A stretch of DNA of 64,000 bases from Chlorobiota bacterium (GTDB lineage: Bacteria; Bacteroidota; Bacteroidia; Bacteroidales; VadinHA17): positions 1 through 64,000 of the forward strand of contig JAADHC010000026.1 of assembly GCA_013152085.1 (NCBI GenBank). The letters are read 5' to 3'. Below, piece by piece: positions 1 through 64,000 of this stretch. The first letter of the stretch is position 1; the number at the start of each line of letters is the position of its first letter. Both the position numbers and the translations under genes were made by a program. The notes under the pieces are model-generated. The model was not told where the DNA came from. It made no database searches and saw only the letters and a list, made by a program, of their open reading frames with translations.

Positions 1-13
1 GTAATATGCTTAA

Positions 14-211
14 TTAATTATCCGAAAATGAAAAGGATCGAAGATTAGCTTCGCCAAACTCGTAAACCCGGTTCCTCGTCGCTTGTTCCAAAGGCCTGCC
101 CGGCTGATAAGCTTTAGCCGTTCGGACGGGGATCACTTTGTGGCGGCGGGGAGCTTCAATTAAACCTTGCGGGGCCGGATCTTTATTGGGATTATGCTCC
201 ATTTGCTTCAA
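14..211 (-). CDS. Small hypothetical protein
   Basis: Open frame of 65 codons that I do not recognise. It opens with TTG, and an in-frame ATG three codons later is the more likely start, giving about 62 residues. The product is rich in proline, arginine and alanine, with no signal peptide or membrane segment. Codon use is GC-richer than the surrounding intergenic DNA, which mildly favours a real gene or the remains of one. It stands alone at the window edge, divergent from the next gene. Confidence 0.3.
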   Translation of the reverse strand: MKQMEHNPNKDPAPQGLIEAPRRHKVIPVRTAKAYQPGRPLEQATRNRVYEFGEANLRSFSFSDN

Positions 212-365
212 TCTGTAAGAATATTTTGTTGTCTTTCTGTATAATATACTGTATCTTTAAATGATTGTTGGTATGAGCAGCAGAATATAAAGTGCCACGA
301 ACACATAAAATATCATAAAAGAGTGCTGTGTTGTAATTTTAAACTTAATTATGGAGGGTATCATC

Positions 366-659
366 ATGATTGGAATGAACTTTATTAGCTTTATTATTTT
401 ACTGGCAATCAGTATTGTTGTTTCGGCAGTGCTGCATTTTGTTCTTAAGTATCATGTCAGGCCGGGCTGGGTCTCTTTTTTTTCAAAAGTAGTAATTGGA
501 TGGATTGGAGCCTGGCTGGGGTCGCCGGTTTTTGGATACTGGTGTGAGGGTGTGAAATATGAAAAAGTATATATTATTCCTGCAATCCTTGGCTCACTGG
601 CATTACTGATTTTAACGATAGATTTTGTTAAGTCTGTTAAAACTACCGTAACAGAATGA
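366..659 (+). CDS. Small membrane protein, GlsB/YeaQ-like
   Basis: About 97 residues with three hydrophobic segments (roughly residues 3-25, 40-60 and 72-90). The size and the glycine-rich second segment resemble the GlsB/YeaQ/YmgE (transglycosylase-associated) family of small inner-membrane stress proteins. An in-frame ATG lies 15 bases upstream at 351, but GGAGGG at 353-358 sits 7 bases before the ATG at 366, so I chose 366. It appears monocistronic. The family assignment rests on architecture only; molecular function is unknown. Confidence 0.6.
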   Translation: MIGMNFISFIILLAISIVVSAVLHFVLKYHVRPGWVSFFSKVVIGWIGAWLGSPVFGYWCEGVKYEKVYIIPAILGSLALLILTIDFVKSVKTTVTE

Positions 660-844
660 TCATTATTAACGCATAAGTCAAACCTTTTATTATTATGGCA
701 CAGCACTTTACTTTTGAAACAATAAGGATATCAGCAGCAAAATATTTTTTAATTCATCCCGGGTACAATGCATTGAACAAAAAAAATATCTGAATTCGAA
801 AATCCGCACAGTTTTGTTACTTTGCACCTGCAAAGGACAGATGC

Positions 845-1669
845 ATGACCGGAACGGACAAATACCTGGAAGAGCTTAAATGGCAGCGTGACGAGATCAC
901 AAGGCAACAGCACGAGATCATACAAAGTATCCGTTATGCCAGTCTGATCCAGTCTTCGCTGTTACCACCTGAAAGTTTGATTCAAAAGCTTTTACCGGCA
1001 GGGTTTATCCTTTTTAAACCCAGGGATATCGTCAGCGGGGATTTCTACTGGATGGCTGAAAAGGATGAAAAGATCTATCTGGCTGTAGCCGATTGCACCG
1101 GTCATGGCGTTCCGGGAGCCCTGATGAGTATTCTCGGTATTTCCTTTCTTAATGAGATCCTGGCGCGCGGGGAAAGCTACCGTGCCAACCGTATCCTCAA
1201 CCTGTTGCGCGAGATGGTGATGAAATCCCTGCACCAGACCGGCGATGTATCCCAGTCCATGGACGGTATGGATATCGCACTGTGTATCTACGACGCTGCC
1301 AACAAAACCATGCAGTATGCCGGTGCCAACAACCCGCTGTTCATGGTACGGAAAGATGTTTTGACCGAATTTAAACCCGACCGTATGCCCATTGGCATCA
1401 GCGGCCATGAGGAACACTCATTTAAAAATCATTTCTTCGATGTAAGAAAAGGTGACTGGTTTTATCTTTTTTCCGATGGTTATGTGGACCAGTTTGGCGG
1501 CCAGAATGGAAAAAAATTTAAATACGACCCGTTCAAATCGGTACTCCTTGAAATTGCCGGGAAGAAAGCCCCTGATCAGAAAGAGAAACTGGATCATACG
1601 CTCGAAAAATGGATGGGAAAATACTCCCAGGTCGATGATATTTTGGTAATGGGTGCAAGATTTGATTAA
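845..1669 (+). CDS. Free-standing SpoIIE-family PP2C-like serine/threonine phosphatase
   Basis: 274 residues. Residues 8-40 form a charged helix typical of the linker before SpoIIE domains, and the rest is the phosphatase domain. Metal-binding motifs are intact: SGDFYW with Asp66, ADCTGHGVPG with Asp83, the MDGMDIA segment, SDGYVDQFGG and a terminal VDDILVMG. Proteins of this family dephosphorylate phosphoserine on anti-sigma antagonists or other partners. Unlike most relatives it has no N-terminal sensor, so it probably relies on a partner for input. Its domain closely matches the C-terminal domain of the large protein at 46399-49641. The OLD-like ATPase gene begins 37 bases downstream on the same strand, so the two may be co-transcribed. 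Confidence 0.88.
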   Translation: MTGTDKYLEELKWQRDEITRQQHEIIQSIRYASLIQSSLLPPESLIQKLLPAGFILFKPRDIVSGDFYWMAEKDEKIYLAVADCTGHGVPGALMSILGISFLNEILARGESYRANRILNLLREMVMKSLHQTGDVSQSMDGMDIALCIYDAANKTMQYAGANNPLFMVRKDVLTEFKPDRMPIGISGHEEHSFKNHFFDVRKGDWFYLFSDGYVDQFGGQNGKKFKYDPFKSVLLEIAGKKAPDQKEKLDHTLEKWMGKYSQVDDILVMGARFD

Positions 1670-1706
1670 ATTTACATCATGATCCTCAGGTGGATCATTA
1701 AGCATT

Positions 1707-4040
1707 ATGAGATTATTGTCTTTTCGCATACAAAACTTCAGGTCGATCGTTGATACGGGATGGAATCAATTGTCATCCGACAACATTACCGGGATTATCG
1801 GCCAGAATGAGTCGGGAAAGACCTCTATCCTTGAAGCCCTGAAAAGTTTTTATGACGGCAAGATTTCAGAAGATATCCTTCGCAGTGATCTCTCCATGCC
1901 TGTGGTTACCTGTTGTTTTGCAACCGGGGCCGACCAGATATCTGATATACTCAGGGATAAATTGTTGCCTGCGGGGGTTATGCAGCATATTAAAAAAGAG
2001 AAGAAAATAATCCTGCAAAGGGCATGGAATGACGATTTGTCCAGCATCATGTTGTTTAACGGAACGGAAGTTGAAAAGCTTTTCACCGATTTTGAAGTTT
2101 CACGGGCACTTAAGGAGCATAAAATTGCTGAGAAACTGGATAAGTTGTTGGAGAAAAAAGAAAAAGCGCGTAAGGAATACCAGAAGGCGGATGATGAAAT
2201 GCATCAGGCAGAAATGATGATGGAAGAAGCAAAGGCCCTGATAAGCGAACGTACGCGTACATTCAGATCGGTAAAGAAAACCGACCAGAAGAAAATGGCC
2301 GAAAAACAACTGGCCATTGCAAAGAAGAAGTACGAACAGGCAAGGGAACAGTTTCTCCAAAAACAGAAACTTTCTAAAGAAAAAAACAAAATTTTCGCTG
2401 AGGTTAATGATGAAGCCCGTTTTGCGGAACAAAGCAAACAGGCAGCCCTGGAAATGGAAGAAGCAGGAGAAAAACTTCGTGAATCTACCGAAAGGCTTCG
2501 AAAATTACAGCAGCTATACGACCATGCTTATTCCGATAAGGAGAGACACGGGATTAGCCTCGAAATGGACAGCGCCAATGAAAAATATCTGAAAACCGTA
2601 CAGATATACCAGCAGGCCCGCGAAAGGGCCATCATTAAAAAGTACCTGGCATATAAGATCCTTGGCGGACTGAGTCCCGGTGCGGCGGAAAAAGAGATCG
2701 AACGGGAAAAACCTCAGTTCAATCCTTATTATTCACGTGAAGAAGCCGGAAATATCCTCGCAGGTCATATTCCCGTTTTCACCATGTTTGAGGATTTTTC
2801 AAGTTTGCTGCCAAACCGTATCGACCTGGTAGATATCCTTGACGGAAATCAGAAAACCGAAGGGTTTGCTGCTGCAATGAATTTCCTGCACGTTTCAGGA
2901 TTAAATGCGGAATTTTTCAGGGAATCCAACAGCCGGATATTGAAGCAAAAAATTGAACGGTTAAACCGGGAACTTACGATAGACTTCCAGGATTTCTGGC
3001 GCCAGCGTATCGGGAAGACCAGCAAGATCACGCTGAATTTCGAGCTGGAACACTATGATCATACACATCCTGAAAAAAGCGGATTCCCTTACCTGGAATT
3101 CTGGGTGAAAGACCGTAACGAGCGGCTTTATCCCAAACAACGAAGCCGTGGGGTCCGGTGGTTTCTCTCTTTTTATCTTGAACTGAAAGCAGCCATGGTT
3201 GCCAATCAGAACAAAGGCAGGGTACTGTTGATTGATGAACCCGGCTTAAGCCTTCATGCCAGGGCACAGGAAGACGTGCTGAAAGTTTTCGAACATATTC
3301 GTGAAAAAATACAGGTGATCTATACGACCCACTCTCCACACCTGATTGATATCCGGAAACTGTATCGCCTGTTGGCAGTACAACGGGCTGTGGATGATGA
3401 CGAAAACAGTGAAACCGTGGTTTTTGATGCAAAATCCCTTACATCGGCAACGACCGATACGCTTAGCCCGATCTATACATTGATGGGCTCCCGTCTCTCG
3501 GAACAACAGTTTATACAGAAGAAAAACAACATCATTCTCGAAGATCTGTCGGCATACTATTATCTTTCAACATTCCACCAGCTTCTCGGATATCCCGAAG
3601 AAGCCTATTTCCTTCCGGCTACCGATGTTTCCAATGTGCAGACCCTTGTTAACCTTTTAATGGGGTGGGGACTTGATTATATTGTCGTTTTAAAAGGAGA
3701 TTCGAGTGGTAAACGGATCTTCGGCAAATTGAAAAACAGTATTTTCGGCAACGACGATACCCTGGCATCCGGTAAACTGATCCTGTTGAAAGGGTACCGG
3801 GGAATGGAAGATCTTTTTTCTACCCTTGATTTCAAAAAACATGTGCTGCACGAACGTATCGGTATCCCTGAACGAAATTCCGAATTTGTTAAAGAAAATC
3901 ATCTTTCCGGAACCCTCCTGGCATCCTCTTTTATGAAGCATGCCCAGGGATTGAAGATTACCGATTTCGATGAAGAGACACGTGAAAATATAGAACGGCT
4001 TTTCCAGGCAATTACCGATCGGTTAAAGGTGCAGAAATGA
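1707..4040 (+). CDS. OLD-family-like AAA ATPase with coiled coil and degenerate TOPRIM region
   Basis: 777 residues. Walker A is GQNESGKTS (residues 32-40). A long charged coiled coil covers about 130-320. The second half of the ABC-type ATPase has an arginine/glycine signature (RSRGVRWFLSF), Walker B LLIDEPG with Asp510 and Glu511, and the switch histidine in TTHSPH (His542). The C-terminal 200 residues resemble the TOPRIM nuclease part of OLD proteins, but the usual acidic motifs look altered: IILED stands where VEG is common, and LKGDSSG stands where DxD is expected. OLD proteins act on DNA, and several belong to antiphage systems such as Gabija. No GajB-like helicase or other known partner follows. 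The immediate upstream neighbour is the SpoIIE phosphatase. Confidence 0.8.
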   Translation: MRLLSFRIQNFRSIVDTGWNQLSSDNITGIIGQNESGKTSILEALKSFYDGKISEDILRSDLSMPVVTCCFATGADQISDILRDKLLPAGVMQHIKKEKKIILQRAWNDDLSSIMLFNGTEVEKLFTDFEVSRALKEHKIAEKLDKLLEKKEKARKEYQKADDEMHQAEMMMEEAKALISERTRTFRSVKKTDQKKMAEKQLAIAKKKYEQAREQFLQKQKLSKEKNKIFAEVNDEARFAEQSKQAALEMEEAGEKLRESTERLRKLQQLYDHAYSDKERHGISLEMDSANEKYLKTVQIYQQARERAIIKKYLAYKILGGLSPGAAEKEIEREKPQFNPYYSREEAGNILAGHIPVFTMFEDFSSLLPNRIDLVDILDGNQKTEGFAAAMNFLHVSGLNAEFFRESNSRILKQKIERLNRELTIDFQDFWRQRIGKTSKITLNFELEHYDHTHPEKSGFPYLEFWVKDRNERLYPKQRSRGVRWFLSFYLELKAAMVANQNKGRVLLIDEPGLSLHARAQEDVLKVFEHIREKIQVIYTTHSPHLIDIRKLYRLLAVQRAVDDDENSETVVFDAKSLTSATTDTLSPIYTLMGSRLSEQQFIQKKNNIILEDLSAYYYLSTFHQLLGYPEEAYFLPATDVSNVQTLVNLLMGWGLDYIVVLKGDSSGKRIFGKLKNSIFGNDDTLASGKLILLKGYRGMEDLFSTLDFKKHVLHERIGIPERNSEFVKENHLSGTLLASSFMKHAQGLKITDFDEETRENIERLFQAITDRLKVQK

Positions 4041-4113
4041 TGATTCATTTCTTTTTGGTTCCCTGCCTTTCCTCCCCGAAACAATTTATTAACTTTACAC
4101 ATTCATAATTTAA

Positions 4114-4920
4114 ATGAATCTCAAAAAGAAATTTACCGGTAAATGGTTCTGGATCACCGGTGCATCCTCGGGGATTGGGAAAGCTCTGGCATTGGAAGTT
4201 GCCCGTTGTGGCGGTTTTCTGGTCCTCTCTGCCCGTAATGAATCAGCCCTGAAAGAGGTATGTAACGATTCCGGCTTGCCTCCGGAGCATTGCCTGGTTT
4301 TTCCACTGGATATTTCAGATACCGATGCGGTTAAAGTTACGGCAGAGAAAGTGTTGTCAATCATACCGGAACTTGATTATGTCTTTCATGTTGCCGGTAT
4401 CAGCCAAAGGTCGCTGATCCATGAAACCAGCCTGGAGGTTGATCACCGGATCATGGACGTTAACTATTTCGGAACCATAGCCCTGACCAAAGCCGTGTTA
4501 CCGGCCATGAGAAAACAGGGGAGGGGGCATTTCCTGGTTACCAGCAGTGTAGTGGGCAGGTTCGGCTTTCCGGTCCGGTCAGCATATTCGGCCTCAAAAC
4601 ATGCCCTGCATGGATTTTTTGAAACACTGATGTCCGAATATAACAAAGACCGTATTAACGTTACCATAGCAGTGCCGGGGCGCATACAGTCACAGGTATC
4701 GGTAAATGCACTTACCGGCGACGGCACTCCTTACGGGGTGATGGATCCGGGCCAGGAAAAAGGCATGACTGCTGAAAAAGCTGCTGTCAGGATGCTCAAA
4801 GCAGTAGCCAGACGGAAGAGAGAAGTCCTCGTCGGGAAGGCAGATGCTTACGCGGTACTCCTCCGTAAATACTTTCCGGGAATTTTTTTTAATTTAGCAA
4901 CCAAAGTCAGCCCTGTTTAA
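4114..4920 (+). CDS. Short-chain dehydrogenase/reductase
   Basis: 268 residues of the classical SDR fold. The dinucleotide motif TGASSGIG is at residues 15-22, an N-x-G-type structural motif sits in the middle, and the catalytic pair Tyr158-x-x-x-Lys162 lies in YSASKHA. The family reduces or oxidises a carbonyl or alcohol with NAD(P)H; the substrate cannot be read from the sequence. Length is normal. The double VOC gene starts 13 bases downstream, which suggests co-transcription. The product should be cytosolic; the C-terminal 20 residues are moderately hydrophobic. Confidence 0.88.
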   Translation: MNLKKKFTGKWFWITGASSGIGKALALEVARCGGFLVLSARNESALKEVCNDSGLPPEHCLVFPLDISDTDAVKVTAEKVLSIIPELDYVFHVAGISQRSLIHETSLEVDHRIMDVNYFGTIALTKAVLPAMRKQGRGHFLVTSSVVGRFGFPVRSAYSASKHALHGFFETLMSEYNKDRINVTIAVPGRIQSQVSVNALTGDGTPYGVMDPGQEKGMTAEKAAVRMLKAVARRKREVLVGKADAYAVLLRKYFPGIFFNLATKVSPV

Positions 4921-4933
4921 TAAGTTATTTGTG

Positions 4934-6019
4934 ATGGAAGGAAAAGTAAAAAATGTAGTGATCAGCGGGATCCAACAGATCGGGATTGGAGTGGCAAACC
5001 TTCAGGAGGCCTGGAAATGGTATCGTCAGTTTTTTGGCGTGGATGTGAAGATATTCGAAGAAAAAGCTGCTGCCAAGCTGATGCTTCATTATACCGGCGG
5101 AGAACCGAGAAATCGCCATGCGGCACTGGCCATTAACCTGCAGGGTGGTGGTGGTTTTGAAATCTGGCAATATACCGACCGTATCCCCGTACCGGCAAAA
5201 TTTAATATTTCCCTGGGCGACCTGGGTATCTACGCTGCAAAAATTAAAACCAGAGATGTAACCACTACTTATCATAATTACAGGGCAAAGGGTGCCGAAA
5301 TCCCCGGAGGGCTTCAGAAAGATCCTGAAGGAAAATACTATTTTTTTATTAAGGATTTATATAACAACCTTTTTCAGGTCGTTTGCGGCAAAAGCATGTT
5401 CCGCAACGAAAAGAAACTTACAGGAGCTACCTATGGTGCCATTATCGGGGTTTCCAACATCGAACTGGCCCGGGTACTCTATTCGGGTATCCTCGGCTAT
5501 GATGTGGTCGTCTATGATAAAACGGGTGTTTTCGAAGATTTTTCTGTCCTTCCCGGTGGAAGCGAACCTGTACGCAGGGTTTTACTCAGACACAGCCAGA
5601 GCCGTATGGGTATATTTTCGAAGATTTTCGGCCCCAGCGAGATCGAACTGGTTTCAACGCTGGAAAGAATACCCAACCGTATATTCCAGGGACGTTTCTG
5701 GGGTGACCTCGGATTTATCCATCTTTGTTATGATGTGAACGGAATGGATACCCTCAGGGAACAGTGTGCTGCCAGTGGTCTGCCCTTTACGGTGGATAGC
5801 CAGAAAACTCAAAACGACGACAGTTTCGATATGGGTGAAGCCGCAGGTCGTTTTGCATACGTGGAAGATCCTGACGGAACTTTAATCGAGTTTGTTGAAA
5901 CACATAAAATTCCGGTAATCAAAAAACTCGGCTGGTATATTAATCTCCGTAAAAGGGATCCGGAAAAAGCCTTGCCCGACTGGCTGGTGAAAGCGCTACG
6001 CTTTAACCGGGTAAAATAA
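4934..6019 (+). CDS. Two-domain VOC (glyoxalase/dioxygenase fold) protein
   Basis: 361 residues made of two vicinal-oxygen-chelate domains, one at about residues 8-150 and one at 165-340. Each starts with a typical beta-alpha unit (GIGVANLQEAWKWY and IGVSNIELARVLYS). The second ends with FAYVEDPDGTLIEFVE, the classic last strand carrying a metal-ligand Glu. The family includes glyoxalases, epimerases and extradiol dioxygenases, and the substrate here is unknown. GTG at 4931 and ATG at 4934 are both possible starts; ATG is preferred. It lies 13 bases after the SDR gene and probably shares its transcript. Confidence 0.8.
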   Translation: MEGKVKNVVISGIQQIGIGVANLQEAWKWYRQFFGVDVKIFEEKAAAKLMLHYTGGEPRNRHAALAINLQGGGGFEIWQYTDRIPVPAKFNISLGDLGIYAAKIKTRDVTTTYHNYRAKGAEIPGGLQKDPEGKYYFFIKDLYNNLFQVVCGKSMFRNEKKLTGATYGAIIGVSNIELARVLYSGILGYDVVVYDKTGVFEDFSVLPGGSEPVRRVLLRHSQSRMGIFSKIFGPSEIELVSTLERIPNRIFQGRFWGDLGFIHLCYDVNGMDTLREQCAASGLPFTVDSQKTQNDDSFDMGEAAGRFAYVEDPDGTLIEFVETHKIPVIKKLGWYINLRKRDPEKALPDWLVKALRFNRVK

Positions 6020-6091
6020 AACGCCGGTTTGCCGGAATGTCGATCGAAAAAGATTTTCATTATCTTTGATTCTGTTAAAGAGAGAGAGACG

Positions 6092-6730
6092 ATGAAAAGT
6101 CGCTTGTTTATTCTTACCTTGATACTGGCTTGTACATTCCCTTTACAGGCACAAGTGTTTCATTTTCCACTGGCCCGGCTACTTCCTGCCCCGGGTCCTG
6201 AAAAATATTACCTCGACAACAGGGGAAAAGCTACCACAGACAATAACGGACCCGGGATTCAATATCAGATCCTGCTGCAATCCGGATTTTTTGGTAGTCC
6301 CGGATACGGTAACGGTTTTTCATATTCTGTTACCCCCACGTTTGGTTATACGGTTTCACCCAGATTCAGACTTTCCGGAGGAATCTCGTATACCGCTTTT
6401 TCCGGTGCTGCATTTGAAACGCCCGGAGCTTTTGAAAACCGGGGCATACCACAGAGAATGACCGGAAATACCGTGATATTTGCCCGCGGGACCTACATGG
6501 TGCGTCCTAACCTGTTCTTTACGGGAACCATCGTAAAAAATCTCAACAGAAACCGTTCACCGTTTTTGCAAAATCCTTACTACCGGCAGCCTGGCGACAG
6601 CTATTCCCTGCAAATGGATTATTTTTTAACCAAATCCATTCGTTTCGGGGCCGAATTCAGGTATGGCAATAATTCTTATCCGGGATTTGGCTATCCGTAT
6701 GGATATGGTCCTTATCTGCCCTGGTATTAA
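6092..6730 (+). CDS. Secreted or outer-membrane hypothetical protein
   Basis: 212 residues beginning with a signal peptide (MKSRLFILTLILACTFP, cleavage near QAQ). The rest is rich in aromatic, glycine and proline residues and alternates in a way that suggests beta strands of a small outer-membrane barrel. The frame extends 63 bases upstream to another ATG at 6029, but a signal sequence begins at 6092, so that start is chosen. It precedes the PrsW-like gene by 11 bases. No family recognised. Confidence 0.65.
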   Translation: MKSRLFILTLILACTFPLQAQVFHFPLARLLPAPGPEKYYLDNRGKATTDNNGPGIQYQILLQSGFFGSPGYGNGFSYSVTPTFGYTVSPRFRLSGGISYTAFSGAAFETPGAFENRGIPQRMTGNTVIFARGTYMVRPNLFFTGTIVKNLNRNRSPFLQNPYYRQPGDSYSLQMDYFLTKSIRFGAEFRYGNNSYPGFGYPYGYGPYLPWY

Positions 6731-6741
6731 GCTTTCTTTTT

Positions 6742-7407
6742 ATGAATCTGTTGTTTATCTCTCTTGCTCCGGTATTCATTATTGCTTTTTACGTCTGGTT
6801 CCGGGACAAGTATGAAAAAGAACCCATTGGTCTGCTGATCCGGGCACTGTTGATCGGTGCCGTAACCACCATTCCGGTGATATTTATTGAAAGGGGATTG
6901 TTCGCCGTAGGGGCCGCTTTCTCTTTTGGTCCGTTCTGGGATGCATTTGCCGTGGCCGGACTGGTGGAGGAGAGTTTTAAGTTTCTTGCTTTCTATCTGT
7001 TCATCTGGCGGAATGTAAATTTTAATGAAAAATTTGACGGCATCGTCTATGCTGTTTTTATTGCACTGGGCTTTGCCGGGGTTGAGAATATCCTTTATGT
7101 TGCCGAAGGAGGTGTTCAGGTAGCCCTGACACGTGCCATTACGGCTGTTCCCGCACATGCCCTGTTCGGGGTGGTGATGGGTTATCATCTCGGCCTGGCA
7201 AAATTCTATCCGAAAATGCGTACTTCCCAGACCTGGCAGGCCTTTATGTGGCCGGTGCTGGCACATGGTTTTTATGATTTCTGCCTCTTGTCAGGAAATG
7301 CTTTCCTTCTTTCGGTCTTTGTTCCCTATGTGATCTTTCTCTGGATCAACGGCAGCAGGAAAATGAAAGCACTGTCAGAGCTTTCCCTGTTCAAAAACGA
7401 TAAATAA
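6742..7407 (+). CDS. PrsW-family intramembrane metalloprotease
   Basis: 221 residues with about seven membrane segments. The family's putative active-site motifs are present: Glu76-Glu77-x-x-Lys80 in GLVEESFK, Glu115-Asn116 in GFAGVENILY, and a histidine in VPAHALFG with another in MGYHLG. Bacillus PrsW cleaves the anti-sigma factor RsiW. No sigma/anti-sigma pair is visible nearby, so the target here is unknown. It begins 11 bases after the preceding secreted-protein gene. Confidence 0.85.
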   Translation: MNLLFISLAPVFIIAFYVWFRDKYEKEPIGLLIRALLIGAVTTIPVIFIERGLFAVGAAFSFGPFWDAFAVAGLVEESFKFLAFYLFIWRNVNFNEKFDGIVYAVFIALGFAGVENILYVAEGGVQVALTRAITAVPAHALFGVVMGYHLGLAKFYPKMRTSQTWQAFMWPVLAHGFYDFCLLSGNAFLLSVFVPYVIFLWINGSRKMKALSELSLFKNDK

Positions 7408-7543
7408 TGGTAAAAATAATAAGGACGGACAGTTAACCATTTCCTGTTCATTTTCTTTTAAAGGATGTCTTCGCAAAGGTTTTTTAGGGAAAATCCGTAT
7501 TTTTTCATATTTTTAAAGGAACAACCAACTTGGATTGCGCAAT

Positions 7544-8629
7544 ATGACGGAGAATGAGGCGGTTATTGTAATTAACCCGGGATCCACCACCACTAAATTT
7601 GCTCTTTTTAACAGATCAGGCTCTGTGTATTCAGATGTTATACAGCATCATCAGGATGTGCTGGATCAGTATGACCTGGTTACCGAACAACTCTACTTCA
7701 GGCATGAAATTATTTTTCCGGTGATCAAACGCAAAATTGAAGAACTGGAGCTTAAGATAAAAGGGGTTGTAGGACGCGGCGGTATTGTAAAACCTCTGGA
7801 AGGAGGTACCTACCGGGTAAATGAAGATTTTCTCGAAGATGTAAGGTCATGCCGCTATGGTAATCATGCTTCAAACCTGGGAACCCTGCTGGCAAGCCGC
7901 ATTGCCCGGGAACTCGGGGTTGACCAGGTATTTACGGTTGATCCGGTTACGGTTGACAATATGTGGGATAAAGCACGGATTTCGGGTGTTCCGGGAATTG
8001 AAAGGGTATGCCGCGGCCATCCGCTCAATGTAAAGCGAACAGCGCGTGAGGTGGCTAAGAAACAGGGGATAAAGTATACAAAAGCCCGGTATGTGGTGGC
8101 ACACCTGGGGGGTGGGTTTTCTATTACCGCCCTGAAAGGTGGTAAGATCGTGGATGTTAATGACGGCTTATTGGGAATGGGGCCTTTTTCCCCCAATCGT
8201 GCCGGCGCACTGCCCCTGCGGGGGGTGATCAGACTATGTTACGCAAAACCCGAAAATGAGGTGATCCGGCTGTTTTCCAATAACAGCGGACTTAAAGGAT
8301 ATCTGGGAGAAGAAGACCTGAGACGTGTACTCGATCGTGTAAATCAGGGTGAACAACAGGCTACCCATGTTTATCATGCTTTTGTTTACCAGATTGCCAA
8401 AGAGATCGGGGCCTGCCATATCGCCCTTCGTTGCCGGATTGACGGGATCATTATCACCGGTGGCATTGCCCATTCCGACCAGTTTATCCGGAACCTGAAA
8501 TCCTATATCGAACCGCTGGCAACCATATTTGTTATGCCGGGAGAGTTTGAAATGGAAGCACTGGCCGAAGGTGCCTGGCGGGTATTAGATGGCCGGGAAA
8601 AAGCAGGAATCTATAAGCGTGAACCATGA
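7544..8629 (+). CDS. buk: Butyrate kinase
   Basis: 361 residues, close to the usual 355. The N-terminal phosphate-binding motif INPGSTTTKFALF, the VGRGG segment, the HLGGGFSIT motif and the GGIAHSD region near the C-terminus are those of acetokinase-family butyrate kinases. The enzyme interconverts butyryl phosphate and ADP with butyrate and ATP, or acts on related branched acids. A TTG three codons upstream is also in frame, but ATG at 7544 fits the family start. The usual partner phosphate butyryltransferase is not adjacent. The stop overlaps the start of the next gene (ATGA). Confidence 0.92.
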   Translation: MTENEAVIVINPGSTTTKFALFNRSGSVYSDVIQHHQDVLDQYDLVTEQLYFRHEIIFPVIKRKIEELELKIKGVVGRGGIVKPLEGGTYRVNEDFLEDVRSCRYGNHASNLGTLLASRIARELGVDQVFTVDPVTVDNMWDKARISGVPGIERVCRGHPLNVKRTAREVAKKQGIKYTKARYVVAHLGGGFSITALKGGKIVDVNDGLLGMGPFSPNRAGALPLRGVIRLCYAKPENEVIRLFSNNSGLKGYLGEEDLRRVLDRVNQGEQQATHVYHAFVYQIAKEIGACHIALRCRIDGIIITGGIAHSDQFIRNLKSYIEPLATIFVMPGEFEMEALAEGAWRVLDGREKAGIYKREP

Positions 8630-8928
8630 TAAACTTTGACAATTTTCAACGGTCTCTCGATGAATCCCAGCCAAAATACACATGGCCGGCGCTGCTGAAA
8701 GCCCTCTGGTGGGATGCCAAAGGCGACTGGGACAGGGCACACCGTATTGCACGGGATGATCCTACCCCCGACGGAGCCAGGGTGCATGCATATCTGCATC
8801 GTAAGGAAGGGGACCTTTGGAATGCCGACTACTGGTATCAGCGGGCCGGAGTAGCCAGACCGGAAGGAACGTCCGATGACGAATGGAAGGAACTAACGGG
8901 CTATTTCGGGAAAATCATTCCCGAATGA
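8626..8928 (+). CDS. Small conserved hypothetical cytosolic protein
   Basis: 100 residues, tryptophan-rich and charged, with no signal or membrane segment. The sequence reads like a helical repeat or TPR-like mini-domain (WDRAHRIARDD, GDLWNADYWYQRAG). I recognise the pattern of a widespread uncharacterised family but cannot give a function. Its ATG overlaps the butyrate kinase stop by four bases, so the two are translationally coupled. Confidence 0.75.
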   Translation: MINFDNFQRSLDESQPKYTWPALLKALWWDAKGDWDRAHRIARDDPTPDGARVHAYLHRKEGDLWNADYWYQRAGVARPEGTSDDEWKELTGYFGKIIPE

Positions 8929-9004
8929 TATAACAAACTGGCACGATTTTCGTTCAGTGTGAAAGTATCGTTTCTTATGGATGTAAAACTAAATCGAAAA
9001 GATT

Positions 9005-9628
9005 ATGAAAAAGTATTTTGCATTTTTTCTTGTTCTTATGTTACCCATGATGGCCCATGCCCAGTTCCTTAAGTTTGGTATCCGTGGCGGACTGAATACT
9101 TCTCATCTGAATCTTGATAAAAAACTGGTCGTTACTCCCGGAAGTGAGGAATATGTCCTTGAAGGGCTGAAAGACGCAACTTACGGCTTTCACTTCGGTG
9201 CATTTATGCGGGTAAAAGTGGCAATGCTCTCCCTTCAGCCCGAACTGATCTTTACCTCAACCGGGGGTGAAGTAAAAGTTACGGATATCAATGGTGTGGA
9301 AGATATTAAAAACATGAACTTTAACCGTGTAAACGTACCGTTACTGGTAGGCCTAAATATTGGCCCGCTACGTCTTCACGGGGGACCGGTCGGGACATTT
9401 ACCATAAGTTCCACTTCCGATCTTTTTAATTATGAAGATAATCTGAAAGCCGCTACTTTCGGCTACCAGGCAGGCATCGGAATCGATTTGTTAAAGAAAA
9501 TCACTTTTGACGTCAGGCACGAAGGAAACCTTAGTAAACTGGGATCCGGTGTGACAATCGGGGGACAGGATTTTACCCTGGATACCCGTAACCCGCAATG
9601 GATATTCAGTCTCGGTCTTTTCTTCTGA
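9005..9628 (+). CDS. Outer-membrane beta-barrel protein (PorT-like/OMP_b-brl_2)
   Basis: 207 residues with a clear signal peptide ending near AHAQ. It then shows alternating strands with the typical entry FGIRGGLNTS, a middle PLLVGLNIGPLRLHGGP and a terminal aromatic strand ending LGLFF. This is the common Bacteroidota small porin-like family. It is probably structural or a minor transporter; no substrate can be inferred. A hairpin directly after the stop probably ends the transcript. Confidence 0.8.
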   Translation: MKKYFAFFLVLMLPMMAHAQFLKFGIRGGLNTSHLNLDKKLVVTPGSEEYVLEGLKDATYGFHFGAFMRVKVAMLSLQPELIFTSTGGEVKVTDINGVEDIKNMNFNRVNVPLLVGLNIGPLRLHGGPVGTFTISSTSDLFNYEDNLKAATFGYQAGIGIDLLKKITFDVRHEGNLSKLGSGVTIGGQDFTLDTRNPQWIFSLGLFF

Positions 9629-9644
9629 TGGTTACTAATGAAAT

Positions 9645-9674
9645 GAGAAGCTTCCTCTCTCAGGGCAGCTTCTC
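9645..9674. terminator. Probable bidirectional terminator between convergent genes
   Basis: Perfect 8-bp inverted repeat GAGAAGCT (9645-9652) and AGCTTCTC (9667-9674) with a 14-base loop. It lies between the stops of two convergent genes. Only a short T-rich tail follows on the plus strand, so strength is uncertain. Confidence 0.5.
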
Positions 9675-10169
9675 TTATTCATACAAATCAATGAATTCGT
9701 ACGAATTGCCGCAATTTTCAATGAACCGGATAAAATCCGTAAAAGGGATCGCCAGCGTTGCCGTGTTGACATTGGGATGAAAACTGATCTTTTTATAATC
9801 CTGCAGGTTTTTATCCAGGAAAAGGCGGACATGGTGTTCCGTGTCATGGATTAACCCGAATGGAGAGACACTGCCCGGTTGTAATCCCATATATCTTGAT
9901 AACCGTTTTTCCGAGGCCAGGGAAAGTTTCCCCTGACGCAGCCGCTTTTCCAGATCGTGAATCGCCAGTTGACGCGTATGTTCAAGGATGACCAGGTAGT
10001 GACGGTTCCCTTTATGATTTCGTAAAAAAAGGTTTTTACATTTAGCAGCATCTATATCCTTCCAGTAAGAGATGGCGGTTTCAACTGTGGGAGCGGGCGG
10101 ATGCTCATAATAGTCATAGGCTATGTTCAGTTCTTCTAATTTATGATACAAAGCTGGATCTCCGTTCAT
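9675..10169 (-). CDS. YbaK/ProX-type aminoacyl-tRNA deacylase
   Basis: 164 residues of the YbaK/EbsC fold, matching the length of free-standing ProX/ProXp-ala proteins. Visible family features are the N-terminal YYEHPPAPTVETA, the conserved lysine in DAAKCKNLFLRN, the GKLSLASEKRL strand and the VSPFGL motif. These enzymes hydrolyse mischarged tRNA, typically Ala-tRNA(Pro), in trans. The gene is monocistronic on the minus strand. Confidence 0.88.
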   Translation of the reverse strand: MNGDPALYHKLEELNIAYDYYEHPPAPTVETAISYWKDIDAAKCKNLFLRNHKGNRHYLVILEHTRQLAIHDLEKRLRQGKLSLASEKRLSRYMGLQPGSVSPFGLIHDTEHHVRLFLDKNLQDYKKISFHPNVNTATLAIPFTDFIRFIENCGNSYEFIDLYE

Positions 10170-10204
10170 AGCTTACTGCATTTAAAGGTTTTGACTAACC
10201 CAAA

Positions 10205-10258
10205 TATAAAAAACCCTTACGAAACCGGAAATATACATCCCGGAATACATAAGGGTTT
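10205..10258 (-). terminator. Probable intrinsic terminator of the Yip1-family gene
   Basis: A perfect 9-bp inverted repeat (AAACCCTTA at 10211-10219, TAAGGGTTT at 10250-10258) encloses a 30-base loop that itself contains pairable CCGG motifs. On the minus strand the stem is followed by a run of Ts (plus-strand As at 10205-10210). It sits about 50 bases after the stop of the minus-strand gene starting at 11350. Confidence 0.6.
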
Positions 10259-10306
10259 CTGAAAAATGAAAAGACCGGTTTGTCAGTATTTTGTGCTGAC
10301 CGTGAT

Positions 10307-11350
10307 TTATTTCTCTGTTTTTTCCCAGGTAATCATTTCTTTCCATGAAGGATCATCTTTAAGGAAGAGAAGAAAGACGGTCACCACCTTGTCCTTACTG
10401 AGATTGGTGGCCTCACTGGCAAAATAACCGGAATTATCACGATATTCCATGAGAAATCCGTCGTCGGTAACAGCAGCCTGTATAAAATCATCACCATGGC
10501 TGAGAATGGCATGTTCATTTTCAGCACTGAGATTATCCAGTTCTTTGGAGAGTGTTTTGGTACCCGGATTGTCGAACATATCTCCATTGGCCATTTCAAG
10601 TTGATAAATGAGCTCTTCGCTTTCTTCTGCCGTTTGATCCATGGCTTCCTGAACATTCTTACCGGCTTCTTCAGCAACTTTTTCGGCTGATTTGGTATAT
10701 TCATCAGCCATTTTCTCATATTGAGTGGCAAGCTTATCCAGTTTGTTGCCATAATGTTTTACAGCGCTCCGGGTACCCATACCGATAATCATAAACAGGA
10801 CGACAAGCGCAGCCAGGACAATGGCCAGAACCTTACTGCTCCCCGGCTTGGCTTTCAGGGATCCATTCAATGCATGATAAAGCATCCAGATACCATATAA
10901 ATTTACCAGCAGGCCGATAAGAATTCCCAGGATTACACTGATGCCGCTGAAAAAGCCCAGGAATGCATTAATGGGACTAAGCACCATCAAAGCAGCCACA
11001 ACCCTGACATTGGCTTCGTAATCGGTAGACCCGCTGCAAATAGCCGAAATAACCAGAATAATTACACCACCGATAAACAGGCCGATCAGTGCGCTGATAA
11101 CGGACCAGATAAAGGCCATGACTCCGACGGCGCTTCCAATCCCCAGAAAAGCTCCGCCGGTACTACTTAAATGCAGCAGGCTCCAGAGCAGGATGAATAT
11201 TCCGGCAACGGTACCGTAAATCAACGCCTTAATGACGGGTTCGCCAAGCCCGCCTGAAACGGGCATGGAAGCAAAATACTCTCTGGGTCTGACAAGAGCA
11301 TTTTTTGAATCTTCAATGAATTTTGAGAAGTTGAATCCTTGGTCAGTCAT
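10307..11350 (-). CDS. Yip1-family multi-pass membrane protein with coiled-coil tail
   Basis: 347 residues. Residues 1-40 are cytosolic (ALVRPREYFASMP is typical of Yip1-domain proteins). Five membrane segments lie at about 40-210. A long acidic helical tail (about 215-347) is rich in Glu, Ala and Lys. Bacterial Yip1 proteins are poorly understood membrane proteins. The promoter region is shared divergently with the cardiolipin synthase gene, so a membrane-lipid link is possible but only suggested by position. Confidence 0.7.
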   Translation of the reverse strand: MTDQGFNFSKFIEDSKNALVRPREYFASMPVSGGLGEPVIKALIYGTVAGIFILLWSLLHLSSTGGAFLGIGSAVGVMAFIWSVISALIGLFIGGVIILVISAICSGSTDYEANVRVVAALMVLSPINAFLGFFSGISVILGILIGLLVNLYGIWMLYHALNGSLKAKPGSSKVLAIVLAALVVLFMIIGMGTRSAVKHYGNKLDKLATQYEKMADEYTKSAEKVAEEAGKNVQEAMDQTAEESEELIYQLEMANGDMFDNPGTKTLSKELDNLSAENEHAILSHGDDFIQAAVTDDGFLMEYRDNSGYFASEATNLSKDKVVTVFLLFLKDDPSWKEMITWEKTEK

Positions 11351-11533
11351 AATATGTAATGTTTAGGTTTGAAATGAATTATATGGATGAATACATTTTT
11401 TTATTTCTTAAAAGTATAAAAAATAAATCCGGAAATCTTTGCCTTCGGGTAAATATTATGAGTAAAAGCCTAAATATGTTGATGAAACATACTTATTTTT
11501 GTATCTTAAAACACTATTATAATCCGAGCAACC

Positions 11534-13009
11534 ATGATCCTGGCCATCAACTGGAGTATTATCTGGAGTCACATCGCGTGGATTATCTTTGCCGTTTATC
11601 TGTTCACGATTTTGTTTACGGTTATGATAGTGATCCTGGAAAACCGTGACCCGGCCAAAACCATCTCCTGGGGATTGTTCATTATCACCATACCTGTTTT
11701 CGGAATTCTGGGATATCTGCTGTTTGGCCAGAATTTCCGCAAGCAGAAAATATTTTCACGTAAAGGCCTGCGTGACCTTGCCCGTTTGCAACATCTGAGT
11801 ATCTCACAGATTAAGGATATTGACGAAAAGGAATTGATCGAAAATCCCATGATCAGGAAGAAACGCAGCATTATCCGTTTGTTGTTGCTTAATTCCAAAG
11901 CATTGCTTACCAGGGTTAACCGGGTAACCATCCTTCAGAATGGCCGGGAAACATTCGATTCCATACTTTGCGGCCTGGAAAAGGCAGAAGATCATATCCA
12001 TATGGAATTCTACCGGTGGGAATCGGATCAGATCGGTGGAAAGATCCGCGATCTGCTTATCGAAAAAGCCAGAAAAGGCGTTAAGATACGTTTGATTTAT
12101 GATGATGTCGGAAGCTGGAAGATACGCCGGAATTATATTGGAGCCCTCCGAAAAGAAGGCGTGGAGATCCTGCCTTTTATGCCGGTCAGATTTCCCTATT
12201 TTACAAGTAAGGTGAACTATCGCAACCACCGGAAAATTATCGTTATTGATGGTAAAACGGGCTTCCTCGGCGGACTCAACATTGCCGACAAATACATTTA
12301 CGGATTCGGAAAAATAAAATTCTGGCGTGATACCCACATGAAAATTACCGGTGAAGCTGTACAATCTCTGCAGACGATCTTTCTGGTGGACTGGTATTTT
12401 GTCTCCGGACAGATGGTCGAAAACCGGAAACGATATTTTCCGGATCCCGGAATAACAGACAAAACCCTGGTACAGGTGGTCGCCAGCGGTCCCGATTCGG
12501 ACTGGGCCAGCATAATGCAGGCTTATTTTTATGCTATAGCTACTGCTGAAAAAACCATCTGGCTTTCCACACCCTATTTTTCACCAAACCAGTCCATACT
12601 GACAGCCATGAAAACCGCATCCATGAGTGGGGTGGATGTGCGTCTGATCCTGCCGGCCGTTTCCGATTCCACAGTGGCTTACTGGAATTCGTTTTCCTAT
12701 GTCCGTGAGCTTCTCGATGCCGGTGTCAGAATCTTTCTGTATAAGCAGGGATTTTATCATGCCAAGCTGCTGATGGTTGACTCTATTTTTGCTTCCGTAG
12801 GTACCGCGAACCTGGATAATCGCAGTTTTGACCTGAATTTTGAAGTCAATGCGCTTATCTATAATGAATCATTAACCAGACAACTGGAAGAACAGTTTCT
12901 GGTTGACCTGAAAAGCTGCCGTGAAATCAAACCGGGTTCATGGAAAAAACGTCCTGCAGTCCAGAAAGTTAAAGAATCGTTAGCCCGTATCATCGGTCCG
13001 CTTTACTGA
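11534..13009 (+). CDS. cls: Cardiolipin synthase
   Basis: 491 residues, the standard ClsA length. Two N-terminal membrane helices (about 8-32 and 45-65) precede two phospholipase D motifs, HxKxxxxD. The first is His232, Lys234, Asp239 (NHRKIIVID) and the second is His409, Lys411, Asp416 (YHAKLLMVD); each is followed by the usual glycine/asparagine stretch. The enzyme condenses two phosphatidylglycerols into cardiolipin at the inner membrane. A TATTTTTG element at 11494-11501 resembles a Bacteroidota -7 box, though no good -33 box is spaced correctly. Confidence 0.93.
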   Translation: MILAINWSIIWSHIAWIIFAVYLFTILFTVMIVILENRDPAKTISWGLFIITIPVFGILGYLLFGQNFRKQKIFSRKGLRDLARLQHLSISQIKDIDEKELIENPMIRKKRSIIRLLLLNSKALLTRVNRVTILQNGRETFDSILCGLEKAEDHIHMEFYRWESDQIGGKIRDLLIEKARKGVKIRLIYDDVGSWKIRRNYIGALRKEGVEILPFMPVRFPYFTSKVNYRNHRKIIVIDGKTGFLGGLNIADKYIYGFGKIKFWRDTHMKITGEAVQSLQTIFLVDWYFVSGQMVENRKRYFPDPGITDKTLVQVVASGPDSDWASIMQAYFYAIATAEKTIWLSTPYFSPNQSILTAMKTASMSGVDVRLILPAVSDSTVAYWNSFSYVRELLDAGVRIFLYKQGFYHAKLLMVDSIFASVGTANLDNRSFDLNFEVNALIYNESLTRQLEEQFLVDLKSCREIKPGSWKKRPAVQKVKESLARIIGPLY

Positions 13010-13057
13010 GAAACAGGCAGGATTTAATCTTTTTTAACATTTTTTTTATTGATTCGT

Positions 13058-13104
13058 TTTGTTTTACGAAAAGTTTCGTATATATTTGTACGAAACAATT
13101 CGTA
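13058..13104 (+). promoter_or_regulatory. Promoter with tandem BlaI-type operators
   Basis: The -33 box TTTG (13058-13061) and the -7 box TATATTTG (13081-13088) are 19 bases apart, which fits the Bacteroidota consensus. Two palindromes overlap it. The first is TACGAAA-AG-TTTCGTA (13065-13080), filling the spacer. The second is TACGAA-ACAA-TTCGTA (13089-13104), just downstream. Their centres are 24 bp apart, about two helical turns. The BlaI-like start codon follows at 13111, so autorepression by that protein is the natural reading. Confidence 0.8.
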
Positions 13105-13110
13105 ATTAAA

Positions 13111-13500
13111 ATGAGAAATCCGAATCCTACACCTGCAGAGCTTGAAATTCTTACGGTTCTCTGGCAATACGGTCCGGCTACCGTACGGTTTGTCAATGAT
13201 GAGCAGAACCGGAAACGCAGGGTAGGCTACACCACAACCCTCAAACTGATGCAGATCATGACGGAAAAAAAACTGTTGGGAAGAAAACGGATCAGCAGAA
13301 CTCATGAATATACGCCTCTTGTTAAGCAGCGCGATATGCAGCATCTCCTGGTAAATAAGTTGCTTGATTCGGCCTTCCACGGTTCTCCCGGAGAGATGGT
13401 GATGGAAATCCTGGGACATTACAGACCCGATGAACAGGAGCGTGAAAGAATACGTGAATATCTGGATGACCTTGAAAACAAACGCCATGAATCCCATTAA
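13111..13500 (+). CDS. BlaI/MecI/CopY-family transcriptional repressor
   Basis: 129 residues with the N-terminal winged helix of BlaI (PTPAELEILTVLWQYGPATV), a recognition helix region GYTTTLKLMQIMTEK, a wing (RTHEYTPLV) and a C-terminal dimerisation helix. BlaI proteins repress their own operon until the membrane protease BlaR1 cleaves them. Tandem palindromes overlap the promoter directly upstream. The BlaR1-like gene overlaps the end of this gene by 14 bases. Confidence 0.92.
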   Translation: MRNPNPTPAELEILTVLWQYGPATVRFVNDEQNRKRRVGYTTTLKLMQIMTEKKLLGRKRISRTHEYTPLVKQRDMQHLLVNKLLDSAFHGSPGEMVMEILGHYRPDEQERERIREYLDDLENKRHESH

Positions 13501-15451
13501 TTTGCAAGTAGTTTTACATGCCCTTGGCTGGACACTGATCCATGCGGTATGGCAGCTATTTATCCTGGGTATGCTTGTCTGGTTATTACGCAAAATGGCC
13601 GGAAACAGGCAACCGGTCTGGCAATACAGAATCACCTTGCTTTTTATGATTTCGGCTGTGGTTGTTTCGGTTTTAACCTTTGCCGCTATGTTGGAAATAT
13701 CTTCCACGCTGAAAACCGGGAATATTCCTGTTTTGCCCGGAATCAACCCTTTTTCTGACTTCCGGGTTCAAAAAACGCAGGCTTCCGTGTTGGCAGGCCT
13801 GTTCTCCTTGCTTGACAGGTGGTCGGTAAAAATTATCTTTTTCTGGAGCCTGGGTGTTGCCTTTTTCGGAATGAAAAACCTTCTGTCCCTGTGGCGCATC
13901 CGGATGATCAGAAAATATGCCATACCGGCTGATCAGCAGTGGGTACAGTGTCTGGGGGAACTGGCCCGCAAGGTAGGACTAAAGAGGAATCTTGGCATCA
14001 TGGTTCATCCGGGTATCCGTATCCCTTTTGTAACCGGTATTTTCAAACCTGTTATTCTTGTTCCTCTTTCGCTCCTGACCGGCTATACTACCGGGCAAAT
14101 CGAGGCAATCCTTATTCATGAACTGGAGCATATCCGGCGGTTTGATTTGCTTGCACGACAGGTAACCCTTTGGATCAGAACTATCTATTTTTACCATCCG
14201 GTTATCTGGTGGATGGATCGCCTGCTGGAAAACGACAGGGAACTGTGCTGCGACCAGGTTGTGGTCTCCCATACCGGTGCTCCGTTTGTCTATGCCAGGA
14301 CACTGATGAAAATGAGTTATCATACCGGTAAACTTCCGGTCAGGGAAGTTGCTTTAATGAACAGAAAAAACAAATTGTTTCACCGAATTGAATGGATTAT
14401 GGAAAAAATGAATCAACATCCGCAGAGACGCCCCATGGGGCTTATTATTCTGGCTGCATTACTGTTGTCAGTATGGTTTACCGTTCAGGGCCGGGCAGGT
14501 CTGAAACCCGAATCAGCCCCCGGGCCGGAGAAAATGAATGTAATACAGGACCACAATGGCCTGAATGAACAGTCCCTGTTTGAAAATAGCACAATTGACG
14601 CCGTTCCTTTCAACCGGCAGATCACTTCTGACCAACCGCAGCAATCTGTTAAAATGAGACCTGTTACTGCAGAAAGGAAACCACAGGCCCATAAGAAAAA
14701 TAACCAGGTGGTAGAGATTATGCAAAGTGACACCAAAGAAAAAGAATTCAATGCATCCGGATCAGAGAATGACAGGAAGATCATTTCGCGGGTTCCCCCT
14801 GCCGGTTTATCCGGAAAAATAGTACGGACTGAACCTTATGTGTTTCTGGCACAGCAAAGATATTTTATTGCACTGCAGGACACACTTAAGAAACATCCCC
14901 CCGGCATTGATGCCATGACCTGGGAAGAAATGCGCCGGGCACAGATCGAATCGATGCAGAACCTGCAGGAAGCTTTGCGCCTGGCTCAGGACAGCCTCCG
15001 GGTTTTTAACCGGGAATCGGCTGAAGTGATCCGGCGGGAGATGGAAAAAGCACGACAGGCTTATATGGAGACCCTGGAACATTTTCGTTCGGAAGAGTTC
15101 AGGCAGGAAATGGAAAACATGAAGGAACATATTGAAACGTACCGGTTTCCTGCTGACAGCCTTCGCGAAGCCATGCGGAAACAAATGGAAGCCATTCGCC
15201 GGATCGACTGGGACAGCATCTACAGACAGATGGAAAAAGCACGGATCGAAATGGGAAAAAACTTTCGCAACCGGAACAAAGGATCACACGAGGCCATGGA
15301 TGCCTGGCAAAAGGAGATGGAACAGGCGATGAAACATCACGAAGAAGCCCTGAAAAAACAGGAGGAGATTCTTGAACAACTTGAAAAGGAAGATCAACAG
15401 CAGCAGGAAAAGAAAGAATCCGGTAAAAAAAAGAAGAAGACCAAGCTTTAA
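13487..15451 (+). CDS. BlaR1-like M56-family membrane peptidase with long helical tail
   Basis: 654 residues from the ATG at 13487, which overlaps the repressor gene. Four membrane helices surround an M56 zinc peptidase domain with HELEH (His211, Glu212, His215) and the downstream Glu252 in NDRELCCDQ. In BlaR1/MecR1 this domain cleaves the BlaI repressor on stimulus. There is no penicillin-binding sensor domain. After the last membrane segment (about 325-345) comes a low-complexity periplasmic stretch, then a very charged, probably coiled-coil tail (about 460-654) rich in Glu, Met, Lys and Gln and ending in polylysine. The inducing signal is therefore unlikely to be a beta-lactam. Confidence 0.88.
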   Translation: MNPINLQVVLHALGWTLIHAVWQLFILGMLVWLLRKMAGNRQPVWQYRITLLFMISAVVVSVLTFAAMLEISSTLKTGNIPVLPGINPFSDFRVQKTQASVLAGLFSLLDRWSVKIIFFWSLGVAFFGMKNLLSLWRIRMIRKYAIPADQQWVQCLGELARKVGLKRNLGIMVHPGIRIPFVTGIFKPVILVPLSLLTGYTTGQIEAILIHELEHIRRFDLLARQVTLWIRTIYFYHPVIWWMDRLLENDRELCCDQVVVSHTGAPFVYARTLMKMSYHTGKLPVREVALMNRKNKLFHRIEWIMEKMNQHPQRRPMGLIILAALLLSVWFTVQGRAGLKPESAPGPEKMNVIQDHNGLNEQSLFENSTIDAVPFNRQITSDQPQQSVKMRPVTAERKPQAHKKNNQVVEIMQSDTKEKEFNASGSENDRKIISRVPPAGLSGKIVRTEPYVFLAQQRYFIALQDTLKKHPPGIDAMTWEEMRRAQIESMQNLQEALRLAQDSLRVFNRESAEVIRREMEKARQAYMETLEHFRSEEFRQEMENMKEHIETYRFPADSLREAMRKQMEAIRRIDWDSIYRQMEKARIEMGKNFRNRNKGSHEAMDAWQKEMEQAMKHHEEALKKQEEILEQLEKEDQQQQEKKESGKKKKKTKL

Positions 15452-15456
15452 CAGGC

Positions 15457-18024
15457 TTACTCCCTGGCAACCATTTCTTCGAGCTGGGATACGGGACGGA
15501 TAAATGCGTCCCTGTAGCCCAGCTTTCTGACTTTTTCAAGCGCTTTCAGTGCTACACTCCAACCCTGGTAATTTCCTGCGGTATAACGGACAAAACCGTC
15601 ATTACACGGCCATATACGGACATCTTTAAGGTTACGGAATGAACCGGCAGAGGGTTTGTTCTTTTTCAAAGCATATATCTGAACCGTATAAAACGGGATT
15701 TCCTCCAGCTCCTTCGATCTTCCGATATAGCGTTTGGGTTCCGGCCCGGGCCTTTGCAGAATATCTTCCAGCTCGGGATCATCAAGAATGCGGGCTTCTT
15801 TGAAGCCAATACTGTAAAGCCTTCCCAGCATTTCGATGGCATTATTCTTATTTTTAAAACTGCCCAGCGTGTAATAATATTCGCCATTTACTTCATCAAC
15901 CTTCACGTAATTGAGATCCTCAATATTATACCGGTAAAAATAGTCCGGCGGAAGTTTTTTCTTTAATTTCAGCATCAGGATCGAGTAGGTCAGATGACTG
16001 TGTGCCTGCTTGTATTCAGGGACAAACATTTCGGCTTTGTAACGGAAAGTAGTGTCGGAACGCAGTAACCGGATATCCACACGGCGCGGAGACATGCCCC
16101 CGGCAACTGCCGGTTTCATCGGTTTTTGTCCCAAAGGTACTACGCCAATGGCTCCGGTAGCACGTACGGTAAACCGGTCTTTGGTAATCCCCTGCGAAGC
16201 AAAGAAATCAACGACTTCCATGGCCCTGTGGGCAGCTACCAGATCCTGTCCTGTGGCATTACGGCTCGTATCCGCCATTCCGGCAATCTCAAACTTTAAT
16301 GCAGGGTATTCTTTCAATAAGGCCACTATTTGGAAAAGTTCTTCTCTCGTTTCCGGATTTAATTGGGATTTATTTTTATCAAAATAGACAGACCGGATAA
16401 AAAATACATCACCCTGGCCGGCATCCCTGGCTGACAAATGGGTCTCAAGTGCCAGGTATGGCTGATTAAACTGTTCCGGAATACTGATCTCTTCTGTTTT
16501 TTCCTTATAAAGCGGATCACGGAAAGTAATCTTATACCGGCCGGGTGCCAGATCCGCAGTCCAGTTCCCCCCGGCAGAGTCCGGATGCAGGGTGGAAACC
16601 ACTTCGTTGGTTTTGGTATTTCTGATTTCAATTTCAAGCCCGGGATTCAGTGCCGGCTGCCCGTCAACCGATACTGTTCCTTTTACTTTTACCGAAGCAA
16701 CATATCCTTCCGGCAGGAATTCGATCCGGTAAATATCTTCCGTACCTGAAAGCTCACCGGTTGATACGATGGTCATTAAAGCGGAATCTCCCGTACCCAA
16801 TGGAAAATAGAAAAGATTGTCGTCGGTGGTGTTAACCGGGTATCCGATATTTACAGGTTTACTCCACCGGCCGTTCCTTGCTTTTTCGGAGTAAAAAATG
16901 TCAAATCCGCCTATGTTATAGTGACCCTGGGAAGCAAAAAAGAGTTTCTTCCCATCGGTGGTTACGAAAGGATTGTCTTCAAGCAGGGGTGTATTAACGA
17001 TAGAACCCAGGTTTTTAGGCTCTCCCCAGTTGCCATCGGATTGCTTTCGCGAAACATACAGATCCAGACCGCCATATCCTCCGGAACGGTTACTCGAAAA
17101 ATAAAGCAATTTCCCGTCTGCTGATAAAGAAGCGGCAGATTCCCAGTATTTCGTATTGATCGTACGTCCAAGACGTTTTATTTCGCTCCATACCGTATCC
17201 TGATATATGCTCATCCATATATCGGCCTTGCCTCCCTCTTCTTTGTACAACAGCAGGGTATCTCCGGTAAAGGAAAGACCTGTGGTATTGCAGTCATCTT
17301 CAGCCCGGAGTTCATCCGTAATATCCCTGGGAAGTGACCAGCCTGTTTCGGTTCGCCTGGCACATAAAATCCGGTGATTACTTCCCGGAATGGCAGTATA
17401 AACCATTACCTGCCCGTTCCCGGAAACAACAGGAAATAAATTCCGGCGATATGCATTAATATGCTTATCCAGTTTTATTCGCCGGACAACGACAGGTTCT
17501 TTTTCCAAATCACGGGCATTTCCACAGTTCCTGATCTGCTGACGTACAAAATCTTTAAAATAAAGATCGTCATTGCTGGCCTTATGCAGGAATTGCTGGT
17601 AATACTTTACGGCTTCGTCGAGTTGATTAAGTATATGATATGCTGATCCCAGATAAAAAAAAGCATCTACGGGTGCATGGTCCTCTTTATATGAATAACT
17701 GTACATCTCCGTAGTGCTTTCAATGGCTTTTTCCAGCCAGGGAATGGCTTCTTTGGTTTTTCCGGGGATATTTAAGTAACAAATACCTACTTTATACTGA
17801 AAGTTGTGATTTTCAGGTTCCAGGTCGGTAAGCATCCGGTAGAGCGGAAGGGCCATTTCATAATCTTCATTGTACAACAGGATAGATTCAGCCTGGGTGA
17901 AAATCTCACGTATCTGTTTCTTAGATTGTCCGGATACCTGAAAAACCAGGATGAATAAAAGAAGGATCGACGATACTATTCCCCGACTTCGAATGAAAAA
18001 CCCGGATAGAAACTGATATTTCAT
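15457..18024 (-). CDS. TPR-PD40-OmpA-SPOR envelope protein
   Basis: 855 residues. A signal segment (about 12-33) is followed by TPR repeats (about 37-175), a PD40/WD40-like beta-propeller (about 200-440) with repeated LYFSSNRSGGYGG-type strands, a carboxypeptidase-regulatory-like domain (about 450-535), an OmpA-like peptidoglycan-binding domain (about 545-685, starting VYFDKNKSQL) and two C-terminal SPOR-like segments (about 720-855). The order resembles PorE and related Bacteroidota proteins that link peptidoglycan to the outer membrane or the type IX secretion machine. No por genes lie nearby, so I assign only an envelope role. The gene converges on the BlaR1-like gene with a 5-base gap. 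Confidence 0.85.
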   Translation of the reverse strand: MKYQFLSGFFIRSRGIVSSILLLFILVFQVSGQSKKQIREIFTQAESILLYNEDYEMALPLYRMLTDLEPENHNFQYKVGICYLNIPGKTKEAIPWLEKAIESTTEMYSYSYKEDHAPVDAFFYLGSAYHILNQLDEAVKYYQQFLHKASNDDLYFKDFVRQQIRNCGNARDLEKEPVVVRRIKLDKHINAYRRNLFPVVSGNGQVMVYTAIPGSNHRILCARRTETGWSLPRDITDELRAEDDCNTTGLSFTGDTLLLYKEEGGKADIWMSIYQDTVWSEIKRLGRTINTKYWESAASLSADGKLLYFSSNRSGGYGGLDLYVSRKQSDGNWGEPKNLGSIVNTPLLEDNPFVTTDGKKLFFASQGHYNIGGFDIFYSEKARNGRWSKPVNIGYPVNTTDDNLFYFPLGTGDSALMTIVSTGELSGTEDIYRIEFLPEGYVASVKVKGTVSVDGQPALNPGLEIEIRNTKTNEVVSTLHPDSAGGNWTADLAPGRYKITFRDPLYKEKTEEISIPEQFNQPYLALETHLSARDAGQGDVFFIRSVYFDKNKSQLNPETREELFQIVALLKEYPALKFEIAGMADTSRNATGQDLVAAHRAMEVVDFFASQGITKDRFTVRATGAIGVVPLGQKPMKPAVAGGMSPRRVDIRLLRSDTTFRYKAEMFVPEYKQAHSHLTYSILMLKLKKKLPPDYFYRYNIEDLNYVKVDEVNGEYYYTLGSFKNKNNAIEMLGRLYSIGFKEARILDDPELEDILQRPGPEPKRYIGRSKELEEIPFYTVQIYALKKNKPSAGSFRNLKDVRIWPCNDGFVRYTAGNYQGWSVALKALEKVRKLGYRDAFIRPVSQLEEMVARE

Positions 18025-18163
18025 CCTTGCCTCTTTTCACGAAAGTATGGTACGAATGTATAAAAAAAATATGTATATCTGTAACAGGATGTGTTTACTG
18101 TCCGGTCAAATCCATTGTCCCGATAAAGTTTACGATATAAACCCTGCAAAAAACAATAGATTA

Positions 18164-18219
18164 TTTGTCCGGTTCATTCCTGTATTGTACATTTGTATAA
18201 AATATGACTATTGGTCATA
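18164..18219 (+). promoter_or_regulatory. Promoter and palindromic operator of the efflux operon
   Basis: The -33 box TTTG (18164-18167) and the -7 box TACATTTG (18188-18195) are 20 bases apart. An inverted repeat TATGAC-TATTG-GTCATA covers 18203-18219, at or just after the expected transcription start. Such a site is typical for autoregulation by the TetR-family protein encoded immediately downstream. The ATG at 18204 lies inside this palindrome, so it is unlikely to be the start codon. Confidence 0.7.
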
Positions 18220-18233
18220 ATAAAGATAAACAA

Positions 18234-18866
18234 ATGGGAATTCCTGAACGAAAGGCACGTGAAAAGCAGCGCAGATTCAATGAAATTGTGGATGCTGCGG
18301 AAAAATTATTCTTCCGTCTCGGATTTGACGGGGTTACCATGGATGACATTGCCCGTGAAGCAGAACTGGCTAAAGGCACCCTCTATCTTTATTTCAAGAG
18401 TCGTGAAGACCTGCACTATGCGATTGTCCTGCGGGGACTGGATATCCTGAACAGGCTTATTCACGAAGTATATGACCGGTTGAAAACCGGACTGGAGAAT
18501 ATCCGGAAAATGGGAGAGGCGTATGTCCGTTTTTTTAAGGAATATCCCGGTTATTTCAGTGCGATCATGTACTTTGATGCTATCCGTTTTGAGAAGTTAC
18601 AACCCGAGGACAAGCTGAAGATTCTTGACACAAATTCGCCGCTGATGTTTTTTATAGATGTGCTGAAAGAGGGGCAGGAGGATGGCAGCATAACCCATGA
18701 TGTCCCTGCTGCCGAGCTGGCGGTCATTCTCTGGTCGCAGGTTTCCGGGGTTTTCGATTTTATTGCGCTTCGGGGAAAAATCCTTGATTTACTGGGAATT
18801 GATCCTTCAGAGCTCATAAACCATCAGTTTAATGTTTTGTCCAATGGCTTACAGGAAAAGAATTGA
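18234..18866 (+). CDS. TetR-family transcriptional regulator of the efflux operon
   Basis: 210 residues from the ATG at 18234; the frame also opens at 18204, but that ATG is inside the operator. The N-terminal helix-turn-helix (about residues 12-58) has the classic pattern VTMDDIAREAELAKGTLYLYF. The remaining helices form the ligand-binding and dimerisation part. It probably represses its own gene and the following TolC, HlyD and RND genes, and is released by an efflux substrate. The next reading frame begins before its stop, which supports one transcript. Confidence 0.9.
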   Translation: MGIPERKAREKQRRFNEIVDAAEKLFFRLGFDGVTMDDIAREAELAKGTLYLYFKSREDLHYAIVLRGLDILNRLIHEVYDRLKTGLENIRKMGEAYVRFFKEYPGYFSAIMYFDAIRFEKLQPEDKLKILDTNSPLMFFIDVLKEGQEDGSITHDVPAAELAVILWSQVSGVFDFIALRGKILDLLGIDPSELINHQFNVLSNGLQEKN

Positions 18867-20217
18867 TCAGGGGATTCTGACGGTTGCAATGATCGTTTTA
18901 TTGCAACCTTATCTATCGGCACAAGACACGCTGGTATCCTACTATGTGCAACAGGGACTGGAGCATAACCTGGCGTTAAGTCAAAAGAATGCGGATTACA
19001 AAAAAAGTCTTCAGACCCTCAATCAGGCCAGGTCTTATTTTATGCCTTCGCTTTCATTCAATGCCCGGTATACGGTTGCCAACGGAGGGCGAACCATTGA
19101 TTTTCCGGTAGGAGATCTCCTGAACCCGGTATATCAGACATTGAATATACTTACGGCTTCTGATTTGTTTCCCACCATTGAAAATCAATCCTTTTATTTT
19201 TACCGGCCCACCGAACACGAAACCAAACTGGAGCTTATCCAGCCGCTTTTTAATCCTCAGATCGGCTATAATTACAAGATACAAAAGGAAGTGACCGGAC
19301 TCCGTCTGGCAGATATGAAAACCTATAAGAGGCAACTTGTAGCAGAGATTAAGAAGGCGTACTATACATACCTGAAGATGAATCAGGTAAGTAAAGTGTT
19401 TGAAGAGACAATGTCGCTGGTGAAAGAAAATGTCCGATTAAACAGGAAGTTGCTTGAAAACCAGAAAATAACCGTTGACGTACTCTATCGCAGCCTGGCA
19501 GAATTAAGCCGTGTGGAGCGCGAACAGACTGATGTGGAAAAGAATCTTAAAGCCGCGGCAAACTGGTTTAATTTTCTCCTGAACCGGCCCCTGAACAGTA
19601 AAATCCTCATCCCCGACACGCTCTCCTTTTTGCCGGTAGTTCCGGATATCGTTAAAGACAGTTTGACTTCACTGAAAAACCGGGAAGAGCTGCAGCAACT
19701 TGAATACGGTCTGAAATCAGCGGATTACCGGCTCAAAATGGAGCAAAACAACCGGCTGCCCACACTTTTTGCTGTGGTGGATTATGGATTCCAGGGAAAG
19801 GAATACCGGTTTAACATGCATCAGGATTTTACCCTGGCATCCGTAGTAATGCGATGGGACCTGTTTAAAGGAATGCAAAACAAAGCCAGGATCGCAGAGG
19901 CACGTTTTGATCGGCAAAAACTGACCGACCGTAAAAAGGAGTTGCAGCAACAAATCCTTATGCAGGTGGATAATGCCGGAAACGGAGTGATTGCTGCCCA
20001 AAAAGCGATCATTGCAGCCAAAGCGGAAGCCCTGGCCGCAACCAAGGCGTTCCGGGCTGTTGACAAAAGATACCGGCAGGGAATGGTTCCCTACATCGAA
20101 TACCTCGATGCCCTGACTACAATGTCGAATGCAAAAATACAGGTCACAATTGCCCAATATGATTATCTTATATCATTATCAGAATATGAGCGTGTTACGG
20201 CAACATATCTAATTTAA
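18832..20217 (+). CDS. TolC-family outer-membrane efflux protein
   Basis: 461 residues with an N-terminal signal peptide (hydrophobic stretch ending near LSAQD) and two long helical repeats typical of TolC: the QKNADYKKSLQTLNQARS region and the QILMQVDNAGNGVIAAQKAI region. It forms the outer-membrane channel of a tripartite pump. The start overlaps the regulator gene by 35 bases; an ATG at 18844 is an alternative. The adaptor gene follows after 11 bases. Confidence 0.9.
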   Translation: MFCPMAYRKRIDQGILTVAMIVLLQPYLSAQDTLVSYYVQQGLEHNLALSQKNADYKKSLQTLNQARSYFMPSLSFNARYTVANGGRTIDFPVGDLLNPVYQTLNILTASDLFPTIENQSFYFYRPTEHETKLELIQPLFNPQIGYNYKIQKEVTGLRLADMKTYKRQLVAEIKKAYYTYLKMNQVSKVFEETMSLVKENVRLNRKLLENQKITVDVLYRSLAELSRVEREQTDVEKNLKAAANWFNFLLNRPLNSKILIPDTLSFLPVVPDIVKDSLTSLKNREELQQLEYGLKSADYRLKMEQNNRLPTLFAVVDYGFQGKEYRFNMHQDFTLASVVMRWDLFKGMQNKARIAEARFDRQKLTDRKKELQQQILMQVDNAGNGVIAAQKAIIAAKAEALAATKAFRAVDKRYRQGMVPYIEYLDALTTMSNAKIQVTIAQYDYLISLSEYERVTATYLI

Positions 20218-20228
20218 TACTTTAATTA

Positions 20229-21308
20229 ATGAAACAGCACAGGTATGATCGTTCGGGAATATTTTCACTTTTTATGCTCTCTCTTTTGCTATTCTTTTCA
20301 GGATGTAAAACGGCCATTCATGAGAATACTCCGGTAACGGTATCTGAAATTCCGGTGAGGGTTATGGTTATCAAAGATTCGGCACTGGTCATTCCTATAC
20401 AGGTTAACGGGATGCTGGATGCCCGGAATCACATCAAACTGAGTTTCAAAACCGGTGGAGTGATCTTAAGAATTTATACAGATGAAAGCAGTTGTGTGCT
20501 CAAAGGAGAAAAACTGGCTGAACTGAACCTCTCTGAGATCGAAGCCCGTGCCCGCCAGGCGAAACTGGCATATCAGAAATCCGTACGTGATTACAGGCGC
20601 GTTTTTAACCTTTACCGCGATAGTGTAGCTACTTTGGAACAACTTGAAAATGTGCGTACAGCCAGGGATGTTTCGTTGAATAATCTGAGAATTGCAAACT
20701 TCAACCTGCAATATTCAGTGATCCGTGCACCTGCAGACGGAAAAATTCTGAAACAGCTTGCCGAGGAAGGGGAGGTAATCGGTGCAGGCCATCCGGTATT
20801 TCTTTTTGCCTCTACCGAGGAGGCATGGGTAGTCCGCTGTTCGGTTCCTGATAAAGATATTGTCCGCCTGAGAGAACAGGATTCGGCGTCGGTCTGTTTT
20901 GATGTCTGGGAAGGACGTTATTTTTCGGGCAGGGTTACGGAAACGGCCAATGCCGCTGATCCTTATACGGGGACCTACGAGGTGGAAGTTACCCTGGATG
21001 CTGCACGGATGAAACTGGTTTCCGGTCTCATGGCACGGGTAACGATCTTTCCCGCCGACACCCTTCGTTCGATAACCATTCCATTCCATGCCCTGAGGAG
21101 CGCCGACGTAATGCAGGGAAGTGTTTTTATGTATAACAACGGTGTCGTCCATCCGGTAACCGTCTCCATCGACCGGATACTGGATTCCCTTTGTGTCGTC
21201 CGGCATGGCCTGGTCCCCGGCGATACCATCATTGTTAACGGGGTGGAAGACCTCGATGACGGCACGCCTGTGCGGATTATCGGTATGTTAAATCATCCGG
21301 AACCATGA
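20229..21308 (+). CDS. RND efflux periplasmic adaptor (HlyD/AcrA family) lipoprotein
   Basis: 359 residues with a lipoprotein signal (LFFSGC, Cys26). It has the lipoyl/barrel-sandwich halves (about 60-90 and 165-200, with RAPADGKILKQLAEEGEVIG), a short helical hairpin between them, and a beta-barrel and membrane-proximal domain to the end. It bridges the inner-membrane pump and the TolC-like channel. The stop overlaps the pump gene start by four bases (ATGA). Confidence 0.92.
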   Translation: MKQHRYDRSGIFSLFMLSLLLFFSGCKTAIHENTPVTVSEIPVRVMVIKDSALVIPIQVNGMLDARNHIKLSFKTGGVILRIYTDESSCVLKGEKLAELNLSEIEARARQAKLAYQKSVRDYRRVFNLYRDSVATLEQLENVRTARDVSLNNLRIANFNLQYSVIRAPADGKILKQLAEEGEVIGAGHPVFLFASTEEAWVVRCSVPDKDIVRLREQDSASVCFDVWEGRYFSGRVTETANAADPYTGTYEVEVTLDAARMKLVSGLMARVTIFPADTLRSITIPFHALRSADVMQGSVFMYNNGVVHPVTVSIDRILDSLCVVRHGLVPGDTIIVNGVEDLDDGTPVRIIGMLNHPEP

Positions 21309-24300
21309 AACTATCCCGTCTGGCCGTTGACAATTATCCTTTTACCCTTACGGTTTTTATCCTGTTAACCGTTTTTGGTACGTATGCTTTTTTTCAAATG
21401 CCCCGTACTGAAAATCCAAGTATCTATGTGCCGGGAGGAAGTATTGTTGTGGTCTATCCGGGAGCAGGCCCGGAAGATCTGGAACAACTGGTTGCCATAC
21501 CTCTCGAAGAATCTGTCAACGAACTGGATGATATTGAACGGATACAGACGGAACTGCGTGACGGTATTGCCGTGATCAGCGTGGAGTTTTCCTACAATAC
21601 CGATGCAAAGGAAAAATACAACGAACTGGTTCGTAAAGTGAATAATACCCGTTCATCCCTGCCTGAAGATATACAACGGCTGGATATGATCGAATGGACA
21701 AGCTCGGATGTGGCGATTCTGCAGATCGCTTTTTATTCCGATTCCGCTTCATACCGCGAAATGGATCAAAAAGCCGATGCGTTGAAGAAGATGATCGAGA
21801 GAACGACAGGGGTGAAAAGAGTGGAAATCGTAGCTTCACCCCGTGAGGAGATCCAAATCCTGCCGGATATGGCCAAAATGGCGCGTATGCACCTTTCTGC
21901 TGATCAGCTCGAAACCATAATCAGAAGCAACAATGCGAATATCCCCGGCGGGGAACTGACCATTGACGGCAATAACTACAACCTTAAAACAAGCGGCAGT
22001 TACCGGAATCTTGATGAGATCCGCAATACGGTCGTCCAGACCTATAAGGGCCGGGTGATCTATCTCCGGGATGTGGCTGAGGTGAAACGTGCCTATGAAG
22101 ACATGAATTACTTTGCACGGTACGATGGACATAAGGCCATTTTTCTGACGGTAATGCAAAAAGATCACTTCAACCTGTTTACCCTGAGAAAAGCTTTGGG
22201 TCCCGTAATTACTTCGTATCGTGATCATCTGCCCGGGAATATCAGCATGGGAGTGGTCTTTGACCAGTCGGTATGGGTCAGGCACCGGATTGGCGGGTTT
22301 ATCAATAACCTGTTGCAGGGGATTGTACTTGTCGGACTGGTGGTTTTGCTGGCGTTGGGTTTCCGTTCTTCCATGGTGGTAATCCTCGCTATTCCGCTGT
22401 CAATCATTATCGGCCTCGGGTTTGTCGATCTGTCGGGCTACGGGCTGCAACAAATCTCCATAGGAGGATTGGTAGTGGCCCTGGGCCTGCTGGTGGATAA
22501 TTCCATCGTGGTTGTGGAAAATATTAACCGCTTTATCCTGATGGGCCATTCCTCCCGCGAAGCTTCTGTCAGGGGGACTTCCCAGATTGCATGGCCTGTG
22601 GTAACGGCAACCTTAACCACACTGCTGGCCTTTATCCCCATCATTACCATGCCCGATAAGGCAGGAGATTTTATACGGAGTCTGCCGTTAACCATACTGG
22701 TTACCCTGACCGTTTCATTACTGATTGCCCTCACACTGACCCCTTTGGTGACAACCTGGTGGTTTGCACGTACCGGCAGATACAGGGAAAAACGTGGAAA
22801 TGCTGCTGTGCGGCGTTTTCTGAACAAAATGATCGAGGGGCCTTATCATAAAACGTTACAATATGCCATTCACCATAAAGTTCTTATCCTTATCATCACC
22901 GGCCTGGTGTTTTTGGGATCACTGGGATTGTTTCCGTTGATCGGACTGAGCTTTTTCCCGCCTGCCGAAACGCCGGAATTTATGGTCCGGGTGCAGATGC
23001 CCGGCGGTACGGCCATCAATGAAACACGGAAAACGGTAAAATGGGTGGAAAGGATCCTGGATACAACAAACCGGGTGGACCGTTATGCGTCCAACATAGG
23101 CCACGGAAACCCCAGGATCTATTATAATCTTTTCCCGCGCAATTATGCCCGCGATTTTGCCGAGATCTATGTTCATCTGACCGATTATGACAGGGATCAC
23201 TATGTGTCAACAGTAGAAAGCTTGCGTAAAGTTTTCAGCCGGTATCCTTTTGCTGATGTTTTCATCAAGGAGTACGAACAGGGTGTGCCGGTACAGGCAC
23301 CGGTTATGGTCTATGTTTATGGAAAAAATATGGACCGCCTTAAAACCATTGCCGGGGATGTGGAAAAAATGATTTCAACTGCTCCCGGAGCCATAAATGT
23401 GGAGAACCGGGTAAAACATAACCGGACCGACCTGTGGTTTAATATCAACAGGGATAAGGCTATGGCGCTCGGTATTCCCGTGGCAGAAATTGATAAAACC
23501 ATCCGTACGGCTGTGGCCGGGATGGTCGTGTCAGAATTCCGGGATAAGAGTGGCCGGGATTATCCCGTCCGGATACGTATGCCCCGTAACGGGAACCTCC
23601 GGCTTTCCGACCTGGACCAGGTTTACGTGCATTCACGTTCCGGGGCATTCGTGCCGCTCAAACAACTTGTGAGGGTTGAATTCCGCAGCGTCCCCGGGGT
23701 GATTACCCGGTTCAATATGCAACGCAGTATCCTGATCACGGCAGATGTCGATAAAAACCATTCCCTGGATGATGTGATGAAACCGGTGCTTGCGAAACTC
23801 ACCCGATACCCTTTTCCTATGGGATACAATTACAAGGTGGCCGGAGAACTGGAAAACCGGAATGAATCCTTTGGCGGAATGCTCGAAGCCGGGATCATAG
23901 CATTTATTGCCATCTTTGCGGTGTTGGTACTGCAATTCCGTTCGTTTAAACAACCCCTGATCATCTTTGTGGCTGTACCGCTGGCCATTATCGGTTCGCT
24001 CTGGGCACTGTTCTTTGCCGGACTCTCATTCTCTTTTACGGCTTTTGTGGGACTGGTCAGCCTGATCGGTATTGTGGTTAACAACTCCATCATTCTGGTG
24101 GATTATGCCAACGTGTTGCAGAAAGAAGGAAAATCAATAACTGAAGCTGTAATGAAGGCGGGAATGGTACGATTTACACCTATTATCCTTACCGCGTTTA
24201 CAACCATCGGCGGGCTGTTGCCGCTGACCCTGCGTGGCGGGCTGATCTGGGCCCCCCTGGGATGGACCATGATCGGCGGGCTGCTGGTATCAACGATGCT

Positions 24301-24436
24301 TACCCTGCTCGTGGTCCCGGTGCTGTATACGATGCTGACGGACAGGCTATGGATAAAGGAGAAGGTACCTGGGTCGCGTGCCAACCTGCCAGCGTCCGGA
24401 GATCCTGGCAGTGTTGGATATGGAGAATATTCTTGA
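21305..24436 (+). CDS. RND efflux pump inner-membrane permease (AcrB/HAE-1 type)
   Basis: 1,043 residues, normal for the family. It has a first membrane helix at about 12-30, large periplasmic loops and two sets of membrane helices. TM4 carries the family motif GLLVDNSIVVVENI with Asp398, part of the proton relay. The C-terminal set contains GLVSLIGIVVNNSIILVDYAN. It uses proton import to export drugs, detergents or lipophilic metabolites through the adaptor and TolC proteins encoded just upstream. The end of the operon is marked by a sharp drop in GC. Confidence 0.95.
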   Translation: MKLSRLAVDNYPFTLTVFILLTVFGTYAFFQMPRTENPSIYVPGGSIVVVYPGAGPEDLEQLVAIPLEESVNELDDIERIQTELRDGIAVISVEFSYNTDAKEKYNELVRKVNNTRSSLPEDIQRLDMIEWTSSDVAILQIAFYSDSASYREMDQKADALKKMIERTTGVKRVEIVASPREEIQILPDMAKMARMHLSADQLETIIRSNNANIPGGELTIDGNNYNLKTSGSYRNLDEIRNTVVQTYKGRVIYLRDVAEVKRAYEDMNYFARYDGHKAIFLTVMQKDHFNLFTLRKALGPVITSYRDHLPGNISMGVVFDQSVWVRHRIGGFINNLLQGIVLVGLVVLLALGFRSSMVVILAIPLSIIIGLGFVDLSGYGLQQISIGGLVVALGLLVDNSIVVVENINRFILMGHSSREASVRGTSQIAWPVVTATLTTLLAFIPIITMPDKAGDFIRSLPLTILVTLTVSLLIALTLTPLVTTWWFARTGRYREKRGNAAVRRFLNKMIEGPYHKTLQYAIHHKVLILIITGLVFLGSLGLFPLIGLSFFPPAETPEFMVRVQMPGGTAINETRKTVKWVERILDTTNRVDRYASNIGHGNPRIYYNLFPRNYARDFAEIYVHLTDYDRDHYVSTVESLRKVFSRYPFADVFIKEYEQGVPVQAPVMVYVYGKNMDRLKTIAGDVEKMISTAPGAINVENRVKHNRTDLWFNINRDKAMALGIPVAEIDKTIRTAVAGMVVSEFRDKSGRDYPVRIRMPRNGNLRLSDLDQVYVHSRSGAFVPLKQLVRVEFRSVPGVITRFNMQRSILITADVDKNHSLDDVMKPVLAKLTRYPFPMGYNYKVAGELENRNESFGGMLEAGIIAFIAIFAVLVLQFRSFKQPLIIFVAVPLAIIGSLWALFFAGLSFSFTAFVGLVSLIGIVVNNSIILVDYANVLQKEGKSITEAVMKAGMVRFTPIILTAFTTIGGLLPLTLRGGLIWAPLGWTMIGGLLVSTMLTLLVVPVLYTMLTDRLWIKEKVPGSRANLPASGDPGSVGYGEYS

Positions 24437-24554
24437 AAAGAGATAACGTAAGCTTAAATTATTTATTTTTGTTAATTCCAAGTTGTTTATGGACAGGCAT
24501 TCAATAAGATGTCATAAATATAAATATGATTTTAATTAAGCCTGGTTGAAAGCA

Positions 24555-25133
24555 ATGGTTGAAATAAAAAAATTATTTTATAAGGCTTTTAATAAATATG
24601 CAACCGTTCCATTGGAAGTACTGGAGGTCATTTTTCCTTTATTTGATATTTATACAATAGAAAAGGGACGTGAGATCATTACACAGGGGAAAATCAATTC
24701 CAACGAATATTTTATACTGAATGGACTTCTCCGCGAATTTATTATTGATGAATATGGAAAGGAAATAACTCTGGATTTTTATTTTGGCACATCAATTATT
24801 ATACCCAACTTCTTCAGAACAAAGAATAATAGAAGTATACTTTCAGTACAGCTGTTAACCAATAGTATTATTGCTGAGATTGATGCAACTGTTTTTGCAA
24901 ACGTAAGAAACGAACATAATGCGTTAAAAGAATTTTCCTCATCTGTTATTACTAATTGTTATAAGTCAAGACTACATAAACAAATCTTTCACGCTTCTGA
25001 ATCAGGGAAGGAAAAACTCGAACAACTCAGGAAAGATTTTCCCGGAATTGAAAATCAGGTTCCAATGCAGTATATTGCGTCTTATCTGGGGATAACCAAT
25101 GTATCCCTCAGCCGGTTAAGAAGCCGGAAATAA
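24555..25133 (+). CDS. Crp/Fnr-family transcriptional regulator
   Basis: 192 residues from the ATG at 24555 (TTG at 24546 is also in frame). The cyclic-nucleotide-binding-like barrel covers about 15-115 (GREIITQGKINSNEYFILNG). A C-terminal helix-turn-helix includes MQYIASYLGITNVSLSRLRS. The phosphate-binding cassette residues of true CRP are not evident, as is common in Bacteroidota members. It is the first gene of the AT-rich stretch. No adjacent target is obvious. Confidence 0.88.
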   Translation: MVEIKKLFYKAFNKYATVPLEVLEVIFPLFDIYTIEKGREIITQGKINSNEYFILNGLLREFIIDEYGKEITLDFYFGTSIIIPNFFRTKNNRSILSVQLLTNSIIAEIDATVFANVRNEHNALKEFSSSVITNCYKSRLHKQIFHASESGKEKLEQLRKDFPGIENQVPMQYIASYLGITNVSLSRLRSRK

Positions 25134-25185
25134 AATACCATTTATTAACATTTGTTAATATTTTTTTCATCAGGCACATATATTT

Positions 25186-25464
25186 TTGCCAAAATTTTTT
25201 GATGTCACAGAAGTGGAAAAAACGATTTTCGGTTCAGAAAAAACGGATAATAAGAAAATTACATTTTATGATTTGGAGCATATACCGGAATTACTTAAGA
25301 AACATTTAATTCGAACCCGTGTAATAGGGAAGAAAAGGGTTTATAAGTTGAGGATTAAGCAGAAAGGGAAAATTAAAGTTGACAGGAATAAAGAATGGAG
25401 GTCGTTTACGGCGATTCAATTTGTTAATGCAACAATTTCGACAAGACTTCATCATGTTTCTTAA
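25186..25464 (+). pseudogene. Truncated DUF6544/DUF6920-like gene fragment
   Basis: 92 codons, only opening with TTG. The stretch VIGKKRVYKLRIKQKGKIK followed by EWRSFTAIQF matches, from memory, the N-terminal pattern of DUF6544-like proteins (GK...VRLKQKG...W.PFTA.Q), which are normally about 250 residues. Here the frame ends about 20 residues after that pattern, so I read it as a fragment. The TTG overlaps a TATTTTTG promoter-like element (25181-25188), which further weakens it as a start. Confidence 0.4.
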
Positions 25465-25534
25465 GTATAAAGTGATTATAATATTAAAATGGTAAAATGA
25501 ACCTATTATTTACTATAAAAGCAGGAGGTTCAAA

Positions 25535-27052
25535 ATGAAAAAAATTACGTTTATTCTCATTCTGTTTTCTCTTCATTCATTTTTATTTTGCCAAAATATT
25601 AAACCGAAATATGATATTGATTTTGATAATAAATGGGAATGGAATCAATTATTTGATAGAGCAAATAATGAAGATACCTTTAAAGATATTCAGAAATTAA
25701 AAAGAATATTATCTATCAATAATGCAAGATTTGTCTTTTATCAGTTATCAAGATTAGCTCATCCGAAGGACATCAAAGAATTAGGTGAGATTGAAAAAAA
25801 TCAGTCTAAATGGGGTGGTGGATTTTATGGAATAATTCCTGCTCATTTTAGTAATATCGGCAGTATCCCCCAACCACTCGATTTTAACAATCTAATCAAA
25901 ACAGCATTATATCTTGCTGAAGTTAGAAGTGAAAATTATAAGTTCATATCCAATTCTAATTTCGACTATCCAATTAAATTCTCAAATAATAAATTCCCTA
26001 ATCTGACCGAAAGCAGAATTTCTCCCAATCTACATCTTGAATTGGATTTTTCCGTAATCGAAGATTTACTAAAAATTTTTAACAAAAATAAAATCACCTT
26101 CGAAGATGCTCAGCATTTAGTTTCAGATAAAATATTTTCTGAAATGCTCAAACATCGCAGAGAATTAGGATATATTCCCGAGCCTTTACCTGATTCAACT
26201 GATTTAGCCAGATTTATTTTTCACGCAGCCAGCAAAGAACCGTTGGATGAAATCTGGAAATGGTTGAATCCCTGGAACGATTTCTGTCTTTCTGATTTGT
26301 ATGTATTGCAAAATGAATATAAAACATTATTGAAGACATTAATGTCACATAATCAAACCATTACCAATCATATTTTAAGCAGAATTTCTCTTTTTTTACC
26401 AGATGACATATATTTTAGTGATCGGTTGAGTTTCGCCGTTAATTGGGGCATCAGAAGTTGGACAACAGAAAATACTCTTGGAACCAATATTGTCCAATTT
26501 AAGGATGATTATGATAAAATGTTCCGAACACTTACTCATGAAACTTTCCATAGGGTGCAATTGAAGCTATGTCCTGTAGATTCTATTCGAAATAATAAAA
26601 GGTCTTTTGAAGATTTGGTATATCATGACTTTCCGGCAAAGGAAGATCAGATATTTTATGAAACACTTTCTTATATCATGTTGGAAGGGACAGCTACTTT
26701 TGTAGGAGGTATTGATGATAAATGGAAAGAAAAAGAAAAAATATTGGAAGGGAAAAGGTTGCTGGAACAAATTGTTCATGAAGTTTATGCGGAACATAAC
26801 TTTGAAAACAGTGCAAAATTGTTGAATCAGGGTTTAAAATCAAACGGTCCTTTTTATGCTTTAGGTTATTTTATGAGTAAAACGATTGTAAAAGAACTGG
26901 GCGAAAGAGAAATTGGTCTGTTACTGAAAGAAGGTTGTATAAGCTTTTTTAAAAAGTATATCGAAATTTTAGATAATGGAACGTATACAAAGGATTTAAA
27001 ATTCAGTCTTTATATAATTGAGAAAATGAATAAGGTTAATGCTTTTTTCTAA
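25535..27052 (+). CDS. Secreted putative zinc metallopeptidase (DUF5700-like)
   Basis: 505 residues with a signal peptide (to about Cys19) and a mostly helical body. His335-Glu336-x-x-His339 in LTHETFHRV is an HExxH zinc motif. Glu384 in MLEGTATFV, 45 residues later, is a plausible third ligand as in gluzincins. This arrangement resembles the DUF5700 putative zinc peptidases. An unusually strong Shine-Dalgarno, AGGAGG (25523-25528), precedes the ATG. Codon use is very AT-rich compared with genes before 24.4 kb. A second protein with the same HExxH...E layout lies at 30101-31096. Confidence 0.65.
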   Translation: MKKITFILILFSLHSFLFCQNIKPKYDIDFDNKWEWNQLFDRANNEDTFKDIQKLKRILSINNARFVFYQLSRLAHPKDIKELGEIEKNQSKWGGGFYGIIPAHFSNIGSIPQPLDFNNLIKTALYLAEVRSENYKFISNSNFDYPIKFSNNKFPNLTESRISPNLHLELDFSVIEDLLKIFNKNKITFEDAQHLVSDKIFSEMLKHRRELGYIPEPLPDSTDLARFIFHAASKEPLDEIWKWLNPWNDFCLSDLYVLQNEYKTLLKTLMSHNQTITNHILSRISLFLPDDIYFSDRLSFAVNWGIRSWTTENTLGTNIVQFKDDYDKMFRTLTHETFHRVQLKLCPVDSIRNNKRSFEDLVYHDFPAKEDQIFYETLSYIMLEGTATFVGGIDDKWKEKEKILEGKRLLEQIVHEVYAEHNFENSAKLLNQGLKSNGPFYALGYFMSKTIVKELGEREIGLLLKEGCISFFKKYIEILDNGTYTKDLKFSLYIIEKMNKVNAFF

Positions 27053-27124
27053 GTATCCATACAAGATTATTTTTAAAGAGAATTATTAAAAACGTGATAT
27101 TTCCAAAAATAAAGATTAGAGAGT

Positions 27125-27868
27125 ATGAAAGTCTGTTCGAATTTTATTAAAACAAAAGTATACCCTGTAATAGTAGTCATTATTTTGGTATTACTGATTG
27201 GTTTGATATCTGAGTTTATTACTCTAAAAGTCAGCAAGCTATTTAATCCAGAAACCATAAAATCATATAGTTGGATAAATTTATATATACACCATTTTTT
27301 TGAGATGGTTTTTGCTATAGTAGTCATGCTTATTTTAGGCGGAGGCTTAAAGAATTATGGATTAACTTTAAAATCAAAAAAATTATATATCTATCCTGCC
27401 ATCTTTGTAGGTGTATTATTTGGTATTGTAATGATACTTGTAGATTATTTTCCAACAATTCTTTCAGGCAGTAAAATTACTGGTTATGATTTAAATACAA
27501 CAAACGTAATAGGCTGGCTATCATTTGAGTGGCTGTTTGCGGGGTTTTCGGAAGAAATATTAGTTCGAGGTTTGTTGATGACTTACCTTATGAAGAAATT
27601 CAATGGACATATTAAGTTCTTAAAATGGGATATTCATGTAGCCGGTGTAATAATTGCGGTCTTATTTTCACTGATGCATATTACATCATTCTGGTCAGGT
27701 AATTTAATTTATGCAATCGGTCAACAAATTTACGCCTTTATTCTTGGATTATGTTTCGCCTATTTTTATGAAAAATCAAGAAGTTTATTATCGCCGATTA
27801 TTGCACACAATTTATCTAACGGAATTGAATATTTAATATTATTTTTATTAATAGCATCTGGACATTAA
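27125..27868 (+). CDS. CPBP-family intramembrane metalloprotease
   Basis: 247 residues with about seven membrane segments. The active-site motifs are intact: Glu143-Glu144-x-x-x-Arg148 (SEEILVRG), His185 (SLMHIT) and His228 with Asn232 (IIAHNLSNG). Family members (Rce1/CAAX-type, PrsW-like and bacteriocin-immunity proteins) cleave within membranes. The substrate is unknown. Very AT-rich. Compare the family member at 33817-34488, which lacks these residues. Confidence 0.85.
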   Translation: MKVCSNFIKTKVYPVIVVIILVLLIGLISEFITLKVSKLFNPETIKSYSWINLYIHHFFEMVFAIVVMLILGGGLKNYGLTLKSKKLYIYPAIFVGVLFGIVMILVDYFPTILSGSKITGYDLNTTNVIGWLSFEWLFAGFSEEILVRGLLMTYLMKKFNGHIKFLKWDIHVAGVIIAVLFSLMHITSFWSGNLIYAIGQQIYAFILGLCFAYFYEKSRSLLSPIIAHNLSNGIEYLILFLLIASGH

Positions 27869-28031
27869 TAAGTTTTTAGTATTTGAAATATTAAATTTTG
27901 CAAAAAGAACTTTATTAGATGGTACAACTCGGAACACAAACGTCTTATGTTTTTATTGGTAAAATACGCTATAAGCGTTTACGTCCGTTTAACTGAAAAT
28001 TATACGTACAAACAACAAATCAGAGTCTAAA

Positions 28032-28940
28032 ATGTATAGAGTTCAACAAATCTTATCGATCTTATTAATAGGTTTTATATTTCTTATCAATGATTTATAC
28101 GGACAAGAAAAAAATAATAATGAGAGCCAAATAAATTTCATTAAGTATCATAATATTGATAAAGCCTGGCGTTTTAGTAAAGGCCAAAATGTTAAAGTCG
28201 CTATTTTAGATTGGATGTTTAATATAAAATCTGATTCTTCCAACAAATATATTAATCCTACATCATTGGTGCCGGGACAAGATATAGGCGTTTATGATCC
28301 CTGGCATGGTGAATGGATGGCTGAAATTGTTCATCAGATAGCTCCTGATTGTAAAATCATACCTGTCAGGACCAGACCGGTAAGCACAAAAAATGATAAT
28401 CCTTTTGTAGATCGCCCCTATGAAAAATACATAATTGAAGGAATAAAGTTTGCCGCAGACCACGGAGCTGTTGCGGTTACCAACTCTATGGATCCGTTCA
28501 AACAATCTGAAAAACTTGACGAGACAATTAAATATGCCGAAAAAAAAGGCACGGTTTTTATAGATGTGCATCCGGAATATCTGAGATATATAGACAGTTC
28601 TTATGTTTTAAGTGATTCAACGCATTTAAATGATTTAATTATTCACAGCGGAATAGTTTCTGTTCCTGCACATCCAAGAAAAATTGATCCTTTACGTGAT
28701 ATTTATACATGGCCATATGATATTAATCCTAAATTTAAAGATGGTTGGGGGTATTCAAATGGGCCACCTATTGTTGCAGGAGTAGTTGCACTGATGAAAA
28801 GTGTAAACAATAATTTGACAGTGAGCGAAATAAAAAAGATTATAGTTGAAACATCCAGAAACGAAAATGGCTTTAAGGTATTAGATGCAGAAGCTGCAGT
28901 AAAGGCGGCATTGAAAAATATATATCAGCTAACTTATTAA
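28032..28940 (+). CDS. Small subtilisin-like (S8-type) secreted peptidase
   Basis: 302 residues with a signal peptide (to about Gly24). Although divergent, the S8 catalytic set can be traced: Asp60 in KVAILDWMF, His92 in WHGEWMAEI (where HGTHVAG is usual), Asn151 in VTNSM as the oxyanion residue and Ser242 in GYSNGPPIVAGVVAL (where GTSMAAPHVAG is usual). Spacing is compressed and there is no propeptide of normal length. It may be an active but specialised protease. Upstream (27966-27978) is a short ACGCT/AGCGT hairpin. Confidence 0.7.
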   Translation: MYRVQQILSILLIGFIFLINDLYGQEKNNNESQINFIKYHNIDKAWRFSKGQNVKVAILDWMFNIKSDSSNKYINPTSLVPGQDIGVYDPWHGEWMAEIVHQIAPDCKIIPVRTRPVSTKNDNPFVDRPYEKYIIEGIKFAADHGAVAVTNSMDPFKQSEKLDETIKYAEKKGTVFIDVHPEYLRYIDSSYVLSDSTHLNDLIIHSGIVSVPAHPRKIDPLRDIYTWPYDINPKFKDGWGYSNGPPIVAGVVALMKSVNNNLTVSEIKKIIVETSRNENGFKVLDAEAAVKAALKNIYQLTY

Positions 28941-28952
28941 TTGAAAGCAATA

Positions 28953-29120
28953 ATGGAGAAATTGTTTTTAGTTACTGGAGCTAATTCCGGTTTAGGAAAA
29001 GTATCAATACTGTTACTCGCTAGAATATTACTCGCATGCGAATTGGCTAAAAAACTTGATAAATTGAAAGTTAATGTCAAGACTTTATGTCCTGGATTTA
29101 CTTTCGATAATCTGTTTTAG
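28953..29120 (+). pseudogene. Internally deleted SDR gene remnant
   Basis: A 55-codon frame starting MEKLFLVTGANSGLGK, the nucleotide-binding start of retinol-dehydrogenase-like SDRs, then jumping directly to ELAKKLDKLKVNVKTLCPGF, which in intact relatives lies about 150 residues later, after the active-site YxxxK. The catalytic centre is missing. Near the junction the 8-mer TTACTCGC occurs twice (29013-29020, 29028-29035). The downstream 130 bases hold no recognisable gene. Confidence 0.7.
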
Positions 29121-29251
29121 AGGAAATGAAAATGAGCAATGGAAAACAACTTATACTTTTGAAATTACCGCGAGAATAGCCGTCGTCAATACGACTGCAA
29201 ATATTAACAAATATGTAATTCGAATAAAATTATAAAATAGCAGGAGAAAAA

Positions 29252-30028
29252 ATGAGTGAGACAAGAACAAAACCTGTTGTAATCATCACAGGGGCCAACA
29301 ACGGTATTGGTTTATCCATTACCAGTTCGCTACTTGAAGATCAATATTGTGTGGCGGGACTTGACCTTTCTGTAGAAAATTTATCCATTATGCAGGACAG
29401 ATATCCTAATCGTTTACGATATTATAAATGTGATGTTACTGATGAAACCCGTGTCAACATGGTGGTAGCATCTGTAATCAGGGAGTGGGAGAGGATTGAC
29501 ATCCTGGTCAATAATGCATGCCTGGCCGTCTTCAGCACTTTTGAACAGAAAAGTACTGGTGATATACGAAAGGAGTTCGAGGTAAATGTCTTTGGTTACC
29601 TTAATATGATTAAAGCCGTTTTACCATATATGAAAATGAGCGGCCGGGGCATCATCCATAATATCGGCTCCGGTGTGGGTATAACAGGATTCCCCGGTTT
29701 GTCTGGTTATGCTTCGGCAAAAGGAGCTATTGAGGCTATGACCCGTACCCTGGCTTTTGAATTTGAATCCTATGGTATATCTGTTAACCTGGTACATCCC
29801 CCGCTAACCAACACGAAATCGGCTGCGCCGTTGGGTATTCCACAACAGATGTTGGCTGATCCTGTGGATGTTGGTCATAAACTGGCCAGAAGAATCCGGT
29901 CTTCCAGAGTAATCGTTACTCCTGATTGTAAGACTTCCCTGGGTCTTTTTGCAATCCGCCATTTTACTGCGGCAATGGGAAAATTATTGGTAAGGATGAC
30001 TGAGAGGGCCCAGGTACATGAAAAATAA
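29252..30028 (+). CDS. Short-chain dehydrogenase/reductase
   Basis: 258 residues of the classical SDR family: TGANNGIG at 13-20, the VNNACL segment, and the catalytic Tyr153-x-x-x-Lys157 in GYASAKGA. It is an NAD(P)-dependent oxidoreductase of unknown substrate. A good Shine-Dalgarno (AGGAG about 7 bases before ATG) is present. GC content is higher than that of its immediate left neighbours, so it may have a different origin. An SDR remnant lies just upstream but is not a duplicate of it. Confidence 0.88.
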   Translation: MSETRTKPVVIITGANNGIGLSITSSLLEDQYCVAGLDLSVENLSIMQDRYPNRLRYYKCDVTDETRVNMVVASVIREWERIDILVNNACLAVFSTFEQKSTGDIRKEFEVNVFGYLNMIKAVLPYMKMSGRGIIHNIGSGVGITGFPGLSGYASAKGAIEAMTRTLAFEFESYGISVNLVHPPLTNTKSAAPLGIPQQMLADPVDVGHKLARRIRSSRVIVTPDCKTSLGLFAIRHFTAAMGKLLVRMTERAQVHEK

Positions 30029-30100
30029 GTTTAACATTGTGTTGCAAACAAAGCCCATTTAATTTGAAAATACATTGAATAATATTTAATTGAAACAATT

Positions 30101-31096
30101 ATGAAAAACTTAATATACCTGATAATTATCTTTGTATTTGTACTTGTCTCATGCAAGCAGGATCGGAATGTACCTGATGTAATCAGAAAAGGAAATGTTA
30201 CTTATGATTTTAGTTTTGCAGAGCTGGCAATAAAATACTTAGAAACAGGAGATTCAATATATCTAAAAAAAATTGCGACACTGGAAGCCACAGATCATAT
30301 CATGGATCATGCAAAACATTTCGATTATGATGTGCCGAAGGATTCAAAAATTGCTCTTGTTTCATATCTGTTATCCCACAGGGATGAAATGAAAAAAAAT
30401 CTGAATAAATACAAGAGAAATTTGCAGTACGCAGAAAATAATATTGCACAGGTTGATCTGGCACAAAAAGTTTGTTTACAATATCTTCCGGACGGTTTTA
30501 AATATTCAAGTAAGCTGTTTTACGTATTCGGTTATGATTTAGGTGTTGTTTATGGTCCGAATGCAAGTTTGAATCTGGCACATCCGCATTTTTTAAAGGA
30601 CATGCGGGAAATAAAATATTATTCGATTCATGAACTGCACCATGCCGGATTAGTTATGCTTAAGAAAAATTATATGCCATCAGTTAATGTTTCCACCTAT
30701 AAAGAGATGGCCATTTTAATAGAGTATTTTACACAACTGGAAGGCATGGGGACATATGCCCCGCTTGAAATCAGAAAGAAAGAAAACGCTATGAACAGTG
30801 ATAAGGATTATATAGCGCTTCAGGATTCCGCATTAATGAAAGCTGATGAGAAAGAATATTTTGAAATTTATTTCCATTTTAAAAACAACCCTGAAAAAAT
30901 GTTGACTGAAGATGACTGGGAAAAGCTTTCCATCCTATCCGACAAAAAAAGATTATGGTATAGAGTGGGTGCTGAAATGGCAGAAAAGATTGATAAGGAT
31001 CTGGGAAGGCAAAAACTAACCGGTTTGATACAGGAACCTTCCGAAAATTTTATAAATACATACCTGAGGCTTAAAGACAAAAATAATGGTAAATAA
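30101..31096 (+). CDS. Lipoprotein, putative HExxH zinc peptidase
   Basis: 331 residues with a lipoprotein signal (LVSC, Cys18). His177-Glu178-Leu-His-His181 (SIHELHHAG) is an HExxH motif, and Glu214 in QLEGMGTYAP is a candidate third ligand 33 residues later. The layout parallels the protein at 25535-27052 (HETFH then LEGTATF), though overall similarity is low. No function is known. Its 3' end overlaps the next gene by 11 bases, so the membrane protein that follows is likely a functional partner. Confidence 0.6.
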   Translation: MKNLIYLIIIFVFVLVSCKQDRNVPDVIRKGNVTYDFSFAELAIKYLETGDSIYLKKIATLEATDHIMDHAKHFDYDVPKDSKIALVSYLLSHRDEMKKNLNKYKRNLQYAENNIAQVDLAQKVCLQYLPDGFKYSSKLFYVFGYDLGVVYGPNASLNLAHPHFLKDMREIKYYSIHELHHAGLVMLKKNYMPSVNVSTYKEMAILIEYFTQLEGMGTYAPLEIRKKENAMNSDKDYIALQDSALMKADEKEYFEIYFHFKNNPEKMLTEDDWEKLSILSDKKRLWYRVGAEMAEKIDKDLGRQKLTGLIQEPSENFINTYLRLKDKNNGK

Positions 31097-31961
31097 AACG
31101 CTGATATTACTTTTTCTGAAATGGGTCGTCCTGAGTCTCCTTTTATTTTTTTCTTATATAATAGCATCAATGCTTACGGGTTTAACCGAATCCGCATCAC
31201 CCGGGGATTTGAAGGGTACGATATTGGCTTTAATAGGTGTGTGCGCTTTACAGGCCGGGGTACTGAGTTATCCGGTAATTCGTTCCGGATGGACCGGCTG
31301 GCGATTGGTCCTTACGATTTTCTTGATTTTTTTTGGTGTGATGACTTTTTTGACTCAGATAGAGACCGTTGTGTTTCTCAGATATCTGGTAAACGTTGTC
31401 CCGGCAGCACTCATTCCAAAACTTTTTATACAAGGTGCTGTTATTGCAGCGTTATTTTCACCTTTGCTCGTATTGATCCATGGTGGAATGAAAAAGACCG
31501 CAGAAATCCATGAGACCAACAGGTACCCGATGATACGGTTGACAGATTGGATATGGAAACTGACATTGATAGCAGTCATTTATGTTTTTATTTACAGCTT
31601 GTTTGGCATGTTTGTTTTCAAACCACTTGCAGGTGAGGCATTTGATAATTATTATGCTGGTCTGAAAATGCCCATGTGGATACTACCGTTTCAGATGTTC
31701 AGAGCCTTAATATGGGTAGTCCTGGCGTTACTCGTAATCCGGATGATGAAAGGTAAATGGTGGGAGTCCGGTTTGGCAGTTGCACTATTATTCTCAGTTC
31801 TGATGAGTTCTCAACTATTGTTGCATAATGACTTTATGCCCGATAAAATACGCCTGGCTCATTTTGTCGAAGTGTTTTCCTCAAACTTTTTATTCGGCTG
31901 GATTGTGGTCTGGCTGTTGTCCCATCACCAAAATTCTTCAAAAAAACAAATAAGATCATAA
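31086..31961 (+). CDS. Multi-pass hypothetical membrane protein
   Basis: 291 residues with about eight predicted membrane helices and short loops. I do not recognise a family. It overlaps the end of the HExxH lipoprotein gene by 11 bases, implying translational coupling, and precedes a serine hydrolase gene by 34 bases. It could be a transporter-like or scaffolding partner of the lipoprotein. Confidence 0.7.
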   Translation: MVNKTLILLFLKWVVLSLLLFFSYIIASMLTGLTESASPGDLKGTILALIGVCALQAGVLSYPVIRSGWTGWRLVLTIFLIFFGVMTFLTQIETVVFLRYLVNVVPAALIPKLFIQGAVIAALFSPLLVLIHGGMKKTAEIHETNRYPMIRLTDWIWKLTLIAVIYVFIYSLFGMFVFKPLAGEAFDNYYAGLKMPMWILPFQMFRALIWVVLALLVIRMMKGKWWESGLAVALLFSVLMSSQLLLHNDFMPDKIRLAHFVEVFSSNFLFGWIVVWLLSHHQNSSKKQIRS

Positions 31962-31995
31962 AAATATTTTATTAACAACTCAAAACACTAAATCA

Positions 31996-33762
31996 ATGAA
32001 AAATAAATTTTTATCGATTGTCTTTTTGATGATTTCGTTGTTTTTATGTCAGGTTGCTTTTTCACAGCATGAAATAACGGTGCTTCCGGATTCTTTGCGT
32101 GCAGAGCTTAAAAACGATTTCAAATCACAAAAAGTACAGGGATTTGCCTGTGCGGTTTTCGATACTTCGAAAATCCTATGGGAATTTAATTATGGATTTT
32201 CAGACAGGGAACTTAAAAAGCCGGTTTCTTTTAATGAAAACTTTTTAATTGGCTCTACAACAAAGCTTTTTACCGCAATAGGGGTGATGCAACTGGTTGA
32301 AAGGGGTTTGATAAATCTGGATGCTCCTCTGGTGAAATATATTCCCGAATTTTATATCAATAGTCTATATGGATCTTCCGATAAGATTACCATACGCCAG
32401 ATCATGACACATCATGCCGGTCTTCCGACAGATTTCCTTGCTCCGGCTTACTCCGTTAACCCTCCATATTTTTCAATTATCCTCGATAAGTTAAAGCAAA
32501 TGTACACTATCGGGCCTGCGGGAAAAATGTTTGTATATTCCAATATTGACTACCAGCTTCTGGGGTTGTTGATTGAAAGAGTAAGCGGGCTTAGCTATCA
32601 GGAGTATATTAAGAAAAATATTTTTATACCTGCCAATATGAAAAATAGTTTCTTTTATACTAATCTGGCTGACACGCTTAAGTTTGCAGCATCATACGAC
32701 AGGCATGGTCATCGCCGGCTCGAATATCCTTTGTTTGGTATCCCTGCCGGTTCCATTGCATCCAATGTATATGATATGATCAATTTTAGCAGAGCATTAA
32801 TGAAGACAAATTCCCCGCTTATCGGGAAAGCGATATTACATGAAATGTGTAAAGTGCAGAATCGTGATGTGCTGCTTGATCTGGACGATCGTTTCGGATT
32901 GTGTTTTTTTATCAACTATAAAAACAGTAAAGCCGGAAGGATTGTTGAACACGGTGGTGCTGTCGCATATCAACGATCACAACTCTATCTTCAACCCGAA
33001 ACAGGTGTCGGGGCTATCTTGCTGTCAAATTCACCCAATGGCGTAAATGATTCATATAAAATACGTGATCATCTGCTTTTACCCATTATTGAGAAAAAAA
33101 CAGCAAATTTTGCTAAAGTAAAGGAGGATGTAAAAAGGGTAAATGTCACTTCAATAAAGGATAAAAACCTGAACGATTTTACCGGTTATTACGCCACTGC
33201 AGGTTATACTTTTAAAATTGAGTGGAAAGACAATAACTTATTTACTCGATTGTATGGCAGGGGGTTTTATATCAGGCCATTAAATGATACATTATTTGTG
33301 TTATCCCCGGATTTGAATACACCCCTTGATCAGAGTTTACCGAATAAATGGTTGCTTGAAACCATCGAAGGTCATCAACTGATTATTAATATTCCACCCT
33401 GGGGTGATATGGGTATAGTAGCTGCTAAATATACTCTACCTGAAATTAATGAGAATATTAAAGAAAAATATGGAGAATATGAAATTATTAACCTGAAGAA
33501 AGGAGATCTGAAAACCGTGAGAGGTGCACGGATTTACGAAGCCGATGGACAGCTTCTATGCTCCGTTTATCTGGCTGATGCGTTTAATTTTATGCCTGCC
33601 GGACAACCTTATGTTTTTGCTTTAAAGGTAGTGGATGATAATCATTTTCAGACAGCCGGTTTGGGAAGGTATTGTGGTGAAAGTCTTGTTTTTGACCCCA
33701 AATCTGCGACACCAACTTTCAATCTTATGGGTCTGGAATTGCAAAAAAAAATGGATCAATAA
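31996..33762 (+). CDS. Secreted serine hydrolase, class-C beta-lactamase/PBP-like
   Basis: 588 residues with a signal peptide (ending near AFSQH). The catalytic signature is complete: Ser87-x-x-Lys90 in IGSTTKLF, Tyr181-Ser-Asn183 and a HGG motif near EHGGAVAYQ. The beta-lactamase-like domain occupies about 25-370. The C-terminal 210 residues form a beta-rich accessory domain (DUF3471-like in position). Members include D-aminopeptidases, esterases and PBP4-like enzymes, so antibiotic resistance should not be assumed. Confidence 0.88.
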   Translation: MKNKFLSIVFLMISLFLCQVAFSQHEITVLPDSLRAELKNDFKSQKVQGFACAVFDTSKILWEFNYGFSDRELKKPVSFNENFLIGSTTKLFTAIGVMQLVERGLINLDAPLVKYIPEFYINSLYGSSDKITIRQIMTHHAGLPTDFLAPAYSVNPPYFSIILDKLKQMYTIGPAGKMFVYSNIDYQLLGLLIERVSGLSYQEYIKKNIFIPANMKNSFFYTNLADTLKFAASYDRHGHRRLEYPLFGIPAGSIASNVYDMINFSRALMKTNSPLIGKAILHEMCKVQNRDVLLDLDDRFGLCFFINYKNSKAGRIVEHGGAVAYQRSQLYLQPETGVGAILLSNSPNGVNDSYKIRDHLLLPIIEKKTANFAKVKEDVKRVNVTSIKDKNLNDFTGYYATAGYTFKIEWKDNNLFTRLYGRGFYIRPLNDTLFVLSPDLNTPLDQSLPNKWLLETIEGHQLIINIPPWGDMGIVAAKYTLPEINENIKEKYGEYEIINLKKGDLKTVRGARIYEADGQLLCSVYLADAFNFMPAGQPYVFALKVVDDNHFQTAGLGRYCGESLVFDPKSATPTFNLMGLELQKKMDQ

Positions 33763-33816
33763 TCTTTGTGGACAAGAAAATAATGACATTTCATCATCCT
33801 GTAAAAAGAAGGCAAA

Positions 33817-34488
33817 ATGACTGTTCGAAAAATAAGTAAGAACACTGTGGTAAAACATCCGGTAAGCGTTTTCATTGTGATGAGTATATTCATCTCATGG
33901 CTTTTCTGGTCACCTATCATTGCTTCATCCGTCGGTCTTCTGAACAAGAATATCGAAATTACAAGCATCGGCGGGTTCCTTCTATACATCATCGCAATGA
34001 CCAGCATGTGGATTGTTGCGATACCGCTTATCGTAGCTCGCCAGGGAATTGAGGGCGTGAAAAATGCTTACAAGGATTTGTTCAGCGGCAGGAACAAGGT
34101 GCTTTGGTTTTTTGTAGCTATCTTGATTCCAATAGTTATAGAGATCATTGCACCGATTATCATTGCATTGCCAACTGGAAAGCTGGACTTAAGCGGCTTA
34201 AGCTGGTCATATGTGCTCTTTATTTTAGTCTTGGGTATCCATCTATCACTTGTACTGGCGCTGGGCGGAACTGGTTACGCCCTGCAACTCTTCGCCGAGG
34301 GGCGCGGTCGGATTACAGCTACGTTACTCACCAGCACATATACAGTGGTATGGATTTCACCGATGTACCTGGATGTTATTCTACGCCATCCGGGATACCC
34401 GGTTTCATGGTACTTTCTGGGTAGCACGCCGGCTCTGGCATTGATATTATGGCTCTATTATTCAGCAAGCCATAAATATAATCTATAA
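33817..34488 (+). CDS. CPBP-like membrane protein lacking catalytic residues
   Basis: 223 residues and six or seven membrane segments. Residues 147-170 (LALGGTGYALQLFAEGRGR) align by pattern with the CPBP block that normally reads GEExxWRGYxLPRL, but both glutamates and the arginine are absent. The following VVWISPMYL corresponds to the usual WxxWHLPLFL, with the histidine lost. The fold seems kept while the zinc site is gone, suggesting a pseudo-enzyme or a decaying gene. No stop or frameshift is present. Confidence 0.6.
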   Translation: MTVRKISKNTVVKHPVSVFIVMSIFISWLFWSPIIASSVGLLNKNIEITSIGGFLLYIIAMTSMWIVAIPLIVARQGIEGVKNAYKDLFSGRNKVLWFFVAILIPIVIEIIAPIIIALPTGKLDLSGLSWSYVLFILVLGIHLSLVLALGGTGYALQLFAEGRGRITATLLTSTYTVVWISPMYLDVILRHPGYPVSWYFLGSTPALALILWLYYSASHKYNL

Positions 34489-34804
34489 AATAGGCCTTCA
34501 TTCGAAATAATAATAAAATTACAAAAACAAACAATAAGTTTAACCAGGCCTAATGGCTATAAACAATGGTATCCAGAATCGTTACAAAACTTTTCTTTTT
34601 ATTCTTAACTTTTATTCCGACTGAGCAGTGACGTGGCCTCCAGCTGCCACTGATCCTGGCCTATACCGTTGTGTACCATAAAGGTTCGCTCTTTGAGCTT
34701 TTTACCGAATAAAAAATATATTTGCCGATTGATCGTAACTTATGAACTTTTGTTTGAATACTTTTATTTGAAAAATAAAAAAATTAAACTTACAGTTTTG
34801 TGAT
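34489..34804. other. Intergenic region with a possible broken small ORF
   Basis: A 316-base gap. An ATG at 34566 opens a frame of 21 codons with a hydrophobic stretch (KLFFLFLTF). It meets TGA at 34629-34631 and continues in the same frame for 26 sense codons (LPLILAYTVVYHKGSLFELF) to TAA at 34710. It could be a remnant membrane-protein gene, but I recognise no family. The last 90 bases are AT-rich and probably contain the promoter of the next gene. Confidence 0.3.
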
Positions 34805-36076
34805 ATGAGACTTCAAATTCAACCATTAGTAGCGCTTTGCGATGAGAAAATTAACATTTCTATTTCTGAGCTGCAACCATTTAGTAAAGTTATGATTAGT
34901 GCCTCAATGAGTTTACCATGGGCAAGCAAAGTCCATTTTGAATCGGTTGCATGGTTTACTGCTGATGCAAAAGGCCAGGTGGATCTTTCCCGGCAAAAGC
35001 CCGATTCCGGATCCTACGACTTTGTCGATAGCATGGGCCTTATTGTGTCAATGGAAAGCACTGATACTAAGGCAATGAAGAAGGTTGTCCGCGATATTTC
35101 AATTGAGAAGAGTCAGTTTATCGAAATCATCGTCGAATGTGGACAGGACAGGGCATCTGCCAAACTGGAACGTATATTCATCGCCAGGGACATCAAGAGA
35201 CAAAGAATCACCGATGAATTTGTCGGAGATCTTTTCTATACTGAAAATACCAACCGTCAAACGATCTTGTGGTTAGGAGGCTCGGGGAGCGGCCTTGAGG
35301 TGAATTCTCCGATTGCAGCTGTATTGGCTTCACATGGGTTCAATGTTCTTTCCGTGGCATATTTCAATGAGAAAGGGTTACCTGCTCAGCTTTCGGAGAT
35401 TCCCCTCGAATATTTTGAAAGAGTATTTGCATGGCTAATGAAAAATCCAATCACCTGCGGAAAAGAGATCGGGATTCTGGGCATGTCGAAAGGCGCTGAA
35501 CTGGCGCTGATTCTGGCATCCAGGTATCCCTTCATTACCAGGGTGGCAGTTTTTGCCCCACATGCCTACTGCTTCCAGGGACTGGCCTTTAAGAATGTTT
35601 CATCCTGGACATACGAAGGGAAACCCCTGCCTTTTATCCAATTGAAGAATCGCTGGGTATTTGCCAGTATGATCAGGGGCTTCATCAAGAACAAGCCCTT
35701 CCGGTTCACCGATATATATAAGAAGGGTTTGCATGCTGCACAAAATAAAAAAGCTGCACGGATTAAGATTGAAAATGCACAAGCCGATCTGATGTTATTT
35801 ACCAGCAAAGAATGCGGCATGTGGAATACATACGATGGCAGTGTCGAGATCATGAATACCTTACGAGAACACAATTATCACCATAGCTACCATATGATTG
35901 TTTATGAAGATGCGGGCGAACCGTATTACGTTCCGTATGTGTTCCCTGTGGGTTGGACAACGACCAAGATAGCTCCCAGGCTTGTGTTGTCTATGGGTGG
36001 TACTTTGAAAGGGAACGCACATGCAAGAGCAGATTCGTGGGAAAAGGCCATTGAATTTTTTAAGACATTGCGTTAA
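34805..36076 (+). CDS. BAAT/acyl-CoA thioesterase-family alpha/beta hydrolase
   Basis: 423 residues. The N-terminal beta-sandwich domain (about 1-130) and C-terminal alpha/beta hydrolase domain are in the order of bile acid-CoA:amino acid N-acyltransferases and acyl-CoA thioesterases. The nucleophile elbow is GMSKGAEL with Ser228; mammalian BAAT uses Cys here, thioesterases use Ser. The terminal GGT..GNAHARADSW contains the catalytic His406. The expected acid lies around 350. No signal peptide, so cytosolic. It probably hydrolyses an acyl-CoA or related thioester. Confidence 0.85.
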   Translation: MRLQIQPLVALCDEKINISISELQPFSKVMISASMSLPWASKVHFESVAWFTADAKGQVDLSRQKPDSGSYDFVDSMGLIVSMESTDTKAMKKVVRDISIEKSQFIEIIVECGQDRASAKLERIFIARDIKRQRITDEFVGDLFYTENTNRQTILWLGGSGSGLEVNSPIAAVLASHGFNVLSVAYFNEKGLPAQLSEIPLEYFERVFAWLMKNPITCGKEIGILGMSKGAELALILASRYPFITRVAVFAPHAYCFQGLAFKNVSSWTYEGKPLPFIQLKNRWVFASMIRGFIKNKPFRFTDIYKKGLHAAQNKKAARIKIENAQADLMLFTSKECGMWNTYDGSVEIMNTLREHNYHHSYHMIVYEDAGEPYYVPYVFPVGWTTTKIAPRLVLSMGGTLKGNAHARADSWEKAIEFFKTLR

Positions 36077-36094
36077 TGCTGAATATGAATGACA

Positions 36095-36388
36095 TCATAG
36101 TTCAAGCTCAATAGTATAAACCCAAGAAACTGGTTCTCCGGATTTGTTGTTAGTACCGGATAAAGGAGAAAGGAACAGTGAGAAAGGAATTCACCTTTGC
36201 ATAAAACTACCGCGGATAAAAGTGAGGAGAGAGTAGCTGAGAATACCGTTTTTTAAATCAGGAAAGATGACTTTGTTTCCGTTTTTTTCCTTTACCATGG
36301 GCCTCAAACCTGTATTTGCGAAAAATAGTTTAATAATGTTGTAACTTACCGTGGTGGAATTTGTCTTATAGATCGGACGTGAGTTTAT
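36095..36388 (-). pseudogene. Possible decayed minus-strand gene fragment
   Basis: On the minus strand a frame is open for 65 codons from 36388, meets TGA at 36191-36193, and continues 31 sense codons to a stop at 36095. The translation has a protein-like mix (RPMVKEKNGNKVIFPDLKNG) but I recognise no family, and no good start codon is present. The rest of the 353-base gap up to the next gene (36389-36429) is AT-rich and plausibly the promoter. The coding reading is tentative. Confidence 0.25.
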
Positions 36389-36429
36389 TCATGCGATAAA
36401 AATGTAAATAAATAATAAACCGTTTGAAT

Positions 36430-37917
36430 ATGAAAAAGATAATACTATTGTGTTTTGCAATCATCTCGCTTCTTGTTTTTGGATGTGAGTCCGGCAATGA
36501 CTTAGGGAAATTTGTTGAAGCGCCCAGTCCTGTTAAACCGCCACAGGCACTTATCGACAGGGGGGGATTTACCTATGGGTATATGAAGGTGCCTGAATTA
36601 CACAACAAACCTCATGGAAAAGCCATAGAACTTGCTGTTGCCGTTTTTAAGAGTCAGGCCGACTCTGCAACCCGCGAACCACTTATTTTAATTACCGGCG
36701 GTCCCGGATTGTCCGATATGGATAGTTTTCTTCCCGAATTGTTTGGCGATCTGGGAACATTATTTCTTAATAACAGGGATATTGTTATTGTGGAATTAAG
36801 AGGTTTGAAATATTCAAAACCAAACTTGTTTTGTCCGGAACTGGATAGTACCCAGATGGCATTGCTGGATAAAAATCTGACTCCGGAAGAAACCGTTGAT
36901 TTATACCTGGATGCGTTGAAACGGGCTTATAACCGTTTTGAAAGGAATGGAGTTGATCTATCGGCTTTTAATGATTACGAGATTGCCAGCGATATCGTTT
37001 ATGTTATGGATCATCTTGGATATGAGAAGTTTTCCGTCTTCGGATCATCGTTCGGAACATTGGTTGTTCAACACCTGTTGCTGAACCATTCCGGCCATAT
37101 GGTAAGTGCCGTATTAAATGCAGTAGTAAATATGGACAGTTGTTTCTATAATATGCATACCAACAGTATTAAAACATTGGATGCCATATTTGAAAAGTGT
37201 GAAAATGATGAAAAATTAAATCAGGCTTACCCTGATTTGAAAAACAGGTTTCTTGCATTGCTTAAAAGGCTTAATGAGCATCCTGATACACTCATGGTAA
37301 AAAATCCGGCCGATGGGAAAATGTATAAGTTGTTATTAAACGGCAGCAAACTTTCGGTTTGGATTTTTACCCGGATGTACTGGGATACACAAATCCCTTT
37401 GACTTTACACAAAATACTTTCCGGAGATTATAGCGAAATCATAAACGATCCCGGAATGCTTTTTCCGCTGCCTGATTTTAGCTATGGTTTATCATTAAGT
37501 ATCATAACGTCTGAATTCTCGACCTTTAAAGATGAGAATATTCCGGTGAACGGAGAATATGCTGATTTCGTAAAAGGTTGCGGAACATTGGTCTTTACTC
37601 CATATTTTATTAACAAGGTAAAAAAAGTCTGGAAGGTTAATGATTTAAGCAGGATTAAAAAAACGCTTGATTCTGATGTTCCCGTATTAATGCTTAGTGG
37701 CGAACTGGATCATGTGTGCCCTCCGGCTGATGCCGTTGCATTATCTAAGAAATTTAAAAACGCATATGTTTATGTTTTTCCCGGTGTAGCTCATTCTCCG
37801 ATTGATGCAGGTATGTGCGGCATTATGATGATGAAGGAGTTTATCGATAACCCGGCGGAAGCTCCGGATGCTTCATGTGTTAAGGAGTTTCATACCAGGT
37901 TTTTATTACCTGAATAA
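36430..37917 (+). CDS. Alpha/beta hydrolase lipoprotein, S33 peptidase-like
   Basis: 495 residues starting at ATG 36430 (TTG at 36424 is in frame). Lipobox LVFGC with Cys19. The oxyanion motif GGPGLSD, nucleophile elbow GSSFG (Ser207), acid region SGELDHVCPP and terminal histidine in GVAHSP match the S33 prolyl/tripeptidyl aminopeptidase-like branch. It is likely an envelope peptidase or esterase. A homologous gene follows 27 bases downstream, so this is a tandem pair. Confidence 0.85.
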   Translation: MKKIILLCFAIISLLVFGCESGNDLGKFVEAPSPVKPPQALIDRGGFTYGYMKVPELHNKPHGKAIELAVAVFKSQADSATREPLILITGGPGLSDMDSFLPELFGDLGTLFLNNRDIVIVELRGLKYSKPNLFCPELDSTQMALLDKNLTPEETVDLYLDALKRAYNRFERNGVDLSAFNDYEIASDIVYVMDHLGYEKFSVFGSSFGTLVVQHLLLNHSGHMVSAVLNAVVNMDSCFYNMHTNSIKTLDAIFEKCENDEKLNQAYPDLKNRFLALLKRLNEHPDTLMVKNPADGKMYKLLLNGSKLSVWIFTRMYWDTQIPLTLHKILSGDYSEIINDPGMLFPLPDFSYGLSLSIITSEFSTFKDENIPVNGEYADFVKGCGTLVFTPYFINKVKKVWKVNDLSRIKKTLDSDVPVLMLSGELDHVCPPADAVALSKKFKNAYVYVFPGVAHSPIDAGMCGIMMMKEFIDNPAEAPDASCVKEFHTRFLLPE

Positions 37918-37944
37918 TCATTAGTAATAGAACGGGAGTGCCCT

Positions 37945-39447
37945 ATGAATCGATATAATATTATATTATTGCAAATGGTATTATTTCTTAGCCAGATCAA
38001 TTATTCATCGGGACAGGAATATCCATTCCCGGAGAAAGATGATTTTAAAGAGAGCAAGCCCGGGGTTTTTGTTATTCATGAAGATTCATTAAAAGGTTAT
38101 AAAGCTGATTTCGGCCTTTTAAGCGTACCGGAAAGCAGAACTGATTCCGGTTCGGAACTTATTTACCTTCCTTTTGTAAGAGTGTATTCTTCCGCTGAGC
38201 AAAAGTCCGCACCTCTGTTTTTATTTGAGGGCGGGCCCGGGTTGAGCAATATTAATTTTAATTATTTTCCAGCCTGGTTGCTTGAAAATCATGATATCAT
38301 TCGTGTAGGTTACCGTGGTGTGGACGGATCGGTTTCGCTTCATGCTCCGGAAATCAATCAAATGATGAAATCCTTACCTGACGGATTAACCGGACAGGGA
38401 TTAAAGGAGATCGGAACGGCAATCTCACAAGCGGCAAAACGCCTGCAGGACAAAGGAATAAAACTTCAGGAATATACGATTCAGGATGTAGTCGATGATA
38501 TGGAAGACGCCCGTAAAGCATTCGGGTTTGAAAAAATTAACCTTTCGGGGGGAAGTTACGGAGGTGCGGTGGTTTACACGTATTGTACCAAATATCCCCA
38601 AAGCATACACCGGGCTATTTTAAGTGAATCCGCCTTCCCGTTCGATCTGGCACTGACATCTTCTGATTTTACGGAAACAACCTTAAAACGTCTTAATAAA
38701 CTTTGGCAGAATGATATGGAATGCCGGAAGAAATCTGAAGATATAACCGAAACCATCCGGAACGTTTTAAAAACACTTCCGCAAAACCGGAACGGAATTC
38801 GGATTACAGAAGACAAAATGCGCCTTATGATATTCTTCGGCCTCTATCAACAATCAACAACGGCACAGGTCTTCGACGCATTTATAGCGGCTGAAAGAGA
38901 CAATGATTATTCAGGTCTGGCGTTCATGTCATTTTACTGGGATCAACTTGTTGACACATTTAACTGGGGTGATCTGATTGCCAAAACCTATCCGACCCGC
39001 GTTTCAACATTTGCAGAAATCCAGAAAACACTCGGGCGAAAGAATTCGTTAATTGGCACACCACTTTCAGAGATAGCCTGGGGACCTTTGCCATATACCG
39101 AATGGCCGGTAAAGGAACAATCTGCAGGTTTTAACCCATCTTTAAAAAGTGATGTGGAAGTACTGTTCATTTATGGGAGTAAAGAATCCGCCGGGACTGC
39201 GCAACAGGAATATCTGCCGAATTTTAAAAACGGGCATATCGTGATTTATGAGAATCTGGGACATATGGATGTCGGATTATTGCAACCTGAAGCATCACGG
39301 CATATGGAAAAAGAATTTTTTAACCGGGGAATCGTTGATCAGTCAAAATTTGACAAGGAGACTGTTCAAACAGTAAACTTTAAACCGGAAGTCAGTTTTC
39401 AGGATATGGCAAAGCAATACATGCAACAGCAGCAAAATCACAAATAA
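37945..39447 (+). CDS. Secreted alpha/beta hydrolase, S33 peptidase-like (tandem copy)
   Basis: 500 residues with a signal peptide (to about residue 24) rather than a clear lipobox. GGPGLSN, the nucleophile elbow GGSYGG (Ser204), a YGSKES acid-loop region and NLGHMD give the same catalytic layout as the upstream gene. The pair has diverged strongly, so an old duplication or distinct substrates are likely. It may hydrolyse peptides or esters in the periplasm. Confidence 0.85.
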   Translation: MNRYNIILLQMVLFLSQINYSSGQEYPFPEKDDFKESKPGVFVIHEDSLKGYKADFGLLSVPESRTDSGSELIYLPFVRVYSSAEQKSAPLFLFEGGPGLSNINFNYFPAWLLENHDIIRVGYRGVDGSVSLHAPEINQMMKSLPDGLTGQGLKEIGTAISQAAKRLQDKGIKLQEYTIQDVVDDMEDARKAFGFEKINLSGGSYGGAVVYTYCTKYPQSIHRAILSESAFPFDLALTSSDFTETTLKRLNKLWQNDMECRKKSEDITETIRNVLKTLPQNRNGIRITEDKMRLMIFFGLYQQSTTAQVFDAFIAAERDNDYSGLAFMSFYWDQLVDTFNWGDLIAKTYPTRVSTFAEIQKTLGRKNSLIGTPLSEIAWGPLPYTEWPVKEQSAGFNPSLKSDVEVLFIYGSKESAGTAQQEYLPNFKNGHIVIYENLGHMDVGLLQPEASRHMEKEFFNRGIVDQSKFDKETVQTVNFKPEVSFQDMAKQYMQQQQNHK

Positions 39448-39488
39448 GTATATGGTAACCGGCATAACCCGGAAGTGAGCCCCGAAGT

Positions 39489-39902
39489 TCAGGTACGCTG
39501 CTTATTTGAAAAGTACCTCAGGCAACGGATCTCCAGAAACAGGGTGAGCAGCAGGTAACCCAAAGCGAACAGAAAAGGGGCAATGCCGGCTGTCAACGTA
39601 CTCAGGCTGACCAGGAATCCAAGGATGGTCAGTACCAGGGCGAAGACCACAGCCCATTTTCCCATTCTGAACAGGCCCCGGATCACAAAAATCAGCAGGA
39701 TAAGAACAGGAATGGCAAAGAGTATCCCCACTACACTAAAGATACCAATCATAGTACCCATCTCACCCCCTTTAAATCCTGCGTAACCAAAAACAGAAAT
39801 TAATATTACACTACCTGTTGTGATGATCAGATTCAGGATCATAAGCCATGCAAGACCGGTAAACTCTGGCGGCCTTGGTTGGGATTCGGAAGGATTTTTC
39901 AT
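39489..39902 (-). CDS. Small four-helix membrane protein
   Basis: 137 residues from the ATG at 39902; the frame extends 69 bases upstream but MKNPSESQPRPP is the natural cytosolic start. It contains four hydrophobic helices with short turns and no soluble domain. No family recognised. Convergent with the S33 hydrolase gene, 41 bases apart. Confidence 0.65.
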   Translation of the reverse strand: MKNPSESQPRPPEFTGLAWLMILNLIITTGSVILISVFGYAGFKGGEMGTMIGIFSVVGILFAIPVLILLIFVIRGLFRMGKWAVVFALVLTILGFLVSLSTLTAGIAPFLFALGYLLLTLFLEIRCLRYFSNKQRT

Positions 39903-40060
39903 ATTGTGTACTTTGTTTTCGGAAATGTAAGATATAAAAAAATCAGGTAAGAGATTATACTTGCATTCCATCTCTGTACCTGAAAATTTATATCTACATA
40001 GATACTGTTTTCTGATAAATTACATAACAGAACTATACGATAGTATAGATGTATTGTCTC

Positions 40061-40243
40061 TTACATACTCAGATGTTTAAATAATTCATAAACCAGAAAT
40101 ACCGGCCAGACAATCGCTTTCAGGAACCCGAGTACACCTATCCAAAAACCTGTGGCATGAGAAATAAAATAAATGGCTGCTCCGATAAAACCAAGACCAT
40201 AAACTGCACCTGCAGGGGCAGTTCCCTGAATTTCTTTACTCAT
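40061..40243 (-). CDS. Small (60-residue) membrane protein
   Basis: Glycine- and aromatic-rich with one or two hydrophobic segments (GAVYGLGFIGAAIYF and FWIGVLGFLKAIVWPVFLVY). A strong Shine-Dalgarno, AGGAGG, stands about 7 bases before ATG on the minus strand, which supports real translation despite the small size. I know similar short proteins in Bacteroidota but no function. Confidence 0.7.
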   Translation of the reverse strand: MSKEIQGTAPAGAVYGLGFIGAAIYFISHATGFWIGVLGFLKAIVWPVFLVYELFKHLSM

Positions 40244-40386
40244 GATTTTTCCTCCTTTAATATTTGTTATTTATTATAAGTAAAACTACGATATTTTTTT
40301 ATGTATAAAGTAATTCAGCCCGGGCAACATTAAACCCAAAAATAAAACCTATAAGATATAAGTAAAATAGAATAAAATAAAATAAA

Positions 40387-40417
40387 TTGGTTAATATGTT
40401 AAATATTTCTATCTTTG
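40387..40417 (+). promoter_or_regulatory. Promoter of the C69 peptidase gene
   Basis: TTG at 40387-40389 (-33) and TATCTTTG at 40410-40417 (-7) are separated by 20 bases, matching the Bacteroidota promoter form. The start codon follows 30 bases later. An AAAAT-type microsatellite directly precedes the -33 box. Confidence 0.6.
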
Positions 40418-40447
40418 TGTTAGATATAAATAACTAAACCGTAAATC

Positions 40448-42136
40448 ATGAAAACAAGAATTAGCCACGGGTTACTTTTAATGTTTATACTGAACATCTT
40501 ATTCGGGACCCGGACATCCAGCAGTTGTGATACATGGATTGCCATGAAAAGAGCTACAAAAGACGGCCGGATTATTTTTACCAAGAACAGTGACAGAACG
40601 GTCTTTGACAGCCAACCGCTTTTACTCTACGGGCGAAAGAAATGGGACGATCATGCAATGATCGATCTGGGCAGGCTGTCAATACCTCAGGTCCCTGAAA
40701 CTTATGCGGTCATTGGCTCCAGCCCGTATTGGTGCTGGGGATTCGAAGAGGGAATGAATGAATTTGGTGTAACAATCGGGAATGAGGGAATAATGACAAA
40801 AAGTCTGCAGGAAGAAATCAGGAGAAAAAATATGGGTGAAATGCAGCCATACGGCCCGACCGGAATGGATATACTGCGTTTGGCCCTGGAAAGAAGCAAG
40901 ACAGCTGCAGAAGCCGTTCAGGTGATTGGATATATGACGGAAACTTATGGCCAGTTTGGTTCCGGATTGCCAGCTACAGATTTAAAGGGGGCTTATCACA
41001 ACTCTTACATGGTAGCCGACCCTGTAGAAGCATGGATCGTAGAAACGACTGGTAAGCATTGGGTCGCCAGGCATGTCACTGAAGATGTTGCTTCAATATC
41101 GAATACATTTAGCATTACAGACCGGTGGGATTTGGCTTCGGAAGGACTGATCCGGAATGCTGTCCGACGGGGATGGTGGGATAAATCTTCAGACAAGTTT
41201 GACTTTTCTGATGTCTATTCCGATGATCAGCCGGTTTATCTTGCTTTACAACGGAGAGCCGGGATAAGGGCGAATTGCAGCCTGGGATTGCTTCATCAAA
41301 AAGCGCCGGATATCGATGAAAGCTGGATGATGCGGATTGCACGGGACCGCTCAACAACACCTGGTCTGGATCTTGATGTGACAGCCAGCTCCTGTATAGC
41401 TGTCTTACCGGGAAACGATGATGAGTTGCCTGTTTTCTGGTGGGCGGCTTCGGTCCCGGGTATTAGTTGCTATATTCCGTATTTTGTCCAGAGCGGAAAG
41501 CTGCCGTCGGTTGTCAGTAAGGCCGGAACCCGGGGCAAAACGGTTACTCCGCCGCGAAAGGTTGCAATGGATCAATTTTCTGAGGATTCATTTTGGTGGC
41601 TGTTCAGGGATCTGGCAGATAAAGCCAATCTTAACTGGGATGAACGTCACAAGCTGATACGTTCGGAATTTGATCTCCTGGAACATGAATTTATGGCTGA
41701 AGCAAAAACAGTTTCGAAAAAAGCAGCCTTGTTGATTAATTCAGGGTCGGAAGCAGAAGCATCCGGGATTTTGTCTTCCTTTACGGAAAAGTGTCTCAAT
41801 AAAGTTATTAAAAAATTAAATGAGTTACGCTTGTTGTTTGAAAATGAGGTACCTGATATTGATGTTAGTGAGTTTAAAGATTATATTGGGACATACGAGA
41901 TCCGGAAAGGTTTGAATTTCGATATAAGCCTTGTTGGGGAACAGTTGTTTGCCCGCCTGACCGGACAACCTGCATTTGAGGTTTACCCTGTATACAAGGA
42001 CCGGTTTGAATTCCGGGTTGCAAAGGCTGCCATAAAGTTCGTGCGAAACAGTAAAGACGAGGTGACAACATTATTGCTATTCCAGGGAGGAAAGGAAATC
42101 CCGGCAAAAAGGGTTCCTTCCGGACCTGGAAAATAA
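40448..42136 (+). CDS. Secreted C69-family dipeptidase (secernin-like)
   Basis: 562 residues. After a signal peptide the mature start SSSCDTWIAMK places Cys27 as the N-terminal nucleophile expected of Ntn-type C69 peptidases. The following RIIFTKNSDR is the family signature. The peptidase domain runs to about 470 and a C-terminal beta-rich extension (about 475-562) follows. It likely cleaves dipeptides in the periplasm. It has its own promoter with a TATCTTTG box. Confidence 0.9.
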   Translation: MKTRISHGLLLMFILNILFGTRTSSSCDTWIAMKRATKDGRIIFTKNSDRTVFDSQPLLLYGRKKWDDHAMIDLGRLSIPQVPETYAVIGSSPYWCWGFEEGMNEFGVTIGNEGIMTKSLQEEIRRKNMGEMQPYGPTGMDILRLALERSKTAAEAVQVIGYMTETYGQFGSGLPATDLKGAYHNSYMVADPVEAWIVETTGKHWVARHVTEDVASISNTFSITDRWDLASEGLIRNAVRRGWWDKSSDKFDFSDVYSDDQPVYLALQRRAGIRANCSLGLLHQKAPDIDESWMMRIARDRSTTPGLDLDVTASSCIAVLPGNDDELPVFWWAASVPGISCYIPYFVQSGKLPSVVSKAGTRGKTVTPPRKVAMDQFSEDSFWWLFRDLADKANLNWDERHKLIRSEFDLLEHEFMAEAKTVSKKAALLINSGSEAEASGILSSFTEKCLNKVIKKLNELRLLFENEVPDIDVSEFKDYIGTYEIRKGLNFDISLVGEQLFARLTGQPAFEVYPVYKDRFEFRVAKAAIKFVRNSKDEVTTLLLFQGGKEIPAKRVPSGPGK

Positions 42137-42374
42137 TTATTACCGGTAAATTCAGGTTCCATAACTGGCAATCCCGGTTGAGAATATATTTGTTCCTATA
42201 CAAAAAAAATGAAAATAGTGCCACGAAATAAAAATAATATTGCTAAATTCGATATTAAACCAGAAGATGTCTGATTCTATAATCAACTGAATATCTGTAA
42301 TTAATATTAGATGTTAGTTGTAACCCCCCAAAAAAAAAGTAAAAAGTAAAAATTAAAAACAGGAGCCATAAAAA

Positions 42375-42887
42375 ATGAAGTATCAATTCAAAGTATTGGC
42401 AATTATCTTTTTATTAGCATCAATGATGAGCTCATGTTCGACAGAACAGAAGGATAAATCAACCGGGTTTAAACAACAATTTGAAAAATATGTGGAATTT
42501 TGGAATACTGGACAATTTGATAATATCAATGATATTCTCTCTGAAGACTTTGAGTTGCGAATGACACCTCAATTTGAATCGGAAAAAGGAATAGATACCT
42601 TTATGGAAAATGTTACCAATTGGCGAAAGGCATATCCTGATTTCCATTTAAGAATAGATGAAATAATTTACTCAAATAATGCTGCTGCAGTTCGCTGGAC
42701 AATTACCGCTACAAATACAGGTTCCGGTAGCCACCCACCAACCGGAAAAAGAATTGAGGTTCCAGGAATAAGTATTGTTCACTTTACAGATGGAAAGATT
42801 AAAGACGAATGGATCGCATCAAATGATTATTATTGGTTAAAACAACTTGGATTCACTTTGGTTGCACCTTCATTTGAAGGGGAATGA
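42375..42887 (+). CDS. SnoaL-like lipoprotein
   Basis: 170 residues; lipobox MSSC with Cys21. The body is a single SnoaL/ester-cyclase-type cone fold (FKQQFEKYVEFWNTGQFD at the start, GKRIEVPGISIVHFTDGKI in the sheet, and a terminal DYYWLKQLGF). Family members range from polyketide cyclases to non-enzymatic binding proteins. A C6A9 homopolymer tract lies in the leader about 40 bases before the ATG. Confidence 0.8.
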   Translation: MKYQFKVLAIIFLLASMMSSCSTEQKDKSTGFKQQFEKYVEFWNTGQFDNINDILSEDFELRMTPQFESEKGIDTFMENVTNWRKAYPDFHLRIDEIIYSNNAAAVRWTITATNTGSGSHPPTGKRIEVPGISIVHFTDGKIKDEWIASNDYYWLKQLGFTLVAPSFEGE

Positions 42888-42955
42888 CGAATAAATGGGC
42901 AGCGTACAATAAAATGTTTACTATATTCGAAAACTGTATATGAAAATTTATAATC

Positions 42956-44410
42956 ATGAAACAAATAGGAATCTTTATTTTTATTGTCACATCCGTTCTC
43001 ATTTCGATGCTTCATTCCGGTTGCACGCAAAATGAATGGAAATATCTTTTTGACGGAAAAACGATGAAAGGGTGGGAGTCACCTGAAGAACCGGCATCAT
43101 GGCAGGTCGAAGACAGTGTCCTTGTGGCCGAAGGATCCGGGTCCTGTCTCTGGTATACAGGAGATGTATCCGGACATGATTTTAAAAATTTTATATTTGA
43201 AGCGGAAGTTAAGGCCGATTCATTGGCAAATGCAGGAATCCTGTTCCATACGGAATACTCCGAATCAGGTTCTCCTGCTAAAGGCTATGAATGTCAGATC
43301 AGGAATACGGCAGGTAATGACGCCGGCCGGATCATGACCGGCAGCCTCTCCGGTATCCGTAACCTGTGTAAATCACCTGTCCGGGACGGGGAGTGGTTCA
43401 GCTATCGCATCTCCGTACAGGGAAAAACAATCCGGACCTGGATTAATGATATCCTTATTGTGGATTATACCGAACCAGCCAACCCTTTCCGGACTGATGG
43501 AACGAAAAGACGCAGACTTGATTCCGGGACCTTCGCACTCGTAAACCATCATGCGGGCAGCAAAGTCCGGTTCAGGAATATCAGGGTAAAAGCGTTGCCG
43601 GACAATATGCCTTCGTCCGGTACGCCGTTGAAGGATTCCGTATATTCCGCCAGGTTGATAAAAATGGCCGGAAAACACATTCCGCTTACCGATCTGCATA
43701 TTCACCTGAAGAAAGGCCTCACGATGGAAGAGGCGCTTACACATGCCAGAAAGTTTGGCTTTACTTATGGCATCGCTTTTAACGGCGGGCTGAAAATGTA
43801 TATTGAAACGGATGATTCACTGGGAAAGTTCCTGAATGCTTATCAGCAGCCTCCGCAAACCTGGCTGGCCATGCAGGCCGAAGGACGTGAATGGATGGAT
43901 ATGTTCTCAAAGAAAAACATCAGCCGGTTTGATTATGTCTTTACCGATGCGATGACCTGGACAAACGACAAGGGCATGCGTATGCGTTTATGGATGAAAG
44001 AAGAAACCGAAATCGGTGATCCCGAAGATTTTATGGACCAGCTTGTTGACCGTATCGTACGGATTGTCAGTAATGAACCCATCAACATCTATGTAAATGC
44101 TACTTATCTTCCGGATGAAATCGCACCCGGGTATGATGAACTGTGGACAGAGGAACGTATGGACAAGGTGATCAGGGCACTGGTTGATCATCACGTAGCC
44201 ATGGAGATCAGTGCCCGGTTTAAGATCCCGTCGGCAACATTTATTAAACGAGCCAAAGAGGCCGGGGTAAAATTTACCTTCGGTACCAACAATACGGGTC
44301 CTGACGACCTGGGACGGTTGGAATACTGTCTTGATATGGTGGATGACTGCGGGTTAACCTGGCAGGATTTCTGGTTTCCGGATGATCAAATGAAAACAAA
44401 GCAGCAATAG
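42956..44410 (+). CDS. Lipoprotein fusing DUF1080 lectin-like domain to a PHP-like domain
   Basis: 484 residues; lipobox HSGC with Cys23. Residues 28-212 are a DUF1080 (3-keto-disaccharide hydrolase, ConA-like) domain (WKYLFDGKTMKGWES start, NIRVKAL end). Residues about 235-475 start with PLTDLHIHLKKG, which resembles the metal-binding start of PHP or amidohydrolase barrels, and end with a FTFGTNNTGPDDLG strand. DUF1080 proteins act on modified sugars. The C-terminal barrel may be a hydrolase or phosphoesterase. The combination is unusual. Confidence 0.75.
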   Translation: MKQIGIFIFIVTSVLISMLHSGCTQNEWKYLFDGKTMKGWESPEEPASWQVEDSVLVAEGSGSCLWYTGDVSGHDFKNFIFEAEVKADSLANAGILFHTEYSESGSPAKGYECQIRNTAGNDAGRIMTGSLSGIRNLCKSPVRDGEWFSYRISVQGKTIRTWINDILIVDYTEPANPFRTDGTKRRRLDSGTFALVNHHAGSKVRFRNIRVKALPDNMPSSGTPLKDSVYSARLIKMAGKHIPLTDLHIHLKKGLTMEEALTHARKFGFTYGIAFNGGLKMYIETDDSLGKFLNAYQQPPQTWLAMQAEGREWMDMFSKKNISRFDYVFTDAMTWTNDKGMRMRLWMKEETEIGDPEDFMDQLVDRIVRIVSNEPINIYVNATYLPDEIAPGYDELWTEERMDKVIRALVDHHVAMEISARFKIPSATFIKRAKEAGVKFTFGTNNTGPDDLGRLEYCLDMVDDCGLTWQDFWFPDDQMKTKQQ

Positions 44411-44445
44411 ATCCGTCTGAAAGGATCTGAGTCAAGTTTAATCCT

Positions 44446-46017
44446 TCATTGCATTTTTTTCACGGCACTCATCCTTACCTGCTGTATCCTGGGTTCTTTC
44501 TCAGGTGTAAGTGTGAAAAAGACTTCGATATTTTTCTTTTCCCCCTCTATGATAAACGTGCCTCTAAGCTGGTTCAGGGGCTTCATGGGACCTATGGAGA
44601 TGATCCTGCCTGTTTCCCTGAACAACGTTTTTGAATGCTTAACAAGGTCCTGCAGGCGGTTATCCAGGAAGAAATTCCCGGCAAACAAACCGGAACTTTC
44701 AGCACCTTCCCAGTCAGGGAGGATCTTAACAAGCTCGTTCTTCCGTTTTTTGAGTATGTCTGAGGCCGGCAGGGTACGTGGTTTAAGTCCGGCCATTTTG
44801 ATGATCGTATCCAATACAGCGATATTGATCCCGGAAGTTGAACCGTATGTCCTGTTGTCAAATGACATCACGGCAAGACCGTAACCGGGCATCATGGTCC
44901 AGTTGCTGCCAAAGCCGGGCAATCCGCCACTGTGTCCGATGTATACCCTGCCATTGCAATCCTTCATCCAGTGTAAACCATATGCATATGCACTGACAAC
45001 GGGACATTCTCTTCCGTCCGGATAATGAAAACCGGCATTTAGTTGAATGAACCGCCAGGGATGATGCATTTCCCGCAACGAACTCCGTTTAAGCGGTCCG
45101 GTATCTGCCCCGCTCCGGGGCGGCCAGGCAGACAGGTGCAATGCCACATATTTGGTAAAATCATCAATTGTTGTAATGAGTCCGCCCATAGCCCCGAAGG
45201 CACCGTGATGCTCCAGGGGGATGTTCACAAACGAATCATCCACCCGGTTATAACCATGTGCCAGGATATTTTCCGGTGCATTTTCGTATTCCCACACCGT
45301 TGCATTCATCCCGAGGGGTTGAAAAATGTTTTTCCTGGTGTATTCCCTGAAATCCATGCCGGATACCCTCTGAACGACCTGCCCCAGGATGGCAAACCCC
45401 AGATTGCTGTATTCGTACGTCACACCAGGCACATTCGAAAACGTGATTCCTTCCCTGATTATCCGCAACAGTTCTTCATCCGTATCGGCAAGCTGCCTGT
45501 CGCCCCAGGGGTTGTCTTCCGGAAATCCTGCTCCGTGTGTCAGTAGATGACGGATGGTGATTTCGGGTGAATCGGTAGTGGGGTAGGTTATTTCCTTCAT
45601 CTCCGGAATGTATTTTGAAACAGGATCGTCAAGGTTCAGCTTCCCGGCATCCCGCAACTGAAGGATGGCCATAGCGGTAAAACTTTTGCTCATCGAAGCA
45701 ATACGGAACAACGAGTGGGAATCTGCCGTGATCTGCCGTTCCAGGTTTGCATATCCGAAACTTCCGGAATAGATCAGTTTGCCGTCAAGTACGACCCCAT
45801 AGACCAACCCGGGCATATGTCGGTTTTCACCGAATTGTTTGAAAATATTATCCACCGCAGCAGCGGTTGACAGGACTTTTTCAGCCCGGTTGGGATCGGT
45901 AAAAACGGCCGGTTTATAGGTGACAGAATCCCGGGCAGCACACTTCGGGATTGGTGTAAAAGTGTAATGAACAACCAGAATAAGGATAAAAAATGTTGCA
46001 CTGACTTGTGTTTTCAT
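44446..46017 (-). CDS. Secreted serine hydrolase, class-C beta-lactamase/PBP-like
   Basis: 523 residues with an N-terminal signal segment. Catalytic motifs are intact: Ser108-x-x-Lys111 in ASMSKSF, YSN near residue 203 and HSGG in IGHSGGLPGF. The catalytic domain covers about 45-410; a small beta domain (about 425-523) follows. It is a different branch from the protein at 31996-33762. Likely a peptidase or esterase. Confidence 0.9.
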   Translation of the reverse strand: MKTQVSATFFILILVVHYTFTPIPKCAARDSVTYKPAVFTDPNRAEKVLSTAAAVDNIFKQFGENRHMPGLVYGVVLDGKLIYSGSFGYANLERQITADSHSLFRIASMSKSFTAMAILQLRDAGKLNLDDPVSKYIPEMKEITYPTTDSPEITIRHLLTHGAGFPEDNPWGDRQLADTDEELLRIIREGITFSNVPGVTYEYSNLGFAILGQVVQRVSGMDFREYTRKNIFQPLGMNATVWEYENAPENILAHGYNRVDDSFVNIPLEHHGAFGAMGGLITTIDDFTKYVALHLSAWPPRSGADTGPLKRSSLREMHHPWRFIQLNAGFHYPDGRECPVVSAYAYGLHWMKDCNGRVYIGHSGGLPGFGSNWTMMPGYGLAVMSFDNRTYGSTSGINIAVLDTIIKMAGLKPRTLPASDILKKRKNELVKILPDWEGAESSGLFAGNFFLDNRLQDLVKHSKTLFRETGRIISIGPMKPLNQLRGTFIIEGEKKNIEVFFTLTPEKEPRIQQVRMSAVKKMQ

Positions 46018-46097
46018 AGCTATTTTACGGTTTTCTATTTAATAACAATGGCTAAAATAAGTCAAAAATAAGATATCGAACATCCAAAGCGTAATTC

Positions 46098-46403
46098 TTA
46101 TGCCACCATTGTAAGATCGTTAGAAGTGTAACGAACCATTGCTGCCAGTGTTCGTCCAAATGGATCCGTGACGAGGGAGAATCCCTGGTCTGCCTGGCGT
46201 ATGATAGTGATCCCGTTTTCGATAGTAAGAAAAGCCGACATCAGACCATGAATGGAGTCAATATCCTGCCTGGCGATTTCTTTACCGTGTTCAATCAGGG
46301 CCAATTCATCTTCCTCTCCTCATATACCTGCGCCTTCCGGCCAAAGAATGATGTGTGCTCCCGCCTCCGCTTCCCTGATGGTCTGTTTAAAATAGTCATC
46401 ATA
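46098..46403 (-). pseudogene. Decayed carbon-nitrogen hydrolase (nitrilase/Lnt-like) gene
   Basis: Reading the minus strand from 46403 gives YDDYFKQTIREAEAG, then HIILWPEGAGI with the catalytic-Glu motif of nitrilase-superfamily proteins. It meets an in-frame TGA at 46320-46322 and continues in the same frame (ELALIEHGKEIARQ). Then comes a jump to IHGLMSAFLTIENG and DQGFSLVTDPFGRTLAAM, the C-terminal region of the family. The Lys and Cys of the catalytic triad are missing. Both a nonsense mutation and an internal deletion are evident. Its 5' end overlaps the stop of the propeller-SpoIIE gene by a few bases. Confidence 0.75.
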
Positions 46404-49400
46404 CTTTAAACCCCAATACAACTATATCATCTATTTGTTCATGTTTACCCCGCCATGCAGAAATCGTTTTATAGAGTATCTCTTTTTGTATTAGCATCTT
46501 CTCATCCTGAATATCAATTAATAGTTGTTTAAATCTTTTATTTATAAACTTTTTACCATCCGGACCGCCAAACTGGTCAACATAACCATCGGAAAACAAA
46601 TATAAAGAGTCACCCGGTTGAATGGGAATATCATGTTTGGTAAAATTATCCATTATCACGTGAATGGCAACCGGCATACGGTTTCCGGTGGTTTGTGCCA
46701 GTGCTTTATTCCTAACCAGATATAGAGGATTATTTGCTCCTGCAAAAGTCAGTTGATTCAATTTCTTATCATAAGTACAAATTGCAATATCCATTCCGTC
46801 TTTTGATCCGGCATCCATATCTTTTTGCTTAAGAGCCTTAATAACTTTGTCCCTTAACGTATTCAATATTTTTTCGGGAGACGTAATATTATCTTTTTCA
46901 ACGATTTCATTTAAGAAAGAAATACCAAGCATACTCATGAAGGCACCGGGAACACCATGCCCGGTACAATCAGCAGCTACAATAACAACCGAACCGTTTT
47001 TTTCTTTCACCCAGTAAAAATCCCCGCTAACGATGTCTTTTGGCAGGTAAAGCACAAATGAATCTTTCAGATTATCCTTAAGTACCTGTAAAGATGGCAA
47101 GAGTGCATTCTGAATACGTTTAGCATACCTTATACTGTCCGTGATATCAATATTTTTCCTTTCAATAATTTCTTTCTGTTTCTCAATTTCGGTTTTTTGC
47201 TTTTGGATTTCTGCCGTTCGTTCCTGTACTTTTTGTTCAAGAATATGTTTTTCACGAATAAGTTGCTTCTCACGATATTTGATATAGAAAATAATACCAA
47301 AGATCACTAAAACAACCATCAAAGAAATAAACCACCATGTTTGATAGAATGGAGGCTTTATAATAAAGTTAAATGTTAGAGGTTCCTTATTCAATATCTG
47401 GTTGTCGTTTTCAGAGATGACCATAAATGTATAATTTCCCGGTCTGATCCCGGAATAGGTTTGTTCTGATAATCGCCTGGACGGAGACCAGCTTTTATCT
47501 ACCGGATCAAGCTTATATTTATAATTAACATTTTCCGGATCGCTGAGGGATATTCCTGTCCATTTAAAAGTCAGGTGGTTTTCACTATGAGGCAGGCAAA
47601 GCGACCTGGGTAACAATGTCCAGGGATATAAGCTGTCGGCATAATCGGCCCAGTTCACCTTGTTAAACTGCAGATTCAGTTCGGTTAAATGAAGGACAGG
47701 TGGTCTGGTATTTATTTTTTCCAGTTCAGGTTTATAACAGGTAATTCCATTAACGGTGCCAAACCAAATATGACCTTTTTTATCTTTGTATATGGCATTC
47801 AGATCATTTTCCATGCCAATAAACCCATTTGACTTGTAATAATTTTTTGTGCTTATGATTTTACCGTTGTGATTCAAAACAAGTTTGTCAAATCCCATAT
47901 TGGTTCCGACAAGAAGCGTGCTGTCGTTCTGGAAAATAAGGGAAACTATATTGGTGGATCTGAGCAAACTATCCCCTGCAACCCGTTTAATGGGTAGTTT
48001 CTTATGCGAACCTGTTTCGTATTTATATAACCCGCCGCCATTCGTTCCAATCCAGATATTTCCATAACAGTCTTCGGCAAGTGCATAAATTTGCCTGAAA
48101 TCCAGTCCTTCCTGCTCGTCAAAGGTAATCATGGTATTATCCTTAAACTCAACTAAGCCATCCAGCGTGCCGGCCCAGATATTCCCTTTTTTATCTTCGA
48201 TAATCGTCTGAACTTCATTGTTGGGAAGTTCCCAGTTTTCTTCGTTAATAGTAAAAACCCCTTTCTCATTTAGCAGGCTTATTCCCCCGCGTGTACCGAT
48301 CCAGATTTGATTTCTGGAGTCAACCATGATGCAGTTTGTATGATTATCAACAAGATGATCTTTCTCAGATATGTTAATGAATTCTTTACCAGTAAACTTT
48401 GATATACCATGTTCGTTGGTTGCCATCCAGATATTATGATCACCATCAATACATATTGAATTTATATAGTTATCTGGTAAGCCATCTTCAGTAGTAAATG
48501 ATTTGAAATAGGGCTTATCGTTAATAAAAGTTAATTTAATTAATCCGCCTCCGTGTGAAGCCAGCCAGTAATTCCCTTCTGTATCCTGATCAATACCATA
48601 GATCTGACAGTTTGTAAGTCCCTGTTCTTCTTTATAATGAGAAAAATGTTCACCCATCAGTTTACAGATACCATTGCTGAATGTTCCGGCCCATATATTT
48701 TTCTCGCTATCCTGTAAAAGACATAAAACCTGTTTATCAGGGAAACCCTGTTCGATAGAATAATTCCTGAATTGACCCTGATCAAATTTTACCATTCCTG
48801 CTTTATCCGTACCAAACCAAAGACTTCCGTAGTAGTCTGAGATAATGTCCCAGACAGTATTATCAGGGAATCCGTTATTTTTATTATAAGTTTTAATTGT
48901 CCCTAAACTTGTTTTTGTATTATCTTCGATTTCAAAAACTCCTTCATCAAAAGTACCAAACCAGAGATTTCCTTCTTTATCTTCTGCAACGGATAAAATA
49001 AAATCACTCGGGATGACTCCACGGCTTAATTTATCCACTTGAAGTCCTGTACTATCAAATGATAATATATTTAAGCCTCCTCCATATAACGCCAGCCATA
49101 ACCGGTTATATTTGTCTTCTTGGATATCAAATATTAAGTGATAACTGAGGCCATCTATGTAAGAAAAAGTATTTATTTGAACGGAATCGTAATTATTTAC
49201 AAATTCAATCTTATTTAACCCTTCGTCTGTTCCTGCCCAGATCCTGTTTTGCTTGTCCTCATATATTTTCAGGACCTGAGTGCCCAACAATCCCTTGTCT
49301 TTATTGATAGTATGAAAAACGTATCCATCATAGAAACTGATTCCATTATCTGTCCCAAACCACAAATTTCCTTTGCTATCCTCCATAATAGTTCGTACGG

Positions 49401-49641
49401 TATTATCTGCCAGGCCATTTTTACTATTAAAATTAGTAAAATGATAACCGTTAAACCGGCTTACACCTCCCCCCTGAGTGCCGAGCCATAAATAACCTCT
49501 TGAATCCTGGATCATGGTCAATACGGTAGAAACAGGCAACCCCTCTTCAATCGAATACTTTTTGAAATTATTAATCTGTGAAAAAATTCCTGGGACAGAA
49601 ATTGTTAGACAAATGGTTAAGATTAATAATATGCGTTTCAC
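46399..49641 (-). CDS. Two-component-type beta-propeller sensor with SpoIIE phosphatase output
   Basis: 1,080 residues. Signal peptide, then about a dozen propeller repeats of the form NxVxxIxEDxxGNLWFGT (about 25-660), a Y_Y_Y immunoglobulin-like domain (about 687-745), one membrane helix (about 768-790), a cytosolic coiled coil (about 795-850) and a SpoIIE phosphatase domain with SGDFYW (Asp874), ADCTGHGVPGAFMS, SDGYVDQFGG and IDDIVVLG. It resembles hybrid two-component sensors, but the kinase is replaced by a phosphatase. It senses a periplasmic ligand and dephosphorylates an unknown cytosolic protein. Last gene of the probable four-gene minus-strand operon, 59 bases after the caspase-like gene. 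Confidence 0.92.
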   Translation of the reverse strand: MKRILLILTICLTISVPGIFSQINNFKKYSIEEGLPVSTVLTMIQDSRGYLWLGTQGGGVSRFNGYHFTNFNSKNGLADNTVRTIMEDSKGNLWFGTDNGISFYDGYVFHTINKDKGLLGTQVLKIYEDKQNRIWAGTDEGLNKIEFVNNYDSVQINTFSYIDGLSYHLIFDIQEDKYNRLWLALYGGGLNILSFDSTGLQVDKLSRGVIPSDFILSVAEDKEGNLWFGTFDEGVFEIEDNTKTSLGTIKTYNKNNGFPDNTVWDIISDYYGSLWFGTDKAGMVKFDQGQFRNYSIEQGFPDKQVLCLLQDSEKNIWAGTFSNGICKLMGEHFSHYKEEQGLTNCQIYGIDQDTEGNYWLASHGGGLIKLTFINDKPYFKSFTTEDGLPDNYINSICIDGDHNIWMATNEHGISKFTGKEFINISEKDHLVDNHTNCIMVDSRNQIWIGTRGGISLLNEKGVFTINEENWELPNNEVQTIIEDKKGNIWAGTLDGLVEFKDNTMITFDEQEGLDFRQIYALAEDCYGNIWIGTNGGGLYKYETGSHKKLPIKRVAGDSLLRSTNIVSLIFQNDSTLLVGTNMGFDKLVLNHNGKIISTKNYYKSNGFIGMENDLNAIYKDKKGHIWFGTVNGITCYKPELEKINTRPPVLHLTELNLQFNKVNWADYADSLYPWTLLPRSLCLPHSENHLTFKWTGISLSDPENVNYKYKLDPVDKSWSPSRRLSEQTYSGIRPGNYTFMVISENDNQILNKEPLTFNFIIKPPFYQTWWFISLMVVLVIFGIIFYIKYREKQLIREKHILEQKVQERTAEIQKQKTEIEKQKEIIERKNIDITDSIRYAKRIQNALLPSLQVLKDNLKDSFVLYLPKDIVSGDFYWVKEKNGSVVIVAADCTGHGVPGAFMSMLGISFLNEIVEKDNITSPEKILNTLRDKVIKALKQKDMDAGSKDGMDIAICTYDKKLNQLTFAGANNPLYLVRNKALAQTTGNRMPVAIHVIMDNFTKHDIPIQPGDSLYLFSDGYVDQFGGPDGKKFINKRFKQLLIDIQDEKMLIQKEILYKTISAWRGKHEQIDDIVVLGFKV

Positions 49642-49700
49642 TTTGACGGAATTTAGAGGAAATATAAAGAAAGATTCAATATTCCTTTCAATCTGCCAGC

Positions 49701-51038
49701 CTAGAAATCTTTTTTAATAAATAAAAATTGTCCACCTTCGTCACCGGTATTTTTTATCGGTTGAAAAACGGGCATTTGCAAGGAATTATTGACAACAGGA
49801 ATGCGCAGATCGTTATATAATGAGAAAGCATCATAAAATCTTTTATTGTTGTTTCTCAGGCTTTTAAGGAAATAATAAGTGAAGACCGAGTGCCCATCTC
49901 TGCCGCCATCCATCACAGGTTCAACACCCCCTGAAGTTATAGCCTGGCGTGAAAGCTTCTTATTTACATCCCGGTAATATCTTTCCGTATCTTCAAAAGG
50001 AATGGAAAGGGTTTTACCCCTGAAGATATCCCCGCTGAAACAGGCATCTGCAACGAGGAGTGTATGCTTGGATTTTATGGATGAGAGAAAGGTTTGCAGG
50101 TCATTGTTTGAAACGTATTGATAGGTTGATTCCTCGGTAGCATCTACCGGGACCCAGTAACCTTTATTATATTCTTTCTTAAACTCTCCATGTCCGGAAT
50201 AATATATCAATACATTGTCATTTTCTTTGACAGTCCGGGCTAACCACTCCAGTTGTCTGATGATTTCTTCACGGGTTGCCACCCTGTTGTAAAGCGTCCG
50301 GATATAATCGAATTTATATTGCGTTTTTAATATTTCTTCAATTGCTTTTGCATCCCGTACGGCATTCTGCAGAGGAGGCCAGACCCCGGAGTAATCATCA
50401 ATACCGATGATCAGGGCAAAATAGTCGCCAATGACCATTTCTGACCTGTCTTTCGAAACATTAAGGCCTTTCAACGGATCGCCAACGCCTCTGTAAGTTG
50501 TTCTCGGAGCAACATTTTCCTCTTGCCTTTTCCCTTCAATGACAATAACTTCCGGAGTAACTTCCTGTGTTTCAATTTTCATCTCAACAGGCCGGGCACC
50601 AAACCCGTTTTTTTCCAAAATTTCAATATTAAAAAGAACCGAACCATTCTGTATTTCTCTGGAAGCAACAATAGGGATGATAATTGCTTTTGATTCTTTG
50701 GGTTTAACATCCCCCACAATAATGTTTTTTTCAAATGACAGTCCTTTGATCTCCGGGTTTGCCAATGATATTTTAACCTGTACATTATTTGCTGTGCCTT
50801 CTCCGGAATTAATAATTTTGAATGTAATTTCACTGGTCTCAAGCGCGTCAATAATCTGATTATTATTCTTGTCAGAGAATGCCTGTTCTGTGATCTTAAG
50901 ATCGGGCAATAATTTTTTTGTTTGCTGCTGTTCCACAGAAAGCTTTTTCACCTTGCTCTTACCCGTAATCACATTTTCCTGACCGTATGCGCACCCTGCC
51001 AGAAAAATAAGCAGAAGGATCAATATTTTTGTTTTCAT
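49701..51038 (-). CDS. Secreted caspase-like (C14) protease with CARDB-type domain
   Basis: 445 residues with a signal peptide (CAYGQE). Residues 45-165 form a CARDB-like immunoglobulin domain (LPDLKITEQAFSD to VEMKIET). The caspase fold (about 205-440) carries the His/Cys dyad: His283 in YYSGHGE and Cys333 in VADACFSG. Caspase-like proteins of bacteria cut after basic or acidic residues and some take part in regulated death or surface processing. The signal peptide places this one outside the cytoplasm. It lies between the DUF5683-like and propeller-SpoIIE genes. Confidence 0.9.
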   Translation of the reverse strand: MKTKILILLLIFLAGCAYGQENVITGKSKVKKLSVEQQQTKKLLPDLKITEQAFSDKNNNQIIDALETSEITFKIINSGEGTANNVQVKISLANPEIKGLSFEKNIIVGDVKPKESKAIIIPIVASREIQNGSVLFNIEILEKNGFGARPVEMKIETQEVTPEVIVIEGKRQEENVAPRTTYRGVGDPLKGLNVSKDRSEMVIGDYFALIIGIDDYSGVWPPLQNAVRDAKAIEEILKTQYKFDYIRTLYNRVATREEIIRQLEWLARTVKENDNVLIYYSGHGEFKKEYNKGYWVPVDATEESTYQYVSNNDLQTFLSSIKSKHTLLVADACFSGDIFRGKTLSIPFEDTERYYRDVNKKLSRQAITSGGVEPVMDGGRDGHSVFTYYFLKSLRNNNKRFYDAFSLYNDLRIPVVNNSLQMPVFQPIKNTGDEGGQFLFIKKDF

Positions 51039-51074
51039 GGCTTAAGTTTTTTGTTTCTGTTGAAATGCTGTTTT

Positions 51075-51866
51075 CTAAAATGTTATTCTTAAAGTCATCA
51101 GAGGGTTTTTACTAACCGGATCGATATAATATCCTATTTGGGGTACGATTGCGTTTTGCCTATAAGCAAAATTTTGTGTTTTGTTTCCTTTTATCAACAG
51201 AATGGTAATATCTGTTACCCATAATGCTGCGGCACCGGCTATTAAAATAGTGGATAGTTGATTTTGTGTCCGGGCATCATGGAATAGCTGGTTTCTTTTG
51301 CTAATATCCAGAGATGTCTTATAATCTTTAATACTTTGGAAACTTTGCCTGTTGTATATGACTGAACCGGCTACACAACCATAACTGGCAAATCCAAACA
51401 ACCAGTAAGGACCTCCTGAAATACTTGCGTTCCCCCAACCCGGAAATACCAGGGATTTAACCAAAGCTCCACCCAGACTCTTCTTTTTGAGAGGTTTAGG
51501 TTTCTCCGCTACAAGGTGTGATTTGGCATATACCTTAACATAGATCCCTTCTGTCAGTTTAATTTTATCATTTCTGAAATCCCATATAACTGTTTTATTT
51601 TTCCCCGCGGTTATATTCTTCCCGACATCTCCAGCCGTTGATCTGGCATCCAGCTTTTTTCCTGATTCAGTGAATATTTCTATGGTCACATCAAATTTTT
51701 CTCCCGGTGCATAATTATCTATATCATAAGTAATCACAATATTATTACCGACCAGATTAAAATCGATATTTGAGATTCTTGCCTTTGTCTGACCTGATCC
51801 ATTCACAGAGTTCAAACAAAAGTAAAATACAATCAAATAAAAAGTTAATAATGGTCTTTTATTCAT
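51075..51866 (-). CDS. DUF5683-like membrane-associated protein
   Basis: 263 residues with a signal peptide, an N-terminal beta domain (about 30-125, ISNIDFNLVGNNIVITYDI) and a C-terminal part with hydrophobic helices. The latter includes SLVFPGWGNASISGGPYW, the pattern of Bacteroidota DUF5683 proteins (PG.GQ...), and ILIAGAAALWVTDI. No function known. It is 36 bases upstream of the caspase-like gene in the same operon. Confidence 0.7.
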   Translation of the reverse strand: MNKRPLLTFYLIVFYFCLNSVNGSGQTKARISNIDFNLVGNNIVITYDIDNYAPGEKFDVTIEIFTESGKKLDARSTAGDVGKNITAGKNKTVIWDFRNDKIKLTEGIYVKVYAKSHLVAEKPKPLKKKSLGGALVKSLVFPGWGNASISGGPYWLFGFASYGCVAGSVIYNRQSFQSIKDYKTSLDISKRNQLFHDARTQNQLSTILIAGAAALWVTDITILLIKGNKTQNFAYRQNAIVPQIGYYIDPVSKNPLMTLRITF

Positions 51867-51952
51867 AAGTTTTATAATTCATTTTCAATTTTTTTAATTA
51901 TATTGATTATTTTTCCCTCCGTTCTGATGTATTTCAGCTCATTTTATCCATT

Positions 51953-53545
51953 TTATTGAACAGGCAAATATTCCCAAAAATCATCCAGGTATATGTCATT
52001 ACTGCCGTCATTGAAAGTCCCGGTGCCAACATATCCTTTATTATTAATTGTAAAACCAGCAGATGCAGAACGGGGATGACCCGGAAAATCCGACATTTGT
52101 TTCCAGTTACCAGTTCCGGGATCAAATTGCCAGAGTTCATTATTAAAGACATAAGCCTTATTGCGAATAGTAAAGCTGACTATTTCTGTACCGGGAGGTC
52201 CGGGATAATCTGTCTTTTGAGACCATGCACCCATTGGATTACCGTTAGTATCCGTGCCGTTATCAGTTGAAAACGGGTCATATTGCCAGAAGTCATTTAA
52301 ATAAACATCATTATAACCACTGCAAACATAACCGTAAGTTGCTATAGAAAATCCTGCTCCCGATAATCTGCTCGTACCCTGGAAATCAACTTTTTGTGTC
52401 CAGCTTCCCATTGGATATCCATTTATATCGGTGCCATTTATCATATCCTGTGGATCAAATTCCCAGAAATCATTTGAATAAACATTCTGCACTCCATCCC
52501 AGTAAACCCCGCTACCAACATATCCTCTGTTGCCTATGCTAAATGCGAACATATTCCATCTGCCAAGTCCCGGAAAGGGTGTTTTGGATACCCATACCCC
52601 CTGAGCAGGATCAAATTCAAATAAATTACTTTCGTCAATAATATATGCTTTATTACCTATTGTAAAAGAGGTGCCATTTACCGGTGAATTTCCGGAAGAT
52701 AAAAGAACCCAGTTTTCCGGATCAGGACTAAACTGATAAAAATCATTTACAGGCCCTGCATCTTGGCCGCCGGCAATATACCCAAAACCTCCCAGCGAAA
52801 AAGACAGAGCCCGGTACCTTGTGCTGCCCGCAAAATTTCCAATCCGGGTCCAAACATTCTCAATTTTGAAACTCCTGACATTTCCAAATTTAGTTTCACT
52901 GCCATTTTGTGCATAAGCTACAAAATAATAATTGGTATACGGGACAAGTTCAGTTAATGAATAACTGAAGGTAGTTGCTTTTGTAATCGTGCCCAAAGAT
53001 ATTTTGTTTTGGCTGAAATTCTGAGGATTGGGATCATCCGCCCAGTAAAATCCATGGTCGGTAACACTTTCAAATCCCAGGTCATTAATTACACCTTGCA
53101 ATACTACCGAGGAATTACTCTGAATAGAGGCTGTCTGTGTTGAAACAGCCAGGTCGGGAGTTGAAAAATTACGGCTTTCGCCATAGATTGTTTCTTTCCC
53201 GGTGGTAACATAAGCCCTGAAATAAAATGTAAGTCCGCCGCTGATATCTGATGAATTGTATGAAAATGGTCCTGTGTTCGAAGCAGAACCCAAACTAAAC
53301 TGGATACCGTTACTAACAGAAACCTCCGGAGTGTTTGAAACAACAAAACCATGATCGGTAATTCCCTCCCCCAGATCAATAATAGTACCTGTAAGAGTAA
53401 TTGTACCGTTTCCTATACTATATGAATTTGTCAGAACAAGAGCTGCCCTTGTAAGATCTATTTTCTGGCATGAATTAACAAATAACAGAATAAATAAGCT
53501 GTAAAAAATATTATGAACTCTAAAATATTGTTTTCTGCTGTTCAT
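51953..53545 (-). CDS. Kelch-repeat lipoprotein with fibronectin-like domains
   Basis: 530 residues; lipobox FVNSC with Cys26. Two fibronectin-III-like repeats (about 35-130 and 130-225) with the recurring ITDHGF and SVTDHGF motifs precede a Kelch-type propeller (about 230-525) whose blades carry WxxxxFPG and NDFWxYDP. It is probably a surface or periplasmic binding protein. First gene of the minus-strand cluster; the DUF5683-like gene begins 86 bases later. Confidence 0.85.
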   Translation of the reverse strand: MNSRKQYFRVHNIFYSLFILLFVNSCQKIDLTRAALVLTNSYSIGNGTITLTGTIIDLGEGITDHGFVVSNTPEVSVSNGIQFSLGSASNTGPFSYNSSDISGGLTFYFRAYVTTGKETIYGESRNFSTPDLAVSTQTASIQSNSSVVLQGVINDLGFESVTDHGFYWADDPNPQNFSQNKISLGTITKATTFSYSLTELVPYTNYYFVAYAQNGSETKFGNVRSFKIENVWTRIGNFAGSTRYRALSFSLGGFGYIAGGQDAGPVNDFYQFSPDPENWVLLSSGNSPVNGTSFTIGNKAYIIDESNLFEFDPAQGVWVSKTPFPGLGRWNMFAFSIGNRGYVGSGVYWDGVQNVYSNDFWEFDPQDMINGTDINGYPMGSWTQKVDFQGTSRLSGAGFSIATYGYVCSGYNDVYLNDFWQYDPFSTDNGTDTNGNPMGAWSQKTDYPGPPGTEIVSFTIRNKAYVFNNELWQFDPGTGNWKQMSDFPGHPRSASAGFTINNKGYVGTGTFNDGSNDIYLDDFWEYLPVQ

Positions 53546-54078
53546 TATTTTGATACATTGTTAATCAAAAACAAATACTTTACAAACTTTCACCGGATCG
53601 TGAACAAAAACACAAATTACTTCATCAAACTAAAATACACAAATCTTTGAGAATCACCTATAAAATTACAAAAAAATCTTTTAATTCGAATTCCGCGACA
53701 ATATGCTTTTCTTGATTCTATATAAGTAATTCAGTAACTTTCCTGTTATTATTTAACTTGTCGTCCCCCGACTTCAGTAGGGGTACGACTAAATATTGAA
53801 TGACTGATACCAAACCATTTTCATCTAATGGTTGAAGCAAAACATGTTATATTTATGATAAACCTGTTAAGCATGGACTGGAAAAAAGTCAGATAAGTGG
53901 AGGTTTTCATTATTCCCGGAATATAAAGGATTGACAGATAATTTCTTTATTTACCCGGAGCCCGAACTGTAGCCGGACTCCGAGGAGATTGAACCTACCA
54001 TCTTTGAATATATCTTTGATTTTTATTATCTTACAAGATTATTTCAATATGTGCTCTCTTACAATTAATAATTACCGG
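53546..54078. other. Divergent intergenic region with hairpin and promoter
   Basis: 533 bases between the Kelch lipoprotein (minus) and the LRR protein (plus). It holds a 10-bp stem with one mismatch, GTCGTcCCCC/GGGGtACGAC (53760-53789, 10-base loop). It also holds a second GC-rich patch (53955-53985) and the LRR promoter. I saw no gene. The hairpin is not next to any stop, so it is more likely regulatory or a mobile-element trace than a terminator. Confidence 0.5.
53989..54018 (+). promoter_or_regulatory. Promoter of the giant LRR gene
   Basis: TTG at 53989-53991 (-33) and TATCTTTG at 54011-54018 (-7) with a 19-base spacer fit the Bacteroidota consensus. The TTG is the same one that could be read as a start codon for the long frame, so translation should begin later, at the ATG at 54079 that opens a signal peptide. 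Confidence 0.6.
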
Positions 54079-57000
54079 ATGAAAAAGATTGTTTTGATCA
54101 TATTCGGAATACTGTTAGTTTCCATTCAAATTCAGGCACAGTTTACCCTTACCGACAGTCTTAAAGCTTACTTCCCCTTCAACAACAACGCCAATGATGA
54201 AAGCGGGAACGGGCATAACGGAACAGTAAATGGAGGAGCGACACTGACCACAGACCGGTTTGGGAATACAAATAGTGCATATAGTTTTGATGGGGTGGAT
54301 GATGATATTACAATGCTCAATCTAGATCTATTGCAACCGGCATCTATTTCTATTTGGATTAATTCTGATAATAGCCAAAATGGCCCGGTATATGTTAGTG
54401 ATTATAGTGATTCATATTGGGCCAATTATTATGGATTGGTTGTATCATTTAAAATAAATGGGAAAATTTCGGCCAGTTTTGGTAACGGCAGCTATCCAAA
54501 CCATGGATTCACAACTCTTGATTCAATAACTACAACCAATATATGGCATCATATTGTAGTTAATTGGGATACATCGGGTAGTATTTCAATTTATCTGGAT
54601 GCTTTGCAGATGGCGTTATCTGAATCAGGAAATACAAATCTTAAAATAGCAAGTAACCAGGGAGAAGATGATTGTTTCGGACGTGACGATTACCAGTCGG
54701 GAGGGAATCATTACTATAAGGGTTTACTTGATGACATACGTATATACAACCGTATCCTTACTGATAATGAAATAGACTCTCTTGCCCACGAGGGAGGATG
54801 GGTATTTGAAGACCTCATCCCGCCGTCTGCTCCAGCCGGCCTTACGGCCTCTTCCGGGGATCAGCAGATCACTCTAATCTGGGATCAGAATACCGAACCC
54901 GATGTGGACCAATACAATATTTACCGTGATTTATCCTCTCCGGCTGTTACACTTATTGATAGTGTTCATTCACCTTCCCCGCCGGATACGTTTTACATTG
55001 ATACAACTCCTGTCATTGGCCGGGATTACTATTACCGTATTACAGCCAAAGATACTGCCGGGAATGAAAGCGGTTTTTCCAATGAAGTAAGTGTTGCCAT
55101 ACCGTTCGATCTTTACACCGATTCCCTGGCCCTGGTAGCCCTGTATGACAGTACCGGCGGCGCAAACTGGACCAACAATACCAACTGGCTTACCGGGCCT
55201 GTTTCAACATGGTTTGGTATAACGGTTTCCGGTGGCCGGGTTACTGAAATACTTTTAGATTCCAATAATATTGTTGGTACTATTCCCCCTGAGATCGGTA
55301 ATTTAGCAAACTTACAAATTTTGAAACTTGATCACAATCAGTTCTCTGGAACAATTCCACCGGAAATAGGGAATTTATCTAATCTGACTGAGCTGACTCT
55401 ATGGGCCAATAAATTCACAGGAATAATTCCTTCAGAGATTGGCAATTTAACTTCTTTAACCATTTTAGACCTTGACGATAATCTATTATCAGGAGAAATA
55501 CCTTCTGAAATAGGAAACCTGATCAATTTAGAAGAGTTCTGGTCGTGTAAAAATCAACTTACAGGTTCGATTCCTTCTTCGATAGGAAACTTAACCAATT
55601 TAACGGTTTTATCTGTTTGGGAAAATCAGTTAACAGGGATAATGCCACCAGGAATAGGAAATTTAATTAATCTGAAAAATTTATCTCTGTCGGATAATCA
55701 TTTGACAGGGGGAATACCATCTGAAGTTGGAAATTTATCAGAACTTGATTATCTGGGATTGACAAACAATCAATTAACGAATTCTATTCCAATTGAAATA
55801 GGCAATTTAGATAGTTTAAAAACACTGGCTTTAGGTGGAAATCAACTTTCAGGATCTATACCACCCGAACTTCAAAACTTAAATAAATTAACAAAATTAT
55901 ATCTGTGGGGAAATCAATTAACAGGCTCAATTCCTCCTGAAATAGGAAATTTAGTAAATTTAATAAACCTTCAGCTTTCATCAAATCTATTAACCGGAAC
56001 AATACCTCCTGAATTTGGAAATTTGGTAAATCTGGAGGTTTTATATCTGTGGGGTAACCAGTTAACAGGAGCAATTCCAACAGAAATAGGTAATTTATCT
56101 GGTCTGATAAATTTATCCCTGTTGGATAATCAACTTTCAGGCTCAATTCCTTCTGAAATTGGCAATCTGACAAGTTTGGAAACGTTATTTTTGAATAATA
56201 ATCAATTTACAGATTTGCCTGATCTTTCTTTTCTTACTACCCTGAATGATTTGCATGTGGAAAATAACAAGCTTATGTTCAGTGATATTGAACCCAATTT
56301 AGGAGTAGCAAGCAACACCTTTACCTATGCCCCTCAGGACAGTGTAGGTGAACGTATTGATACAACTATTTTAGTAGGAACAAGTTTTACCTTGTCTGTA
56401 TCAACCGGCGGGGCCAGCAGTGTGTACCAATGGAAAAAAAACGGAACAAATATCGGAACGCTGTCCGGTGACAGTACATATACGCTCAATCCTGTTGCTT
56501 TTTCCGATTCGGGGGTTTATACCTGTGTGATCGCCAACACGGTGGCTACCGATCTGACCCTCTACAGCCGTCCCGTATATCTTACGGTGGTGTCCTCTTA
56601 TTTGCAGCAGGATTCCCTCGCCCTGGTCGCCCTCTATGACTCCACGGATGGCGGTCACTGGACCAATAATGCCAACTGGCTTACCGGGCCTGTTTCAACA
56701 TGGTATGGGATCACGGTTTCCGGGAACCGGGTTACTGAAATAAGTTTTGATCACAATAACCTCATTGGAACGATTCCGCCATCCATTGGCGATTTGGATA
56801 GCTTACGGGTATTGAATCTTCCTGATAATCAACTATCGGGGACTATTCCCTCAGAAATTGGAAACCTGGGCCGTTTACAGCATATAGATTTAAATATGAA
56901 TCAACTTTCCGGATCGATACCGGCAGAAATGGGTAATTTATCAAATCTGAATTTTATTAATCTTTCCATGAATCAACTGACCGGTTCCATCCCTGTTTCG

Positions 57001-59646
57001 ATAGGAAATTTATCAGGTTTAATTAATTTACAACTTAATAATAATTTTTTATCGGGTTCAATTCCTGCTGAATTGGGAAACCTGATTAATTTACAGACCC
57101 TATGGCTGCAAATCAATCAATTATCCGGAACCATTCCTGTAGAAACCTGGAATTTGAGTAGTTTAGTAAATTTACAACTGTTTCACAATCAGCTTTCGGG
57201 AATGATACCTCCTGAGATTGGAAATCTGAGCAACCTGGTGTTTCTAAATCTTCAGGAAAATCAATTTACCGGGCTGGCTGATCTTTCACTTCTTGGTTCA
57301 TTAGATGAATTAACAATAGAATACAATAAGTTGACATTTAAGGATATTGAGCCAAATATTGGTGTTGCAGGTACTACATTCACCTATACTCCTCAGGATA
57401 GTGTTGGGGTAATCATTGATACAACAGTTTATGCAGAAACAAGTTATACAATGTCTGTTTCAACGGGGGGGACCAGCAGCCGGTACCAGTGGAAAAAAGA
57501 CGGGACAAATATCGGAACTGTTTCCGGTGACAGTACATATACTATCAATCCTGTTGCTTTTTCTGATTCAGGTACTTATACATGCGAAATCACCAATACG
57601 GTTGCCACAGGTCTAACGCTTTACAGCCGCCCGGTAAATTTTTCAGTAGATCATCTGCCGATCTATTATGACTCCCTTGCCCTGGTTGCCCTGTATGACA
57701 GCACCGATGGGGCAAACTGGACAAATAATACCAACTGGCTTACCGGGCCTGTTTCAACATGGTTTGGGGTAACTGTTTCAGGTGGCCGGGTTACTGAAAT
57801 AAGTTTTGATCACAATAATCTGAATGGAACAATTCCCCATGAGATAGGTAATCTAACTGATTTAACTTTATTATCTCTTGAGGAAAATCAACTTGCTGGT
57901 TCTATCCCAACTGAAATAGGAAATCTGACTAATCTATCAGTTTTAAGGCTGTATAACAGTCAAATCTCGGGTTTAATTCCCTCAGAAATAGGTAATCTTA
58001 CGAATTTAACATTCCTGGATTTCAACAGTAATCAACTTACCGGTTCAATTCCGGTTGAAATCGGCAATTTGACAAATCTGGAATTTTTGGATTTTTCCAA
58101 TAATCAATTTTCAGGATCAATTCCGCCTGAAATCGGCAATTTACTGAATCTGGAAACTTTGGTTTTTGACAGAAATCAACTTTCCGGATCCATCCCATCA
58201 ACGATCGGTAACCTGACAAAATTGGTTAGGTTGCATTTTGGTAACAATCAGCTTACGGGTTCTATCCCTGATGAAATTGGCAATTTAACTAATTTGAATT
58301 GGTTGGAACTTGGCAATAATCAACTTACAGGATCAATACCAGTTAACATAGGCAATTTGACTGATTTGACATTAATAGAAATTGCCAACAATCAATTCAC
58401 TGGTTTGCCAAACCTTACATCTCTTGATTCATTAGCTTATTTATTAATAGAAAACAATAGGTTTACATTTGAGGATATTGAACCGAATATTGGTGTGCCT
58501 GATTCTGCATTTATATACTCGCCCCAGGATAGTGTCGGGGAAATAATTGATACAACTGTTTATGTAGGAACAAGTTATACAATGTCTGTTTCAACAGGAG
58601 GTGCCAGCAGCCTATACCAATGGAAAAAAGATGGTGTATCAATTGGCAATATTTCAAGCGATAGTACTTATACTATCATTCCTGTTGCCTTTTCTGATTC
58701 GGGAACTTATACATGCGAAATAACTAACACAGTTGCCACGGACCTTACTCTTTATTCCAGACCTATACATGTTAGAACAACCATTATCTCTACCTTCCCG
58801 TATTCAGAGGATTTCGAAAGTGGCAACGGTGGCTGGTATACAGGAGGCGCAAATACTTCATGGCAATACGGAATTCCCACAGGACCAACAATTAACTCAG
58901 CAGCATCGGGGAATAATGCATGGGTAACCAATCTATCCGGTGAATACAACCCTGATGAAGTTTCTTATATTAAAAGCCCGCGATTTGACTTATCAGGCAT
59001 AAATTATCCAAAGATTGAGTTTAATATATGGTGGGATGCCGAAGGATTCTATGACGGGGCAAACTTACAATATAAGCAGGGTACAGGTGAATGGCAAACG
59101 TTAGGTTCAGACAAGGGAAATGGCACATGGTACAATAGTTCTTATTTGTTTGCCTTTGAGAAAGGATTCGGATTTGATATTAATCATTCTGCAGGATGGT
59201 CTGGAGATAATGTATGGGGCTATGGAAGTAACGGCTGGGTAACGGTATCTCATGATCTTTTGATTATTGACAAACAGACTGATGTCGCCTTTCGTATCGC
59301 CTTTGCTTCCAACGATACTTATCAGAACGATGGGGTTGCGATTGATGACATTCATATCTTCGGTGATCCGACCGGAATCCATGATGTTACAACAAGTTTA
59401 TCAGAAATTCAAATTTATCCAAACCCGAATGAAGGTAAATTCTATTTGGTATATAAGGGGGAAAAAGAGAGTGATTTGAAACTGCAACTGATCAATCTCC
59501 AGGGGCAGGTTCTTTTCGAGAAACAATTTTTTTCTCCAGGGTATCTTAATGAGAAATTGGATCTGTCCTTTCTCTCAAAAGGGATTTATTACCTTAAAAT
59601 AACCGGAAAGTATGGTTTTGAAGTCCGGATATTAATCATACAATAG
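54079..59646 (+). CDS. Giant T9SS surface protein with plant-type LRRs and Ig-like domains
   Basis: 1,855 residues from ATG 54079. Signal peptide (to about 22), LamG/ConA-like domain (about 25-240), fibronectin III (about 247-343), then three modules beginning DSLALVALYDST (residues 348, 845, 1198). Each has a WTNNTNWLTG cap, leucine-rich repeats of the 24-residue plant type (IPxEIGNLxxLxxLxLxxNxLxG) and an Ig-like domain (YQWKKxG...DSGxYTC). I count 13, 7 and 8 repeats. A MAM-like jellyroll (about 1573-1767) and a type IX sorting domain (IQIYPNPNEGKFYL, about 1775-1855) follow. It should be exported and attached to the cell surface, probably for adhesion or recognition. Confidence 0.93.
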   Translation: MKKIVLIIFGILLVSIQIQAQFTLTDSLKAYFPFNNNANDESGNGHNGTVNGGATLTTDRFGNTNSAYSFDGVDDDITMLNLDLLQPASISIWINSDNSQNGPVYVSDYSDSYWANYYGLVVSFKINGKISASFGNGSYPNHGFTTLDSITTTNIWHHIVVNWDTSGSISIYLDALQMALSESGNTNLKIASNQGEDDCFGRDDYQSGGNHYYKGLLDDIRIYNRILTDNEIDSLAHEGGWVFEDLIPPSAPAGLTASSGDQQITLIWDQNTEPDVDQYNIYRDLSSPAVTLIDSVHSPSPPDTFYIDTTPVIGRDYYYRITAKDTAGNESGFSNEVSVAIPFDLYTDSLALVALYDSTGGANWTNNTNWLTGPVSTWFGITVSGGRVTEILLDSNNIVGTIPPEIGNLANLQILKLDHNQFSGTIPPEIGNLSNLTELTLWANKFTGIIPSEIGNLTSLTILDLDDNLLSGEIPSEIGNLINLEEFWSCKNQLTGSIPSSIGNLTNLTVLSVWENQLTGIMPPGIGNLINLKNLSLSDNHLTGGIPSEVGNLSELDYLGLTNNQLTNSIPIEIGNLDSLKTLALGGNQLSGSIPPELQNLNKLTKLYLWGNQLTGSIPPEIGNLVNLINLQLSSNLLTGTIPPEFGNLVNLEVLYLWGNQLTGAIPTEIGNLSGLINLSLLDNQLSGSIPSEIGNLTSLETLFLNNNQFTDLPDLSFLTTLNDLHVENNKLMFSDIEPNLGVASNTFTYAPQDSVGERIDTTILVGTSFTLSVSTGGASSVYQWKKNGTNIGTLSGDSTYTLNPVAFSDSGVYTCVIANTVATDLTLYSRPVYLTVVSSYLQQDSLALVALYDSTDGGHWTNNANWLTGPVSTWYGITVSGNRVTEISFDHNNLIGTIPPSIGDLDSLRVLNLPDNQLSGTIPSEIGNLGRLQHIDLNMNQLSGSIPAEMGNLSNLNFINLSMNQLTGSIPVSIGNLSGLINLQLNNNFLSGSIPAELGNLINLQTLWLQINQLSGTIPVETWNLSSLVNLQLFHNQLSGMIPPEIGNLSNLVFLNLQENQFTGLADLSLLGSLDELTIEYNKLTFKDIEPNIGVAGTTFTYTPQDSVGVIIDTTVYAETSYTMSVSTGGTSSRYQWKKDGTNIGTVSGDSTYTINPVAFSDSGTYTCEITNTVATGLTLYSRPVNFSVDHLPIYYDSLALVALYDSTDGANWTNNTNWLTGPVSTWFGVTVSGGRVTEISFDHNNLNGTIPHEIGNLTDLTLLSLEENQLAGSIPTEIGNLTNLSVLRLYNSQISGLIPSEIGNLTNLTFLDFNSNQLTGSIPVEIGNLTNLEFLDFSNNQFSGSIPPEIGNLLNLETLVFDRNQLSGSIPSTIGNLTKLVRLHFGNNQLTGSIPDEIGNLTNLNWLELGNNQLTGSIPVNIGNLTDLTLIEIANNQFTGLPNLTSLDSLAYLLIENNRFTFEDIEPNIGVPDSAFIYSPQDSVGEIIDTTVYVGTSYTMSVSTGGASSLYQWKKDGVSIGNISSDSTYTIIPVAFSDSGTYTCEITNTVATDLTLYSRPIHVRTTIISTFPYSEDFESGNGGWYTGGANTSWQYGIPTGPTINSAASGNNAWVTNLSGEYNPDEVSYIKSPRFDLSGINYPKIEFNIWWDAEGFYDGANLQYKQGTGEWQTLGSDKGNGTWYNSSYLFAFEKGFGFDINHSAGWSGDNVWGYGSNGWVTVSHDLLIIDKQTDVAFRIAFASNDTYQNDGVAIDDIHIFGDPTGIHDVTTSLSEIQIYPNPNEGKFYLVYKGEKESDLKLQLINLQGQVLFEKQFFSPGYLNEKLDLSFLSKGIYYLKITGKYGFEVRILIIQ
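55181..55213 (+). repeat. 33-bp exact repeat, copy 1 (LRR module 1)
   Basis: Identical 33-base stretch starting CCAACTGGCTTACC and encoding the module cap NWLTGPVSTW. Copies 2 and 3 are at 56672-56704 and 57731-57763. Surrounding DNA is also similar but not identical, so the exact block suggests recent recombination or strong constraint. Confidence 0.85.
56672..56704 (+). repeat. 33-bp exact repeat, copy 2 (LRR module 2)
   Basis: Second copy of the module-cap repeat, 1,491 bases after copy 1. Confidence 0.85.
57731..57763 (+). repeat. 33-bp exact repeat, copy 3 (LRR module 3)
   Basis: Third copy of the module-cap repeat, 1,059 bases after copy 2. Confidence 0.85.
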
Positions 59647-60052
59647 ACTTAAATGTGCAAAGACAGGGATAAGACACTCACCATGTCACATCCTCATGAT
59701 ATCAAACCTGATCTATATGTTTTCTTACAATAAAAAATTTTAATGATTTTTATGCAAGAACTTAAAATTATCATTAATCATAAGTTTGTAGTTTAACGAC
59801 CTATTATATATACAGATAATTAAACATATGTTATGAAATGATAAAGGGAGGGTTCCCCGGCAAAAGAATTTTATCAACTATCAACCATTATTTTGCTTCT
59901 GAGTGTCGACTTGCGCACTGATCCCTGTATTTGGATAAAATGATAATACCTGCTTCAAAGATTATGTGCTCATTTAGAATTAATTTTGTCTGTACTTTTT
60001 TCATTGCTTTGAAACCGATCATTACCTTTACGCACGAATTAACATCTATGAC
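59647..60052. other. Intergenic region without recognisable gene
   Basis: 406 AT-rich bases after the LRR gene. TAATTTTG at 59981-59988 matches a -7 box for the next gene, but I find no well-spaced -33 box. No convincing terminator or ORF was seen. Confidence 0.5.
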
Positions 60053-60493
60053 TTGTATCACACCTCGCCCCGCATATTGAGGATACTGGCGGCTATTGTA
60101 TGGCTGGGAGGCAGTGTTGTACTTACATTAAAGGGGGGCGACCTGCTGGCAGAAGCTGACACACACCGTCCTGGCCATCCCTGGACATGGTATGCAGGAA
60201 TATTGGGTATCGGGATCGGATCACTCAAAGGAATTTTTATTTTTTACCGGATTGGAAAAAAGAACCTCCGCAGGATTGCTTCCTTGTCAAATCCGAGGAT
60301 CTGGCAGTTTTACCGTCCGGAATTCTTTTTGTTCCTTTTCTGTATGATAATACTTGGGATATTGCTTTCAAGGCTGGCAGCAGGAAACTATACCTTCCTG
60401 ATCTTTGTGGCGGCACTGGACCTTTCCATTGCCACTTCCCTGCTCACAAGTTCGGTGGTTTTCCTGCGTTACCGGAAAATCATCCCGGAATAA
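60053..60493 (+). CDS. Small four-helix membrane protein
   Basis: 146 residues with hydrophobic helices near 8-26, 45-65, 90-108 and 115-135. The frame has no ATG; TTG at 60053 (LYHTSPRILRILA) is the only plausible start. The start TSPRxLRILAAIVWLGG resembles a conserved uncharacterised Bacteroidota membrane family. It precedes the glutamine amidotransferase gene by 27 bases. Confidence 0.65.
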   Translation: MYHTSPRILRILAAIVWLGGSVVLTLKGGDLLAEADTHRPGHPWTWYAGILGIGIGSLKGIFIFYRIGKKNLRRIASLSNPRIWQFYRPEFFLFLFCMIILGILLSRLAAGNYTFLIFVAALDLSIATSLLTSSVVFLRYRKIIPE

Positions 60494-60520
60494 CCGGATT
60501 TTGTTATAAAATAATTTCAT

Positions 60521-61213
60521 ATGCGTGTTCATTATCTCCAGCATGTCCCGTTCGAAGGCCCCGGATACCTGGCCCGGTATTTTAACACCCATGGACATCC
60601 TTTCACCGGCACACATCTCTACAAAAGACAGAAATGCCCGCAGATCGCAGATTTTGACTGGCTGGTGATCCTTGGCGGGCCGATGAACATCAATGAGGAA
60701 GATAAATACCCGTGGCTGAAAGCAGAGAAGAATTGTATTCGCAGTGCCATTGACAACGGGAAAAAGGTGTTGGGTATCTGCCTGGGGGCGCAATTGCTGG
60801 CTGACGTGCTGGGAACCAGGGTATACTCAAATCCGTACAGGGAAATAGGATGGTTCCCTGTTTCACTTACCCATGAAGCCGTAAAAATACCGCTTTTCCA
60901 AAACCTGCCACAACGTTTTGATGCCTTTCACTGGCATAGTGAGACCTTTGATATTCCCTCCGGAGCAAAACATCTTTTCACAAGTGAAGCATGTAAAAAC
61001 CAGGGATTCCTTTACGGGAAAAATGTTCTTGGGTTGCAGTTTCACCTTGAAACAATCCCCGAATCGGCACGGTTGCTGATTGAATACGGCCGGGAAGAAA
61101 TGGATGGCACCCGGTTTGTGCAGGAGGAACAGGAAATTTTGGCTTCCGGAAATAGATTTCTTGTGTTAAACCGCTTGTTGGAGAGCCTTCTGGATAGTGC
61201 AATGAACATGTAG
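60521..61213 (+). CDS. Class I glutamine amidotransferase-like protein
   Basis: 230 residues of the GMP-synthase-like GATase1 fold. The triad is complete: Cys87 in GICLGAQ, His175 and Glu177 in LQFHLE; the oxyanion strand is LGGPMNI. Free-standing members release ammonia from glutamine or act as gamma-glutamyl peptidases. No synthetase partner is adjacent, so the role is open. Confidence 0.9.
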   Translation: MRVHYLQHVPFEGPGYLARYFNTHGHPFTGTHLYKRQKCPQIADFDWLVILGGPMNINEEDKYPWLKAEKNCIRSAIDNGKKVLGICLGAQLLADVLGTRVYSNPYREIGWFPVSLTHEAVKIPLFQNLPQRFDAFHWHSETFDIPSGAKHLFTSEACKNQGFLYGKNVLGLQFHLETIPESARLLIEYGREEMDGTRFVQEEQEILASGNRFLVLNRLLESLLDSAMNM

Positions 61214-61283
61214 GCTTGCTTCCGGATTCCGGAATATTCACTATTTTCACCCTGTTATATTGCTGCCTCATTCCGGTTAAAAA

Positions 61284-61847
61284 ATGAATATCAATATCGT
61301 ACTGTACGCTTCCATTCTGTTTTTTCTTTCAGAATTTCTTCTGATGGTGGCAAAACGTTCAAAAAAGAAGAGAATAAAAGCCAGAAATGATAAACGGTCA
61401 CTCATTCTCTTTTGGGTGGTCATTCCGTTAAGTATTACTGCAGGTTTTTATCTGGCAAACTATCATGAGTGGAGCCTTGTTCACCTGATCATTGCCTGTT
61501 GTGGCCTCATGGTTTTTCTTTCCGGGTTCATAATCCGCTGGTTTTCCATTATTCAATTAAATAAACAGTTTACGGTTGATGTTGTGATCAGGGATGACCA
61601 TAAGCTTAATACGAAAGGGTTGTATACATACATCAGGCATCCAAGCTATCTGGGTTTGTTGCTGATCATTCTCGGACTGTCACTGGCCATGAACAGTTTC
61701 TTCTCTTTGTTGGTGGTTGTGATACCAATTCTGCTTGTTTTACTGTATCGGATACGGATAGAGGAAGAAATTCTTATGAATGAGTTTGGGGATCAGTACA
61801 AAACCTACATGAAAAATACCAGCCGGATCATTCCATGGCTGTGGTAG
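61284..61847 (+). CDS. Isoprenylcysteine carboxyl methyltransferase-family protein
   Basis: 187 residues with four or five membrane segments. It carries the family C-terminal motif YTYIRHPSYLGLLL and the EEEILMNEFGDQYKTYM segment that bind S-adenosylmethionine in ICMT/PEMT proteins. The bacterial substrates are mostly unknown (lipids or small thiols). Confidence 0.88.
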   Translation: MNINIVLYASILFFLSEFLLMVAKRSKKKRIKARNDKRSLILFWVVIPLSITAGFYLANYHEWSLVHLIIACCGLMVFLSGFIIRWFSIIQLNKQFTVDVVIRDDHKLNTKGLYTYIRHPSYLGLLLIILGLSLAMNSFFSLLVVVIPILLVLLYRIRIEEEILMNEFGDQYKTYMKNTSRIIPWLW

Positions 61848-61956
61848 TGGTATCGGAGATATTGAAAACAGGAAACAACAGGAGGAAATCAATTTTATTA
61901 AGTCAGAACTTGCCAGGATCAGGAGAATGCTTGAAAAAGGGTTTGTGAAGGAATAG
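61848..61956 (+). other. Possible tail of a decayed gene
   Basis: In one frame the DNA after the methyltransferase stop reads DIENRKQQEEINFIKSELAR and on to a TAG at 61954-61956, a charged helical sequence typical of real C-termini. There is no start codon or upstream domain. Either a remnant or coincidence. Confidence 0.2.
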
Positions 61957-62091
61957 ATTTCATAATGTTTTATAAATGTATTCGTTAACAGGATACGGGT
62001 AACATTCGTTCAGCGTAAAATATTTTATACTGACACGGCGGTGAAAAGGTTTTGTATTCTCTTTTCTCATCGTAAATTTACCGCGACAACG

Positions 62092-62763
62092 ATGGACAGA
62101 TCAAAATACATTGAATGGGATGTCGTTAACTGGAGCCGTGCACTCGGTTTCTGGAGAAAACACTCTTCGCTGAAATGGCAGGGTATCAAGGTCCTTGAGA
62201 TAGGCGGGCGATACGGCGGACTGTCGCTCTGGCTTGCAGAGCAGGGAGCTGATGTGCTTTGTACCGATAAGGAAAAGATTGAACTGCCTCAGCATATAAT
62301 CCCTGAAAATAAGATATCCGGAAAGATCCGCTATGAACGGTTGGATGCCCTGGATATACCGTTTGATAAGGATTTTGATATTATTCTGTTTAAGTCTGTG
62401 CTTGGAGGTATCGGCAGGAACAACCAACCCGGAAAGCAACGGAAAGCAATCGGGGAAATGTACAAGGCTTTGAAACCCGGAGGAGAGCTATTCTTCGCCG
62501 AGAACCTTACGGCATCGCCATTGCACCGTTTTTTCAGGAAAAAATTTGTCCGATGGGGCAGTGAATGGCGGTATGTGACGATTCAGGAGATGCTGGATGA
62601 CCTGAGACTCTTTTCAGAGATAAAATACACTACAGCCGGTTTTTTAGGTGCATTCGGCCGTACGGAAGGGATGAGAAAATTCCTGGGGTATTTTGACAGG
62701 GCAGGGGACCGGATTGTTCCTTCTGCCTGGCGGTATATCATCATAGGTGTGGCGAAAAAATAA
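62092..62763 (+). CDS. Class I SAM-dependent methyltransferase
   Basis: 223 residues from ATG 62092; GTG at 62041 would add 17 basic residues and is less likely. Motif I is VLEIGGRYGGLSLWLAEQG, the acidic end of strand 2 is VLCTDKE, and a motif-III-like region is ALKPGGELFFAEN. It resembles small-molecule or quinone-type methyltransferases; the substrate is unknown. A terminator-like hairpin follows the stop. Confidence 0.85.
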   Translation: MDRSKYIEWDVVNWSRALGFWRKHSSLKWQGIKVLEIGGRYGGLSLWLAEQGADVLCTDKEKIELPQHIIPENKISGKIRYERLDALDIPFDKDFDIILFKSVLGGIGRNNQPGKQRKAIGEMYKALKPGGELFFAENLTASPLHRFFRKKFVRWGSEWRYVTIQEMLDDLRLFSEIKYTTAGFLGAFGRTEGMRKFLGYFDRAGDRIVPSAWRYIIIGVAKK

Positions 62764-62777
62764 CCAAGACGATTACC

Positions 62778-62807
62778 GAAGTGTTTATCATAGGTAATAC
62801 TTCTTTT
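62778..62807 (+). terminator. Intrinsic terminator after the methyltransferase
   Basis: GAAGTGTT (62778-62785) pairs with AATACTTC (62796-62803) through one G-U pair, leaving a 10-base loop, and TTTT follows immediately. It starts 15 bases after the stop codon. Confidence 0.6.
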
Positions 62808-62915
62808 ATTTCCCGGATCGGGTAGGGAGCCATTCAGAGAATGTCTGCCGTTTATACTTCCTGATAAGGGAAGTGAATACAAGGTACGGTTACCGGAATA
62901 AAAAGAATGAAAATA

Positions 62916-62993
62916 TTACATATGTAAACATAAAACTCCTATATTACATATGTAAACAAACACTTTAGCGTAAAAATATATTTACATTTGTAA
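62916..62993. promoter_or_regulatory. Upstream cluster of three TTACAT(A/T)TGTAA palindromes
   Basis: TTACATATGTAA at 62916-62927 and 62944-62955, and TTACATTTGTAA at 62982-62993. The third contains TACATTTG (62983-62990), a perfect Bacteroidota -7 box, so it can double as a promoter. Likely binding sites of the XRE-type protein encoded at 63381, by proximity and repetition. Confidence 0.75.
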
Positions 62994-63293
62994 TCATTTT
63001 TCTTATGTGCATATATTAGCTTATTTACCAGTATGATATATAAATTATCTTAATTAATTGTTTATATAATATGAATTCCATTTGGTAAATTTTTGTAAAA
63101 CAACACATATAATATAGATATTACAATGTTTTCCAATGTAATATGCCGATTATCGACATTAAAACATTAAATAAGCGGGTTTTAAGGTGATATTCCCTTG
63201 ATGAATCATATAAATATCAGTAATATAATAAAATACATCTATTGCAATTGAAGTAATAATGCATGTATGAATGAATTAAATGAAAAACAGATG
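62994..63293. other. AT-rich spacer between operator clusters
   Basis: 300 bases without a recognisable gene. It contains an imperfect inverted repeat ATATTACAATG (63118-63128) and CAATGTAATAT (63134-63144), which carries the same TTACA and TGTAA half-sites, but 11 bases apart instead of 2. The length and the promoter-like third palindrome would allow a leader transcript or small RNA here, but nothing proves one. Confidence 0.4.
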
Positions 63294-63352
63294 TTACATA
63301 TGTAATCCCTATAAAGTTACATTAGTAAACAAATAATGTTTTACATTTGTAA
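63294..63352. promoter_or_regulatory. Proximal cluster of three palindromes at the XRE gene promoter
   Basis: TTACATATGTAA (63294-63305), TTACATTAGTAA (63317-63328, one imperfect arm) and TTACATTTGTAA (63341-63352), centres 23-24 bases apart. The last contains TACATTTG (63342-63349), a -7 box. It also overlaps an in-frame ATG at 63336, so translation should start later at 63381. The spacing of about two helical turns suggests cooperative repression. Confidence 0.75.
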
Positions 63353-63380
63353 CACAAGTTTTTTACTGATTTGTTTTATC

Positions 63381-63803
63381 ATGAAAGACCGTTTGATCCG
63401 GTTTATGCAAAGCATGGATATTTCCTCAGGTCAACTGGCCGACAGGATCGGTGTACAACGTTCCGGTATTTCTCATTTACTTTCCGGCAGGAATAAGCCG
63501 AGTTATGACTTCATTCAAAAATTACTGCATGCATTCCCTTCCGTAAATGCAGAATGGCTTATTACGGGTAATGGTCCGATGATGAAAACCGGGCAACAGC
63601 CCGGATTATTCAGTGATACGGATGAAAATCCGCCGAAACCCGTTGCAGCGTCCGGAGAAAAATCCCTTTCTTTTGCTTCAGAAGGGACATCAACGGCTTC
63701 AAAACCTGTAAAACAAGGCATTCCTGAAGGAAACAGGGAAATCTTACATGTTATGGTATTCTACACCGATGGTACATTCGAAATGTATAAACCCGGGAAA
63801 TAA
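63381..63803 (+). CDS. XRE-type helix-turn-helix regulator
   Basis: 140 residues. The N-terminal HTH (about 1-60: SSGQLADRIGVQRSGISHLLSG and NKPSYDFIQKLL) is followed by the motif NAEWLITGNGPM, usual in Bacteroidota/phage-type XRE regulators. A low-complexity linker and a short C-terminal beta hairpin (ILHVMVFYTDGTFEMYKPGK) follow. ATG 63381 is preferred over 63336 because the latter lies within the operator/promoter region. It probably autoregulates through the palindromes upstream. Its role beyond that is unknown. Confidence 0.85.
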   Translation: MKDRLIRFMQSMDISSGQLADRIGVQRSGISHLLSGRNKPSYDFIQKLLHAFPSVNAEWLITGNGPMMKTGQQPGLFSDTDENPPKPVAASGEKSLSFASEGTSTASKPVKQGIPEGNREILHVMVFYTDGTFEMYKPGK

Positions 63804-64000
63804 GGAGCTTTTCGCTTTACGCAGAATATCAAATGCCCGCTTCGTTAGGCAAATAATGTCATCATTTACGGGATTTTATCTGTTACAACGTTGCCATAAA
63901 CAGTTATCACATTTTTTACTTTTTTGACCCTTTCGACTTTTCCGACTTTTTAGATCATTTTGACTCCTTCGACATTCAACCCTTCAACCTTTTTTCCTAT

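Follow-up and report, generated by a model that had tools for sequence, protein, structure and literature searches.

Why should an exported caspase-family protease be encoded directly upstream of a sensor phosphatase? The roles of bacterial caspase homologues are largely obscure, and they have been discussed mostly in the context of cell death or stress. The question is raised by four intact minus-strand genes that lie within positions 46399-53545 of the window (the whole stretch of 64,000 nucleotides that was analysed), separated by 86, 36 and 59 bp from 5′ to 3′ along the operon (Table 1). An earlier note on this DNA had given the same coordinates, strand and gaps, which proved exact when they were re-checked.

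Table 1. Genes of the operon and adjoining features in the window
Feature	Coordinates	Strand	Description
Gene 1	51953..53545	-	530 aa; outer-envelope lipoprotein with FN3-like N-terminal region and Kelch-type beta-propeller
Gene 2	51075..51866	-	263 aa; DUF5683-like; signal peptide, Ig-like beta domain (~28-118), then membrane-associated C-terminal part
Gene 3	49701..51038	-	445 aa; C14 protease of the caspase family, predicted secreted; p20-like domain (His283, Cys333) preceded by a CARDB-like Ig domain
Gene 4	46399..49641	-	1080 aa, GTG start; signal peptide, two Reg_prop propellers, Y_Y_Y, TM, coiled coil, SiaA-like PP2C/SpoIIE phosphatase
Leader region, candidate promoter	53546..53700	-	block kept in six orthologues (alignment)
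Divergent giant LRR/Ig protein	53989..59646	+	type IX secretion tail; neighbour of the operon

The leader block upstream of gene 1 is kept in the aligned orthologues despite differing DNA farther upstream. In a promoter and terminator scan, all coding-strand terminator-like sites were intragenic and none fell in the internal gaps of the operon; promoter-like sites were frequent in the AT-rich DNA of the window and hence uninformative, and the Bacteroidetes -7 consensus TAnnTTTG was not enriched in the window. The stop-containing stretch past gene 4 (46022-46396) gave no match in a Pfam search. The LRR/Ig protein with the type IX secretion system (T9SS) tail also adjoins the operon in three other loci (L004, L007 and L008), and is a possible ligand or target, as an optional component. 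On sequence and comparative evidence, the four genes form a conserved unit, with the caspase and the sensor phosphatase as its core.

The four gene products

Gene 3 matches Pfam Peptidase_C14 (E 1.3e-23), and its closest solved relatives in a profile search of the PDB are metacaspases and MALT1. The His283/Cys333 dyad, which the earlier note had described as intact, is indeed invariant in all 27 related caspases, as befits a C14 p20 domain. Its N-terminal 'LAGC' resembles a lipobox, but the orthologues have YSYGQ|E at this place; since the lipobox is not conserved among them, a caspase lipoprotein was ruled out, and a signal peptide that is cleaved off is the likelier reading of the N-terminus. 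The RGVGDPLKGLN linker of the caspase is a candidate site of autoprocessing. The AlphaFold model of the caspase, built from a 7-row alignment, was too poor (mean pLDDT 44) and was set aside. Gene 3 is like the orthocaspases and prokaryotic metacaspases (PMC3501461, PMC6426788) in having a C14 domain with the His/Cys dyad, but differs from them in its predicted export and its pairing with a phosphatase sensor; the text of a survey of 217 metacaspase operons mentions no SpoIIE or phosphatase association (PMC3501461).

In gene 4, Pfam recognizes Reg_prop 11 times (E 2.6e-66), along with Y_Y_Y and SpoIIE (E 1.2e-21). There is a single TM helix at residues 769-787, and the metal-binding Asp motifs of PP2C are unbroken in all relatives compared. 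This supports the architecture proposed in the earlier note, that of a sensor in the envelope whose phosphatase lies in the cytoplasm. The ectodomain matches the solved HTCS ectodomain 4a2l, so that Reg_prop propellers, Y_Y_Y and a single TM are all shared with the Bacteroides hybrid two-component systems (PDB 4a2l, 3v9f); those systems, however, carry a histidine kinase/receiver/AraC output, whereas gene 4 ends in SpoIIE/PP2C and has a caspase partner. The phosphatase domain is closest to SiaA (NCBIfam E 8.2e-61; PDB 6k4e E 1.6e-41). The whole of gene 4 scores 206 bits against the SiaA equivalog cut-off of 700, and with the match confined to its C-terminal part, gene 4 is not SiaA itself.

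As to gene 1, the lipobox Cys is kept in every orthologue compared, while its Kelch-type Pfam matches are weak or under the curated cut-off, single Kelch repeats excepted. Its N-terminal family carries Fib_succ_major or other C-terminal domains elsewhere, adjoining other DUF5683L-caspase pairs. Gene 2 scores 13.8 bits (E 0.059) against DUF5683 (PF18935), for which the Pfam gathering threshold is 26.7; 'DUF5683-like', the wording of the earlier note, is thus apt as a description, but by Pfam's rule the protein is not a member of the family. It resembles that family through this weak sequence match and departs from it in the sub-threshold score and in an Ig-like N-terminal domain that is linked or fused to caspases, the fusion to C14 being found in seven other loci. 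AlphaFold gave a pLDDT of about 80 for the beta domain of gene 2, the remaining model (7-row alignment) being unreliable, and a Foldseek search with the generic Ig-like domain model returned no significant match. Genes 1 and 2 derive from a second, overlapping caspase module composed of DUF5683L, caspase and lipoprotein.

Conservation of the caspase-sensor pair

Six named relatives carry all four genes in this order, between flanks that vary: a T9SS-LRR protein, ferredoxin-oxidoreductase or ABC genes, endonuclease/uvrB upstream, and nadD-gmk or others downstream. The earlier note had held that rare adjacency in relatives would speak against the unit, and had proposed a search for the same gene order in other Bacteroidota; that search was positive, and the order is kept despite the differing flanks. 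The real core is nevertheless the pair of caspase and propeller-phosphatase, which is far older and wider than the four-gene set. A caspase paired with a propeller/Y_Y_Y/TM/SpoIIE protein occurs in about 19 Bacteroidales families and in two caspase clades, namely clade I, to which the caspase of the window belongs, and clade II, the TPR-caspases, also present in this genome.

When the C14 tree was inspected, a SpoIIE gene was found within two same-strand genes for 27/32 caspases of clade II and 16/28 of clade I, as against 0/43 of clade III, the caspases of which sit with DUF5683L and lipoproteins. The chance expectation of a nearby SpoIIE gene is ~1% per caspase, as calculated from 15 SpoIIE ORFs in the 3.38-Mb genome analysed here. 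In the phosphatase tree, the caspase-adjacent sensors form two clades (16 and 24 rows, SH-aLRT 99 each) that match caspase clades I and II, and six non-adjacent paralogues from this genome fall outside both.

Within a panel of 60 relatives, the clade II sensor is present in 34 genomes, and in 31 of these the caspase lies directly upstream on the same strand. The caspase is on another contig in one further genome and is missing from two (G029; G003, truncated), meaning that the sensor can occur alone. Caspases that have no adjacent phosphatase are also found (5/32 in clade II, plus several in clade I). The spacing of the pair is mostly <120 bp in this panel, and the clade II pair sits among conserved housekeeping genes (ribD-type, recX-like, LOG and dnaE-type) across many genera. 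A phylum-wide sample contained the caspase clade at E<1e-60 in about ten of 395 genomes, the window's own genome apart; on this sampling, the pair is chiefly a feature of Bacteroidales. At three distant clade I loci, the gene next to the caspase on its downstream side encodes a T9SS-secreted protein, with a recognisable propeller in 2/3 and a phosphatase in 0/3; the caspase may therefore have another primary job.

Proteolysis as a possible input to partner switching

From the sequence and comparative data, it is clear that the gene for a secreted C14 protease with an intact dyad immediately precedes that for a single-pass HTCS-type sensor bearing a SiaA-type PP2C. We infer, with a probability of about 0.5, a caspase-gated partner-switching route, in which the periplasmic caspase and the HTCS-type sensor act together and the output is of the SiaA/SiaC type. 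The caspase, DUF5683-like and Kelch proteins would then constitute a periplasmic or outer-membrane assembly for sensing a cue in the envelope or at the surface. Binding or proteolysis by the caspase of the sensor ectodomain, of an assembly partner or of a ligand would switch the phosphatase, the signal passing via the Y_Y_Y-TM-coiled-coil connection. The phosphatase would dephosphorylate SiaC-family (or STAS) proteins that had been phosphorylated by SiaB/RsbW-type kinases, and so alter their binding to cytoplasmic partners.

The caspase-sensor pair comes in two forms and recurs in many Bacteroidales families, which suggests an undescribed envelope-to-cytoplasm signalling route. The earlier note knew of no such described system, and no account of a caspase/sensor-phosphatase unit was found in the papers searched. 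The envelope signalling circuit it had envisaged agrees with the conserved unit and with the sensor/phosphatase architecture, and is refined here in that its core is the caspase/phosphatase pair, not the four genes. More tentatively, the pair may represent a new transmembrane signalling class in Bacteroidota, in which a caspase that is exported has co-evolved with its own propeller-phosphatase receptor to convert envelope proteolysis into SiaC/STAS dephosphorylation, each cell having two versions side by side (clade I, and clade II with the TPR-caspases). The tie between one caspase clade and one sensor-phosphatase clade points to a concrete non-death role for bacterial caspases, that is, envelope signal transduction. 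If true, it would supply the missing input for many SpoIIE, SiaC and SiaB proteins in Bacteroidota, and would provide a bacterial instance of a caspase working within a signalling complex, like the animal paracaspases.

A different job for the caspase, unlikely on balance yet deserving real weight, would be to mature, trim or anchor surface or T9SS proteins such as the Kelch lipoprotein, the LRR giant or secreted propellers, while the sensor phosphatase merely reports on this process or tunes expression, with no activation through cleavage. The T9SS-tailed proteins preceded by the distant clade I caspases (propeller 2/3), alongside a papain-like protease, fit such a role, as do the T9SS LRR protein divergent from the operon in the window and the clade III caspases, which accompany DUF5683L and lipoproteins but never a phosphatase. 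Yet a pure processing enzyme would have no need of so close and specific a link to a sensor phosphatase, seen in two caspase clades and with agreement between the trees, and the T9SS neighbour is missing from several type A loci. It is rather improbable that gene 4 alone senses a sugar or other nutrient in the manner of the Bacteroides HTCS, with the caspase as a structural or auxiliary binding protein. The match of the ectodomain to BT HTCS sensor structures and the many Reg_prop-SpoIIE paralogues that occur without a caspase would be explained in this way; conservation of the His/Cys dyad in every caspase examined, however, is unexpected for a purely structural role, and no glycan-use genes were noticed directly flanking the unit.

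C14 proteases do occur in bacterial conflict systems, and the PADLOC 'caspase' model matches this locus, as would be expected if the caspase were a death effector released once the sensor detects damage or infection. Such a role in programmed cell death or anti-phage defence is nonetheless very improbable: the PADLOC match is to a generic caspase domain only, the other matches being marginal and unrelated; no component set of a known anti-phage defence system with a caspase is matched, and there is no other defence component, toxin or pore-former; the caspase is exported; and the clade II pair keeps its housekeeping neighbourhood across many genera. A defence system was rejected on the generic match and this context. 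Chance neighbourhood, or passive hitch-hiking of unrelated genes, has next to no likelihood. Some conservation within one family could be inherited synteny, but the pair persists over many families and altered flanks with its close spacing, and the caspase and phosphatase trees agree independently, all of which contradicts it. Caspase-gated partner switching is the preferred reading.

Candidate partners elsewhere in the genome

Among known systems, SiaABC(D) of Pseudomonas aeruginosa (PMC7647112, PMC8457831) has the phosphatase closest to that of gene 4, by NCBIfam models as well as solved structures, and relatives of SiaC and SiaB are encoded in the host genome, with a phosphosite motif rich in Thr/Ser. 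The gene 4 ectodomain, an HTCS propeller with Y_Y_Y, is unlike that of SiaA, and the operon co-encodes a secreted caspase; it lacks SiaB and SiaC, the genes of which lie elsewhere in the genome. Compared with RsbU/RsbV/RsbW, the SpoIIE-type PP2C phosphatase is shared, and one RsbW-like kinase and three stand-alone STAS proteins (the latter with DSSGLS) are encoded elsewhere in the genome, where the earlier note had advised looking for STAS or anti-sigma partners. The differences are that these partners are not co-encoded, that the gene 4 phosphatase is nearer to SiaA, and that it belongs to a transmembrane sensor. Since most of the 15 SpoIIE ORFs in the genome have no caspase, the SiaC and STAS targets are not assignable specifically to gene 4.

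The likeliest targets of gene 4 would be SiaC-type proteins, ahead of a classical RsbV-type STAS protein. In P. aeruginosa, Thr68 of SiaC is the site of SiaA action (PMC7647112). The genome analysed here encodes six SiaC-like proteins and two SiaB-like kinases, with one SiaB/SiaC pair adjacent and an NTSS/NSSS phosphosite motif.

A conserved four-gene unit and its core

All four gene positions given in the earlier note for a minus-strand operon, suggested there to be an envelope signalling or regulated proteolysis circuit, proved exact in a coordinate check of the window. Pfam analysis recovered the proposed Kelch-type repeats in gene 1 and assigned gene 3 a C14 caspase domain; for gene 4 it gave Reg_prop propellers together with Y_Y_Y and SpoIIE domains. 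A DUF5683 match exists for gene 2, but it lies below the Pfam threshold. Since gene 4 carries a signal peptide and a single further hydrophobic helix (769-787), standard topology leads us to expect the phosphatase in the cytoplasm and the propellers beyond the inner membrane. Apart from its N-terminal signal, the caspase lacks TM segments; its apparent lipobox is absent from the orthologues and is not conserved.

The order proposed for the operon recurs identically in six named relatives (table below). Upstream lies a T9SS LRR protein in the window, L004, L007 and L008, other genes in L005 and L006, and the endonuclease/uvrB region in L009 and L055; downstream are nadD-gmk-type genes in L004-L007 and unrelated genes in the window and L008. 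On sequence comparison, these varying flanks, together with the reduced locus L053, place the limits of conservation at the edges of the unit, and indicate that its minimal core is caspase plus phosphatase, the last two genes of the operon.

Features of the window, its genome and the homologous loci (L numbers; C numbers are contigs of the window's own genome)
Locus	Position	Feature
Window, gene 1	51953-53545	Kelch lipoprotein
Window, gene 2	51075-51866	DUF5683-like
Window, gene 3	49701-51038	C14 caspase
Window, gene 4	46399-49641	Propeller/Y_Y_Y/TM/SpoIIE sensor-phosphatase
Window, past gene 4	46022-46396	No intact ORF, resembles decayed gene end; longest reading without match in a Pfam search
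Window	845-1669	Soluble stand-alone SpoIIE phosphatase, 274 aa
Window	53989-59646	Very large LRR/Ig/laminin-G protein carrying a type IX secretion tail, in divergent orientation to operon; related giant gene in same place in L004, L007, L008
L004-L009, Bacteroidales/Bacteroidota MAGs		All four genes, order kept; caspase identity 73-81%
L055, seventh locus		Genes 1-3 in order; contig stops just past caspase
L053		Caspase and phosphatase only; endonuclease/uvrB site as in L009, L055
L092, another family		Related order: lipoprotein, DUF5683-like, caspase, propeller-phosphatase
L008	11377-14691	Propeller gene broken into two ORFs at about codon 55-60; either a sequencing error or a recent pseudogene
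L040 = C1	5193-10783 = 115192-120782	Second pair: TPR-caspase and propeller-SpoIIE, flanked by ribD-type and LOG-type genes
C6	132739-133561	SiaC-SiaB neighbours
L109	6497-7378	Fic/Bro-N gene inside pair, separating caspase from propeller-phosphatase
L079, distant Bacteroidota genome	5749-15054	Two caspase genes, then CHASE2-SpoIIE gene
L042 (on C39)	5821-8043	C14 caspase with C-terminal Fib_succ_major domain, divergent from HATPase and STAS-type genes
L041 (on C55)	4998-8111	WD40-caspase protein adjoining voltage-gated-type ion channel gene

Pairing of caspase and sensor clades

The order and the phylum were sampled with a caspase profile (alignment A1) that took no account of neighbours, and about 80 neighbourhoods were inspected. 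The caspase tree has three main groups. With adjacency defined as a SpoIIE gene at most two same-strand genes away, such a gene accompanies 16/28 caspases of clade I (which includes the window caspase; C-terminus GDEGGQF), 27/32 of clade II (~790 aa, TPR repeats plus C14, C-terminus DENGTFFF) and 0/43 of clade III, the chance expectation being ~1%, given 15 SpoIIE ORFs over 3.38 Mb of genome. The pair occurs in 19 families, and the window's genome carries both versions. Among 60 genomes of relatives, 34 have the clade II sensor, and in 31 of these the clade II caspase is immediately upstream on the same strand, with 24-305 bp between the end of the C14 domain and the point where the sensor match begins. 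Of the other three, one has its caspase on another contig and two have none. No clade II caspase without a sensor was found in this panel; a few lacking an adjacent sensor do occur in the order sample.

In a phosphatase tree built by a quick method, sensors adjacent to caspases group into two clades, one of 16 paired with clade I caspases and one of 24 paired with clade II, each explained by one change with an SH-aLRT of 99; the six propeller-phosphatases that the window's genome encodes away from caspases belong to neither. Each caspase clade, by these trees, has its own receptor clade. The caspase His and Cys are invariant (27/27), and the phosphatase motifs SGDFYW, DCTGHGVPGAFMS, DGMD and FSDG are kept in all sensors examined, with single-residue substitutions only and none at Asp positions, which argues for two working enzymes.

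Output, accessory proteins and proposed mechanism

The nearest NCBIfam model to the phosphatase part of gene 4 is SiaA (E 8.2e-61), in a match to the C-terminal part only and under the whole-protein cut-off; a sequence search of the PDB likewise puts SiaA nearest (6k4e, E 1.6e-41). SiaA dephosphorylates Thr68 of SiaC, opposing the kinase SiaB (PMC7647112), and SiaC subsequently acts on a partner (PMC8457831). The window's genome has six SiaC-family genes, whose products carry NTSS/NSSS motifs, and two SiaB-family genes; the SiaB-like protein of the C6 pair exceeds the curated family cut-off. The search for STAS or anti-sigma proteins elsewhere in the genome turned up one kinase resembling RsbW and three STAS proteins that stand alone. 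SiaC-family and STAS proteins are candidate phosphatase targets. For its 15 SpoIIE ORFs, the genome offers few evident substrates.

The DUF5683-like protein adjoins or is fused to the caspase in 18/43 clade III cases, adjoins caspases in distant clade I loci, and forms single ORFs, as an N-terminal domain with C14, at seven loci (L131, L134, L135, L139, L140, L142, L144), suggesting a physical link to the caspase. The first-gene lipoproteins combine a constant N-terminal part with an exchanged C-terminal domain (Kelch in the window, Fib_succ_major in L043), a pattern to be expected if this protein is a variable element for surface sensing or binding. T9SS-tailed proteins come after the caspase in distant clade I loci, with a recognisable propeller in 2/3, and L075, the sole such locus scanned, has CHASE2 and papain-like proteins upstream. 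The varying lipoprotein and these neighbours make a surface- or secretion-related cue plausible.

The conserved unit, paired clades and intact active sites are established by sequence comparison, and the topology and output class of gene 4 by homology. In the mechanism that we infer, caspase and sensor would interact physically, the protease would control the phosphatase, and the substrate and the cue would be of the putative kinds described. The leading alternative is that the caspase processes surface proteins and the sensor reports on this; a cell-death or defence role finds no support here. Partner-switching phosphatase sensors are a known kind, and the caspase partner appears to be new in the open-licence literature searched: full-text searches covering that literature, where absence is not proof, found no caspase-SpoIIE operon, and the pairing is absent from the text of a 2012 survey of 217 metacaspase operons (PMC3501461).

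Other caspases were also noticed. That of L042 is another near partner-switching-like genes, L079 places a different sensor type of the same output class near caspases, and one Bacteroidota genome (L076 and L083) has at least seven caspase genes in tandem.
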